Assembly (NCBI GenBank): GCA_963855995.1
Contig: OY979728.1
Span: 6,249,330-6,313,329 of the forward strand
Direction: 5' to 3'
Length of the DNA stretch: 64,000 nt
Source: Muricea muricata
Lineage: Eukaryota > Cnidaria > Anthozoa > Malacalcyonacea > Plexauridae
Position 1 is the first letter of the stretch, and every line of letters begins with the position of its first letter. This document shows positions 1 to 64,000 of this stretch, in pieces. A program made the translations under genes and the position numbers. A model generated the notes under the pieces. It saw only the letters and a list, made by a program, of their open reading frames with translations. It was not told the origin of the DNA and searched no databases.

Positions 1-88
1 AACGCAATGATGTACTGCAATCACGGACGTAAAAGAGACCTTCTAAATGGAAATTGAAAACTTAGCAAGTCGGGAATCATGTTTTCGT

Positions 89-111
89 CGCTCAAACCAT
101 CGACATGAGCG
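89..111. repeat. Short inverted repeat CGCTCA / TGAGCG at subunit 1/2 boundary
   Basis: The 6-bp arms are separated by 11 bases. The motif is kept in most A monomers and in many B monomers; other B monomers have CGCTAA and lose one pair. Its right arm is the hexamer that starts each 107-bp subunit. Confidence 0.6.
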
Positions 112-208
112 AAATAACATGTTGAAATGAGAAACCTATAACTTGCTTGTAAACTGAAAAGAAACGATCTTAGAACCATCAAAATTGCGTTTTAAGCGTT
201 CTGGAAGC

Positions 209-236
209 GATTTGAGCGTAAAAACATGCTCAAATC
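209..236. repeat. Perfect 9-bp inverted repeat inside family A monomers
   Basis: GATTTGAGC is followed by a 10-base spacer and its exact reverse complement GCTCAAATC. It sits at the subunit 2/3 boundary and recurs in many A monomers. Some A variants break it (GATCTGAGC), and family B has lost the right arm (TTCATATC). It could form a small cruciform or hairpin. No function is shown. Confidence 0.7.
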
Positions 237-320
237 ACCAACTAAAAATTGCCGTCTTAAATCGATCCCGGCGATGTTATAGAGCTTAAAATGATGTTTT
301 CAGTGCTAAAGTGAACGAGT

Positions 321-642
321 TAAACGCAATGATGTACTGCAATCACGGACGTAAAAGAGACCTTCTAAATGGAAATTGAAAACTTAGCAAGTCGGGAATC
401 ATGTTTTCGTCGCTCAAACCATCGACATGAGCGAAATAACATGTTGAAATGAGAAACCTATAACTTGCTTGTAAACTGAAAAGAAACGATCTTAGAACCA
501 TCAAAATTGCGTTTTAAGCGTTCTGGAAGCGATTTGAGCATAAAAACATGCTCAAATCACCAACTAAAAATTACCGTCTTTAATCGATAAGGACGACGTT
601 TTAGAGCTTAAAATGGTCTTTTCAGTGCTAAAGTGAAGGAGT
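321..642 (+). repeat. Representative family A monomer with three internal subunits
   Basis: Subunit starts, set by TGAGCG or its variants, lie at 321 (here TAAACG), 428 and 535, and the next monomer starts at 643. Subunit lengths are 107, 107 and 108 bp. The best-aligned parts are the roughly 40 bases before each start (AAAAT..GTTTT..GC.T....CGA.) and the roughly 25 bases after it (TGAGCG.AA..ACATG.T.AAATCA). The middles have diverged almost beyond alignment. This is direct evidence that the 322-bp monomer arose by triplication of a shorter unit. Confidence 0.8.
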
Positions 643-3600
643 TGAGCGCAATGTTGTACTGCAATCACGGACCTAAAAGAGACCTTCTAAATGGAAATTG
701 CAGAACTTAGCAAGTCGGGAATCATGTTTTCGGCGCTCAGACAATCGAGATGAGCGAAATAACATGTTGAAGTCAGAAACCTATAACTTGCATTTAAACT
801 GAAAAGAAACCATCTTAAAACCACCAACATCGCGTTTTAAGCGTTCTAGAAGCGATCTGAGAGTAAAAACATGCTCAAATCACCAACTAAAAATTGCCCT
901 CTTAAATCGATCACGGCCCTGTTTTAAAGCTTAAAATGATGTTTTCAGTGGTAAAGTGAACGAGTTGAGCGCAATGATGTACTGCAATCACGGACCTAAA
1001 AGAGACCTTGTAAATGGAAATTGCACAACGTAGATAGTCGGGAATCACATTTTCGGCGCTCAAACCCTCGAGATGAGCGAAATAACATGTTGAAATGAGA
1101 AACCTATAACTTGCTTGTAAACTGAAAAGAAACGATCTTACAACCATCAAAATCCCGTTTTAAGCGTTCTGGAAGCGATTTGAGCGTAAAAACATGCTCA
1201 AATCACCAACTAAAAATTGCCGTCTTAAATCGATCCCGGCGATGTTTTAGAGCTTAAAATGATGTTTTCAGTGCTAAAGTGAACGAGTTGAGTGCAATGA
1301 TGTACTGCAATCACGGACCTAAAAGAGACTTTCTAAATGGAAATTGAAAACTTAGCAAGTCGGGAATCAATTTTTTGGCGCTCAAACCATCGAGATGAGC
1401 GAAATTACATGTTGGAATGAGAAACCTATAACTTGCTTGTAAACTGAAAAGAAACGATCTTAGAACCATCAAAATCATGTTTTAAGCGTTCTAGAAGCGA
1501 TTTGAGCGTAGAAACATGCTCAAATCACCAACTAAAAACTGCCGTCTTAAATCGATCCCGGCGACGTTTTAGAGCTTATAATGATGTTTTCAATGCTAAA
1601 GAGAAGGAGTTGAGCGCAATGATGTACTGCAATCACGGACCTAAAAGAGACCTTCTAAATGGAAATTGCACAACTTAGCAAGCCGGGAATCATGTTTTCG
1701 GCGCTCAAACCATCGAATTGAGCGAAAAAAGATGTTGAAATGAGAAACCTATAACTTGCAGGTAAACTGAAAAGAAACGATCTTAGAACAATCAAAATCG
1801 CGTTTTAAGCGTTCTAGAAGCGTTTTGAGGGTAAAAATATGCTCAAATAACCAACTAAAAATTGCCGTCTTAAATCGATCCAGGCGGTGTTTTAGAACTT
1901 AAAATGATGTTTTCAGTGTTAAAGTGAACGAGTTGAGTGCAATAATGTACTGCAATCACGGACCTAAAAGAGACCTTCTAAATGGAAATTGAAAACTTAG
2001 CAAGTCGAGAATCATGTTTTCGGCGCTCAAACCATCGAGATGAGCGAAATGACATGTTGAAATGAGAAACCTATAACTTGCTTGTAAACTGAAAAGAAAC
2101 GATCTTAGAACCTCAAAATTGCGTTTTAAGCGTTCTAGAAGCGATCTGAGCGTAAAAACATGCTCAAATCACCAACTAAAAATTGCCGTCTTAAATCGAT
2201 CACGGCCCTGTTTTGAAGCTTAAAATGATGTTTTTAGTGCTAAAGTGAACGAGTTGAGCGCAATGATGTACTGCAATCACGGACCTAAAAGAGAGATTCT
2301 AAATGGAAACTGCACAACGTAGCAAGTCGGGAATGATATTTTCGGCGCTCAAACCCTCGAGATCAGCGAAATAACATGTTAAAATGAGAAACCTATAACT
2401 TGCTTGTAAACTGAAAAGAAACGATCTTACAACCATCAAAATCCCATTTTAAGCGTTCTGCAAGTGATTTGAGCGTAAAAACATGCTAAAATCACCAACT
2501 AAAAATATCCGTCTTAAATCGATCCCGGCGATGTTTTAGAGCTTAAAATGATGTTTTCAGTGCTAAAGTGAACGAGTTTAGCGCAAAGATGTACTGCAAT
2601 CACGGACCTAAAAGAGACCTTCTAAATGGAAATTGCAGAACTTAGCAAGTCGGGAATCATGTTTTCGTCGCTCAAACCATCGAGATGAGCGAAATTACAT
2701 GTTGAAATGAGGAAACCTATAACTTGCTTGTAAACTGAAAAGAAACGATCTTAGAACCATCAAAATTGCGTTTTAAGCGTTCTGGAATCGATTTGAGCGT
2801 AAAAACATGCTCAAATCACCAACTAAAAATTGCCGTCTTAAATCGATCCCGGCGATGTTATAGAGCTTAAAATGATGTTTTCAGTGCTAAAGTGAACGAG
2901 TTAAACGCAATGATGTACTGCAATCACGGACGTAAAAGAGACCTTCTAAATGGAAATTGAAAACTTAGCAAGTCGGGAATCATGTTTTCGTCGCTCAAAC
3001 CATCGAGATGAGCGAAATAACATGTTGAAATGAGAAACCTATAACTTGCTTGTAAACTGAAAAGAAACGATCTTACAACCATCAAAATCCCGTTTTAAGC
3101 GTTCTGGAAGCGATTTGAGCGTAAAAACATGCTCAAATCACCAACTAAAAATTGCCGTCTTAAATCGATCACGGCCCTGTTTTAGAGCTTAAAATGATGT
3201 TTTCAGTGCTAAATTGAAACGAGTTGAGTGCAATTATGTACTGCAATCACGGACCTAAAAGAGACTTTCTAAATGGAAATTGAAAACTTAGCAAGTCGGG
3301 AATCAATTTTTTGGCGCTCAAACCATCGAGATGAGCGAAATTACATGTTGGAATGAGAAACCTATAACTTGCTTGTAAACTGAAAAGAAACGATCTTACA
3401 ACCATCAAAATCCCGTTTTAAGCGTTCTGGAAGCGATTTGATTGTAAAAACATGCTCAAATCACCAACTAAAAATTGCCGTCTTAAATCGATCCCGGCGA
3501 TGTTTTAGAGCTTATAATGATGTTTTCAATGGTAAAGAGAAGGAGTTGAGCGCAATGATGTACTGCAATCACGGACCTAAAAGAGACCTTCTAAATGGAA

Positions 3601-4276
3601 ATTGCACAACTTAGCAAGCCGGGAATCATGTTTTCGGCGCTCAAACCATCGAGATGAGCGAAAAAAGATGTTGAAATGAGAAACCTATAACTTGCAGGTA
3701 AACTGAAAAGAAACGATCTTAGAACAATCAAAATCGCGTTTTAAGCGTTCTAGAAGCGATTTGAGGGTAAAAACATGCTCAAATAACCAACTAAAAATTG
3801 CCGTCTTAAATCGATCCAGGCGGTGTTTTAGAACTTAAAATGATGTTTTCAGTGTTAAAGTGAACGAGTTGAGTGCAATAATGTACTGCAATCACGGACC
3901 TAAAAGAGACCTTCTAAATGGAAATTGAAAACTTAGCAAGTCGAGAATCATGTTTTCGGCGCTCAAACCATCGAGATGAGCGAAATGACATGTTGAAATG
4001 AGAAACCTATAACTTGCTTGTAAACTGAAAAGAAACGATCTTAGAACCTCAAAATTGCGTTTTAAACGTTCTGGAAGCGATTTGAGCGTAAAAACATGCT
4101 AAAATCACCAACTAAAAATTGCCTTCTTTAATCGATAAGGACGACGTTTTAGAGCTTAAAATGGTCTTTTCACTGCTAAAGTGAAAGAGTTTAGCGCAAT
4201 GTTGTACTGCAATCACGGACCTAAAAGAGACCTTCTAAATGGAAATTGCAGAACTTAGTAAGTCGGGAATCATGTT

Positions 4277-7180
4277 TTCGGCGCTCAGACCATCGAGATG
4301 AGCGAAATAACATGTTGAAGTGAGAAACCTATAACTTGCATTTAAACTGAAAACAATTCATCTTAAAACCACCAACATCGCGTTTTAAGCGTTCTATAAG
4401 CGATCTGAGCGTAAAAACATGCTCAAATCACCAAATAAAAATTGCCGTCTTAAATCGATCACGGCCCTGTTTTAAAGCTTAAAATGATGTTTTCAGTGCT
4501 AAAGTGAACGAGTTGAGCGCAATGATGTACTGCAATCACGGACCTAAAAGAGAACTTCTAAATGGAAATTGCACAACGTAGCAAGTCGGGAATGATATTT
4601 TCGGCGCTCAAACATTCGAGATGAGCGAAATAACATGTTGAAATGAGAAACCTATAACTTTCATTTAAACTGAAAAGAAACGGTCTTACAACCATCAAAA
4701 TCCCGTTTTAAGCGTTCTAGAAGCGATCTGAGCGTAAAAACATGCTCAAATCACCAACTAAAAATTGCCGTCTTAAATCGATCACGGCCCTGTTTTGAAG
4801 CTTAAAATGATGTTTTTAGTGCTAAAGTGAACGAGTTGAGCGCAATGATGTACTGCAATCACGGACCTAAAAGAGAACTTCTAAATGGAAATTGCGCAAC
4901 GTAGCAAGTCGGGAATGATACTTTCGGCGCTCAAACCCTCGAGATCAGCGAAATAACATGTTAAAATGAGAAACCTATAACTTGCTTGTAAACTGAAAAG
5001 AAACGATCTTACAACCATCAAAATCCCATTTTAAGCGTTCTGCAAGTGATTTGAGCGTAAAAACATGCTCAAATCACCAAATAAAAATATCCGTCTTAAA
5101 TCGATCCCGGCGATGTTTTAGAGCTTAAAATGATGTTTTCAGTGCTAAAGTGAACGAGTTTAGCGCAAAGATGTACTGCAATCACGGACCTAAAAGAGAC
5201 CTTCTAAATGGAAATTGCAGAACTTAGCAAGTCGGGAATTATGTTTTCGTCGCTCAAACCATCGAGATGAGCGAAATAACATGTTGAAATGAGGAAACCT
5301 ATAACTTGCAGGTAAACTGAAAAGAAACGATCTTAGAACCATCAAAATTTCGTTTTAAGCGTTCTGGAAGCGATTTGAGCGTAAAAACATGCTCAAATCA
5401 CCAACTAAATATTGCCGTCTTAAATCGATCCCGGCGATGTTGTAGAGCTTAAAATGATGTTTTCAGTGCTAAAGTGAACGAGTTAAACGCAATGATGTAC
5501 TGCAATCACGGACGTAAAAGAGACCTTCTAAATGGAAATTGAAAACTTAGCAAGTCGGGAATCATGTTTTCGTCGCTCAAACCATCGAGATGAGCGAAAT
5601 AACATGTTGAAATGAGAAACCTATAACTTGCTTGTAAACTGAAAAGAAACGATCTTAGAACCATCAAAATTGCGTTTTAAGCGTTCTGGAAGCGATTTGA
5701 GCGTAAAAACATGCTGAAATCACCAACTAAAAATTACCGTCTTTAATCGATAAGGACGACGTTTTAGAGCTTAAAATGGTCTTTTCAGTGCTAAAGTGAA
5801 GGAGTTGAGCGCAATGTTGTACTGCAATCACGGACCTAAAAGAGACCTTCTAAATGGAAATTGCAGAACTTAGCAAGTCGGGAATCATGTTTTCGGCGCT
5901 CAGACAATCAACATGAGCGAAATAACATGTTGAAGTCAGAAACCTATAACTTGCATTTAAACTGAAAAGAAACGATCTTACAACCATCAAAATCCCGTTT
6001 TAAGCGTTCTGGAAGCGATTTGAGCGTAAAAACATGCTCAAATCACCAACTAAAAATTGCCGTCTTAAATCGATCCCGGCGATGTTTTAGAGCTTAAAAT
6101 GATGTTTTCAGTGCTAAAGTGAACGAGTTGAGTGCAATGATGTACTGCAATCACGGACCTAAAAGAGACTTTCTAAATGGAAATTGAAAACTTAGCAAGT
6201 CGGGAATCAATTTTTTGGCGCTCAAACCATCGAGATGAGCGAAATTACATGTTGGAATGAGAAACCTATAACTTGCTTGTAAAGTGAAAAGAAACGATCT
6301 TAGAACCATCAAAATCATGTTTTAAGCGTTCTAGAAGCGATTTGAGCGTAGAAACATGCTCAAGTCACCAACTAAAAATTGCCGTCTTAAATCGATCCCG
6401 GCGACGTTTTAGAGCTTATAATGATGTTTTCAATGCTAAAGAGAAGGAGTTGAGCGCAATGATGTACTGCAATCACGGACCTAAAAGAGACCTTCTAAAA
6501 GGAAATTGCACAACTTAGCAAGCCGGGAATCATGTTTTCGGCGCTCAAACCATCGAGATGAGCGAAAAAAGATGTTGAAATGAGAAACCTATAACTTGCA
6601 GGTAAACTGAAAAGAAACGATCTTAGCACAATCAAAATCGCGTTTTAAGCGTTCTAGAAGCGATTTGAGGGTAAAAACATGCTCAAATAACCAACTAAAA
6701 ATTGCCGTCTTAAATCGATCCAGGCGGTGTTTTAGAACTTAAAATGATGTTTTCAGTGTTAAAGTGAACGAGTTGAGTGCAATAATGTACTGCAATCACG
6801 GACCTAAAAGAGACCTTCTAAATGGAAATTGAAAACTTAGCAAGTCGAGAATCATGTTTTCGGCGCTCAAACCATCGAGATGAGCGAAATGACATGTTGA
6901 AATGAGAAACCTATAACTTGCTTGTAAACTGAAAAGAAACGATCTTAGAACCTCAAAATTGCGTTTTAAGCGTTCTGGTAGCGATTTGAGCGTAAAAACA
7001 TGCTCAAATCACCAACTAAAAATTACCGTCTTTAGTCGATAAGGACGACGTTTTAGAGCTTAAAATGGTCTTTTCAGTGCTAAAGTGAAGGAGTTGAGCG
7101 CAATGTTGTACTGCAATCACGGACCTAAAAGAGACCTTCTAAATGGAAATTGCAGAACTTAGCAAGTCGGGAATCATGTT
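4277..7180 (+). repeat. A1 higher-order repeat copy, nine monomers, 2,904 bp
   Basis: It is bounded by successive occurrences of TTCGGCGCTCAGACC at 4,277 and 7,181. It holds nine monomers in fixed order, including the variant monomers marked GGCCCTG, GCAAAGATG, TTGTAGAGC, GATAAGG, TTTTTTGGCGC and GAGGGTAAAAAC. The following copy repeats this order. Confidence 0.8.
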
Positions 7181-9763
7181 TTCGGCGCTCAGACCATCGA
7201 GATGAGGGAAATAACATGTTGAAGTGAGAAACCTATAACTTGCATTTAAACTGAAAACAATTCATCTTAAAACCACCAACATCGCGTTTTAAGCGTTCTA
7301 TAAGCGATCTGAGCGTAAAAACATGCTCAAATCACCAAATAAAAATTTCCGTCTTAAATCGATCACGGCCCTGTTTTAAAGCTTAAAATGATGTTTTCAG
7401 TGCTAAAGTGAACGAGTTGAGCGCAATGATGTACTGCAATCACGGACCTAAAAGAGAACTTCTAAATGGAAATTGCACAACGTAGCAAGTCGGGAATGAT
7501 ATTTTCGGCGCTCAAACATTCGAGATGAGCGAAATAACATGTTGAAATGAGAAACCTATAACTTTCATTTAAACTGAAAAGAAACGGTCTTACAACCATC
7601 AAAATCCCGTTTTAAGCGTTCTAGAAGCGATCTGAGCGTAAAAACATGCTCAAATCACACACTAAAAATTGCCGTCTTAAATCGATCACGGCCCTGTTTT
7701 GAAGCTTAAAATGATGTTTTTAGTGCTAAAGTGAACGAGTTGAGCGCAATGATGTACTGCAATCACGGACCTAAAAGAGAACTTCTAAATGGAAATTGCA
7801 CAACGTAGCAAGTCGGGAATCATGTTTTCGGCGCTCAAACCATCGAGATCAGCGAAATAACATGTTAAAATGAGAAACCTATAACTTGCTTGTAAACTGA
7901 AAAGAAACGATCTTACAACCATCAAAATCCCATTTTAAGCGTTCTGCAAGTGATTTGAGCGTAAAAACATGCTCAAATCACCAACTAAAAATATCCGTCT
8001 TAAATCGATCCCGGCGATGTTTTAGAGCTTAAAATGATGTTTTCAGTGCTAAAGTGAACGAGTTTAGCGCAAAGATGTACTGCAATCACGGACCTAAAAG
8101 AGACCTTCTAAATGGAAATTGCAGAACTTAGCAAGTCGGGAATTATGTTTTCGTCACTCAAACCATCGAGATGAGCGAAATAACATGTTGAAATGAGGAA
8201 ACCTATAACTTGCAGGTAAACTGAAAAGAAACGATCTTAGAACCATCAAAATTTCGTTTTAAGCGTTCTGGAAGCGATTTGAGCGTAAAAACATGCTCAA
8301 ATCACCAACTAAAAATTGCCGTCTTAAATCGATCCCGGCGATGTTGTAGAGCTTAAAATGATGTTTTCAGTGCTAAAGTGAACGAGTTAAACGCAATGAT
8401 GTACTGCAATCACGGACCTAAAAGAGACCTTCTAAATGGAAATTGCAGAACTTAGCAAGTCGGGAATCATGTTTTCGTCGCTCAAACCATCGAGATGAGC
8501 GAAATAACATGTTGAAATGAGAAACCTATAACTTTCTTGTAAACTGAAAAGAAACGATCTTAGAACCATCAAAATTGCGTTTTAAGCGTTCTGGAAGCGA
8601 TTTGAGCGTAAAAACATGCTGAAATCACCAACTAAAAATTACCGTCTTTAATCGATAAGGACGACGTTTTAGAGCTTAAAATGGTCTTTTCAGTGCTAAA
8701 GTGAAGGAGTTGAGCGCAATGTTGTACTGCAATCACGGACCTAAAAGAGACCTTCTAAATGGAAATTTCAGAACTTAGCAAGTCGGGAATCATGTTTTCG
8801 GCGCTCAGACAATCAAGATGAGCGAAATAACATGTTGAAGTCAGAAACCTATAACTTGCATTTAAACTGAAAAGAAACGATCTTAGAACCATCAAAATCC
8901 CGTTTTAAGCGTTCTGGAAGCGATTTGAGCGTAAAAACATGCTCAAATCACCAACTAAAAATTGCCGTCTTAAATCGATCCCGGCGATGTTTTAGAGCTT
9001 AAAATGATGTTTTCAGTGCTAAAGTGAACGAGTTGAGTGCAATGATGTACTGCAATCACGGACCTAAAAGAGACTTTCTAAATGGAAATTGAAAACTTAG
9101 CAAGTCGGGAATCAATTTTTTGGCGCTCAAACCATCGAGATGAGCGAAATTACATGTTGGAATGAGAAACCTATAACTTGCTTGTAAACTGAAAAGAAAC
9201 GATCTTAGAACCATCAAAATCATGTTTTAAGCGTTCTAGAAGCGATTTGAGCGTAGAAACATGCTCAAGTCACCAACTAAAAATTGCCGTCTTAAATCCA
9301 TCCCGGCGACGTTTTAGAGCTTATAATGATGTTTTCAATGCTAAAGAGAAGGAGTTGAGCGCAATGATGTACTGCAATCACGGACCTAAAAGAGACCTTC
9401 TAAATGGAAATTGCACAACTTAGCAAGCCCGGAATCATGTTTTCGGCGCTCAAACCATCGAGATGAGCGAAAAAAGATGTTGAAATGAGAAACCTATAAC
9501 TTGCAGGTAAACTGAAAAGAAACGATCTTAGCACAATCAAAATCGCGTTTTAAGCGTTCTAGAAGCGATTTGAGGGTAAAAACATGCTCAAATAACCAAC
9601 TAAAAATTGCCGTCTTAAATCGATCCAGGCGGTGTTTTAGAACTTAAAATGATGTTTTCAGTGTTAAAGTGAACGAGTTGAGTGCAATAATGTACTGCAA
9701 TCACGGACCTAAAAGAGACCTTCTAAATGGAAATTGAAAACTTAGCAAGTCGGGAATCATGTT
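7181..9763 (+). repeat. A1 higher-order repeat copy missing one monomer, 2,583 bp
   Basis: The monomer order is the same as in the preceding copy, but only eight monomers are present. The monomer carrying GATAAGG between the GTGCAATAATG monomer and the CTCAGACC monomer is missing. The deletion is exactly one monomer and in phase, with the seam inside ACTTAGCAAGTCG near 9,740. This is the signature of unequal exchange between adjacent monomers. Confidence 0.75.
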
Positions 9764-12340
9764 TTCGGCGCTCAGACCATCGAGATGAGCGAAATAACAT
9801 GTTGAAGTGAGAAACCTATAACTTGCATTTAAACTGAAAACAATTCATCTTAAAACCACCAACATCGCGTTTTAAGCGTTCTATAAGCGATCTGAGCGTA
9901 AAAACATGCTCAAATCACCAAATAAAAATTGCCGTCTTAAATCGATCACGGCCCTGTTTTAAAGCTTAAAATGATGTTTTCAGTGCTAAAGTGAACGAGT
10001 TGAGCGCAATGATGTACTGCAATCACGGACCTAAAAGAGAACTTCTAAATGGAAATTGCACAACGTAGCAAGTCGGGAATGATATTTTCGGCGCTCAAAC
10101 ATTCGAGATGAGCGAAATAACATGTTGAAATGAGAAACCTATAACTTTCATTTAAACTGAAAAGAAACGGTCTTACAACCATCAAAATCCCGTTTTAAGC
10201 GTTCTAGAAGCGATCTGAGCGTAAAAACATGCTCAAATCACCAACTAAAAATTGCCGTCTTAAATCGATCACGGCCCTGTTTTGAAGCTTAAAATGATGT
10301 TTTTAGTGCTAAAGTGAACGAGTTGAGCGCAATGATGTACTGCAATCACGGACCTAAAAGAGAACTTCTAAATGGAAACTGCACAACGTAGCAAGTCGGG
10401 AATGATATTTTCGGCGCTCAAACCCTCGAGATCAGCGAAATAACATGTTAAAATGAGGAACCTATAACTTGCTTGTAAACTGAAAAGAAACGATCTTACA
10501 ACCATCAAAATCCCATTTTAAGCGTTCTGCAAGTGATTTGAGCGTAAAAACATGCTCAAATCACCAACTAAAAATATCCGTCTTAAATCGATCCTGGCGA
10601 TGTTTTAGAGCTTAAAATGATGTTTTCAGTGCTAAAGTGAACGAGTTTAGCGCAAAGATGTACTGCAATCACGGACCTAAAAGAGACCTTCTAAATGGAA
10701 ATTGCACAACTTAGCAAGCCGGGAATCATGTTTTCGGCGCTCAAACCATCGAGATGAGCGAAAAAAGATGTTGAAATGAGAAACCTATAACTTGCAGGTA
10801 AACTGAAAAGAAACGATCTTAGCACAATCAAAATCGCGTTTTAAGCGTTCTAGAAGCGATTTGAGGGTAAAAACATGCTCAAATAACCAACTAAAAATTG
10901 CCGTCTTAAATCGATCCAGGCGGTGTTTTAGAACTTAAAATGATGTTTTCAGTGTTAAAGTGAACGAGTTGAGTGCAATAATGTACTGCAATCACGGAAC
11001 TAAAAGAGACCTTCTAAATGGAAATTGAAAACTTAGCAAGTCGAGAATCATGTTTTCGGCGCTCAAACCATCGAGATGAGCGAAATGACATGTTGAAATG
11101 AGAAACCTATAACTTGCTTGTAAACTGAAAAGAAACGATCTTACAACCATCAAAATCCCATTTTAAGCGTTCTGCAAGTGATTTGAGCGTAAAAACATGC
11201 TCAAATCACCAACTAAAAATATCCGTCTTAAATCGATCCCAGCGATGTTTTAGAGCTTAAAATGATGTTTTCAGTGCTAAAGTGAACGAGTTTAGCGCAA
11301 AGATGTACTGCAATCACGGACCTAAAAGAGACCTTCTAAATGGAAATTGCAGAACTTAGCAAGTCGGGAATCATGTTTTCGTCGCTCAAACCATCGAGAT
11401 GAGCGAAATAACATGTTGAAATGAGGAAACCTATAACTTGCAGGTAAACTGAAAAGAAACGATCTTAGAACCATCAAAATTGCGTTTTAAGCGTTCTGGA
11501 AGCGATTTGAGCGTAAAAACATGCTCAAATCACCAACTAAAAATTGCCGTCTTAAATCGATCCCGGCGATGTTATAGAGCTTAAAATGATGTTTTCAGTG
11601 CTAAAGTGAACGAGTTAAACGCAATGATGTACTGCAATCACGGACCTAAAAGAGACCTTCTAAATGGAAATTGAAAACTTAGCAAGTCGGGAATCATGTT
11701 TTCGTCGCTCAAACCATCGACATGAGCGAAATAACATGTTGAAATGAGAAACCTATAACTTGCTTGTAAACTGAAAAGAAACGATCTTAGAACCATCAAA
11801 ATCGCGTTTTAAGCGTTCTGGAAGCGATTTGAGCGTAAAAACTTGCTCAAATCACTAACAAAAAATTACCGTCTTAAATCGATAAGGACGATGTTTTAGA
11901 GCTTAAAATGGCGTTTTCACTGCTAAAGTGAAGGAGTTGAGCGGAATGTTGTACTGCAATCACGGACCTAAAAGAGACTTTCTAAATGGAAATTGAAAAC
12001 TTAGCAAGTCGGGAATCAATTTTTTGGCGCTCAAACCATCGAGATGAGCGAAATTACATGTTGGAATGAGAAACCTATAACTTGCTTGTAAACTGAAAAG
12101 AAACGATCTTAGAACCATCAAAATCATGTTTTAAGCGTTCTAGAAGCGATTTGAGCGTAAAAACATGCTCAAATCACCAACTAAAAATTGCCGTCTTAAA
12201 TCGATCCCGGCGACGTTTTAGAGCTTATAATGATGTTTTCAATGCTAAAGTGAAGGAGTTGAGCGCAATGATGTACTGCAATCACGGACCTAAAAGAGAC
12301 CTTCTAAATGGAAATTGCACAACGTAGCAAGTCGGGAATC

Positions 12341-14466
12341 ATGTTTTCGGCGCTCAAACCATCGAGATGAGCGAAATGACATGTTGAAATGAGAAACCTA
12401 TAACTTGCTTGTAAACTGAAAAGAAACGATCTTAGAACCTCAAAATTGCGTTTTAAACGTTCTGGAAGCGATTTGAGCGTAAAAACATGCTAAAATCACC
12501 AACTAAAAATTGCCTTCTTTAATCGATAAGGACGACGTTTTAGAGCTTAAAATGGTCTTTTCACTGCTAAAGTGAAAGAGTTCAGCGCAATGTTGTACTG
12601 CAATCACGGACCTAAAAGAGACCTTCTAAATGGAAATTGCAGAACTTAGCAAGTCGGGAATCATGTTTTCGGCGCTCAGACCATCGAGATGAGCGAAATA
12701 ACATGTTGAAGTGAGAAACCAATAACTTGCATTTAAACTGAAAACAATTCATCTTAAAACCACCAACATCGCGTTTTAAGCGTTCTATAAGCGATCTGAG
12801 CGTAAAAACATGCTCAAATCACCAAATAAAAATTGCCGTCTGAAATCGATCACGGCCCTGTTTTAAAGCTTAAAATGATGTTTTCAGTGCTAAAGTGAAC
12901 GAGTTGAGCGCAATGATGTACTGCAATCACGGACCTAAAAGAGAACTTCTAAATGGAAATTGCACAACGTAGCAAGTCGGGAATGATATTTTCGGCGCTC
13001 AAACATTCGAGATGAGCGAAATAACATGTTGAAATGAGAAACCTATAACTTTCATTTAAACTGAAAAGAAACGGTCTTACAACCATCAAAATCCCGTTTT
13101 AAGCGTTCTAGAAGCGATCTGAGCGTAAAAACATGCTCAAATCACACACTAAAAATTGCCGTCTTAAATCGATCACGGCCCTGTTTTGAAGCTTAAAATG
13201 ATGTTTTTAGTGCTAAAGTGAACGAGTTGAGCGCAATGATGTACTGCAATCACGGACCTAAAAGAGAACTTCTAAATGGAAACTGCACAACGTAGCAAGT
13301 CGGGAATGATATTTTCGGCGCTCAAACCCTTGAGATCAGCGAAATATCATGTTAAAATGAGAAACCTATAACTTGCTTGTAAACTGAAAAGAAACGATCT
13401 TACAACCATCAAAATCCCATTTTAAGCGTTCTGCAAGTGATTTGAGCGTAAAAACATGCTCAAATCACCAACTAAAAATATCCGTCTTAAATCGATCCCG
13501 GCGATGTTTTAGAGCTTAAAATGATGTTTTCAGTGCTAAAGTGAACGAGTTTAGCGCAAAGATGTACTGCAATCACGGACCTAAAAGAGACCTTCTAAAT
13601 GGAAATTGCAGAACTTAGCAAGTCGGGAATTATGTTTTCGTCGCTCAAACCATCGAGATGAGCGAAATAACATGTTGAAATGAGGAAACCTATAACTTGC
13701 AGGTAAACTGAAAAGAAACGATCTTAGAACCATCAAAATTTCGTTTTAAGCGTTCTGGAAGCGATTTGAGCGTAAAAACATGCTCAAATCACCAACTAAA
13801 TATTGCCGTCTTAAATCGATCCCGGCGATGTTGTAGAGCTTAAAATGATGTTTTCAGTGCTAAAGTGAACGAGTTAAACGCAATGATGTACTGCAATCAC
13901 GGACGTAAAAGAGACCTTCTAAATGGAAATTGAAAACTTAGCAAGTCGGGAATCATGTTTTCGTCGCTCAAACCATCGAGATGAGCGAAATAACATGTTG
14001 AAATGAGAAACCTATAACTTGCTTGTAAACTGAAAAGAAACGATCTTAGAACCATCAAAATTGCGTTTTAAGCGTTCTGGAAGCGATTTGAGCGTAAAAA
14101 CATGCTGAAATCACCAACTAAAAATTACCGTCTTTAATCGATAAGGACGACGTTTTAGAGCTTAAAATGGTCTTTTCAGTGCTAAAGTGAAGGAGTTGAG
14201 CGCAATGTTGTACTGCAATCACGGACCTAAAAGAGACCTTCTAAATGGAAATTGCAGAACTTAGCAAGTCGGGAATCATGTTTTCGGCGCTCAGACAATC
14301 AACATGAGCGAAATAACATGTTGAAGTCAGAAACCTATAACTTGCATTTAAACTGAAAAGAAACGATCTTACAACCATCAAAATCCCGTTTTAAGCGTTC
14401 TGGAAGCGATTTGAGCGTAAAAACATGCTCAAATCACCAACTAAAAATTGCCGTCTTAAATCGATC
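12341..14466 (+). repeat. Segmental copy of 3,950-6,075 (offset 8,391 bp)
   Basis: Markers at 4,134 and 5,749 recur at 12,525 and 14,140. Rare shared variants include GGGAATTATG with TTGTAGAGC and CAGACAATCAACATG. The left edge falls inside subunit 1, where GAAAACTTAGC gives way to GCACAACGTAGC. The right edge lies in TCGATCC(C/A)GG. Confidence 0.75.
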
Positions 14467-16631
14467 CAGGCGGTGTTTTAGAACTTAAAATGATGTTTTC
14501 AGTGTTAAAGTGAACGAGTTGAGTGCAATAATGTACTGCAATCACGGACCTAAAAGAGACCTTCTAAATGGAAATTGAAAACTTAGCAAGTTGGGAATCA
14601 TGTTTTCGGCGCTCAGACCATCGAGATGAGCGAAATAACATGTTGAAGTGAGAAACCTATAACTTGCATTTAAACTGAAAACAATTCATCTTAAAACCAC
14701 CAACATCGCGTTTTAAGCGTTCTATAAGCGATCTGAGCGTAAAAACATGCTCAAATCACCAAATAAAAATTGCCGTCTTAAATCGATCACGGCCCTGTTT
14801 TAAAGCTTAAAATGATGTTTTCAGTGCTAAAGTGAACGAGTTGAGCGCAATGATGTACTGCAATCACGGACCTAAAAGAGAACTTCTAAATGGAAATTGC
14901 ACAACGTAGCAAGTCGGGAATGATATTTTCGGCGCTCAAACATTTGAGATGAGCGAAATAACATGTTGAAATGAGAAACCTATAACTTTCATTTAAACTG
15001 AAAAGAAACGGTCTTACAACCATCAAAATCCCGTTTTAAGCGTTCTAGAAGCGATCTGAGCGTAAAAACATGCTCAAATCACCAACTAAAAATTGCCGTC
15101 TTAAATCGATCACGGCCCTGTTTTGAAGCTTAAAATGATGTTTTTAGTGCTAAAGTGAACGAGTTGAGCGCAATGATGTACTGCAATCACGGACCTAAAA
15201 GAGAACTTCTAAATGGAAATTGCACAACGTAGCAAGTCGGGAATGATATTTTCGGCGCTCAAACCCTCGAGATCAGCGAAATAACATGTTAAAATGAGAA
15301 ACCTATAACTTGCTTGTAAACTGAAAAGAAACGATCTTACAACCATCAAAATCCCATTTTAAGCGTTCTGCAAGTGATTTGAGCGTAAAAACATGCTCAA
15401 ATCACCAACTAAAAATATCCGTCTTAAATCGATCCCGGCGATGTTTTAGAGCTTAAAATGATGTTTTCAGTGCTAAAGTGAACGAGTTTAGCGCAAAGAT
15501 GTACTGCAATCACGGACCTAAAAGAGACCTTCTAAATGGAAATTGCACAACTTAGCAAGCCGGGAATCATGTTTTCGGCGCTCAAACCATCGAGATGAGC
15601 GAAAAAAGATGTTGAAATGAGAAACCTATAACTTGCAGGTAAACTGAAAAGAAACGATCTTAGCACAATCAAAATCGCGTTTTAAGCGTTCTAGAAGCGA
15701 TTTGAGGGTAAAAACATGCTCAAATAACCAACTAAAAATTGCCGTCTTAAATCGATCCAGGCGGTGTTTTAGAACTTAAAATGATGTTTTCAGTGTTAAA
15801 GTGAACGAGTTGAGTGCAATAATGTACTGCAATCACGGACCTAAAAGAGACCTTCTAAATGGAAATTGAAAACTTAGCAAGTCGAGAATCATGTTTTCGG
15901 CGCTCAAACCATCGAGATGAGCGAAATGACATGTTGAAATGAGAAACCTATAACTTGCTTGTAAACTGAAAAGAAACGATCTTACAACCATCAAAATCCC
16001 ATTTTAAGCGTTCTGCAAGTGATTTGAGCGTAAAAACATGCTCAAATCACCAACTAAAATTATCCGTCTTAAATCGATCCCAGCGATGTTTTAGAGCTTA
16101 AAATGATGTTTTCAGTGCTAAAGTGAACGAGTTTAGCGCAAAGATGTACTGCAATCACGGACCTAAAAGAGACCTTCTAAATGGAAATTGCAGAACTTAG
16201 CAAGTCGGGAATCATGTTTTCGTCGCTCAAACCATCGAGATGAGCGAAATAACATGTTGAAATGAGGAAACCTATAACTTGCAGGTAAACTGAAAAGAAA
16301 CGATCTTAGAACCATCAAAATTGCGTTTTAAGCGTTCTGGAAGCGATTTGAGCGTAAAAACATGCTCAAATCACCAACTAAAAATTGCCGTCTTAAATCG
16401 ATCCCGGCGATGTTATAGAGCTTAAAATGATGTTTTCAGTGCTAAAGTGAACGAGTTTAGCGCAAAGATGTACTGCAATCACGGACGTAAAAGAGACCTT
16501 CTAAATGGAAATTGAAAACTTAGCAAGTCGGGAATCATGTTTTCGTCGCTCAAACCATCGACATGAGCGAAATAACATGTTGAAATGAGAAACCTATAAC
16601 TTGCTTGTAAACTGAAAAGAAACGATCTTAG
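14461..16631 (+). repeat. Segmental copy of 9,620-11,790 (offset 4,841 bp)
   Basis: Both copies carry the one-monomer-deleted seam (GTGCAATAATG monomer followed by the CTCAGACC monomer), the GCAAGCCGGG monomer directly after a GCAAAGATG monomer, and the CCAGCGATG variant. The deletion event therefore preceded this duplication. Confidence 0.72.
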
Positions 16632-17043
16632 AACCATCAAAATTGCGTTTTAAGCGTTCTGGAAGCGATTTGAGCGTAAAAACATGCTCAAATCACCAAC
16701 TAAAAATTGCCGTCTTAAATCGATCCCGGCGATGTTATAGAGCTTAAAATGATGTTTTCAGTGCTAAAGTGAACGAGTTAAACGCAATGATGTACTGCAA
16801 TCACGGACGTAAAAGAGACCTTCTAAATGGAAATTAAAAACTTAGCAAGTCGGGAATCATGTTTTCGTCGCTCAAACCATCGACATGAGCGAAATAACAT
16901 GTTGAAATGAGAAACCTATAACTTGCTTGTAAACTGAAAAGAAACGATCTTAGAACCATCAAAATTGCGTTTTAAGCGTTCTGGAAGCGATTTGAGCGTA
17001 AAAACATGCTCAAATCACCAACTAAAAATTACCGTCTTTAATC

Positions 17044-20000
17044 GATAAGGACGACGTTTTAGAGCTTAAAATGGTCTTTTCAGTGCTAAAGTGAAGGAGT
17101 TGAGCGCAATGTTGTACTGCAATCACGGACCTAAAAGAGACCTTCTAAATGGAAATTGCAGAACTTAGCAAGTCGGGAATCATGTTTTCGGCGCTCAGAC
17201 AATCGAGATAAGCGAAATAACATGTTGAAGTCAGAAACCTATAACTTGCATTTAAACTGAAAACAATTCATCTTAAAACCACCAAAATCGCGTTTTAAGC
17301 GTTCTATAAGCGATCTGAGCGTAAAAACATGCTCAAATCACCAAATAAAAATTGCCGTCTTAAATCGATCACGGCCCTGTTTTAAAGCTTAAAATGATGT
17401 TTTCAGTGCTAAAGTGAACGAGTTGAGCGCAATGATGTACTGCAATCACGGACCTAAAAGAGAACTTCTAAATGGAAATTGCACAACGTAGCAAGTCGGG
17501 AATGATATTTTCGGCGCTCAAACATTCGAGATGAGCGAAATAACATGTTGAAATGAGAAACCTATAACTTTCATTTAAACTGAAAAGAAACGGTCTTACA
17601 ACCATCAAAATCCCGTTTTAAGCGTTCTAGAAGCGATCTGAGCGTAAAAACATGCTCAAATCACCAACTAAAAATTGCCGTCTTAAATCGATCACGGCCC
17701 TGTTTTGAAGCTTAAAATGATGTTTTTAGTGCTAAAGTGAACGAGTTGAGCGCAATGATGTACTGCAATCACGGACCTAAAAGAGAACTTCTAAATGGAA
17801 ATTGCGCAACGTAGCAAGTCGGGAATGATACTTTCGGCGCTCAAACCCTCGAGATCAGCGAAATAACATGTTAAAATGAGAAACCTATAACTTGCTTGTA
17901 AACTGAAAAGAAACGATCTTACAACCATCAAAATCCCATTTTAAGCGTTCTGCAAGTGATTTGAGCGTAAAAACATGCTCAAATCACCAAATAAAAATAT
18001 CCGTCTTAAATCGATCCCGGCGATGTTTTAGAGCTTAAAATGATGTTTTCAGTGCTAAAGTGAACGAGTTTAGCGCAAAGATGTACTGCAATCACGGACC
18101 TAAAAGAGACCTTCTAAATGGAAATTGCAGAACTTAGCAAGTCGGGAATTATGTTTTCGTCGCTCAAACCATCGAGATGAGCGAAATAACATGTTGAAAT
18201 GAGGAAACCTATAACTTGCAGGTAAACTGAAAAGAAACGATCTTAGAACCATCAAAATTTCGTTTTAAGCGTTCTGGAAGCGATTTGAGCGTAAAAACAT
18301 GCTCAAATCACCAACTAAATATTGCCGTCTTAAATCGATCCCGGCGATGTTGTAGAGCTTAAAATGATGTTTTCAGTGCTAAAGTGAACGAGTTAAACGC
18401 AATGATGTACTGCAATCACGGACGTAAAAGAGACCTTCTAAATGGAAATTGAAAACTTAGCAAGTCGGGAATCATGTTTTCGTCGCTCAAACCATCGAGA
18501 TGAGCGAAATAACATGTTGAAATGAGAAACCTATAACTTGCTTGTAAACTGAAAAGAAACGATCTTAGAACCATCAAAATTGCGTTTTAAGCGTTCTGGA
18601 AGCGATTTGAGCGTAAAAACATGCTGAAATCACCAACTAAAAATTACCGTCTTTAATCGATAAGGACGACGTTTTAGAGCTTAAAATGGTCTTTTCAGTG
18701 CTAAAGTGAAGGAGTTGAGCGCAATGTTGTACTGCAATCACGGACCTAAAAGAGACCTTCTAAATGGAAATTGCAGAACTTAGCAAGTCGGGAATCATGT
18801 TTTCGGCGCTCAGACAATCAACATGAGCGAAATAACATGTTGAAGTCAGAAACCTATAACTTGCATTTAAACTGAAAAGAAACGATCTTACAACCATCAA
18901 AATCCCGTTTTAAGCGTTCTGGAAGCGATTTGAGCGTAAAAACATGCTCAAATCACCAACTAAAAATTGCCGTCTTAAATCGATCCCGGCGATGTTTTAG
19001 AGCTTAAAATGATGTTTTCAGTGCTAAAGTGAACGAGTTGAGTGCAATGATGTACTGCAATCACGGACCTAAAAGAGACTTTCTAAATGGAAATTGAAAA
19101 CTTAGCAAGTCGGGAATCAATTTTTTGGCGCTCAAACCATCGAGATGAGCGAAATTACATGTTGGAATGAGAAACCTATAACTTGCTTGTAAAGTGAAAA
19201 GAAACGATCTTAGAACCATCAAAATCATGTTTTAAGCGTTCTAGAAGCGATTTGAGCGTAGAAACATGCTCAAGTCACCAACTAAAAATTGCCGTCTTAA
19301 ATCGATCCCGGCGACGTTTTAGAGCTTATAATGATGTTTTCAATGCTAAAGAGAAGGAGTTGAGCGCAATGATGTACTGCAATCACGGACCTAAAAGAGA
19401 CCTTCTAAAAGGAAATTGCACAACTTAGCAAGCCGGGAATCATGTTTTCGGCGCTCAAACCATCGAGATGAGCGAAAAAAGATGTTGAAATGAGAAACCT
19501 ATAACTTGCAGGTAAACTGAAAAGAAACGATCTTAGCACAATCAAAATCGCGTTTTAAGCGTTCTAGAAGCGATTTGAGGGTAAAAACATGCTCAAATAA
19601 CCAACTAAAAATTGCCGTCTTAAATCGATCCAGGCGGTGTTTTAGAACTTAAAATGATGTTTTCAGTGTTAAAGTGAACGAGTTGAGTGCAATAATGTAC
19701 TGCAATCACGGACCTAAAAGAGACCTTCTAAATGGAAATTGAAAACTTAGCAAGTCGAGAATCATGTTTTCGGCGCTCAAACCATCGAGATGAGCGAAAT
19801 GACATGTTGAAATGAGAAACCTATAACTTGCTTGTAAACTGAAAAGAAACGATCTTAGAACCTCAAAATTGCGTTTTAAGCGTTCTGGTAGCGATTTGAG
19901 CGTAAAAACATGCTCAAATCACCAACTAAAAATTACCGTCTTTAGTCGATAAGGACGACGTTTTAGAGCTTAAAATGGTCTTTTCAGTGCTAAAGTGAAG

Positions 20001-21053
20001 GAGTTGAGCGCAATGTTGTACTGCAATCACGGACCTAAAAGAGACCTTCTAAATGGAAATTGCAGAACTTAGCAAGTCGGGAATCATGTTTTCGGCGCTC
20101 AGACCATCGAGATGAGGGAAATAACATGTTGAAGTGAGAAACCTATAACTTGCATTTAAACTGAAAACAATTCATCTTAAAACCACCAACATCGCGTTTT
20201 AAGCGTTCTATAAGCGATCTGAGCGTAAAAACATGCTCAAATCACCAAATAAAAATTTCCGTCTTAAATCGATCACGGCCCTGTTTTAAAGCTTAAAATG
20301 ATGTTTTCAGTGCTAAAGTGAACGAGTTGAGCGCAATGATGTACTGCAATCACGGACCTAAAAGAGAACTTCTAAATGGAAATTGCACAACGTAGCAAGT
20401 CGGGAATGATATTTTCGGCGCTCAAACATTCGAGATGAGCGAAATAACATGTTGAAATGAGAAACCTATAACTTTCATTTAAACTGAAAAGAAACGGTCT
20501 TACAACCATCAAAATCCCGTTTTAAGCGTTCTAGAAGCGATCTGAGCGTAAAAACATACTCAAATCACCAACTAAAAATTGCCGTCTTAAATCGATCACG
20601 GCCCTGTTTTGAAGCTTAAAATGATGTTTTTAGTGCTAAAGTGAACGAGTTGAGCGCAATGATGTACTGCAATCACGGACCTAAAAGAGAACTTCTAAAT
20701 GGAAATTGCACAACGTAGCAAGTCGGGAATGATATTTTCGGCGCTCAAACCATCGAGATCAGCGAAATAACATGTTAAAATGAGAAACCTATAACTTGCT
20801 TGTAAACTGAAAAGAAACGATCTTACAACCATCAAAATCCCATTTTAAGCGTTCTGCAAGTGATTTGAGCGTAAAAACATGCTCAAATAACCAACTAAAA
20901 ATATCCGTCTTAAATCGATCCCAGCGATGTTTTAGAGCTTAAAATGATGTTTTCAGTGCTAAAGTGAACGAGTTTAGCGCAAAGATGTACTGCAATCACG
21001 GACCTAAAAGAGACCTTCTAAATGGAAATTGCAGAACTTAGCAAGTCGGGAAT
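17044..21053 (+). repeat. Segmental copy of 4,134-8,143 (offset 12,910 bp)
   Basis: The two tracts are almost identical over about 4 kb. Private variants shared at constant offset include GATACTTTCGG (4,917/17,827), CTTCTAAAAGG (6,492/19,402) and TTTAGTCGATAAGG (7,031/19,941). They separate at 8,143/21,053, where one copy has TTCGTCACTC and the other TTCGGCGCTCAG. Confidence 0.82.
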
Positions 21054-21976
21054 CATGTTTTCGGCGCTCAGACAATCAAGATGAGCGAAATAACATGTTG
21101 AAGTCAGAAACCTATAACTTGCATTTAAACTGAAAAGAAACGATCTTACAACCATCAAAATCCCGTTTTAAGCGTTCTGGAAGCGATTTGAGCGTAAAAA
21201 CATGCTCAAATCACCAACTAAAAATTGCCGTCTTAAATCGATCCCGGCGATGTTTTAGAGCTTAAAATGATGTTTTCAGTGCTAAAGTGAACGAGTTGAG
21301 TGCAATGATGTACTGCAATCACGGACCTAAAAGAGACTTTCTAAATGGAAATTGAAAACTTAGCAAGTCGGGAATCAATTTTTTGGCGCTCAAACCATCG
21401 AGATGAGCGAAATTACATGTTGGAATGAGAAACCTATAACTTGCTTGTAAAGTGAAAAGAAACGATCTTAGAACCATCAAAATCATGTTTTAAGCGTTCT
21501 AGAAGCGATTTGAGCGTAGAAACATGCTCAAGTCACCAACTAAAAATTGCCGTCTTAAATCGATCCCGGCGACGTTTTAGAGCTTATAATGATGTTTTCA
21601 ATGCTAAAGAGAAGGAGTTGAGCGCAATGATGTACTGCAATCACGGACCTAAAAGAGACCTTCTAAAAGGAAATTGCACAACTTAGCAAGCCGGGAATCA
21701 TGTTTTCGGCGCTCAAACCATCGAGATGAGCGAAAAAAGATGTTGAAATGAGAAACCTATAACTTGCAGGTAAACTGAAAAGAAACGATCTTAGCACAAT
21801 CAAAATCGCGTTTTAAGCGTTCTAGAAGCGATTTGAGGGTAAAAACATGCTCAAATAACCAACTAAAAATTGCCGTCTTAAATCGATCCAGGCGGTGTTT
21901 TAGAACTTAAAATGATGTTTTCAGTGTTAAAGTGAACGAGTTGAGTGCAATAATGTACTGCAATCACGGACCTAAA

Positions 21977-22982
21977 AGAGACCTTCTAAATGCAAATTGC
22001 AGAACTTAGCAAGTCGGGAATCATGTTTTCGGCGCTCAGACCATCGAGATGAGGGAAATAACATGTTGAAGTGAGAAACCTATAACTTGCATTTAAACTG
22101 AAAACAATTCATCTTAAAACCACCAACATCGCGTTTTAAGCGTTCTATAAGCGATCTGAGCGTAAAAACATGCTCAAATCACCAAATAAAAATTTCCGTC
22201 TTAAATCGATCACGGCCCTGTTTTAAAGCTTAAAATGATGTTTTCAGTGCTAAAGTGAACGAGTTGAGCGCAATGATGTACTGCAATCACGGACCTAAAA
22301 GAGAACTTCTAAATGGAATATGCACAACGTAGCAAGTCGGGAATGATATTTTCGGCGCTCAAACATTCGAGATGAGCGAAATAACATGTTGAAATGAGAA
22401 ACCTATAACTTTCATTTAAACTGAAAAGAAACGGTCTTACAACCATCAAAATCCCGTTTTAAGCGTTCTAGAAGCGATCTGAGCGTAAAAACATACTCAA
22501 ATCACCAACTAAAAATTGCCGTCTTAAATCGATCACGGCCCTGTTTTGAAGCTTAAAATGATGTTTTTAGTGCTAAAGTGAACGAGTTGAGCGCAATGAT
22601 GTACTGCAATCACGGACCTAAAAAAGAACTTCTAAATGGAAATTGCACAACGTAGCAAGTCGGGAATGATATTTTCGGCGCTCAAACCATCGAGATCAGC
22701 GAAATAACATGTTAAAATGAGAAACCTATAACTTGCTTGTAAACTGAAAAGAAACGATCTTACAACCATCAAAATCCCATTTTAAGCGTTCTGCAAGTGA
22801 TTTGAGCGTAAAAACATGCTCAAATCACCAACTAAAAATATCCGTCTTAAATCGATCCCAGCGATGTTTTAGAGCTTAAAATGATGTTTTCAGTGCTAAA
22901 GTGAACGAGTTTAGCGCAAAGATGTACTGCAATCACGGACCTAAAAGAGACCTTCTAAATGGAAATTGCAGAACTTAGCAAG
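21977..22982 (+). repeat. Six-monomer tandem copy of 20,040-21,045 (offset 1,937 bp)
   Basis: Shared private variants are GAGGGAAATAAC (20,114/22,051) and AAACATACTCAAATC. The unit is six monomers, shorter than the nine-monomer A1 unit. It is best read as a deletion derivative of that unit that was then tandemly duplicated. Confidence 0.7.
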
Positions 22983-25339
22983 TCGGGAATCATGTTTTCG
23001 TCGCTCAAACCATCGAGATGAGCGAAATAACATGTTGAAATGAGGAAACCTATAACTTGCAGGTAAACTGAAAAGAAACGATCTTAGAACCATCAAAATT
23101 GCGTTTTAAGCGTTCTGGAAGCGATTTGAGCGTAAAAACATGCTCAAATCACCAACTAAAAATTGCCGTCTTAAATCGATCCCGGCGATGTTATAGAGCT
23201 TAAAATGATGTTTTCAGTGCTAAAGTGAACGAGTTAAACGCAATGATGTACTGCAATCACGGACGTAAAAGAGACCTTCTAAATGGAAATTGAAAACTTA
23301 GCAAGTCGGGAATCATGTTTTCGTCGCTCAAACAATCGAGATGAGCGAAATAACATGTTGAAATGAGAAACCTATAACTTGCTTGTAAACTGAAAAGAAA
23401 CGATCTTAGAACCATCAAAATTGCGTTTTAAGCGTTCTGGAAGCGATTTGAGCGTAAAAACATGCTCAAATCACCAACTAAAAATTACCGTCTTTAATCG
23501 ATAAGGACGACGTTTTAGAGCTTAAAATGGTCTTTTCAGTGCTAAAGTGAAGGAGTTGAGCGCAATGTTGTACTGCAATCACGGACCTAAAAGAGACCTT
23601 CTAAATGGAAATTGCAGAACTTAGCAAGTCGGGAATCATGTTTTCGGCGCTCAGACAATCGAGATGAGCGAAATAACATGTTGAAGTCAGAAACCTATAA
23701 CTTGCATTTAAACTGAAAAGAAACCATCTTAAAACCACCAACATCGCGTTTTAAGCGTTCTAGAAGCGATCTGAGAGTAAAAACATGCTCAAATCACCAA
23801 CTAAAAATTGCCCTCTTAAATCGATCACGGCCCTGTTTTAAAGCTTAAAATGATGTTTTCAGTGCTAAAGTGAACGAGTTGAGCGCAATGATGTACTGCA
23901 ATCACGGACCTAAAAGAGACCTTCTAAATGGAAATTGCACAACGTAGATAGTCGGGAATCACATTTTCGGCGCTCAAACCCTCGAGATGAGCGAAATAAC
24001 ATGTTGAAATGAGAAACCTATAACTTGCTTGTAAACTGAAAAGAAACGATCTTAGAACCTCAAAATTGCGTTTTAAGCGTTCTAGAAGCGATCTGAGCGT
24101 TAAAACATGCTCAAATCACCAACTAAAAATTGCCGTCTTAAATCGATCACGGCCCTGTTTTGAAGCTTAAAATGATGTTTTTAGTGCTAAAGTGAACGAG
24201 TTGAGCGCAATGATGTACTGCAATCACGGACCTAAAAGAGAACTTCTAAATGGAAACTGCAACACGTAGCAAGTCGGGAATGATATTTTCGGCGCTCAAA
24301 CCCTCGAGATCAGCGAAATAACATGTTAAAATGAGAAACCTATAACTTGCTTGTAAACTGAAAAGAAACGATCTTACAACCATCAAAATCCCATTTTAAG
24401 CGTTCTGCAAGTGATTTGAGCGTAAAAACATGCTCAAATCACCAACTAAAAATATCCGTCTTAAATCGATCCCGGCGATGTTTTAGAGCTTAAAATGATG
24501 TTTTCAGTGCTAAAGTGAACGAGTTTAGCGCAAAGATGTACTGCAATCACGGACCTAAAAGAGACCTTCTAAATGGAAATTGAAAACTTAGCAAGTCGGG
24601 AATCATGTTTTCGTCGCTCAAACCATCGAGATGAGCGAAATTACATGTTGAAATGAGGAAACCTATAACTTGCAGGTAAACTGAAAAGAAACGATCTTAG
24701 AACCATCAAAATTGCGTTTTAAGCGTTCTGGAATCGATTTGAGCGTAAAAACATGCTCAAATCACCAACTAAAAATTGCCGTCTTAAATCGATCCCAGCG
24801 ATGTTTTAGAGCTTAAAATGATGTTTTCAGTGCTAAATTGAAACGAGTTGAGCGCAATGTTGTACTGCAATCACGGACCTAAAAGAGACCTTCTAAATGG
24901 AAATTGCACAACGTAAATAGTCGGGAATCACATTTTCGGCGCTCAAACCCTCGAGATGAGCGAAATAACATGTTGAAATGAGAAACCTATAACTTGCTTG
25001 TAAACTGAAAAGAAACGATCTTACAACCATCAAAATCCCGTTTTAAGCGTTCTGGAAGCGATTTGAGCGTAAAAACATGCTCAAATCACCAACTAAAAAT
25101 TGCCGTCTTAAATCGATCACGGCCCTGTTTTAGAGCTTAAAATGATGTTTTCAGTGCTAAATTGAAACGAGTTGAGTGTAATGATGTACTGCAATCACGG
25201 ACCTAAAAGAGACTTTCTAAATGGAAATTGAAAACTTAGCAAGTCGGGAATCAATTTTTTGGCGCTCAAACCATCGAGGTGAGCGAAATTACATGTTGGA
25301 ATGAGAAACCTATAACTTGCTTGTAAACTGAAAAGAAAC

Positions 25340-25985
25340 GATCTTAGAACCATCAAAATCATGTTTTAAGCGTTCTAGAAGCGATTTGAGGGTAGAAACA
25401 TGCTCAAGTCACCAACTAAAAATTGCCGTCTTAAATCGATCCCGGCGACGTTTTAGAGCTTATAATGATGTTTTCAATGCTAAAGAGAAGGAGTTGAGCG
25501 CAATGATGTACTGCAATCACGGACCTAAAAGAGACCTTCTAAATGGAAATTGCACAACTTAGCAAGCCGGGAATCATGTTTTCGGCGCTAAAACCATCGA
25601 GATGAGCGAAAAAAGATGTTGAAATGAGAAACCTATAACTTGCAGGTAAACTGAAAAGAAACGATCTTAGAACCATCAAAATCATGTTTTAAGCGTTCTA
25701 GAAGCGATTTGAGCGTAGAAACATGCTCAAGTCACCAACTAAAAATTGCCGTCTTAAATCGATCCCGGCGACGTTTTAGAGCTTATAATGATGTTTTCAA
25801 TGCTAAAGAGAAGGAGTTGAACGCAATGATGTACTGCAATCACGGACCTAAAAGAGACCTTCTAAATGGAAATTGCACAACTTAGCAAGCCGGGAATCAT
25901 GTTTTCGGCGCTAAAACCATCGAGATGAGCGAAAAAAGATGTTAAAATGAGAAACCTATAACTTGCAGGTAAACTGAAAAGAAAC
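25340..25985 (+). repeat. Adjacent near-identical monomer pair
   Basis: Two consecutive monomers (about 25,340-25,662 and 25,663-25,985) share the variants GGCGCTAAAACC, GTAGAAACATGC and CTTATAATG. This is a recent single-monomer tandem duplication inside A1. Confidence 0.7.
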
Positions 25986-28900
25986 GATCTTACAACAATC
26001 AAAATCGCGTTTTAAGCGTTCTAGAAGCGATTTGAGGGTAAAAACATGCTCAAATAACCAACTAAAAATTGCCGTCTTAAATCGATCCAGGCGGTGTTTT
26101 AGAACTTAAAATGATGTTTTCAGTGTTAACGTGAACGAGTTGAGTGCAATAATGTACTGCAATCACGGACCTAAAAGAGACCTTCTAAATGGAAATTGAA
26201 AACTTAGCAAGTCGAGAATCATGTTTTCGGCGCTCAAACCATCGAGATGAGCGAAATGACATGTTGAAATGAGAAACCTATAACTTGCTTGTAAACTGAA
26301 AAGAAACGATCTTAGAACCTCAAAATTGCGTTTTAAGCGTTCTGGAAGCGATTTGAGCGTAAAAACATGCTAAAATCACCAACTAAAAATTGCCTTCTTT
26401 AATCGATAAGGACGACGTTTTAGAGCTTAAAATGGTCTTTTCACTGCTAAAGTGAAAGAGTTCAGCGCAATGTTGTACTGCAATCACGGACCTAAAAGAG
26501 ACCTTCTAATTGGAAATTGCAGAACTTAGCAAGTCGGGAATCATGTTTTCGGCGCTCAGACCATCGAGTTGAGCGAAATAACATGTTGAAGTGAGAAACC
26601 TATAACTTGCATTTAAACTGAAAACAATTCATCTTAAAACCACCAACATCGCGTTTTAAGCGTTCTATAAGCGATCTGAGCGTAAAAACATGCTCAAATC
26701 ACCAAATAAAAATTGCCGTCTTAAATCGATCACGGCCCTGTTTTAAAGCTTAAAATGATGTTTTCAGTGCTAAAGTGAACGAGTTGAGCGCAATGATGTA
26801 CTGCAATCACGGACCTAAAAGAGAACTTCTAAATGGAAATTGCACAACGTAGCAAGTCGGGAATGATATTTTTGGCGCTCAAACATTCGAGATGAGCGAA
26901 ATAACATGTTGAAATGAGAAACCTATAACTTTCATTTAAACTGAAAAAAAAACGGTCTTACAACCATCAAAATCCCGTTTTAAGCGTTCTAGAAGCGATC
27001 TGAGCGTAAAAACATGCTCAAATCACCAACTAAAAATTGCCGTCTTAAATCGATCACGGCCCTGTTTTGAAGCTCAAAATGATGTTTTTAGTGCTAAAGT
27101 GAACGAGTTGAGCGCAATGATGTACTGCAATCACGGACCTAAAAGAGAACTTTTAAATGGAAATTGCACAACGTAGCAAGTCGGGAATGATATTTTCGGC
27201 GCTCAAACCCTCGAGATCAGCGAAATAACATGTTAAAATGAGAAACCTATAACTTGCTTGTAAACTGAAAAGAAACGATCTTACAACCATCAAAATCCCA
27301 TTTTAAGCGTTCTGCAAGTGATTTGAGCGTAAAAACATGCTCAAATCACCAACTAAAAATATCCGTCTTAAATCGATCCCGGCGATGTTTTAGAGCTTAA
27401 AATGATGTTTTCAGTGCTAAAGTGAACGAGTTTAGCGCAAAGATGTACTGCAATCACGGACCTAAAAGAGACCTTCTAAATGGAAATTGCAGAACTTAGC
27501 AAGTCGGGAATCATGTTTTCGTCGCTCAAACCATCGAGATGAGCGAAATAACATGTTGAAATGAGGAAACCTATAACTTGCAGGTAAACTGAAAAGAAAC
27601 GATCTTAGAACCATCAAAATTTTGTTTTAAGCGTTCTGGAAGCGATTTGAGCGTAAAAACATGCTCAAATCACCAACTAAAAATTGCCGTCTTAAATCGA
27701 TCCCGGCGATGTTATAGAGCTTAAAATGATGTTTTCAGTGCTAAAGTGAACGAGTTAAACGCAATGATGTACTGCAATCACGGACGTAAAAGAGACCTTC
27801 TAAATGGAAATTGAAAACTTAGCAAGTCGGGAATCATGTTTTCGTCGCTCAAACCATCGAGATGAGCGAAATAACATGTTGAAATGAGAAACCTATAACT
27901 TGCTTGTAAACTGAAAAGAAACGATCTTAGAACCATCAAAATTGCGTTTTAAGCGTTCTGGAAGCGATTTGAGCGTAAAAACATGCTCAAATCACCAACT
28001 AAAAATCACCGTCTTTAATCGATAAGGACGACGTTTTAGAGCTTAAAATGGTCTTTTCAGTGCTAAAGTGAAGGAGTTGAGCGCAATGTTGTACTGCAAT
28101 CACGGACCTAAAAGAGACCTTCTAAATGGAAATTGCAGAACTTAGCAAGTCGGGAATCATGTTTTCGTCGCTCAAACCATCGAGATGAGCGAAATAACAT
28201 GTTGAAATGAGGAAACCTATAACTTGCAGGTAAACTGAAAAGAAACGATCTTAGAACCATCAAAATTGCGTTTTAAGCGTTCTGGAAGCGATTTGAGCGT
28301 AAAAACATGCTCAAATCACCAACTAAAAATTGCCGTCTTAAATCGATCGCGGCGATGTTATAGAGCTTAAAATGATGTTTTCAGTGCTAAAGTGAACGAG
28401 TTAAACGCAATGATGTACTGCAATCACGGACGTAAAAGAGACCTTCTAAATGGAAATTGAAAACTTAGCAAGTCGGGAATCATGTTTTTGGCGCTCAAAC
28501 AATCGAGATGAGCGAAATGACATGTTGAAATGAGAAACCTATAACTTGCTTGTAAACTGAAAAGAAACGATCTTAGAACCATCAAAATCGCGTTTTAAGC
28601 GTTCTGGAAGCGATTTGAGCGTAAAAACATGCTCAAATCACCAACTAAAAATTGTCGTCTTTAATCGATAAGGACGACGTTTTGGAGCTTAAAATGGTCT
28701 TTTCAGTGCTAAAGTGAAGGAGTTAAGCGCAATGTTGTACTTCAATCACGGACGTAAAAGAGACCTTCTAAATTGAAATTGAAAACTTAGCAAGTCGGGA
28801 ATCATGTTTTCGGCGCTCAAACCATCGAGATGAGCGAAATGACATGTTGAAATGAGAAACCTATAACTTGCTTGTAAACTGAAAAGAAACGATCTTAGAA

Positions 28901-29275
28901 CCATTAAAATCACGTTTTAAGCGTTCTAGAAGCGATTTGAGCGTAAAAATATCCTCAAATCACCAACTAAAAATTGCCGTCTTTAATCGATAAGGACGAC
29001 GTTTTAGAGCTTAAAATGGTCTTTTCAGTTCTAAAGTGAAGGAGTTGAGCGCAATGTTGTACTGCAATCACGGACCTAAAAGAGACCTTCTAAATGGAAA
29101 TTGCAGAACTTAGCAAGTCGGGAATCATGTTTTTGGCGCTCAGACCATCGAGATGAGCGAAATAACATGTTAAAGTGAGAAACCTATAACTTGCATTTAA
29201 ACCGAAAAGAAACCATCTTAAAACCACCAACATCGCGTTTTAAGCGTTCTAGAAGCGATCTGAGCGTAAAAACAT

Positions 29276-29919
29276 GCTCAAATCACCAACTAAAAATTGC
29301 CGTCTTTAATCGATAAGGACGACGTTTTAGAGCTTAAAATGGTCTTTTCAGTGCTAAAGTGAAGGAGTTAAACGCAATGTTGTACTGCAATCACGGACCT
29401 AAAAGAGACCTTCTAAATGGAAATTGCTAAACTTAGCAAGTCGGGAATCATGTTTTCGGCGCTCAAACCCTCGAGATGAGCGAAATAACATGTTGAAATG
29501 AGAAACCTATATTTTGCTTGTAAACTGAAAAGAAACGATCTTAGAACCATCAAAATTGCGTTTTAAGCGTTCTGGAAGCGATTTGAGCGTAAAAATATGC
29601 TCAAATCACCAACTAAAAATTGCCGTCTTTAATCGATAAGGACGACGTTTTAGAGCTTAAAATGGTCTTTTCAGTGCTAAAGTGAAGGAGTTAAACGCAA
29701 TGTTGTACTGCAATCACGGACCTAAAAGAGACCTTCTAAATGGAAATTGCTAAACTTAGCAAGTCGGGAATCATGTTTTCGGCGCTCAAACCCTCGAGAT
29801 GAGCGAAATAACATGTTGAAATGAGAAACCTATATTTTGCTTGTAAACTGAAAAGAAACGATCTTAGAACCATCAAAATTGCGTTTTAAGCGTTCTGGAA
29901 GCGATTTGAGCGTAAAAAC
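29276..29919 (+). repeat. Adjacent identical monomer pair with CTATATTTTGC variant
   Basis: The monomers at about 29,276-29,597 and 29,598-29,919 are nearly base-for-base equal. They share the variant TATATTTTGCTTG (29,508 and 29,830) and GCTAAACTTAGC. The duplicated copy at 33.1-35.1 kb has only one such monomer, so this doubling happened after that larger duplication or was lost from the other copy. Confidence 0.75.
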
Positions 29920-31679
29920 ATGCTCAAATCACCAACTAAAAATTGCCGTCTTAAATCGATCCCGGCGATGTTATAGAGCTTAAAATGGTGTTTTCAGTGC
30001 TAAAGTGAACGAGTTGAGCGCAATGATGTACTGCAATGACGGACGTAAAAGAGACCTTCTAAATAGAAATTGAAAACTTAGCAAGTCGGGAATCATGTTT
30101 TCGGCGCTCAAACCATCGAGATGAGCGAAATAACATGTTGAAATTAGAAACCTATAACTTGCTTGTAAACTGAAAAGAAACGATCTTAGAACCATCAAAA
30201 TCAAGTTTTAAGCGTTCTAGAAGCGATTTGAGCGTAAAAACATGCTCGAATCACCAACTAAAAATTGCCGTCTTTAATCGATAAGGACGACGTTTTGGAG
30301 CTTAAAATGGTCTTTTCAGTGCTAAAGTGAAGGAGTTAAGCGCAATGTTGTACTGCAATCACGGACGTAAAAGAGACCTTCTAAATGGAAATTGAAAACT
30401 TAGCAAGTCGGGAATCATGTTTTCGGCGCTCAAACCATTGAGATGAGCGAAATGACATGTTGAAATGAGAAACCTATAACTTGCTTGTAAACTGAAAAGA
30501 AACGATCTTAGAACCATTAAAATCACGTTTTAAGCGTTCTAGAAGCGATTTGAGCGTAAAAATATGCTCAAATCACCAACTAAAAATTGCCGTCTTTAAT
30601 CGATAAGGACGACGTTTTAGAGCTTAAAATGGTCTTTTCAGTGCTAAAGTGAAGGAGTTAAACGCAATGTTGTACTGCAATCACGGACCTAAAAGAGACC
30701 TTCTAAATGGAAATTGCTAAACTTAGCAAGTCGGGAATCATGTTTTCGGCGCTCAAACCCTCGAGATGAGCGAAATAACATGTTGAAATGAGAAACCTAT
30801 ATCTTGCTTGTAAACTGAAAAGAAACGATCTTAGAACCATCAAAATTGCGTTTTAAGCGTTCTGGAAGCGATTTGAGCGTAAAAACATGCTCAAATCACC
30901 AACTAAAAATTGCCGTCTTAAATCGATCCCGGCGATGTTATAGAGCTTAAAATGGTCTTTTCAGTGCTAAAGTGAACGAGTTGAGCCCAATGATGTACTG
31001 CAATGACGGACGTAAAAGAGATCTTCTAAATGGAAATTGAAAACTTAGCAAGTCGGGAATCATGTTTTCGGCGCTCAAACCATCGAGATGAGCGAAATAA
31101 CATGTTGAAATTAGAAACCTATAACTTGCTTGTAAACTGAAAAGAAACGATCTTAGAACCATCAAAATCACGTTTTAAGCGTTCTAGAAGCGATTTGAGC
31201 GTAAAAATATGCTCAAATCACCAACTAAAAATTGCCGTCTTTAATCGATAAGGACGACGTTTTAGAGCTTAAAATGGTCTTTTCAGTTCTAAAAAGAAGG
31301 AGTTGAGCGCAATGTTGTACTGCAATCACGGACCTAAAAGAGACCTTCTAAATGGAAATTGCAGAACTTAGCAAGTCGGGAATCATGTTTTCGGCGCTCA
31401 GACCATCGAGATGAGCGAAATAACATGTTAAAGTGGGAAACCTATAACTTGCATTTAAACTGAAAAGAAACCATCTTAAAACCACCAACATCGCGTTTTA
31501 AGCGTTCTAGAAGCGATCTGAGCGTAAAAACATGCTCAAATCACCAACTAAAAATTGCCGTCTTTAATCGATAAGGACGACGTTTTAGAGCTTAAAATGG
31601 TCTTTTCAGTGCTAAAGTGAAGGAGTTAAACGCAATGTTGTACTGCAATCACGGACCTAAAAGAGACCTTCTAAATGGA

Positions 31680-32905
31680 AATTGAAAACTTAGCAAGTCG
31701 AGAATCATGTTTTCGGCGCTCAAACCATCGAGATGAGCGAAATGACATGTTGAAATGAGAAACCTATAACTTGCTTGTAAACTGAAAAGAAACGATCTTA
31801 GAAACTCAAAATTGCGTTTTAAGCGTTCTGGAAGCGATTTGAGCGTAAAAACATGCTAAAATCACCAACTAAAAATTGCCTTCTTTAATCGATAAGGACG
31901 ACGTTTTAGAGCTTAAAATGGTCTTTTCACTGCTAAAGTGAAAGAGTTCAGCGCAATGTTGTACTGCAATCACGGACCTAAAAGAGACCTTCTAAATGGA
32001 AATTGCAGAACTTAGCAAGTCGGGAATCATGTTTTCGGCGCTCAGACCATCGAGATGAGCGAAATAACATGTTGAAGTGAGAAACCTGTAACTTGCATTT
32101 AAACTGAAAACAATTCATCTTAAAACCACCAACATCGCGTTTTAAGCGTTCTATAAGCGATCTGAGCGTAAAAACATGCTCAAATCACCAAATAAAAATT
32201 GCCGTCTGAAATCGATCACGGCCCTGTTTTAAAGCTTAAAATGATGTTTTCAGTGCTAAAGTGAACGAGTTGAGCGCAATGATGTACTGCAATCACGGAC
32301 CTAAAAGAGAACTTCTAAATGGAAATTGCACAACGTAGCAAGTCGGGAATGATATTTTCGGCGCTCAAACATTCGAGATGAGCGAAATAACATGTTGAAA
32401 TGAGAAACCTATAACTTTCATTTAAACTGAAAAGAAACGGTCTTACAACCATCAAAATCCCGTTTTAAGCGTTCTAGAAGCGATCTGAGCGTAAAAACAT
32501 GCTCAAATCACCAACTAAAAATTGCCGTCTTAAATCGATCACGGCCCTGTTTTGAAGCTTAAAATGATGTTTTTAGTGCTAAAGTGAACGAGTTGAGCGC
32601 AATGATGTACTGCAATCACGGACCTAAAAGAGAACTTCTAAATGGAAATTGCACAACGTAGCAAGTCGGGAATGATATTTTCGGCGCTCAAACCCTCGAG
32701 ATCAGCGAAATAACATGTTAAAATGAGAAACCTATAACTTGCTTGTAAACTGAAAAGAAACGATCTTACAACCATCAAAATCCCATTTTAAGCGTTCTGC
32801 AAGTGATTTGAGCGTAAAAACATGCTCAAATCACCAACTAAAAATATCCGTCTTAAATCGATCCCGGCGATGTTTTAGAGCTTAAAATGATGTTTTCAGT
32901 GCTAA
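31680..32905 (+). repeat. A1-type block embedded in A2
   Basis: Four monomers of A1 type (CAATTCATC, GGCCCTG and TTTTGAAGC variants, ATATCCG) lie between A2-type neighbours. The edges are in phase, inside GGAAATTG on the left and GTGAACGAG on the right. The order matches the A1 higher-order repeat, for example near 12.4-13.6 kb. This suggests gene conversion or unequal exchange between the two subarrays. Confidence 0.68.
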
Positions 32906-33122
32906 AGTGAACGAGTTGAGCCCAATGATGTACTGCAATGACGGACGTAAAAGAGACCTTCTAAATGGAAATTGAAAACTTAGCAAGTCGGGAATCATGT
33001 TTTCGGCGCTCAAACCATCGAGATGAGCGAAATAACATGTTGAAATTAGAAACCTATAACTTGCTTGTAAACTGAAAAGAAACGATCTTAGAACCATCAA
33101 AATCAAGTTTTAAGCGTTCTAG

Positions 33123-35078
33123 AAGCGATTTGAGCGTAAAAACATGCTCAAATCACCAACTAAAAATTGCCGGCTTAAATCGATCCCGGCGATGTTATAG
33201 AGCTTAAAATGATGTTTTCAGTGCTAAAGTGAACGAGTTAAACGCAATGATGTACTGCAATCACGGACGTAAAAGAGACCTTCTAAATGGAAATTGAAAA
33301 CTTAGCAAGTCGGGAATCATGTTTTCGTCGCTCAAACCATCGAGATGAGCGAAATAACATGTTGAAATGAGAAACCTATAACTTGCTTGTAAACTGAAAA
33401 GAAACGATCTTAGAACCATCAAAATTGCGTTTTAAGCGTTCTGGAAGCGATTTGAGCGTAAAAACATGCTCAAATCACCAACTAAAAATCACCGTCTTTA
33501 ATCGATAAGGACGACGTTTTAGAGCTTAAAATGGTCTTTACAGTGCTAAAGTGAAGGAGTTGAGCGCAATGTTGTACTGGAATCACGGACCTAAAAGAGA
33601 CCTTCTAAATGGAAATTGCAGAACTTAGCAAGTCGGGAATCATGTTTTCGTCGCTCAAACCATCGAGATGAGCGAAATAAGATGTTGAAATGAGGAAACC
33701 TATAACTTGCAGGTAAACTGAAAAGAAACGATCTTAGAACCATCAAAATAGCGTTTTAAGCGTTCTGGAAGCGATTTGAGCGTAAAAACATGCTCAAATC
33801 ACCAACTAAAAATTGCCGTCTTAAATCGATCCCAGCGATGTTATAGAGCTTAAAATGAAGTTTTCAGTGCTAAAGTGAACGAGTTAAACGCAATGATGTA
33901 CTGCAATCACGGACGTAAAAGAGACCTTCTAAATGGAAATTGAAAACTTAGCAAGTCGGGAATCATGTTTTCGTCGCTCAAACCATCGAGATGAGCGAAA
34001 TAACATGTTGAAATGAGAAACCTATAACTTGCTTGTAAACTGAAAAGAAACGATCTTAGAACCATCAAAATCGCGTTTTAAGCGTTCTGGAAGCGATTTG
34101 AGCGTAAAAACATGCTCAAATCACCAACTAAAAATTGCCGTCTTTAATCGATAAGGACGACGTTTTGGAGCTTAAAATGGTCTTTTCAGTGCTAAAGTGA
34201 AGGAGTTAAGCGCAATGTTGTACTTCAATCACGGACGTAAAAGAGACTTTCTAAATTGAAATTGAAAACTTAGCAAGTCGGGAATCATGTTTTCGGCGCT
34301 CAAACCATCGAGATGAGCGAAATGACATGTTGAAATGAGAAACCTATAACTTGCTTGTAAACTGAAAAGAAACGATCTTAGAACCATTAAAATCACGTTT
34401 TAAGCGTTCTAGAAGCGATTTGAGCGTAAAAATATCCTCAAATCACCAACTAAAAATTGCCGTCTTTAATCGATAAGGACGACGTTTTAGAGCTTAAAAT
34501 GGTCTTTTCAGTTCTAAAGTGAAGGAGTTGAGCGCAATGTTGTACTGCAATCACGGACCTAAAAGAGACCTTCTAAATGGAAATTGCAGAACTTAGCAAG
34601 TCGGGAATCATGTTTTCGGCGCTCAGACCATCGAGATGAGCGAAATAACATGTTAAAGTGAGAAACCTATAACTTGCATTTAAACCGAAAAGAAACCATC
34701 TTAAAACCACCAACATCGCGTTTTAAGCGTTCTACAAGCGATCTGAGCGTAAAAACATGCTCAAATCACCAACTAAAAATTGCCGTCTTTAATCGATAAG
34801 GACGACGTTTTAGAGCTTAAAATGGTCTTTTCAGTGCTAAAGTGAAGGAGTTAAACGCAATGTTGTACTGCAATCACGGACCTAAAAGAGACCTTCTAAA
34901 TGGAAATTGCTAAACTTAGCAAGTCGGGAATCATGTTTTCGGCGCTCAAACCCTCGAGATGAGCGAAATAACATGTTGAAATGAGAAACCTATATCTTGC
35001 TTGTAAACTGAAAAGAAACGATCTTAGAACCATCAAAATTGCGTTTTAAGCGTTCTGGAAGCGATTTGAGCGTAAAAA
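33123..35078 (+). repeat. Segmental copy of 27,640-29,595 (offset 5,483 bp)
   Basis: Private variants shared at constant offset are AAAAATCACCG (28,001/33,484), TACTTCAATC (28,738/34,221), AATATCCTC (28,948/34,431) and AACCGAAAAG (29,200/34,683). The copy length is about 1.95 kb (six monomers). Confidence 0.78.
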
Positions 35079-35139
35079 CATGCTCAAATCACCAACTAAA
35101 AATTGCCGTCTTAAATCGATCCCGGCGATGTTATAGAGC

Positions 35140-37396
35140 TTAAAATGGTGTTTTCAGTGCTAAAGTGAACGAGTTGAGCCCAATGATGTACTGCAATGAC
35201 GGACGTAAAAGAGACCTTCTAAATGGAAATTGAAAACTTAGCAAGTCGGGAATCATGTTTTCGGCGCTCAAACCATCGAGATGAGCGAAATAACATGTTG
35301 AAATTAGAAACCTATAACTTGCTTGTAAACTGAAAAGAAACGATCTTAGAACCATCAAAATCAAGTTTTAAGCGTTCTAGAAGCGATTTGAGCGTAAAAA
35401 CATGCTCGAATCACCAACTAAAAATTGCCGTCTTTAATCGATAAGGACGACGTTTTGGAGCTTAAAATGGTCTTTTCAGTGTTAAAGTGAAGGAGTTAAG
35501 CGCAATGTTGTACTGCAATCACGGACGTAAAAGAGACCTTCTAAATGGAAATTGAAAACTTAGCAAGTCGGGAATCATGTTTTCGGCGCTCAAACCATTG
35601 AGATGAGCGAAATGACATGTTGAAATGAGAAACCTATAACTTGCTTGTAAACTGAAAAGAAACGATCTTAGAACCATTAAAATCACGTTTTAAGCGTTCT
35701 AGAAGCGATTTGAGCGTAAAAATATGCTCAAATCACCAACTAAAAATTGCCGTCTTTAATCGATAAGGACGACGTTTTAGAGCTTAAAATGGTCTTTTCA
35801 GTGCTAAAGTGAAGGAGTTAAACGCAATGTTGTACTGCAATCACGGACCTAAAAGAGACCTTCTAAATGGAAATTGCTAAACTTAGCAAGTCGGGAATCA
35901 TGTTTTCGGCGCTCAAACCCTCGAGATGAGCGAAATAACATGTTGAAATGAGAAACCTATATTTTGCTTGTAAACTGAAAAGAAACGATCTTAGAACCAT
36001 CAAAATTGCGTTTTAAGCGTTCTGGAAGCGATTTGAGCGTAAAAACATGCTCAAATCACCAACTAAAAATTGCCGTCTTAAATCGATCCCGGCGATGTTA
36101 TAGAGCTTAAAATGGTGTTTTCAGTGCTAAAGTGAACGAGTTGAGCCCAATGATGTACTGCAATGACGGACGTAAAAGAGACCTTCTAAATGGAAATTGA
36201 AAACTTAGCAAGTCGGGAATCATGTTTTCGGCGCTCAAACCATCGAGATGAGCGAAATAACATGTTGAAATTAGAAACCTATAACTTGCTTGTAAACTGA
36301 AAAGAAACGATCTTAGAACCATCAAAATCAAGTTTTAAGCATTCTAGAAGCGATTTGAGCGTAAAAACATGCTCGAATCACCAACTAAAAATTGCCGTCT
36401 TTAATCGATAAGGACGACGTTTTGGAGCTTAAAATGGTCTTTTCAGTGCTAAAGTGAAGGAGTTAAGCGCAATGTTGTACTGCAATCACGGACGTAAAAG
36501 AGACCTTCTAAATGGAAATTGAAAACTTAGCAAGTCGGGAATCATGTTTTCGGCGCTCAAACCATTGAGATGAGCGAAATGACATGTTGAAATGAGAAAC
36601 CTATAACTTGCTTGTAAACTGAAAAGAAACGATCTTAGAACCATTAAAATCACGTTTTAAGCGTTCTAGAAGCGATTTGAGCGTAAAAATATGCTCAAAT
36701 CACCAACTAAAAATTGCCGTCTTTAATCGATAAGGACGACGTTTTAGAGCTTAAAATGGTCTTTTCAGTTCTAAAAAGAAGGAGTTGAGCGCAATGTTGT
36801 ACTGCAATCACGGACCTAAAAGAGACCTTCTAAATGGAAATTGCAGAACTTAGCAAGTCGGGAATCATGTTTTCGGCGCTCAGACCATCGAGATGAGCGA
36901 AATAACATGTTAAAGTGAGAAACCTATAACTTGCATTTAAACCGAAAAGAAACCATCTTAAAACCACCAACATCGCGTTTTAAGCGTTCTACAAGCGATC
37001 TGAGCGTAAAAACATGCTCAAATCACCAACTAAAAATTGCCGTCTTTAATCGATAAGGACGACGTTTTAGAGCTTAAAATGGTCTTTTCAGTGCTAAAGT
37101 GAAGGAGTTAAACGCAATGTTGTACTGCAATCACGGACCTAAAAGAGACCTTCTAAATGGAAATTGCTAAACTTAGCAAGTCGGGAATCATGTTTTCGGC
37201 GCTCAAACCCTCGAGATGAGCGAAATAACATGTTGAAATGAGAAACCTATAACTTGCTTGTAAACTGAAAAGAAACGATCTTAGAACCATCAAAATTGCG
37301 TTTTAAGCGTTCTGGAAGCGATTTGAGCGTAAAAACATGCTCAAATCACCAACTAAAAATTGCCGTCTTAAATCGATCCCGGCGATGTTATAGAGC
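35140..37396 (+). repeat. A2 seven-monomer higher-order repeat, 2,257 bp
   Basis: The block reads as a 3+4 arrangement. The monomer with TGCAATGACGGACG starts at 35,140 and again at 36,107 (967 bp), and the next block starts at 37,397 (1,290 bp later). The monomer following each of these carries TTTTGGAGC. Confidence 0.72.
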
Positions 37397-39640
37397 TTAA
37401 AATGGTGTTTTCAGTGCTAAAGTGAACGAGTTGAGCGCAATGATGTACTGCAATGACGGACGTAAAAGAGACCTTCTAAATGGAAATTGAAAACTTAGCA
37501 AGTCGGGAATCATGTTTTCGGCGCTCAAACCATCGAGATGAGCGAAATAACATGTTGAAATTAGAAACCTATAACTTGCTTGTAAACTGAAAAGAAACGA
37601 TCTTAGAACCATCAAAATCAAGTTGTAAGCGTTCTAGAAGCGATTTGAGCGTAAAAACATGCTCGAATCACCAACTAAAAATTGCCGTCTTTAATCGATA
37701 AGGACGACGTTTTGGAGCTTAAAATGGTCTTTTCAGTGCTAAAGTGAAGGAGTTAAGCGCAATGTTGTACTGCAATCACGGACGTAAAAGAGACCTTCTA
37801 AATGGAAATTGAAAACTTAGCAAGTCGGGAATAATGTTTTCGGCGCTCAAACCATTGAGATGAGCGAAATGACATGTTGAAATGAGAAACCTATAACTTG
37901 CAGGTAAACTGAAAAGAAACGATCTTGGAACCATTAAAATCACGTTTTAAGCGTTCTAGAAGCGATTTGAGCGTAAAAATATGCTCAAATCACCAACTAA
38001 AAATTGCCGTCTTTAATCGATGAGGACGACGTTTTAGACCTTAAAATGGTCTTTTCAGTTCTAAAGTGAAGGAGTTGAGCGCAATGTTGTACTGCAATCA
38101 CGGACCTAAAAGAGACCTTCTAAATGGAAATTGCAGAACTTAGCAAGTCGGGAATCATGTTTTCGGCGCTCAAATCCTCGAGATGAGCGAAATAACATGT
38201 TGAAATGAGAAACCTATAACTTGCTTGTGAACTGAAAAGAAACGATCTTAGAACCATCAAAATTGCGTTTTAAGCGTTCTGGAAGCGATTTGAGCGTAAA
38301 AACATGCTCAAATCACCAACTAAAAATTGCCGTCTTAAATCGATCCCAGCGATGTTATAGAGCTTAAAATGGTGTTTTCAGTGCTAAAGTGAACGAGTTG
38401 AGCGCAATGATGTACTGCAATGACGGACGTAAAAGAGACCTTCTAAATCGAAATTGAAAACTTAGCAAGTCGGGAGTCATGTTTTCGGCGCTCAAACCAT
38501 CGAGATGAGCGAAATAACATGTTGAAATTAGAAACCTATAACTTGCTTGTAAACTGAAAAGAAACGATCTTAGAACCATCAAAATCAAGTTTTAAGCGTT
38601 CTAGAAGCGATTTGAGCGTAAAAACATGCTCGAATCACCAACTAAAAATTGCCGTCTTTAATCGATAAGGACGACGTTTTGGAGCTTAAAATGGTCTTTT
38701 CAGTGCTAAAGTGAAGGAGTTAAGCGCAATGTTGTACTGCAATCACGGACGTAAAAGAGACCTTCTAAATGGAAATTGAAAACTTAGCAAGTCGGGAATC
38801 ATGTTTTCGGCGCTCAAACCATTGAGATGAGCGAAATGACATGTTGAAATGAGAAACCTATAACTTGCTTGTAAACTGAAAAGAAACGATCTTAGAACCA
38901 TTAAAATCACGTTTTAAGCGTTGTAGAAGCGATTTGAGCGTAAAAATATGCTCAAATCACCAACTAAAAATTACCGTCTTTAATCGATGAGGACGACGTT
39001 TTAGAGCTTAAAATGGTCTTTTCAGTTCTAAAGTGGAGTCTAGCGCAATGTTGTACTGCAATCACGGACCTAAAAGAGACCTTCTAAATGGAAATTGCAG
39101 AACTTAGCAAGTCGGGAATCATGTTTTCGGCGCTCAGACCATCGAGATGAGCGAAATAACATGTTAAAGTGAGAAACCTATAACTTGCATTTAAACTGAA
39201 AAGAAACCATCTTAAAACCACCAACATCGCGTTTTAACCGTTCTAGAAGCGATCTGAGCGTAAAAACATGCTCAAATCACCAACTAAAAATTGCCGTCTT
39301 TAATCGATAAGGACGACGTTTTAGAGCTTAAAATGGTCTTTTCAGTGCTAAAGTGAAGGAGTTAAACGCAATGTTTTACTGCAATCACGGACCTAAAAGA
39401 GACCTTCTAAATGGAAATTGCTAAACTTAGCAAGTCGGGAATCATGTTTTCGGCGCTCAAACCCTCGAGATGAGCGAAATAACATGTTGAAATGAGATAC
39501 CTATAACTTGCTTGTAAACTGAAAAGAAACGATCTTAGAACCATCAAAATTGCGTTTTAAGCGTTCTGGAAGCGATTTGAGCGTAAAAACATGCTCAAAT
39601 AACCAACTAAAAATTGCCGTCTTAAATCGATCCCGGCGAT
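37397..39640 (+). repeat. Second A2 seven-monomer copy, modified at its right end
   Basis: The same monomer order restarts at 37,397 and 38,364. The right part departs from the first copy. It gains the AAGTGGAGTC deletion variant at 39,031, and near 39,650 the expected GTGTTTTCAG monomer is replaced by a GATGTTTTCAG / GTTAAACGC monomer. Confidence 0.65.
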
Positions 39641-40548
39641 GTTATAGAGCTTAAAATGATGTTTTCAGTGCTAAAGTGAACGAGTTAAACGCAATGATGT
39701 ACTGCAATCACGGACGTAAAAGAGATCTTCTAAATGGAAATTGAAAACTTAGCAAGTCTGGAATCATGTTTTTGGCGCTCAAACCCTCGAGATGAGCGAA
39801 ATAACATGTTGAAATGAGAAACCTATAACTTGCTTGTAAACTGAAAAGAAACGATCTTAGAACCATCAAAATCAAGTTTTAAGCGTTCTAGAAGCGATTT
39901 GAGCGTAAAAACATGCTCAAATCACCAACTAAAAATTGCGGTCTTTAATTGATAAGGACGACGTTTTGGAGCTTAAAATGGTCTTTTCAGTGCTAAAGTG
40001 AAGGAGTTAAGCGCAATGTTGTACTGCAATCACGGACGTAAAAGAGACCTTCTAAATGGAAATTGAAAACTTAGCAAGTCGGGAATCATGTTTTCGGCGC
40101 TCAAACCATCGAGATGAGCGAAATGACATGTTGAAATGAGAAACCTATAACTTGCTTGTAAACTGAAAAGAAACGATCTTAGAACCATCAAAATCAAGTT
40201 TTAAGCGTTCTAGAAGCGATTTGAGCGTAAAAACATGCTCAAATCACCAACTAAAAATTGCGGTCTTTAATCGATAAGGACGACGTTTTGGAGCTTAAAA
40301 TGGTCTTTTCAGTGCTAAAGTGAAGGAGTTAAGCGCAATGTTGTACTGCAATCACGGACGTAAAAGAGACCTTCTAAATGGAAATTGAAAACTTAGCAAG
40401 TCGGGAATCATGTTTTCGGCGCTCAAACCATCGAGATGAGCGAAATGACATGTTGAAATGAGAAACCTATAACTTGCTTGTAAACTGAAAAGAAACGATC
40501 TTAGAACCATTAAAATCACGTTTTAAGCGTTGTAGAAGCGATTTGAGC

Positions 40549-41090
40549 GTAAAAATATGCTCAAATCACCAACTAAAAATTACCGTCTTTAATCGATGAG
40601 GACGACGTTTTAGAGCTTAAAATGGTCTTTTCAGTTCTAAAGTGGAGTCTAGCGCAATGTTGTACTGCAATCACGGACCTAAAAGAGACCTTCTAAATGG
40701 AAATTGCAGAACTTAGCAAGTCGGGAATCATGTTTTCGGCGCTCAGACCATCGAGATGAGCGAAATAACATGTTAAAGTGAGAAACCTATAACTTGCATT
40801 TAAACTGAAAAGAAACCATCTTAAAACCACCAACATCGCGTTTTAACCGTTCTAGAAGCGATCTGAGCGTAAAAACATGCTCAAATCACCAACTAAAAAT
40901 TGCCGTCTTTAATCGATAAGGACGACGTTTTAGAGCTTAAAATGGTCTTTTCAGTGCTAAAGTGAAGGAGTTAAACGCAATGTTTTACTGCAATCACGGA
41001 CCTAAAAGAGACCTTCTAAATGGAAATTGCTAAACTTAGCAAGTCGGGAATCATGTTTTCGGCGCTCAAACCATCGAGATGAGCGAAATA
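40549..41090 (+). repeat. Copy of 38,940-39,480 (offset 1,609 bp)
   Basis: Both copies share the private small deletion AAAGTGGAGTCTAGCGC (39,030 and 40,639) and the variants TTTTAACCG and ATGTTTTACTG. The offset is five monomers. It lies within 1 kb of the A/B boundary. Confidence 0.75.
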
Positions 41091-41430
41091 ACATGTTAAA
41101 GTGAGAAACCTATAACTTGCATTTAAACTGAAAAGAAACCATCTTAAAACCACCAACATCGCGTTTTAAGCGTTCTATAAGCGATCTGAGCGTAAAAACA
41201 TGCTCAAATCACCAACTAAAAATTGCCGTCTTTAATCGATAAGGACGACGTTTTAGAGCTTAAAATGGTCTTTTCAGTGCTAAAGTGAAGGAGTTAAACG
41301 CAATGTTTTACTGCAATCACGGACCTAAAAGAGACCTTCTAAATGGAAATTGCTAAACTTAGCAAGTCGGGAATCATGTTTTCGGCGCTCAAACCCTCGA
41401 GATGAGCGAAATAACATGTTGAAATGAGAT

Positions 41431-41445
41431 ACCTATAACTTGCTT
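41431..41445. other. In-register junction between satellite families A and B
   Basis: The bases ACCTATAACTTGCTT belong to both families. To the left the monomer is type A (GAGATACC, CCTAAAAGAGACC). To the right it reads TAAAACTGAAAAGAAATGATTTTAC, which is type B. Monomer phase is unbroken, so the seam was probably made by homologous exchange between an A and a B monomer, not by end joining. Confidence 0.8.
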
Positions 41446-41886
41446 TAAAACTGAAAAGAAATGATTTTACAAGCTTCAAAATCTTGTTTTAAAGTTTTCG
41501 AAGCGATTCGAGCAGAAAAACATGTTCATATCACTAACTGAAAATTTCCGTCTCAAATCGATAACGGCAACGTTTTAAAGTTTAAAATGATGTTTAGAGC
41601 CTTAAAGTGAACGAGTTGAGCGCAATGATACACTGCAATCACGGACCAAAAGAGACCTTGTAAATTAAAATTGCAGAACTAAACAAGTCGGGAATCATGT
41701 TTGAGCGCCGAAAATGACGCAAATATTTACCAAAAAGACAAAACCAACATGTCTATCATGATTTAATTGAAAAGAAAATAAACAAATAAAAAATATATGT
41801 CAATATGTCAATTTATTTATTTAGGTCTCTTTTAGGTCCAAGATGGCAGTACATCATGAATGATATATTTATATTTATAAAAATGA

Positions 41887-42114
41887 ATGATATATTTATA
41901 TTTTGTTTTCATGTTGATGTTTTTAATCTTCAAAATGTTTCTCTTGTTTTTTTTGAGACGACAAGTTACGACTAGTTACGACTTCAAAACTACAAGTTAT
42001 AGCATCAAAACTACAAGTTATGGCATCAAAACTGCAAGTTACGGCACAAAAACTTCAAGCTACGCGCACAAAACAACAAGTTGCGCGTTCAAAACTTACA
42101 AGTTTGACAGCTGA
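41887..42114 (+). other. Open frame of 75 codons with hydrophobic start and heptapeptide repeats; probably not a gene
   Basis: The predicted peptide begins with about 22 mostly hydrophobic residues (MIYLYFVFMLMFLIF...), resembling a membrane segment. It then has about six copies of a seven-residue repeat of the form KTTSYxx, encoded by the 21-bp minisatellite. Two further copies with the same translation lie at 48,107-48,334 and 49,676-49,903. A second frame through the minisatellite reads as KLQVxAx heptads but has a stop just upstream and no early start codon. There is no recognisable promoter, family match or polyadenylation context. Conservation between copies is explained by recent duplication, so I treat it as a by-product of the repeat. 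Confidence 0.15.
41961..42103 (+). repeat. 21-bp minisatellite in insert copy 1
   Basis: Units begin at 41,992, 42,013, 42,034, 42,055, 42,076 and 42,097, exactly 21 bp apart. Their core is ACAAGTTAYRGCATCAAAAC, becoming more divergent rightward (GCGCGTTCAAAAC). A leading partial unit lies at 41,961. Because 21 is a multiple of three, two frames stay open through it. The same minisatellite is at 48,181-48,323 and 49,750-49,892. Confidence 0.85.
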
Positions 42115-42753
42115 AACTAATAAGTTTCAACTAACTAACATGCTCTTCATAACTTTTTAACACGTTGTTTTGAATGCACGGTTAACGGTAGCTTGCAAAT
42201 GGTTGTAAAGTGAACGAGTTGAGCGCAATGATACACTGCAATCACGGACCCAAAGGAGACCTTGTAAATTAAAATTGCAAAACTTAACAAAGCGGGAATC
42301 ACGTTTTCGGCGCTAAAACTCTCGAGATGAGCGAAAAAACATGTTAAAATAAGAAACCTATAACTTGCTTTAAAACTGAAAAGAAATGATTTTACAAGCG
42401 TGAAAATCTAGTTTTAAACGTTTTCGAAGCGATTTGAGCAGAAAAACATGTTCATATCACTAACTGAAAATTTCCGTCTCAAATTGAGAACGGCAACGTT
42501 TTAGAGTTTAAAATAATGTTTAGAGCCATAAAGTGAACGAGTTGAGCGCAATGATACACTGCAATCACGGACCCAAAATAGACCTTGTAAATTAAAATTG
42601 CAGAACTAAACAAGTCGGGATCATGTTTTCGGCGCTCAAACTCTCAGGATGAGCGAAAAAACATGTTGAAATGAGAAACTTATAACTTGCTTTAAAACTG
42701 TAAAGAATTGATCTTACAACCTTCAAAATCGCGTTTTAAACGTTTTTAAAGCG

Positions 42754-44224
42754 GTTTAAAACTAGATTTTCAAGCTTGTAAAATCATTTCTTTTCAGTTT
42801 TAAAGCAAGTTATAGGTTTCTTATTTTAACATGTTTTTTCGCTCATCCCGAGAGTTTTAGCGCCGAAAACATGATTCCCGTCTTATTAAGTTCTGCAATT
42901 TTAAATTACGAGGTTTATTTTGAGTCCGTGAATGCAGTGTTTCATTGCGCTCAACTCGTTGACTTTAAGGCTCTAAACATCATTTTAGACTCTAAAACGT
43001 TGCCGTTATCGATTTGAGACGGAAGTTTTCAGTTAGTGATATGAACATGTTTTTCCTCTCAAATCGCTTTAAAAACGTTTAAAACGCGATTTTGAAGGTT
43101 GTAAGATCAATTCTTTACAGTTTTAAAGCAAGTTATAAGTTTCTCAATTAAACATGTTTTTTTGCTCATCTCGAGCGTTTGAGCGCCGAAAACATGATTC
43201 CCCACTTGCTAAGTTTCGCAATTTTAATTTACAAGGTCTATTTTGGGTCCGTGATTGCAGTGTATCATTGCGCTCAACTCGTTCACTTTAAGGCTCTAAA
43301 CATCATTTTAAACTCTAAAACGTAGCCGTTATCGATTTGAGACGGAAATTTTCAGTTAGTGATATGAACATGTTTTTCTGCTCAAATCGCTTCGAAAACG
43401 TTTAAAACTAGATTTTCAAGCTTGTAAAACCATTTCTTTTCAGTTTTAAAGCAAGTTATAGGTTTCTTATTTTAACATGTTTTTTCGCTCATCCCGAAAG
43501 TTTTAGCACCGAAAACATGATTCCCGTCTTGTTAAGTTCTGCAATTTTAATTTACAAGATCTCTTTGGGTCCGTGATTGCAGTGTATCATTGCGCTCAAC
43601 TCGTTCACTTTAAGGCTCTAAACATCATTTGAAGCTCTAAAACGTTGCCATAAGCGATTTGAGACGGCAATTTTCAGTTAGTGATATGAACATGTTTTCC
43701 GCCCAAATCGCTTCAAAAACGTTTAAAACGCGCTTTTAAAGGTTGTAAGATCAATTCTTTACAGTTTTAAACCAAGTTATAAGTTTCTTATTTAAACATG
43801 TTTTTTTTCTCATCTCGAACGTTTGAGCGCCGAAAACATGATTCCCAATTTGCCAAGTTTGGCAATTTTAATTTACAAGGTCTATTTTGGGTCCATGATT
43901 GCAGTGTATCATTGCGCTCAACTCGTTCACTTTATGGCTCTAAACATTATTTTAAACTCTAAAACGTTGCCGTTCTCAATTTGAGACGAAAATTTTCAGT
44001 TAGTGATATGAACATGTTTTTCTGCTCAAATCGCTTCGAAAACGTTTAAAAGTAGATTTTAAAGCTTGTAAAATCATTTCTTTTCAGTTTTAAAGCAAGT
44101 TATAGGTTTCTTATTTTAACATGTTTTTTCGCTCATCCCGAGAGTTTTAGAGCCGAAAACATGATTCCCGTCTTATTAAGTTCTGCAATTTTAAATTACG
44201 AGGTTTATTTTGGGTCCGTGAATG
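42754..44224 (-). repeat. Inverted family B block, copy 1 (1,471 bp)
   Basis: About 4.6 monomers read on the minus strand. The left junction is inside subunit 2, at AAAGCG/GTTTAAAACTAG. The flanking forward monomer ends only about 12 bases past the mirror point (TTTTAAAC, spacer, GTTTAAAA), so the junction is a near-perfect fold-back. The right junction is at GTGAATG/CCGTCTC, joining reverse subunit 1 to forward subunit 3. It has few shared bases and an asymmetric centre of about 115 bases. Confidence 0.9.
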
Positions 44225-47194
44225 CCGTCTCAAATCGATAACGCCAACGTTATAGAGTTTAAAATGACGTTTAGACCCTTAAAGTGAACGAGTTGAGCGC
44301 AATGATACACTGATATCACAGACCCAAAGAGACCTTGTAAATTAAAATTGCAGAACTAAACAAGTCGGGAATCATGTTTTCGGCGCTCAAACTCTCGGGA
44401 TGAGCGAAAAAACATGTTAAAATAACAACCTATAACTTGCTTTAAAACTGAAAAGAATTGAGTTTACAAGCTTCAAAATCTGATTTTAAACGTTTTCGAA
44501 GCGATTTGAGCAGAAAAACATGTTCATATCACCAACTAAAAATTGCCGTCTCAAATCGATAACGGCAACGTTATAGAGTTTAAAATGATGTTTAGAGCCT
44601 TAAAGTGAACGAGTTGAGCGCAATGATACACTGCAATCACGGACCAAAAGCAGACCTTGTAAATTAAAATTGCAGAACTTAACAAGATGGGAATCATGTT
44701 TTCGGCGCTAAAACTCTCGGGATGAGCGAAAAAACATGTTAAAATAAGAAACCTATAACTTGCTTTAAAACTGAAAAGAAATGATTTCACAAGATTCAAA
44801 ATCTTGTTCTAAACGTTTTCGAAGCGATTTGAGCAGAAAAACATGTTGATATGACCAACTGAAAATTGCCGTCTCAAATCGGTAACGGCAACGTTTAAGA
44901 GCTTAAAATAATAATTAGAGCCTTAAAGTGAACGAGTTGAGCGCAATGATACACTGCAATCACGGACCCAAAATAGACCTTGTAAATTAAAATTGCGAAA
45001 GTTAGCAAGTGGGGAATCATGTTTTCGGCGCTCAAACTTTCGAGATGAGCAAAAAAACATGTTTAAATGAGAAACTTATAAGTTGCTTTAAAACTGTAAA
45101 GATTTGATCTTACAACCTTCAAAATCGCGTTTTAAACGTTTTTGAAGCGATTTGAGCTGGAAAACATGTTCATATCACTAATTGAAAACTTCCGTCTCAA
45201 ATCGATAACGGCAACGTTTTAGAGTTTAAAATGATGTTTAGAGCCTTAAAGTCAACGAGTTGAGCGCAATGAAACACTGCATTCACGGACCCAAAATAAA
45301 CCTCGTAATTTAAAATTGCAGAACTTAATAAGACGGGAATCATGTTTTCGGCTCTAAAACTCTAGGGATGAGCGAAAAAACATGTTAAAATAAGAAACCT
45401 ATAACTTGCTTTAAAACTGAAAAGAAATCATTTTACAAGCTTCAAAACCTTGTTTTAAACGTTTTTGAAGCGATTTGAGCAGAAAAACATGTTCATATCA
45501 CCAACTAAAAATTGCCGTCTCAAATCGATAACGGCAACGTTTTAGAGTTTAAAATGATGTTTAGAGCCTTAAAGTGAAAGAGTTGAGCGCAATGGTACAC
45601 TGCAATCACGGACCAAAGGAGACCTTGTAAATTAGAATTGCAGAACTTAACAAGACGGGAATCATGTTTTCGGCGCTAAAACTCACAGGATGAGCGAAAA
45701 AACATGTTTAAATAAGAAACTTATAACTTGCTTTAAAACTGTAAAGAATTGATCTTACAACCTTCAAAATCGCGTTTTAAACGTTTTTGAAGCGATTTGA
45801 GCTGGAAAACATGTTCATATCACTAACTGAAAATTTCCGTCTCAAATCGATAACGGCAACGTTTTAGAGTTTAAAATGATGTTTAGAGCCTTAAAGTGAA
45901 CGAGTTGAGTGCAATTATACACTGCAATCACGGACCCAAAGAGACCTTGTAAATTAAAATTGCAGAACTTAACAAGACGGGAATCATGTTTTCGGTGCTA
46001 AAACTTTCGGGATGAGCGAAAAAACATGTTAAAATAAGAAACTTATAACTTGCTTTAAAACTGAAAAGAAATGGTTTTACAAGCTTGAAAATCTAGTTTT
46101 AAACGTTTTCGAAGCGATTTGAGCAGAAAAACATGTTCATATCACCAACTAAAAATTTCCGTCTCAAATCGATAACGGCAACGTTTTAGAGTTTAAAATG
46201 ATGTTTAGAGCCTTAAAGTGAACGAGTTGAGCGCGATGATACACTGCAATCACGGACCAAAAGGAGACCTTGTAAATTAAAACTGCAGAACTAAACAAGT
46301 CGGGATCATGTTTTCGGCGCTCAAACTCTCAGGATGAGCGAAAAAACATGTTAAAATAAGAAACCTATAACTTTGTTTAAAACTGAAAAGAAATGATCTT
46401 ACAACCTTCAAAATCGCGTTTTAAACGTTTTTGAAGCGATTTGGGCGGAAAAACATGTTCATGTCACTAACTGAAAATTGCCGTCTCAAATCGCTTATGG
46501 CAACGTTTTAGAGCTTCAAATCATGTTTAGAGCCTTAAAGTGAACGAGTTGAGCGCGATGATACACTGCAATCACGGACCCAAAGGAGACCTTGTAAAAT
46601 AAAAATGCAGAACTAAACAAGTCGGGATCATGTTTTCGGCGCTCAAACTCTCAGGATGAGCGAAAAAACATGTTAAAATAAAAAACCTATAACTTTGTTT
46701 AAAACTGAAAAGAAATGATCTTACAACCTTCAAAATCGCGTTTTAAACGTTTTCGAAGCGATTTGAGCAGAAAAACATGTTGATATGACCAACTAAAAAT
46801 TTCCGTCTCAAATCGGTAACGGCGACGTTTTAGAGCTTAAAATAATGTTCAGAGCCTTAAAGTGAACGAGTTGAGCGCAATGATACACTGCAATCACGGA
46901 CCCAAAATAGAGCTTGTAAATTAAAATTGCGAAAGTTAGCAAGTGGGGAATCATCTTTTCGACGCTCAAACGTTCGAGATGAGAAAAAAACATCTTTAAA
47001 TAAGAAACTTATAACTTGGTTTAAACCTGTAAAGAATTGATCTTACAACCTTAAAAATCGCGTTTTAAACGTTTTATAAGCTATTTGGGCGGAAAAACAT
47101 GTTCATATCACTAACTGAAAATTGCCGTCTCAAATCGATTATGGCAACGTTTTAGAGCTTCAAATGATGTTTAGAGCCTTAATGTGAACGAGTT

Positions 47195-48763
47195 CAGCGC
47201 GATGATACACTGCAATCACGGACCCAAAGGAGACCTTGTAAATTAAATTTGCAGAACTAAACAAGTCGGGATCATGTTTTCGGCGCTCAAACTCTCAGGA
47301 TGATCGAAAAAACATGTTACAATAAGAAACCTATAACTTGCTTTAAAACTGAAAAGAAATCATTTTACAAGCTTCAAATTCTTGTTTTAAACGTTTTTGA
47401 AGCGATTTGAGCAGAAAAACATGTTCATATTACCAACTAAAAATTGCCGTCTCAAATCGATAACGGCAACGTTTTAGAGTTTAAAATGATGTTTAGAGCC
47501 TTAAAGTGAAAGAGTTGAGCGCAATGGTACACTGCAATCACGGACAAAAGGAGACCTTGTAAATTAGAATTGCAGAACTTAACAAGACGGGAATCATGTT
47601 TTCGGCGCTAAAACTCTCACGATGAGCGAAAAAACATGTTAAAATAACAAACCTATAACTTGCTTTAAAACTGAAAAGAAATGATTTTACAAGCTTCAAA
47701 ATCTTGTTTTAAAGTTTTCGAAGCGATTCGAGCAGAAAAACATGTTCATATCACTAACTGAAAATTTCCGTCTCAAATCGATAACGGCAACGTTTTAAAG
47801 TTTAAAATGATGTTTAGAGCCTTAAAGTGAACGAGTTGAGCGCAATGATACACTGCAATCACGGACCAAAAGAGACCTTGTAAAATAAAATTGCAGAACT
47901 AAACAAGTCGGGAATCATGTTTGAGCGCCGAAAATGACGCAAATATTTACCAAAAAGACAAAACCAGCATGTCTATCATGATTTAATTGAAAAGAAAATA
48001 AACAAATAAAAAATATATGTCAATATGTCAATTTATTTATTTAGGTCTCTTTTAGGTCCAAGATGGCAGTACATCATGAATGATATATTTATATTTATAA
48101 AAATGAATGATATATTTATATTTTGTTTTCATGTTGATGTTTTTAATCTTCAAAATGTTTCTCTTGTTTTTTTTGAGACGACAAGTTACGACTAGTTACG
48201 ACTTCAAAACTACAAGTTATAGCATCAAAACTACAAGTTATGGCATCAAAACTGCAAGTTACGGCACAAAAACTTCAAGCTACGCGCACAAAACAACAAG
48301 TTGCGCGTTCAAAACTTACAAGTTTGACAGCTGAAACTAATAAGTTTCAACTAACTAACATGCTCTTCATAACTTTTTACCACGTTGTTTTGAATGCACG
48401 GTTAACGGTAGCTTGCAAATGGTTGTAAAGTGAACGAGTTGAGCGCAATGATACACTGCAATCACGGACCCAAAGGAGACCTTGTAAATTAAAATTGCAA
48501 AACTTAACAAGGCGGGAATCACGTTTTCGGCGCTAAAACTCTCGAGATGAGCGAAAAAACATGTTAAAATAAGAAACCTATAACTTGCTTTAAAACTGAA
48601 AAGAAATGATTTTACAAGCGTGAAAATCTAGTTTTAAACGTTTTCGAAGCGATTTGAGCAGAAAAACATGTTCATATCACTAACTGAAAATTTCCGTCTC
48701 AAATTGAGAACGGCAACGTTTTAGAGTTTAAAATAATGTTTAGAGCCATAAAGTGAACGAGTT
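47195..48763 (+). repeat. 1,569-bp tandem unit carrying the insert, first copy
   Basis: It starts at the variant GAGTTCAGCGCGATG and contains the AAATTAAATTTGCAG monomer, two further partial monomers and insert copy 2. The next unit begins with the same variants at about 48,764. Confidence 0.75.
47921..48425 (+). repeat. Non-satellite insert, copy 2 (505 bp)
   Basis: This is the same insert at an offset of 6,220 bp, in the same monomer position and with the same junctions. I see two base differences from copies 1 and 3: AACCAGCATG for AACCAACATG, and TTTTTACCACG for TTTTTAACACG. Flanking satellite also matches, from about 47,652 to 48,763. Confidence 0.85.
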
Positions 48764-50332
48764 CAGCGCGATGATACACTGCAATCACGGACCCAAAGGA
48801 GACCTTGTAAATTAAATTTGCAGAACTAAACAAGTCGGGATCATGTTTTCGGCGCTCAAACTCTCAGGATGAGCGAAAAAACATGTTACAATAAGAAACC
48901 TATAACTTGCTTTAAAACTGAAAAGAAATCATTTTACAAGCTTCAAAATCTTGTTTTAAACGTTTTTGAAGCGATTTGAGCAGAAAAACATGTTCATATC
49001 ACCAACTAAAAATTGCCGTCTCAAATCGATAACGGCAACGTTTTAGAGTTTAAAATGATGTTTAGAGCCTTAAAGTGAAAGAGTTGAGCGCAATGGTACA
49101 CTGCAATCACGGACAAAAGGAGACCTTGTAAATTAGAATTGCAGAACTTAACAAGACGGGAATCATGTTTTCGGCGCTAAAACTCTCACGATGAGCGAAA
49201 AAACATGTTAAAATAAGAAACCTATAACTTGCTTTAAAACTGAAAAGAAATGATTTTACAAGCTTCAAAATCTTGTTTTAAAGTTTTCGAAGCGATTCGA
49301 GCAGAAAAACATGTTGATATCACTAACTGAAAATTTCCGTCTCAAATCGATAACGGCAACGTTTTAAAGTTTAAAATGATGTTTAGAGCCTTAAAGTGAA
49401 CGAGTTGAGCGCAATGATACACTGCAATCACGGACCAAAAGAGACCTTGTAAAATAAAATTGCAGAACTAAACAAGTCGGGAATCATGTTTGAGCGCCGA
49501 AAATGACGCAAATATTTACCAAAAAGACAAAACCAACATGTCTATCATGATTTAATTGAAAAGAAAATAAACAAATAAAAAATATATGTCAATATGTCAA
49601 TTTATTTATTTAGGTCTCTTTTAGGTCCAAGATGGCAGTACATCATGAATGATATATTTATATTTATAAAAATGAATGATATATTTATATTTTGTTTTCA
49701 TGTTGATGTTTTTAATCTTCAAAATGTTTCTCTTGTTTTTTTTGAGACGACAAGTTACGACTAGTTACGACTTCAAAACTACAAGTTATAGCATCAAAAC
49801 TACAAGTTATGGCATCAAAACTGCAAGTTACGGCACAAAAACTTCAAGCTACGCGCACAAAACAACAAGTTGCGCGTTCAAAACTTACAAGTTTGACAGC
49901 TGAAACTAATAAGTTTCAACTAACTAACATGCTCTTCATAACTTTTTAACACGTTGTTTTGAATGCACGGTTAACGGTAGCTTGCAAATGGTTGTAAAGT
50001 GAACGAGTTGAGCGCAATGATACACTGCAATCACGGACCCAAAGGAGACCTTGTAAATTAAAATTGCAAAACTTAACAAGGCGGGAATCACGTTTTCGGC
50101 GCTAAAACTCTCGAGATGAGCGAAAAAACATGTTAAAATAAGAAACCTATAACTTGCTTTAAAACTGAAAAGAAATGATTTTACAAGCGTGAAAATCTAG
50201 TTTTAAACGTTTTCGAAGCGATTTGAGCAGAAAAACATGTTCATATCACTAACTGAAAATTTCCGTCTCAAATTGAGAACGGCAACGTTTTAGAGTTTAA
50301 AATAATGTTTAGAGCCATAAAGTGAACGAGTT
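48764..50332 (+). repeat. 1,569-bp tandem unit carrying the insert, second copy
   Basis: This is a direct tandem repeat of the preceding unit, with insert copy 3 at the same internal position. Near 50,325 it passes into sequence matching the 42.2-44.8 kb region. The tandem duplication and the 7,789-bp duplication therefore overlap here. Confidence 0.75.
49490..49994 (+). repeat. Non-satellite insert, copy 3 (505 bp)
   Basis: This copy lies 1,569 bp downstream of copy 2 and 7,789 bp from copy 1. I see no base differences from copy 1. It spread by duplication of satellite segments that carried it, not by separate insertion, because junctions and flanks are shared. Confidence 0.85.
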
Positions 50333-50542
50333 GAGCGCAATGATACACTGCAATCACGGACCCAAAATAGACCTTGTAAATTAAAATTGCAGAACTAAAC
50401 AAGTCGGGATCATGTTTTCGGCGCTCAAACTCTCAGGATGAGCGAAAAAACATGTTGAAATGAGAAACTTATAACTTGCTTTAAAACTGTAAAGAATTGA
50501 TCTTACAACCTTCAAAATCGCGTTTTAAACGTTTTTAAAGCG

Positions 50543-52013
50543 GTTTAAAACTAGATTTTCAAGCTTGTAAAATCATTTCTTTTCAGTTTTAAAGCAAGTT
50601 ATAGGTTTCTTATTTTAACATGTTTTTTCGCTCATCCCGAGAGTTTTAGCGCCGAAAACATGATTCCCGTCTTATTAAGTTCTGCAATTTTAAATTACGA
50701 GGTTTATTTTGAGTCCGTGAATGCAGTGTTTCATTGCGCTCAACTCGTTGACTTTAAGGCTCTAAACATCATTTTAAACTCTAAAACGTTGCCGTTATCG
50801 ATTTGAGACGGAAGTTTTCAGTTAGTGATATGAACATGTTTTTCCTCTCAAATCGCTTTAAAAACGTTTAAAACGCGATTTTGAAGGTTGTAAGATCAAT
50901 TCTTTACAGTTTTAAAGCAAGTTATAAGTTTCTCAATTAAACATGTTTTTTTGCTCATCTCGAGCGTTTGAGCGCCGAAAACATGATTCCCCACTTGCTA
51001 AGTTTCGCAATTTTAATTTACAAGGTCTATTTTGGGTCCGTGATTGCAGTGTATCATTGCGCTCAACTCGTTCACTTTAAGGCTCTAAACATCATTTTAA
51101 ACTCTAAAACGTTGCCGTTATCGATTTGAGACGGAAATTTTCAGTTAATGATATGAACATGTTTTTCTGCTCAAATCGCTTCGAAAACGTTTAAAACTAG
51201 ATTTTCAAGCTTGTAAAACCATTTCTTTTCAGTTTTAAAGCAAGTTATAGGTTTCTTATTTTAACATGTTTTTTCGCTCATCCCGAAAGTTTTACCACCG
51301 AAAACATGATTCCCGTCTTGTTAAGTTCTGCAATTTTAATTTACAAGGTCTCTTTGGGTCCGTGATTGCAGTGTATCATTGCGCTCAACTCGTTCACTTT
51401 AAGGCTCTAAACATCATTTGAAGCTCTAAAACGTTGCCATAAGCGATTTGAGACGGCAATTTTCAGTTAGTGATATGAATATGTTTTCCGCCAAAATCGC
51501 TTCAAAAACGTTTAAAACGCGCTTTTAAAGGTTGTAAGATCAATTCTTTACAGTTTTAAACCAAGTTATAAGTTTCTTATTTAAACATGTTTTTTTTCTC
51601 ATCTCGAACGTTTGAGCGCCGAAAACATGATTCCCAATTTGCCAAGTTTTGCAATTTTAATTTACAAGGTCTACTTTGGGTCCATGATTGCAGTGTATCA
51701 TTGCGCTCAACTCGTTCACTTTATGGCTCTAAACATTATTTTAAACTCTAAAACGTTGCCGTTCTCAATTTGAGACGGAAATTTTCAGTTAGTGATATGA
51801 ACATGTTTTTCTGCTCAAATCGCTTCGAAAACGTTTAAAAGTAGATTTTAAAGCTTGTAAAATCATTTCTTTTCAGTTTTAAAGCAAGTTATAGGTTTCT
51901 TATTTTAACATGTTTTTTCGCTCATCCCGAGAGTTTTAGAGCCGAAAACATGATTCCCGTCTTATTAAGTTCTGCAATTTTAAATTACGAGGTTTATTTT
52001 GGGTCCGTGAATG
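50543..52013 (-). repeat. Inverted family B block, copy 2 (1,471 bp)
   Basis: This is the same inverted block with identical junctions at an offset of 7,789 bp. Only scattered substitutions separate the copies, for example CGTAGCCG in copy 1 against CGTTGCCG in copy 2, and TTTAGCACCG against TTTACCACCG. It was duplicated together with the adjacent 505-bp insert. Confidence 0.9.
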
Positions 52014-52740
52014 CCGTCTCAAATCGATAACGCCAACGTTATAGAGTTTAAAATGACGTTTAGACCCTTAAAGTGAACGAGTTGAGCGCAATGATACACT
52101 GATATCACAGACCCAAAGAGACCTTGTAAATTAAAATTGAAGAACTAAACAAGTCGGGAATCATGTTTTCGGCGCTCAAACTCTCGGGATGAGAGAAAAA
52201 ACATGTTAAAATAACAACCTATAACTTGCTTTAAAACTGAAAAGAATTGAGTTTACAAGCTTCAAAATCTGATTTTAAACGTTTTCGAAGCGATTTGAGC
52301 AGAAAAACATGTTCATATCACCAACTAAAAATTGCCGTCTCAAATCGATAACGGCAACGTTATAGAGTTTAAAATGATGTTTAGAGCCTTAAAGTGAACG
52401 AGTTGAGCGCAATGATACACTGCAATCACGGACCAAAAGCAGACCTTGTAAATTAAAATTGCAGAACTTAACAAGATGGGAATCATGTTTTCGGCGCTAA
52501 AACTCTCGGGATGAGCGAAAAAACATGTTAAAATAAGAAACCTATAACTTGCTTTAAAACTGAAAAGAAATGATTTCACAACATTCAAAATCTTGTTCTA
52601 AACGTTTTCGAAGCGATTTGAGCAGAAAAACATGTTCATATCACTAACTGAAAATTTCCGTCTCAAATCGATAACGACAACGTTTTAGAGTTTAAAATAA
52701 TGTTTAGAGCCATAAAGTGAACGAGTTGAGCGCAATGATA

Positions 52741-55700
52741 CACTGCAATCACGGACCAAAAGAGACCTTGTAAATTAAAATTGCAGAACTAAACAAGTCG
52801 GGAATCATGTTTTCGGCGCTCAAACTCTCGGGATGAGCGAAAAAAGATGTTAAAATAAGAAACCTATAACTTTCTTTAAAACTGAAAAGAAATGATTTTA
52901 CAACCTTCAAAATCGCGTTTTAAACGTTTTCGACACGATTTGAGCAGAAAAACATGTTGATATGACCAACTGAAAATTGCCGTCTCAACTCGGTAACGGC
53001 GACGTTTTTGAGCTTAAAATAATGTTTAGAGCCTTAAAGTGAACGACTTGAGAGCAATGATACACTGCAATCACGGACCCAAAATAGATCTTGTAAATTA
53101 AAATTGTGAAACTTAGCAAGTTGGGAATCATGTTTTCGGCGCTCAAACGTTCGAGATGAGAAAAAAAACATGTTTAAATAAGAAACTTATAACTTGGTTT
53201 AAAATTGTAAGGAATTGATCTTACAACGTTAAAAATCGCATTTTAAACGTTTTCGAAGCGATTTGGGCGGAAAAACATGTTAATATCACTAACTGAAAAT
53301 TGCCGTCTCAAATCGATAACGGCAACGTTTTAGAGTTTAAAATGATGTTTAGAGCCTTAAAGTGAACGAGTTGAGTGCAATTATACACTGCAATCACGGA
53401 CCCAAAGAGACCTTGTAAATTAAAATTGCAGAACTTAACAAGACGGGAATCATGTTTTCGGTGCTAAAACTTTCGGGATGAGCGAAAAAACATGTTAAAA
53501 TAAGAAACCTATAACTTGCTTTAAAACTGAAAAGAAATGGTTTTACAAGCTTTAAAATCTAGTTTTAAACGTTTTCGAAGCGATTTGAGCAGAAAAACAT
53601 GTTCATATCACCAACTAAAAATTTCCGTCTCAAATCGATCACGGCAACGTTTTAGAGTTTAAAATGATGTTTAGAGCCTTAAAGTGAACGAGTTGAGCGC
53701 GATGATACACTGCAATCACGGACCAAAAGGAGACCTTGTAAATTAAAATTGCAGAACTAAACAAGTCGGGATCATGTTTTCGGCGCTCAAACTCTCAGGA
53801 TGAGCGAAAAAACATGTTGAAATGAGAAACTTATAACTTGCTTTAAAACTGTAAAGAATTGATCTTACAACCTTCAAAATCGCGTTTTAAACGTTTTTAA
53901 AGCGATTTGAGCGGAAAAACATGTTCATATCACTAACTGAAAATTTCCGTCTCAAATCGATTATGGCAACGTTTTAGAGTTTAAAATGATGTTTAGAGCC
54001 TTAAAGTGAACGAGTTGAGCGCAATGATAGACTGCAATCACGGACCCAAAATAAACCTCGTAATTTAAAATTGCAGAACTTAATAACACGGGAATCATGT
54101 TTTCGGCGCTAAAACTCTCGGGATGAGCGAAAAAACATGTTAAAATAAGAAACCTATAACTTGCTTTAAAACTGAAAAGAAATGATTTTACAAGCTTGAA
54201 AATCTAGTTTTAAACGTTTTCGAAGCGATTTGAGCAGAAAAACATGTTCATATCACTAACTGAAAATTGCCGTCTCAAATCGGTAACGGCGACGTTTTAG
54301 AGCTTAAAATAATGTTTAGAGCCTTAAAGTGAACGACTTGAGAGCAATGATACACTGCAATCACGGACCCAAAGAGACCTTGTAATTTAAAATTTCAGAA
54401 CTTAACAACACGGGAATCATGTTTTCGGCGCTCAAACGCTCGAGATGAGCAAAAAAACATGTTTAAATGAGAAACTTATAACTTGTTTTAAAACTGTAAA
54501 GAATTGATCTTACAACCTTCAAAATCGCGTTTTAAACGTTTTCGAAGCGATTTGAGCAGAAAAACATGTTGATATGACCAACTGAAAATTGCCGTCTCAA
54601 ATCGGTAACGGCGACGTTTTAGAGCTTAAAATAATGTTTAGAGCCTTAAAGTGAACGACTTGAGAGCAATGATACACTGCAATCACGGACCCAAAATAGA
54701 CCTTGTAAATTAAAATTGCGAAAGTTAGCAAGTGGGGAATCATGTTTTCGGCGCTCAAACGCTCGAGATGAGCAAAAAAACATGTTTAAATGAGAAACTT
54801 ATAACTTGCTTTAAAACTGTAAAGAATTGATCTTACAACCTTCAAAATCGCGTTTTAAACGTTTTTAAAGCGATTTGAGCGGAAAAACATGTTCATATCA
54901 CTAACTGAAAACTTCCGTCTCAAATCGATAACGGCAATGTTTTAGAGTTTAAAATGATGTTTAGAGCCTTAAAGTCAACGAGTTGAGCGCAATGAAACAC
55001 TGCATTCACGGACCCAAAATAAACCTCGTAATTTAAAATTGCAGAACTTAATAAGACGGGAATCATGTTTTCGGCGCTAAAACTCTCGGGATGAGCGAAA
55101 AAACATGTTAAAATAAGAAACCTATAACTTGCTTTAAAACTGAAAAGAAATGATTTTACAAGCTTGAAAATCTAGTTTTAAACGTTTTCGAAGCGATTTG
55201 AGCAGAAAAACATGTTCATATCACTAACTGAGAATTTCCGTCTCAAATCGATGACGGCAACGTTTTAGAGTTTAAAATGATGTTTAGAGTCTTAAAGTGA
55301 AGGAGTTGAGCGCAATGATACACTGAAATCACGGACCCAAAATAGACCTTGTAAATTAAAATTGCGAAACTTAGCAAGTGGGGAATCATGTTTTCGGCGC
55401 TCAAACGTTCGAGATGAGCAAAAAAACATGTTTAAATAAGAAACTTATAACTTGCTTTAAAACTGTAAAGAATTGATCTTACAACCTTCAAAATCGCGTT
55501 ACGAAACATGACTATTTCAACATGAAATGATGAAAATTACACTGCGTTTGAATTTCATGATTTTGCGTTCTTTTAAAATAATGTTTAGAGCCATAAAGTG
55601 AACGAGTTGAGCGCAATGATACACTGCAATCATGGACCCAAAATAGACCTTGTAAATTAAAATTGCAAAACTTGGCAAATTGGGAATCATGTTTTCGGCG

Positions 55701-55943
55701 CTCAAACGTTCAAGATGAGAAAAAAAACATGTTTAAATAAGAAACTTATAACTTGGTTTAAAACTGTAAAGAATTGATCTTACAACCTTAAAAATCGCGT
55801 TTTAAACGTTTTTGAAGCGATTTGGGCGGAAAACATTTTCATACCACTAACTGAAAGTTGCCGTCTACAATCGCTTATGGCAACGTTTTAGAGCTTCAAA
55901 TGATGTTTAGAGCCTTAAAGTGAACGAGTTGAGCGCAATGATA
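52741..55943 (+). repeat. B higher-order repeat copy 1 (3,203 bp, ten monomers)
   Basis: Private markers include GTAAGGAATTGATC (53,208), GTGCAATTATACAC, AATGATAGACTGC, and GAACGACTTGAGAGC in several monomers. All recur 3,203 bp later. This copy is the most diverged of the three at its left end (CAACTCGG, CGACACG). The unit is shorter than 10 x 322 because one monomer is interrupted near 55,501. Confidence 0.82.
55501..55570. repeat. 70-bp non-satellite interruption, copy 1
   Basis: Within one B monomer about 118 bp, from the end of subunit 2 through most of subunit 3, is replaced by about 70 bp of unrelated sequence between TCGCGTT and TTTTAAAATAATG. The replacement holds a perfect 8-bp inverted repeat, CATGAAAT (55,521-55,528) and ATTTCATG (55,552-55,559). 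It also has ATTTCAACATG, which matches minus-strand satellite. It may be a small fold-back element or a template-switch product. Confidence 0.8.
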
Positions 55944-58900
55944 CACTGCATTCACGGACCAAAAGAGACCTTGTAAATTAAAATTGCAGAACTAAACAAG
56001 TCGGGAATCATGTTTGCGGCGCTCAAACTCTCGGGATGAGCGAAAAAACATGTTAAAATAACAAACCTATAACTTTCTTTAAAACTGAAAAGAAATGATC
56101 TTACAACCTTCAAAATCGCGTTTTAAACGTTTTCGAAGCGATTTGAGCAGAAAAACATGTGGATATGACTAACTGAAAATTGCCGTCTCAAATCGGTAAC
56201 GGCGACGTTTTAGAGCTTAAAATAATGTTTAGAGCCTTAAAGTGAACGACTTGAGAGCAATGATACACTGCAGTCACGGACCCAAAATAGACCTTGTAAA
56301 TTAAAATTGCGAAACTTAGCAAGTTGGGAATCATGTTTTCGGCGCTCAAACGTTCGAGATGAGAAAAAAAACATGTTTAAATAAGAAACTTATAACTTGG
56401 TTTAAAATTGTAAGGAATTGATCTTACAACGTTAAAAATCGCATTTTAAACGTTTTCGAAGCGATTTGGGCGGAAAAACATGTTAGTATCACTAACTGAA
56501 AATTGCCGTCTCAAATCGATAACGGCAACGTTTTAGAGTTTAAAATGATGTTTAGAGCCTTAAAGTGAACGAGTTGAGTGCAATTATACACTGCAATCAC
56601 GGACCCAAAGAGACCTTGTAAATTAAAATTGCAGAACTTAACAAGACGGGAATCATGTTTTCGGTGCTAAAACTTTCGGGATGAGCGAAAAAACATGTTA
56701 AAATAAGAAACCTATAACTTGCTTTAAAACTGAAAAGAAATGGTTTTACAAGCTTTAAAATCTAGTTTTAAACGTTTTCGAAGCGATTTGAGCAGAAAAA
56801 CATGTTCATATCACCAACTAAAAATTTCCGTCTCAAATCGATCACGGCAACGTTTTAGAGTTTAAAATGATGTTTAGAGCCTTAAAGTGAACGAGTTGAG
56901 CGCGATGATACACTGCAATCACGGACCAAAAGGAGACCTTGTAAATTAAAATTGCAGAACTAAACAAGTCGGGATCATGTTTTCGGCGCTCAAACTCTCA
57001 GGATGAGCGAAAAAACATGTTGAAATGAGAAACTTATAACTTGCTTTAAAACTGTAAAGAATTGATCTTACAACCTTCAAAATCGCGTTTTAAACGTTTT
57101 TAAAGCGATTTGAGCGGAAAAACATGTTCATATCACTAACTGAAAATTTCCGTCTCAAATCGATTATGGCAACGTTTTAGAGTTTAAAATGATGTTTAGA
57201 GCCTTAAAGTGAACGAGTTGAGCGCAATGATAGACTGCAATCACGGACCCAAAATAAACCTCGTAATTTAAAATTGCAGAACTTAATAACACGGGAATCA
57301 TGTTTTCGGCGCTAAAACTCTCGGGATGAGCGAAAAAACATGTTAAAATAAGAAACCTATAACTTGCTTTAAAACTGAAAAGAAATGATTTTACAAGCTT
57401 GAAAATCTAGTTTTAAACGTTTTCGAAGCGATTTGAGCAGAAAAACATGTTCATATCACTAACTGAAAATTGCCGTCTCAAATCGGTAACGGCGACGTTT
57501 TAGAGCTTAAAATAATGTTTAGAGCCTTAAAGTGAACGACTTGAGAGCAATGATACACTGCAATCACGGACCCAAAGAGACCTTGTAAATTAAAATTTCA
57601 GAACTTAACAACACGGGAATCATGTTTTCGGCGCTCAAACGCTCGAGATGAGCAAAAAAACATGTTTAAATGAGAAACTTATAACTTGTTTTAAAACTGT
57701 AAAGAATTGATCTTACAACCTTCAAAATCGCGTTTTAAACGTTTTCGAAGCGATTTGAGCAGAAAAACATGTTGATATGACCAACTGAAAATTGCCGTCT
57801 CAAATCGGTAACGGCGACGTTTTAGAGCTTAAAATAATGTTTAGAGCCTTAAAGTGAACGACTTGAGAGCAATGATACACTGCAATCACGGACCCAAAAT
57901 AGACCTTGTAAATTAAAATTGCGAAAGTTAGCAAGTGGGGAATCATGTTTTTGGCGCTCAAACGCTCGAGATGAGCAAAAAAACATGTTTAAATGAGAAA
58001 CTTATAACTTGCTTTAAAACTGTAAAGAATTGATCTTACAACCTTCAAAATCGCGTTTTAAACGTTTTTAAAGCGATTTGAGCGGAAAAACATGTTCATA
58101 TCACTAACTGAAAACTTCCGTCTCAAATCGATAACGGCAATGTTTTAGAGTTTAAAATGATGTTTAGAGCCTTAAAGTCAACGAGTTGAGCGCAATGAAA
58201 CACTGCATTCACGGACCCAAAATAAACCTCGTAATTTAAAATTGCAGAACTTAATAAGACGGGAATCATGTTTTCGGCGCTAAAACTCTCGGGATGAGCG
58301 AAAAAACATGTTAAAATAAGAAACCTATAACTTTCTTTAAAACTGAAAAGAAATGATTTTACAAGCTTGAAAATCTAGTTTTAAACGTTTTCGAAGCGAT
58401 TTGAGCAGAAAAACATGTTCATATCACTAACTGAGAATTTCCGTCTCAAATCGATGACGGCAACGTTTTAGAGTTTAAAATGATGTTTAGAGTCTTAAAG
58501 TGAACGAGTTGAGCGCAATAATACACTGAAATCACGGACCCAAAATAGACCTTGTAAATTAAAATTGCGAAACTTAGCAAGTGGGGAATCATGTTTTCGG
58601 CGCTCAAACGTTCGAGATGAGCAAAAAAACATGTTTAAATAAGAAACTTATAACTTGCTTTAAAACTGTAAAGAATTGATCTTACAACCTTCAAAATCGC
58701 GTTACGAAACATGACTATTTCAACATGAAATGATGAAAATTACACTGCGTTTGAATTTCATGATTTTGCGTTCTTTTAAAATAATGTTTAGAGCCATAAA
58801 GTGAACGAGTTGAGCGCAATGATACACTGCAATCATGGACCCAAAATAGACCTTGTAAATTAAAATTGCAAAACTTGGCAAATTGGGAATCATGTTTTCG

Positions 58901-59146
58901 GCGCTCAAACGTTCAAGATGAGAAAAAAAACATGTTTAAATAAGAAACTTATAACTTGGTTTAAAACTGTAAAGAATTGATCTTACAACCTTAAAAATCG
59001 CGTTTTAAACGTTTTTGAAGCGATTTGGGCGGAAAACATTTTCATATCACTAACTGAAAGTTGCCGTCTACAATCGCTTATGGCAACGTTTTAGAGCTTC
59101 AAATGATGTTTAGAGCCTTAAAGTGAACGAGTTGAGCGCAATGATA
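55944..59146 (+). repeat. B higher-order repeat copy 2 (3,203 bp)
   Basis: The monomer order is the same. From 55,501 to 57,470 it is almost identical to 58,704-60,673, with only a handful of single-base differences, for example ATACCACTAAC against ATATCACTAAC. This points to a very recent duplication. Confidence 0.85.
58704..58773. repeat. 70-bp non-satellite interruption, copy 2
   Basis: This is identical in sequence and position to the one 3,203 bp upstream, carried along in the higher-order repeat. It explains why the repeat unit is about 3,203 bp and not about 3,220 bp or more. Confidence 0.8.
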
Positions 59147-60675
59147 CACTGCATTCACGGACCAAAAGAGACCTTGTAAATTAAAATTGCAGAACTAAAC
59201 AAGTCGGGAATCATGTTTGCGGCGCTCAAACTCTCGGGATGAGCGAAAAAACATGTTAAAATAACAAACCTATAACTTTCTTTAAAACTGAAAAGAAATG
59301 ATCTTACAACCTTCAAAATCGCGTTTTAAACGTTTTCGAAGCGATTTGAGCAGAAAAACATGTGGATATGACTAACTGAAAATTGCCGTCTCAAATCGGT
59401 AACGGCGACGTTTTAGAGCTTAAAATAATGTTTAGAGCCTTAAAGTGAACGACTTGAGAGCAATGATACACTGCAATCACGGACCCAAAATAGACCTTGT
59501 AAATTAAAATTGCGAAACTTAGCAAGTTGGGAATCATGTTTTCGGCGCTCAAACGTTCGAGATGAGAAAAAAAACATGTTTAAATAAGAAACTTATAACT
59601 TGGTTTAAAATTGTAAGGAATTGATCTTACAACGTTAAAAATCGCATTTTAAACGTTTTCGAAGCGATTTGGGCGGAAAAACATGTTAGTATCACTAACT
59701 GAAAATTGCCGTCTCAAATCGATAACGGCAACGTTTTAGAGTTTAAAATGATGTTTAGAGCCTTAAAGTGAACGAGTTGAGTGCAATTATACACTGCAAT
59801 CACGGACCCAAAGAGACCTTGTAAATTAAAATTGCAGAACTTAACAAGACGGGAATCATGTTTTCGGTGCTAAAACTTTCGGGATGAGCGAAAAAACATG
59901 TTAAAATAAGAAACCTATAACTTGCTTTAAAACTGAAAAGAAATGGTTTTACAAGCTTTAAAATCTAGTTTTAAACGTTTTCGAAGCGATTTGAGCAGAA
60001 AAACATGTTCATATCACCAACTAAAAATTTCCGTCTCAAATCGATCACGGCAACGTTTTAGAGTTTAAAATGATGTTTAGAGCCTTAAAGTGAACGAGTT
60101 GAGCGCGATGATACACTGCAATCACGGACAAAAAGGAGACCTTGTAAATTAAAATTGCAGAACTAAACAAGTCGGGATCATGTTTTCGGCGCTCAAACTC
60201 TCAGGATGAGCGAAAAAACATGTTGAAATGAGAAACTTATAACTTGCTTTAAAACTGTAAAGAATTGATCTTACAACCTTCAAAATCGCGTTTTAAACGT
60301 TTTTAAAGCGATTTGAGCGGAAAAACATGTTCATATCCCTAACTGAAAATTTCCGTCTCAAATCGATTATGGCAACGTTTTAGAGTTTAAAATGATGTTT
60401 AGAGCCTTAAAGTGAACGAGTTGAGCGCAATGATAGACTGCAATCACGGACCCAAAATAAACCTCGTAATTTAAAATTGCAGAACTTAATAACACGGGAA
60501 TCATGTTTTCGGCGCTAAAACTCTCAGGATGAGCGAAAAAACATGTTAAAATAAGAAACCTATAACTTGCTTTAAAACTGAAAAGAAATGATTTTACAAG
60601 CTTGAAAATCTAGTTTTAAACGTTTTCGAAGCGATTTGAGCAGAAAAACATGTTCATATCACTAACTGAAAATTT
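59147..60675 (+). repeat. B higher-order repeat copy 3, partial (about 1,529 bp)
   Basis: It continues the 3,203-bp periodicity for about 4.75 monomers. It then switches at about 60,675, where CTCAAATTGAGAACGG replaces CTCAAATCGGTAACGG, into the region repeated at 1,934 bp. Confidence 0.8.
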
Positions 60676-61389
60676 CCGTCTCAAATTGAGAACGGCAACG
60701 TTTTAGAGTTTAAAATAATGTTTAGAGCCATAAAGTGAACGAGTTGAGCGCGATGATACACTGATATCACGGACCCAAAGGAGACCTTGTAAATTAAAAT
60801 TGCAGAACTAAAGAAGTCGGGATCATGTTTTCGGCGCTCAAACTCTCAGGATGAGCGAAAAAACATGTTAAAATAAGAAACCTCTAACTTTGTTTAAAAC
60901 TGAAAAGAAATGATCTTACAACCTTCAAAATCGCGTTTTAAACGTTTTCGAAGCGATTTGAGCAGAAAAACATGTTGATATGACCAACTGAAGATTTTCG
61001 TCTCAAATCGGTAACGGCGACGTTTTAGAGCTTAAAATAATGTTCACAGCCTTAAAGTGAACGAGTTGAGCGCAATGATACACTGCATTCACGGACCCAA
61101 AATAGAGCTTGTAAATTAAAATTGCGAAAGTTAGCAAGTGGGGAATCATGTTTTCGGCGCTCAAACGTTCGAGATGAGAAAAAAAACATTTTTAAATAAG
61201 AAACTTATAACTTGGTTTAAACCTGTAAAGAATTGATCTTACAACCTTAAAAATCGCGTTTTAAACGTTTTATAAGCGATTTTGGCGGAAAAACATGTTC
61301 ATATCACTAACTGAAAATTGCCGTCTCAAATCGATTATGGCAACGTTTTAGAGCTTCAAATGATGTTTAGAGCCTTAAAGTGAACGAGT

Positions 61390-61711
61390 TGAGCGCGATG
61401 ATACACTGCAATCACGGACCCAAAGGAGACCTTGTAAATTAAAATTGCAGAACTAAACAAGTCGGGATCATGTTTTCGGCGCTCAAACTCTCAGGATGAG
61501 CGAAAAAACATGTTAAAATAAGAAACCTATAACTTTGTTTAAAACTGAAAAGAAATGATCTTACAACCTTCAAAATCGCGTTTTAAACGTTTTTGAAGCG
61601 ATTTGAGCGGAAAAACATGTTCATATCACTAACTGAAAATTTCCGTCTCAAATCGATTATGGCAACGTTTTAGAGTTTAAAATGATGTTTAGAGCCTTAA
61701 AGTGAACGAGT
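61390..61711 (+). repeat. Representative family B monomer with three internal subunits
   Basis: TGAGCG occurs at 61,390, 61,497 and 61,604, and again at 61,712 in the next monomer, giving subunits of 107, 107 and 108 bp. These are the same lengths as in family A. Subunits 2 and 3 resemble each other more clearly here than in A: TGAGCGAAAAAACATGTT against TGAGCGGAAAAACATGTT. This shows the triplication is older than the A/B split. Confidence 0.8.
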
Positions 61712-62313
61712 TGAGCGCAATGATAGACTGCAATCACGGACCCAAAGAGACCTCGTAATTTAAAATTGCAGAACTTAATAAGACGGGAATCATGTTTTCG
61801 GCGCTAAAACTCTCGGGATGAGCGAACAAACATGTTAAAATAAGAAACCTATAACTTGCTTTAAAACTGAAAAGAAATTATTTTACAAGCTTGAAAATCT
61901 AGTTTTAAACGTTTTCGAAGCGATTTGAGCAGAAAAACACGTTCATATCACTAACTGAAAATTTCCGTCTCAAATTGAGAACGGCAACGTTTTAGAGTTT
62001 AAAATAATGTTTAGAGCCATAAAGTGAACGAGTTGAGCGCAATGATACACTGCAATCACGGACCCAAAGAGACCTTGTAAATTAAAATTTCAGAACTTAA
62101 CAACACGGGAATCATGTTTTCGGCGTTAAAATTCTCTGGATGAGCGAAAAAACATGTTTAAATAAGAAACTTATAACTTGCTTTAAAACCGCAAAGAATT
62201 GATCTTACAACCTTCAAAATCGCGTTTTAAACGTTTTCAAAGCGATTTGAGCAGAAAAACATGTTCATATCACCAACTAAAAATTGCCGTCTCAAATCGA
62301 TAACGCCAACGTT

Positions 62314-63489
62314 ATAGAGTTTAAAATGATGTTTAGAGCCTTAAAGTGAACGAGTTGAGCGCAATGATAGACTGCAATCACGGACCCAAAATAAACCTCG
62401 TAATTTAAAATTGCAGAACTTAATAACACGGGAATCATGTTTTCGGCGCTAAAACTCTCGGGATGAGCGAAAAAACATGTTAAAATAAGAAACCTATAAC
62501 TTGCTTTAAAACTGAAAAGAAATGATTTTACAAGCTTGAAAATCTAGTTTTAAACGTTTTCGAAGCGATTTGAGCAGAAAAACATGTTCATATCACTAAC
62601 TGAAAATTTCCGTCTCAAATTGAGAACGGCAACGTTTTAGAGTTTAAAATAATGTTTAGAGCCATAAAGTGAACGAGTTGAGCGCGATGATACACTGATA
62701 TCACGGACCCAAAGGAGACCTTGTAAATTAAAATTGCAGAACTAAAGAAGTCGGGATCATGTTTTCGGCGCTCAAACTCTCAGGATGAGCGAAAAAACAT
62801 GTTAAAATAAGAAACCTATAACTTTGTTTAAAACTGAAAAGAAATGATCTTACAACCTTCAAAATCGCGTTTTAAACGTTTTCGAAGCGACTTGAGCAGA
62901 AAAACATGTTGATATGACCAACTGAAGATTTCCGTCTCAAATCGGTAACGGCGACGTTTTAGAGCTTAAAATAATGTTCACAGCCTTAAAGTGAACGAGT
63001 TGAGCGCAATGATACACTGCATTCACGGACCCAAAATAGAGCTTGTAAATCAAAATTGCGAAAGTTAGCAAGTGGGGAATCATGTTTTCGGTGCTCAAAC
63101 GTTCGAGATGAGAAAAAAAACATTTTTAAACAAGAAACTTATAACTTGGTTTAAACCTGTAAAGAATTGATCTTACAACCTTAAAAATCGCGTTTTAAAC
63201 GTTTTATAAGCGATTTTGGCGGAAAAACATGTTCATATCACTAACTGAAAATTGCCGTCTCAAATCGATTATGGCAACGTTTTAGAGCTTCAAATGATGT
63301 TTAGAGCCTTAAAGTGAACGAGTTGAGCGCGATGATACACTGCAATCACGGACCCAAAGGAGACCTTCTAAATTAAAATTGCAGAACTAAACAAGTCGGG
63401 ATCATGTTTTCGGCGCTCAAACTCTCAGGATGAGCGAAAAAACATGTTAAAATAAGAAACCTATAACTTGCTTTAAAACTGAAAAGAAA
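62314..63489 (+). repeat. Copy of 60,380-61,555 (offset 1,934 bp)
   Basis: Shared private variants include ACACTGATATCACGG (60,758/62,692), AACTAAAGAAGTCGGG, AATGTTCACAGCC and ACATTTTTAAA. The offset equals six monomers. Confidence 0.72.
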
Positions 63490-64000
63490 TGATTTTACAA
63501 GCTTGAAAATTTAGTTTTAAACGTTTTCGAAGCGATTTGAGCAGAAAAACATGTTCATATCAGTAACTGAAAATTTCCGTCTCAAATTGAGAACGGCAAC
63601 GTTTTAGAGTTTAAAATAATGTTTAGAGCCATAAAGTGAACGAGTTGAGCGCGATGATACACTGATATCACGGACCCAAAGGAGACCTTGTAAATTAAAA
63701 TTGCAGAACTAAAGAAGTCGGGATCATGTTTTCGGCGCTCAAACTCTCAGGATGAGCGAAAAAACATGTTAAAATAAGAAACCTATAACTTTGTTTAAAA
63801 CTGAAAAGAAATGATCTTACAACCTTCAAAATCGCGTTTTAAACGTTTTCGAAGCAATTTGAGCAGAAAAACATGTTGATATGACCAACTGAAGATTTTC
63901 GCCTCAAATCGGTAACGGCGACGTTTTAGAGCTTAAAATAATGTTCACAGCCTTAAAGTGAACGAGTTGAGCGCAATGATACACTGCATTCACGGACCCA
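63430..64000 (+). repeat. Copy of 62,463-63,033 (offset 967 bp)
   Basis: The ACACTGATATCACGG monomer recurs at 63,659 and the AATGTTCACAGCC monomer at 63,940, three monomers after the previous occurrences. The repeat runs off the window edge. Confidence 0.7.

What the first reader, a model, noticed from the sequence alone, without database searches (positions are those of the whole stretch)
321..642. The 322-bp monomer is an ancient trimer of a roughly 107-bp unit
TGAGCG or a close variant marks three points spaced 107, 107 and 108 bp in both families (A: 321, 428, 535, 643; B: 61,390, 61,497, 61,604, 61,712). Around each point about 65 bases align: AAAAT..GTTTT......CGA before and TGAGCG.AA..ACATG.T.AAAT after. 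The match is too regular to be chance. Standard tandem-repeat annotation would report only 322 bp and hide this deeper level.
Basis: seen in the sequence. Interest (0 to 1): 0.8.

Follow-up and report, generated by a model that had tools for sequence, protein, structure and literature searches.

The report
Satellite DNA built from diverged triplet
This long stretch of repetitive, non-coding DNA has a 323-base unit that is itself three old, diverged copies of a roughly 108-base unit; it is a clear fossil of how such repeats grow, but of a kind already known from other organisms.

Summary
The 322/323-bp satellite monomer in both families (A and B) is three diverged ~107.7-bp subunits in fixed head-to-tail order. 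In all six within-family subunit pairs, 0 of 2000 dinucleotide shuffles reach the observed score (z 3.9-8.0). Without any gap, all three subunits agree at 41 of 107 columns in A and 37 of 107 in B; the largest of 3000 shuffles are 25 and 21. Like subunits of A and B are 83-90% identical but subunits within a consensus monomer only 49-61%, so the trimer predates the A/B split. In 181 of 181 forward monomers the order is 1-2-3, and none gained or lost a 107-bp unit. Default TRF reports no 107-bp period; a lax setting gives it in 1 of 225 rows. Best explanation: a trimeric higher-order repeat was amplified, became the new monomer and lost its old register. The closest parallel found is the New World monkey 343-bp repeat, a diverged dimer of 171 bp. 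No residual 107-bp array, relative or host was found. A deeper ~21.5-bp level shows in A/T composition but failed a phase test; it is only suggestive. Function was not tested.

The parts
321..427 (+). subunit 1 of the first full A monomer (starts with the variant box TAAACG)
   Evidence: box position and subunit alignment
428..534 (+). subunit 2 of the same monomer
535..642 (+). subunit 3 of the same monomer
1..41294 (+). family A array; 127 full monomers cut, spacing 319-324 bp
   Evidence: TRF row 3-41702; monomer cutting; the monomer at 41295-41616 is already closer to B (0.92 against 0.88)
52014..64000 (+). family B array (37 monomers cut) with a 10-monomer higher-order repeat
   Evidence: TRF; mean identity at distance 10 is 0.936, at the other distances up to 24 it is 0.869-0.900
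44223..47922 (+). family B array between an inverted stretch and an insert
   Evidence: TRF
42754..44225 (-). family B monomers in inverted orientation; a near-identical copy lies at 50543-52014
   Evidence: TRF, inverted repeats, reverse-strand anchors
61390..61711 (+).

Best explanation
The window is eukaryote-type satellite DNA. An ancestral tandem array of a ~107-108-bp monomer diverged, a block of three adjacent variants was amplified as one unit (a trimeric higher-order repeat), and this became the monomer that is now homogenised. Its subunits are now only 49-61% alike, so exchange out of register at 107 bp has probably ceased and the array is locked to 323 bp. Later the 323-bp unit split into families A and B (13% apart), and B gained a further 10-monomer higher-order repeat. 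Shown here: subunit homology, fixed order, trimer older than the A/B split, absence of 107-bp gains or losses in the monomers cut. Inferred: the ancestral monomer array, unequal exchange or a similar copying process as the amplifier, the reason for the locked register, and that the array forms centromeric or other heterochromatin. No function beyond being an array is shown.
For: For all six within-family subunit pairs 0 of 2000 dinucleotide shuffles reach the observed score; z 6.3, 8.0, 7.0 in A and 3.9, 4.7, 6.1 in B; like subunits of A and B are 88%, 90% and 83% identical. Three-way identical columns without gaps: 41 of 107 (A), 37 of 107 (B); with one gap 45 and 39 of 108; shuffle means 9.2 and 9.7, maxima 25 and 21. 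543 of 543 subunits from 181 monomers fall in their own class, smallest margin 55 score units. Of 186 intervals 179 are 319-324 bp, 2 are 301 bp and 5 are rearranged (603 or 1751 bp); none is changed by 107. A/B consensus identity 87%. A lax TRF run finds period 107 once, independently of my cutting. Higher-order repeat of 10 in B. Precedent for a multimer becoming the new monomer: PMC4053949 section 11 (whole section read).
Against: No surviving 107-bp monomer array was found in the window: the highest ungapped identity at a shift of 104-111 bp in any 108-bp stretch is 0.60, so the ancestral state is inferred. B pairs 1/2 and 1/3 are weak on their own (50% and 49% identity; shuffles average 46%; the 1/2 score is 47 against a shuffle maximum of 46). 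All monomers come from one window, and A and B are not independent samples.
Confidence: 0.93

Rival explanations
1. The three boxes are recurring binding sites for a protein, spaced ~107 bp by selection (convergence) rather than by descent from one repeat.
For: The box is the longest run shared by the three A subunits. A/B fixed differences are rarer at columns shared by all three subunits (10 of 135 sites against 32 of 188; base-matched p=0.034). 1 of 18 box sites differs between the A and B consensuses, 42 of 323 overall.
Against: Homology extends through the middle of the subunit. Within arrays the box departs from consensus no less than the average site (A 0.054 against 0.053, B 0.080 against 0.064), and shared columns are not significantly better conserved once base composition is matched (p=0.36 in A, 0.16 in B).
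Confidence: 0.05
2. The unit is nested more deeply: five ~21.5-bp units make the 107.7-bp subunit and three of those make the 323-bp monomer (compatible with the best explanation).
For: In the four-letter spectrum the harmonics 15, 30 and 45 of the monomer (21.53, 10.77, 7.18 bp) rank 1-3 in A and in B. Their summed power exceeds a null that keeps the trimer: p=0.0013 (A), 0.0003 (B), 0 of 3000 jointly; 0.009, 0.0027 and 0.003 after taking the best of 16 candidate periods. An A-minus-T signal at this period survives a null that keeps the A/T versus G/C pattern (p=0.0002, 0 of 1000 over all candidate periods). Subunits 2 and 3 alone are significant in both families (p 0.0013-0.025).
Against: Leave-one-out phase ranks of the five units are 13, 4, 18, 1 and 3 of 21; the chance of so low a rank sum is 0.13. 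Subunit 1 alone is not significant (p=0.19 and 0.12). The 21.53-bp peak itself is below the 95% shuffle maximum in both families (4.04 against 4.76, 3.77 against 5.17). The 21.53-bp signal is carried by A and T, hardly by G and C. Part of it comes from a local 20-bp duplication in subunit 3 of A monomers. The null does not keep dinucleotides.
Confidence: 0.2
3. The A/T pattern is helical phasing (A/T steps every 10.77 bp, two turns per 21.5 bp) kept for nucleosome wrapping, not a fossil repeat (also compatible with the best explanation).
For: A/T dinucleotide power at 10.77 bp: p=0.0015 in each family with a null that keeps the trimer; 0.0135 and 0.0100 over the three helical candidates.
Against: p=0.081 (A) and 0.072 (B) after taking the best of all candidate periods; simple wrapping would not by itself give the A-versus-T alternation at 21.5 bp.
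Confidence: 0.3
4. The similarity is chance in A/T-rich sequence.
For: The window is about 62-67% A+T in 2-kb steps, which raises random identity (shuffles give 46-48% gapped identity).
Against: 0 of 2000 shuffles for each of six pairs; three-way columns far above every shuffle.
Confidence: 0.01

Closest known systems
New World monkey 343-bp centromere repeat, a diverged dimer of the 171-bp unit (PMC4053949, section 11 read in full)
   Same: A multimer of an older monomer became the new homogenised monomer; its parts are now only weakly alike.
   Different: Dimer rather than trimer; [quoted passage not shown]
Chrysolina carnifex pericentromeric satellite: 211-bp monomers, dimers and 633-bp trimers (PMC8122249, passage seen)
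   Same: Trimeric higher-order organisation of a satellite.
   Different: Monomers, dimers and trimers are all reported there; in this window only the trimer was found. Sequence not compared.
Vitis vinifera 107-bp centromere-linked repeat (PMC10199708, passages seen)
   Same: Period of 107 bp.
   Different: Sequence not compared here; recalled as unrelated. Length alone is no evidence of kinship.
Tribolium castaneum TCsat38, dimeric higher-order repeat with subunits 19.4% apart (PMC10218199, passage seen)
   Same: Subunits of the repeat differ more from each other than copies of one subunit do.
   Different: Dimer, and much less diverged than the 39-51% here.

Membership tests
satellite DNA | long head-to-tail array of a non-coding unit | tested here: met
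   129.3 copies at 91% matches in one TRF row; no ORF of 100 aa or more, open ends included
higher-order repeat that became a new monomer | unit made of several homologous subunits in fixed order | tested here: met
higher-order repeat that became a new monomer | same-position subunits in different copies far more alike than neighbouring subunits | tested here: met
   83-90% across the two families against 49-61% within a consensus monomer
higher-order repeat that became a new monomer | ancestral monomer array still found in the genome or in relatives | tested here: inconclusive
   none in the window; no host genome held; no eukaryote collection to search
centromeric satellite | bound by the centromeric histone (CENH3/CENP-A) | not testable with these tools
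   needs chromatin data from the host
retrotransposon-derived satellite | similarity to part of a transposable element | not tested
   no transposon library on hand

The most novel reading that the evidence does not exclude
The satellite grew by at least three rounds of multimer capture: a ~21.5-bp unit five times, then ~107.7 bp three times, then 323 bp ten times in family B, with A-rich and T-rich stretches alternating over two helical turns, so that one unit records the whole growth series.
Probability: 0.15. Interest if true: 0.45.

Novelty: new member of a known kind. Interest (0 to 1): 0.3.

Why it matters
It shows that the monomer length given by default tandem-repeat annotation can hide an older, shorter repeat, so comparing satellites between species by reported period can miss kinship. 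Here the ~108-bp subunit consensus, not the 323-bp unit, would be the right probe for relatives. The principle is already in print (PMC4053949 section 11).

Tried and rejected
Host and relatives: no whole genome is held. Exact patterns from the satellite gave 0 matches in genome contigs (2 scans) and 0 in viral contigs (2 scans). blastn of window 41300-42300 against phages and of two monomers against plasmids gave no match. None of these collections is eukaryotic, so the absence says little.

Literature: six short stretches of the window searched as text hit only one of the six, a 12-mer, in 6 papers; by title four concern bee viruses, one bee gene expression under Varroa and one a human cell model; taken as chance, none opened. 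Searches by unit length and by trimer or subunit terms were seen as listings only (3 of 3, 20 of 926, 15 of 71, 1 of 1; 15 of 15, 9 of 9, 10 of 136 papers shown); no listed title or abstract start named a satellite with this pair of periods. The '322 bp' in the grass carp paper PMC12204074 is the tail of a centromere length, 189,322 bp (passages), a false lead. None of this shows that the satellite is unpublished.

Kinship of the 21-bp tandem in the insert with the satellite: local alignment no better than shuffles (p=0.17-0.84); rejected. Dyad symmetry: one dyad with 9-bp arms in A (fraction of shuffles 0.05), longest arm 7 in B, as in shuffles; not pursued. Conserved-box function: the uncorrected tests (p=0.011 and 0.033) lose significance after base matching (p=0.36 and 0.16). 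Methylation signature: CpG observed/expected 1.52 (A) and 1.63 (B), without a consistent excess of CpG transitions; this hints at a genome without heavy CpG methylation but identifies no host.

Row handling: the first cutting lost register in B and was replaced. One search split and so dropped 14 A monomers because the anchor also hit at the 107-bp offset; one search kept them. The consensuses used for the statistics come (108 A and 35 B of 171 aligned rows). Conservation uses 108 A and 58 B rows. Counts of 181 come and leave out partial copies at the window ends, reverse-strand monomers, three 603-bp and two 1751-bp intervals. The column counts of 45 and 39 of 108 use one placed gap while the null is gapless; the like-for-like counts are 41 and 37 of 107.

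Full report
What was checked. The first 2 kb were read directly and the window was scanned for tandem repeats. Most of the window is one satellite: family A from 1 to about 41,294 and family B from there on, interrupted by inserts and inverted stretches. No ORF of 100 aa or more was listed, with closed or open ends, under the bacterial table, and Rfam gives no match in 40,000-53,000, the only part searched.

The coordinates. Exact TGAGCG occurs 377 times on the + strand against about 16 expected from uniform base frequencies, most often spaced 107, 108 or 215 bp.

Is it more than chance? Autocorrelation of the raw sequence gives 215, 108 and 107 as the three strongest shifts below one monomer in the three stretches examined. 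With consensus monomers (108 A and 35 B copies), 0 of 2000 dinucleotide shuffles reach the score of any of the six subunit pairs; z is 6.3, 8.0 and 7.0 for A and 3.9, 4.7 and 6.1 for B. Identity is 57-58% in A and 49-61% in B, while shuffles average 46-48%; the B 1/2 and 1/3 pairs are therefore weak by themselves, and the B 1/2 score (47) only just passes its largest shuffle (46). Without gaps all three subunits agree at 41 of 107 columns in A and 37 of 107 in B; the largest of 3000 gapless shuffles are 25 and 21.

Does annotation hide it? TRF with the tool's default lists 8 rows, none near 107. Two other settings give 15 and 16 rows, none near 107; a lax setting gives 225 rows, one of which has period 107 (48543-49440, 8.4 copies, 54% matches). 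The claim is right in practice but not absolute, and the lax row is a confirmation that does not depend on my cutting.

Order of events. A1-B1, A2-B2 and A3-B3 are 88%, 90% and 83% identical, far more than subunits within a consensus monomer. The trimer therefore existed before A and B parted. In individual monomers subunits 2 and 3 are closest (mean about 60-61%), with subunit 1 further off (52-56%). All 543 subunits of 181 monomers fall in their own class, and no interval of 186 is changed by 107 bp. No remaining stretch of 107-bp monomers was found in the window; the best local ungapped identity at shifts of 104-111 bp is 0.60.

Mechanism. The simplest account is the usual life of a satellite: variants in an old ~108-bp array, amplification of a three-unit block, homogenisation of that block, and divergence of its parts until the old register probably no longer recombined. 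The starting array and the process are inferred; the homology, fixed order and relative age are shown. B shows a further round of the same kind, a 10-monomer higher-order repeat (mean identity at distance 10 is 0.936, at the other distances up to 24 it is 0.869-0.900; 21 of 37 monomers have their best match there).

A deeper level? The four-letter spectrum of both consensuses has its three highest peaks at 21.53, 10.77 and 7.18 bp, although the 21.53-bp peak alone stays below the 95% shuffle maximum. With a null that keeps the trimer and the majority dinucleotides the comb is significant (joint 0 of 3000; 0.003 after choosing the best of 16 periods), and the A-versus-T part survives a null that keeps the A/T versus G/C pattern (p=0.0002). 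Against it, the phase of left-out units is recovered for only some of them (ranks 13, 4, 18, 1, 3 of 21; chance of so low a sum 0.13), subunit 1 alone is not significant, and G and C hardly take part at 21.53 bp. A local 20-bp duplication, starting about 274-280 bp into A monomers, supplies part of the signal. I treat the level as suggestive; helical phasing is as good a reading.

Function. A protein-binding box is not supported: within arrays the box and the shared columns are not significantly better conserved than base-matched sites, although A/B fixed differences are somewhat rarer at shared columns (p=0.034). Centromeric or heterochromatic use is a guess from the kind of sequence and was not tested. 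CpG is in excess (observed/expected 1.52 and 1.63), which hints at a host without heavy CpG methylation; the host was not identified.

Known parallels. Melters and colleagues describe the New World monkey 343-bp repeat as a doubled version of the ancestral 171-bp repeat and say that such patterns are likely to be general (PMC4053949 section 11, read in full). A review reports 211-bp monomers and 633-bp trimers in Chrysolina carnifex (PMC8122249, passage). The present case is a further example with three parts and strong divergence. It is real and well supported, but it is a new member of a known kind.

Noticed in passing
41703-42205, 47923-48425, 49492-49994: A ~503-bp A/T-rich non-satellite insert in three near-identical copies, each with a 21-bp tandem (6.2 copies) and, by eye and local alignment without a shuffle control, a short inverted A-like satellite fragment; the left junction carries an inverted satellite piece. 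Ends are approximate.
   Followed up: partly
41600-44250 and 49389-52039: A segmental duplication 7,789 bp apart, 2639 of 2651 bases identical, which carries the insert and an inverted B stretch.
   Followed up: partly
52014-64000: Family B has a 10-monomer (~3.2 kb) higher-order repeat; family A has no single dominant one (commonest best-partner distances 40, 17 and 15).
   Followed up: partly
55307-55607 and 58510-58810: Two 301-bp B monomers about 3.2 kb apart in which roughly 93 bp around the subunit 2/3 border and in subunit 3 is replaced by ~72 bp with no significant similarity to the satellite (p 0.19-0.84).
   Followed up: partly
whole window: CpG observed/expected is 1.43 in the window and 1.52-1.63 in the consensuses, higher than I would expect (recalled knowledge) for a heavily methylated genome.
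   Followed up: partly
about 273-314 in the first, partial A monomer, and the same place in others: A local 20-bp direct duplication within subunit 3 of many A monomers; lax TRF lists 88 rows of period 20 or 21 over the window, most of them 273-280 bp into a monomer.
   Followed up: partly
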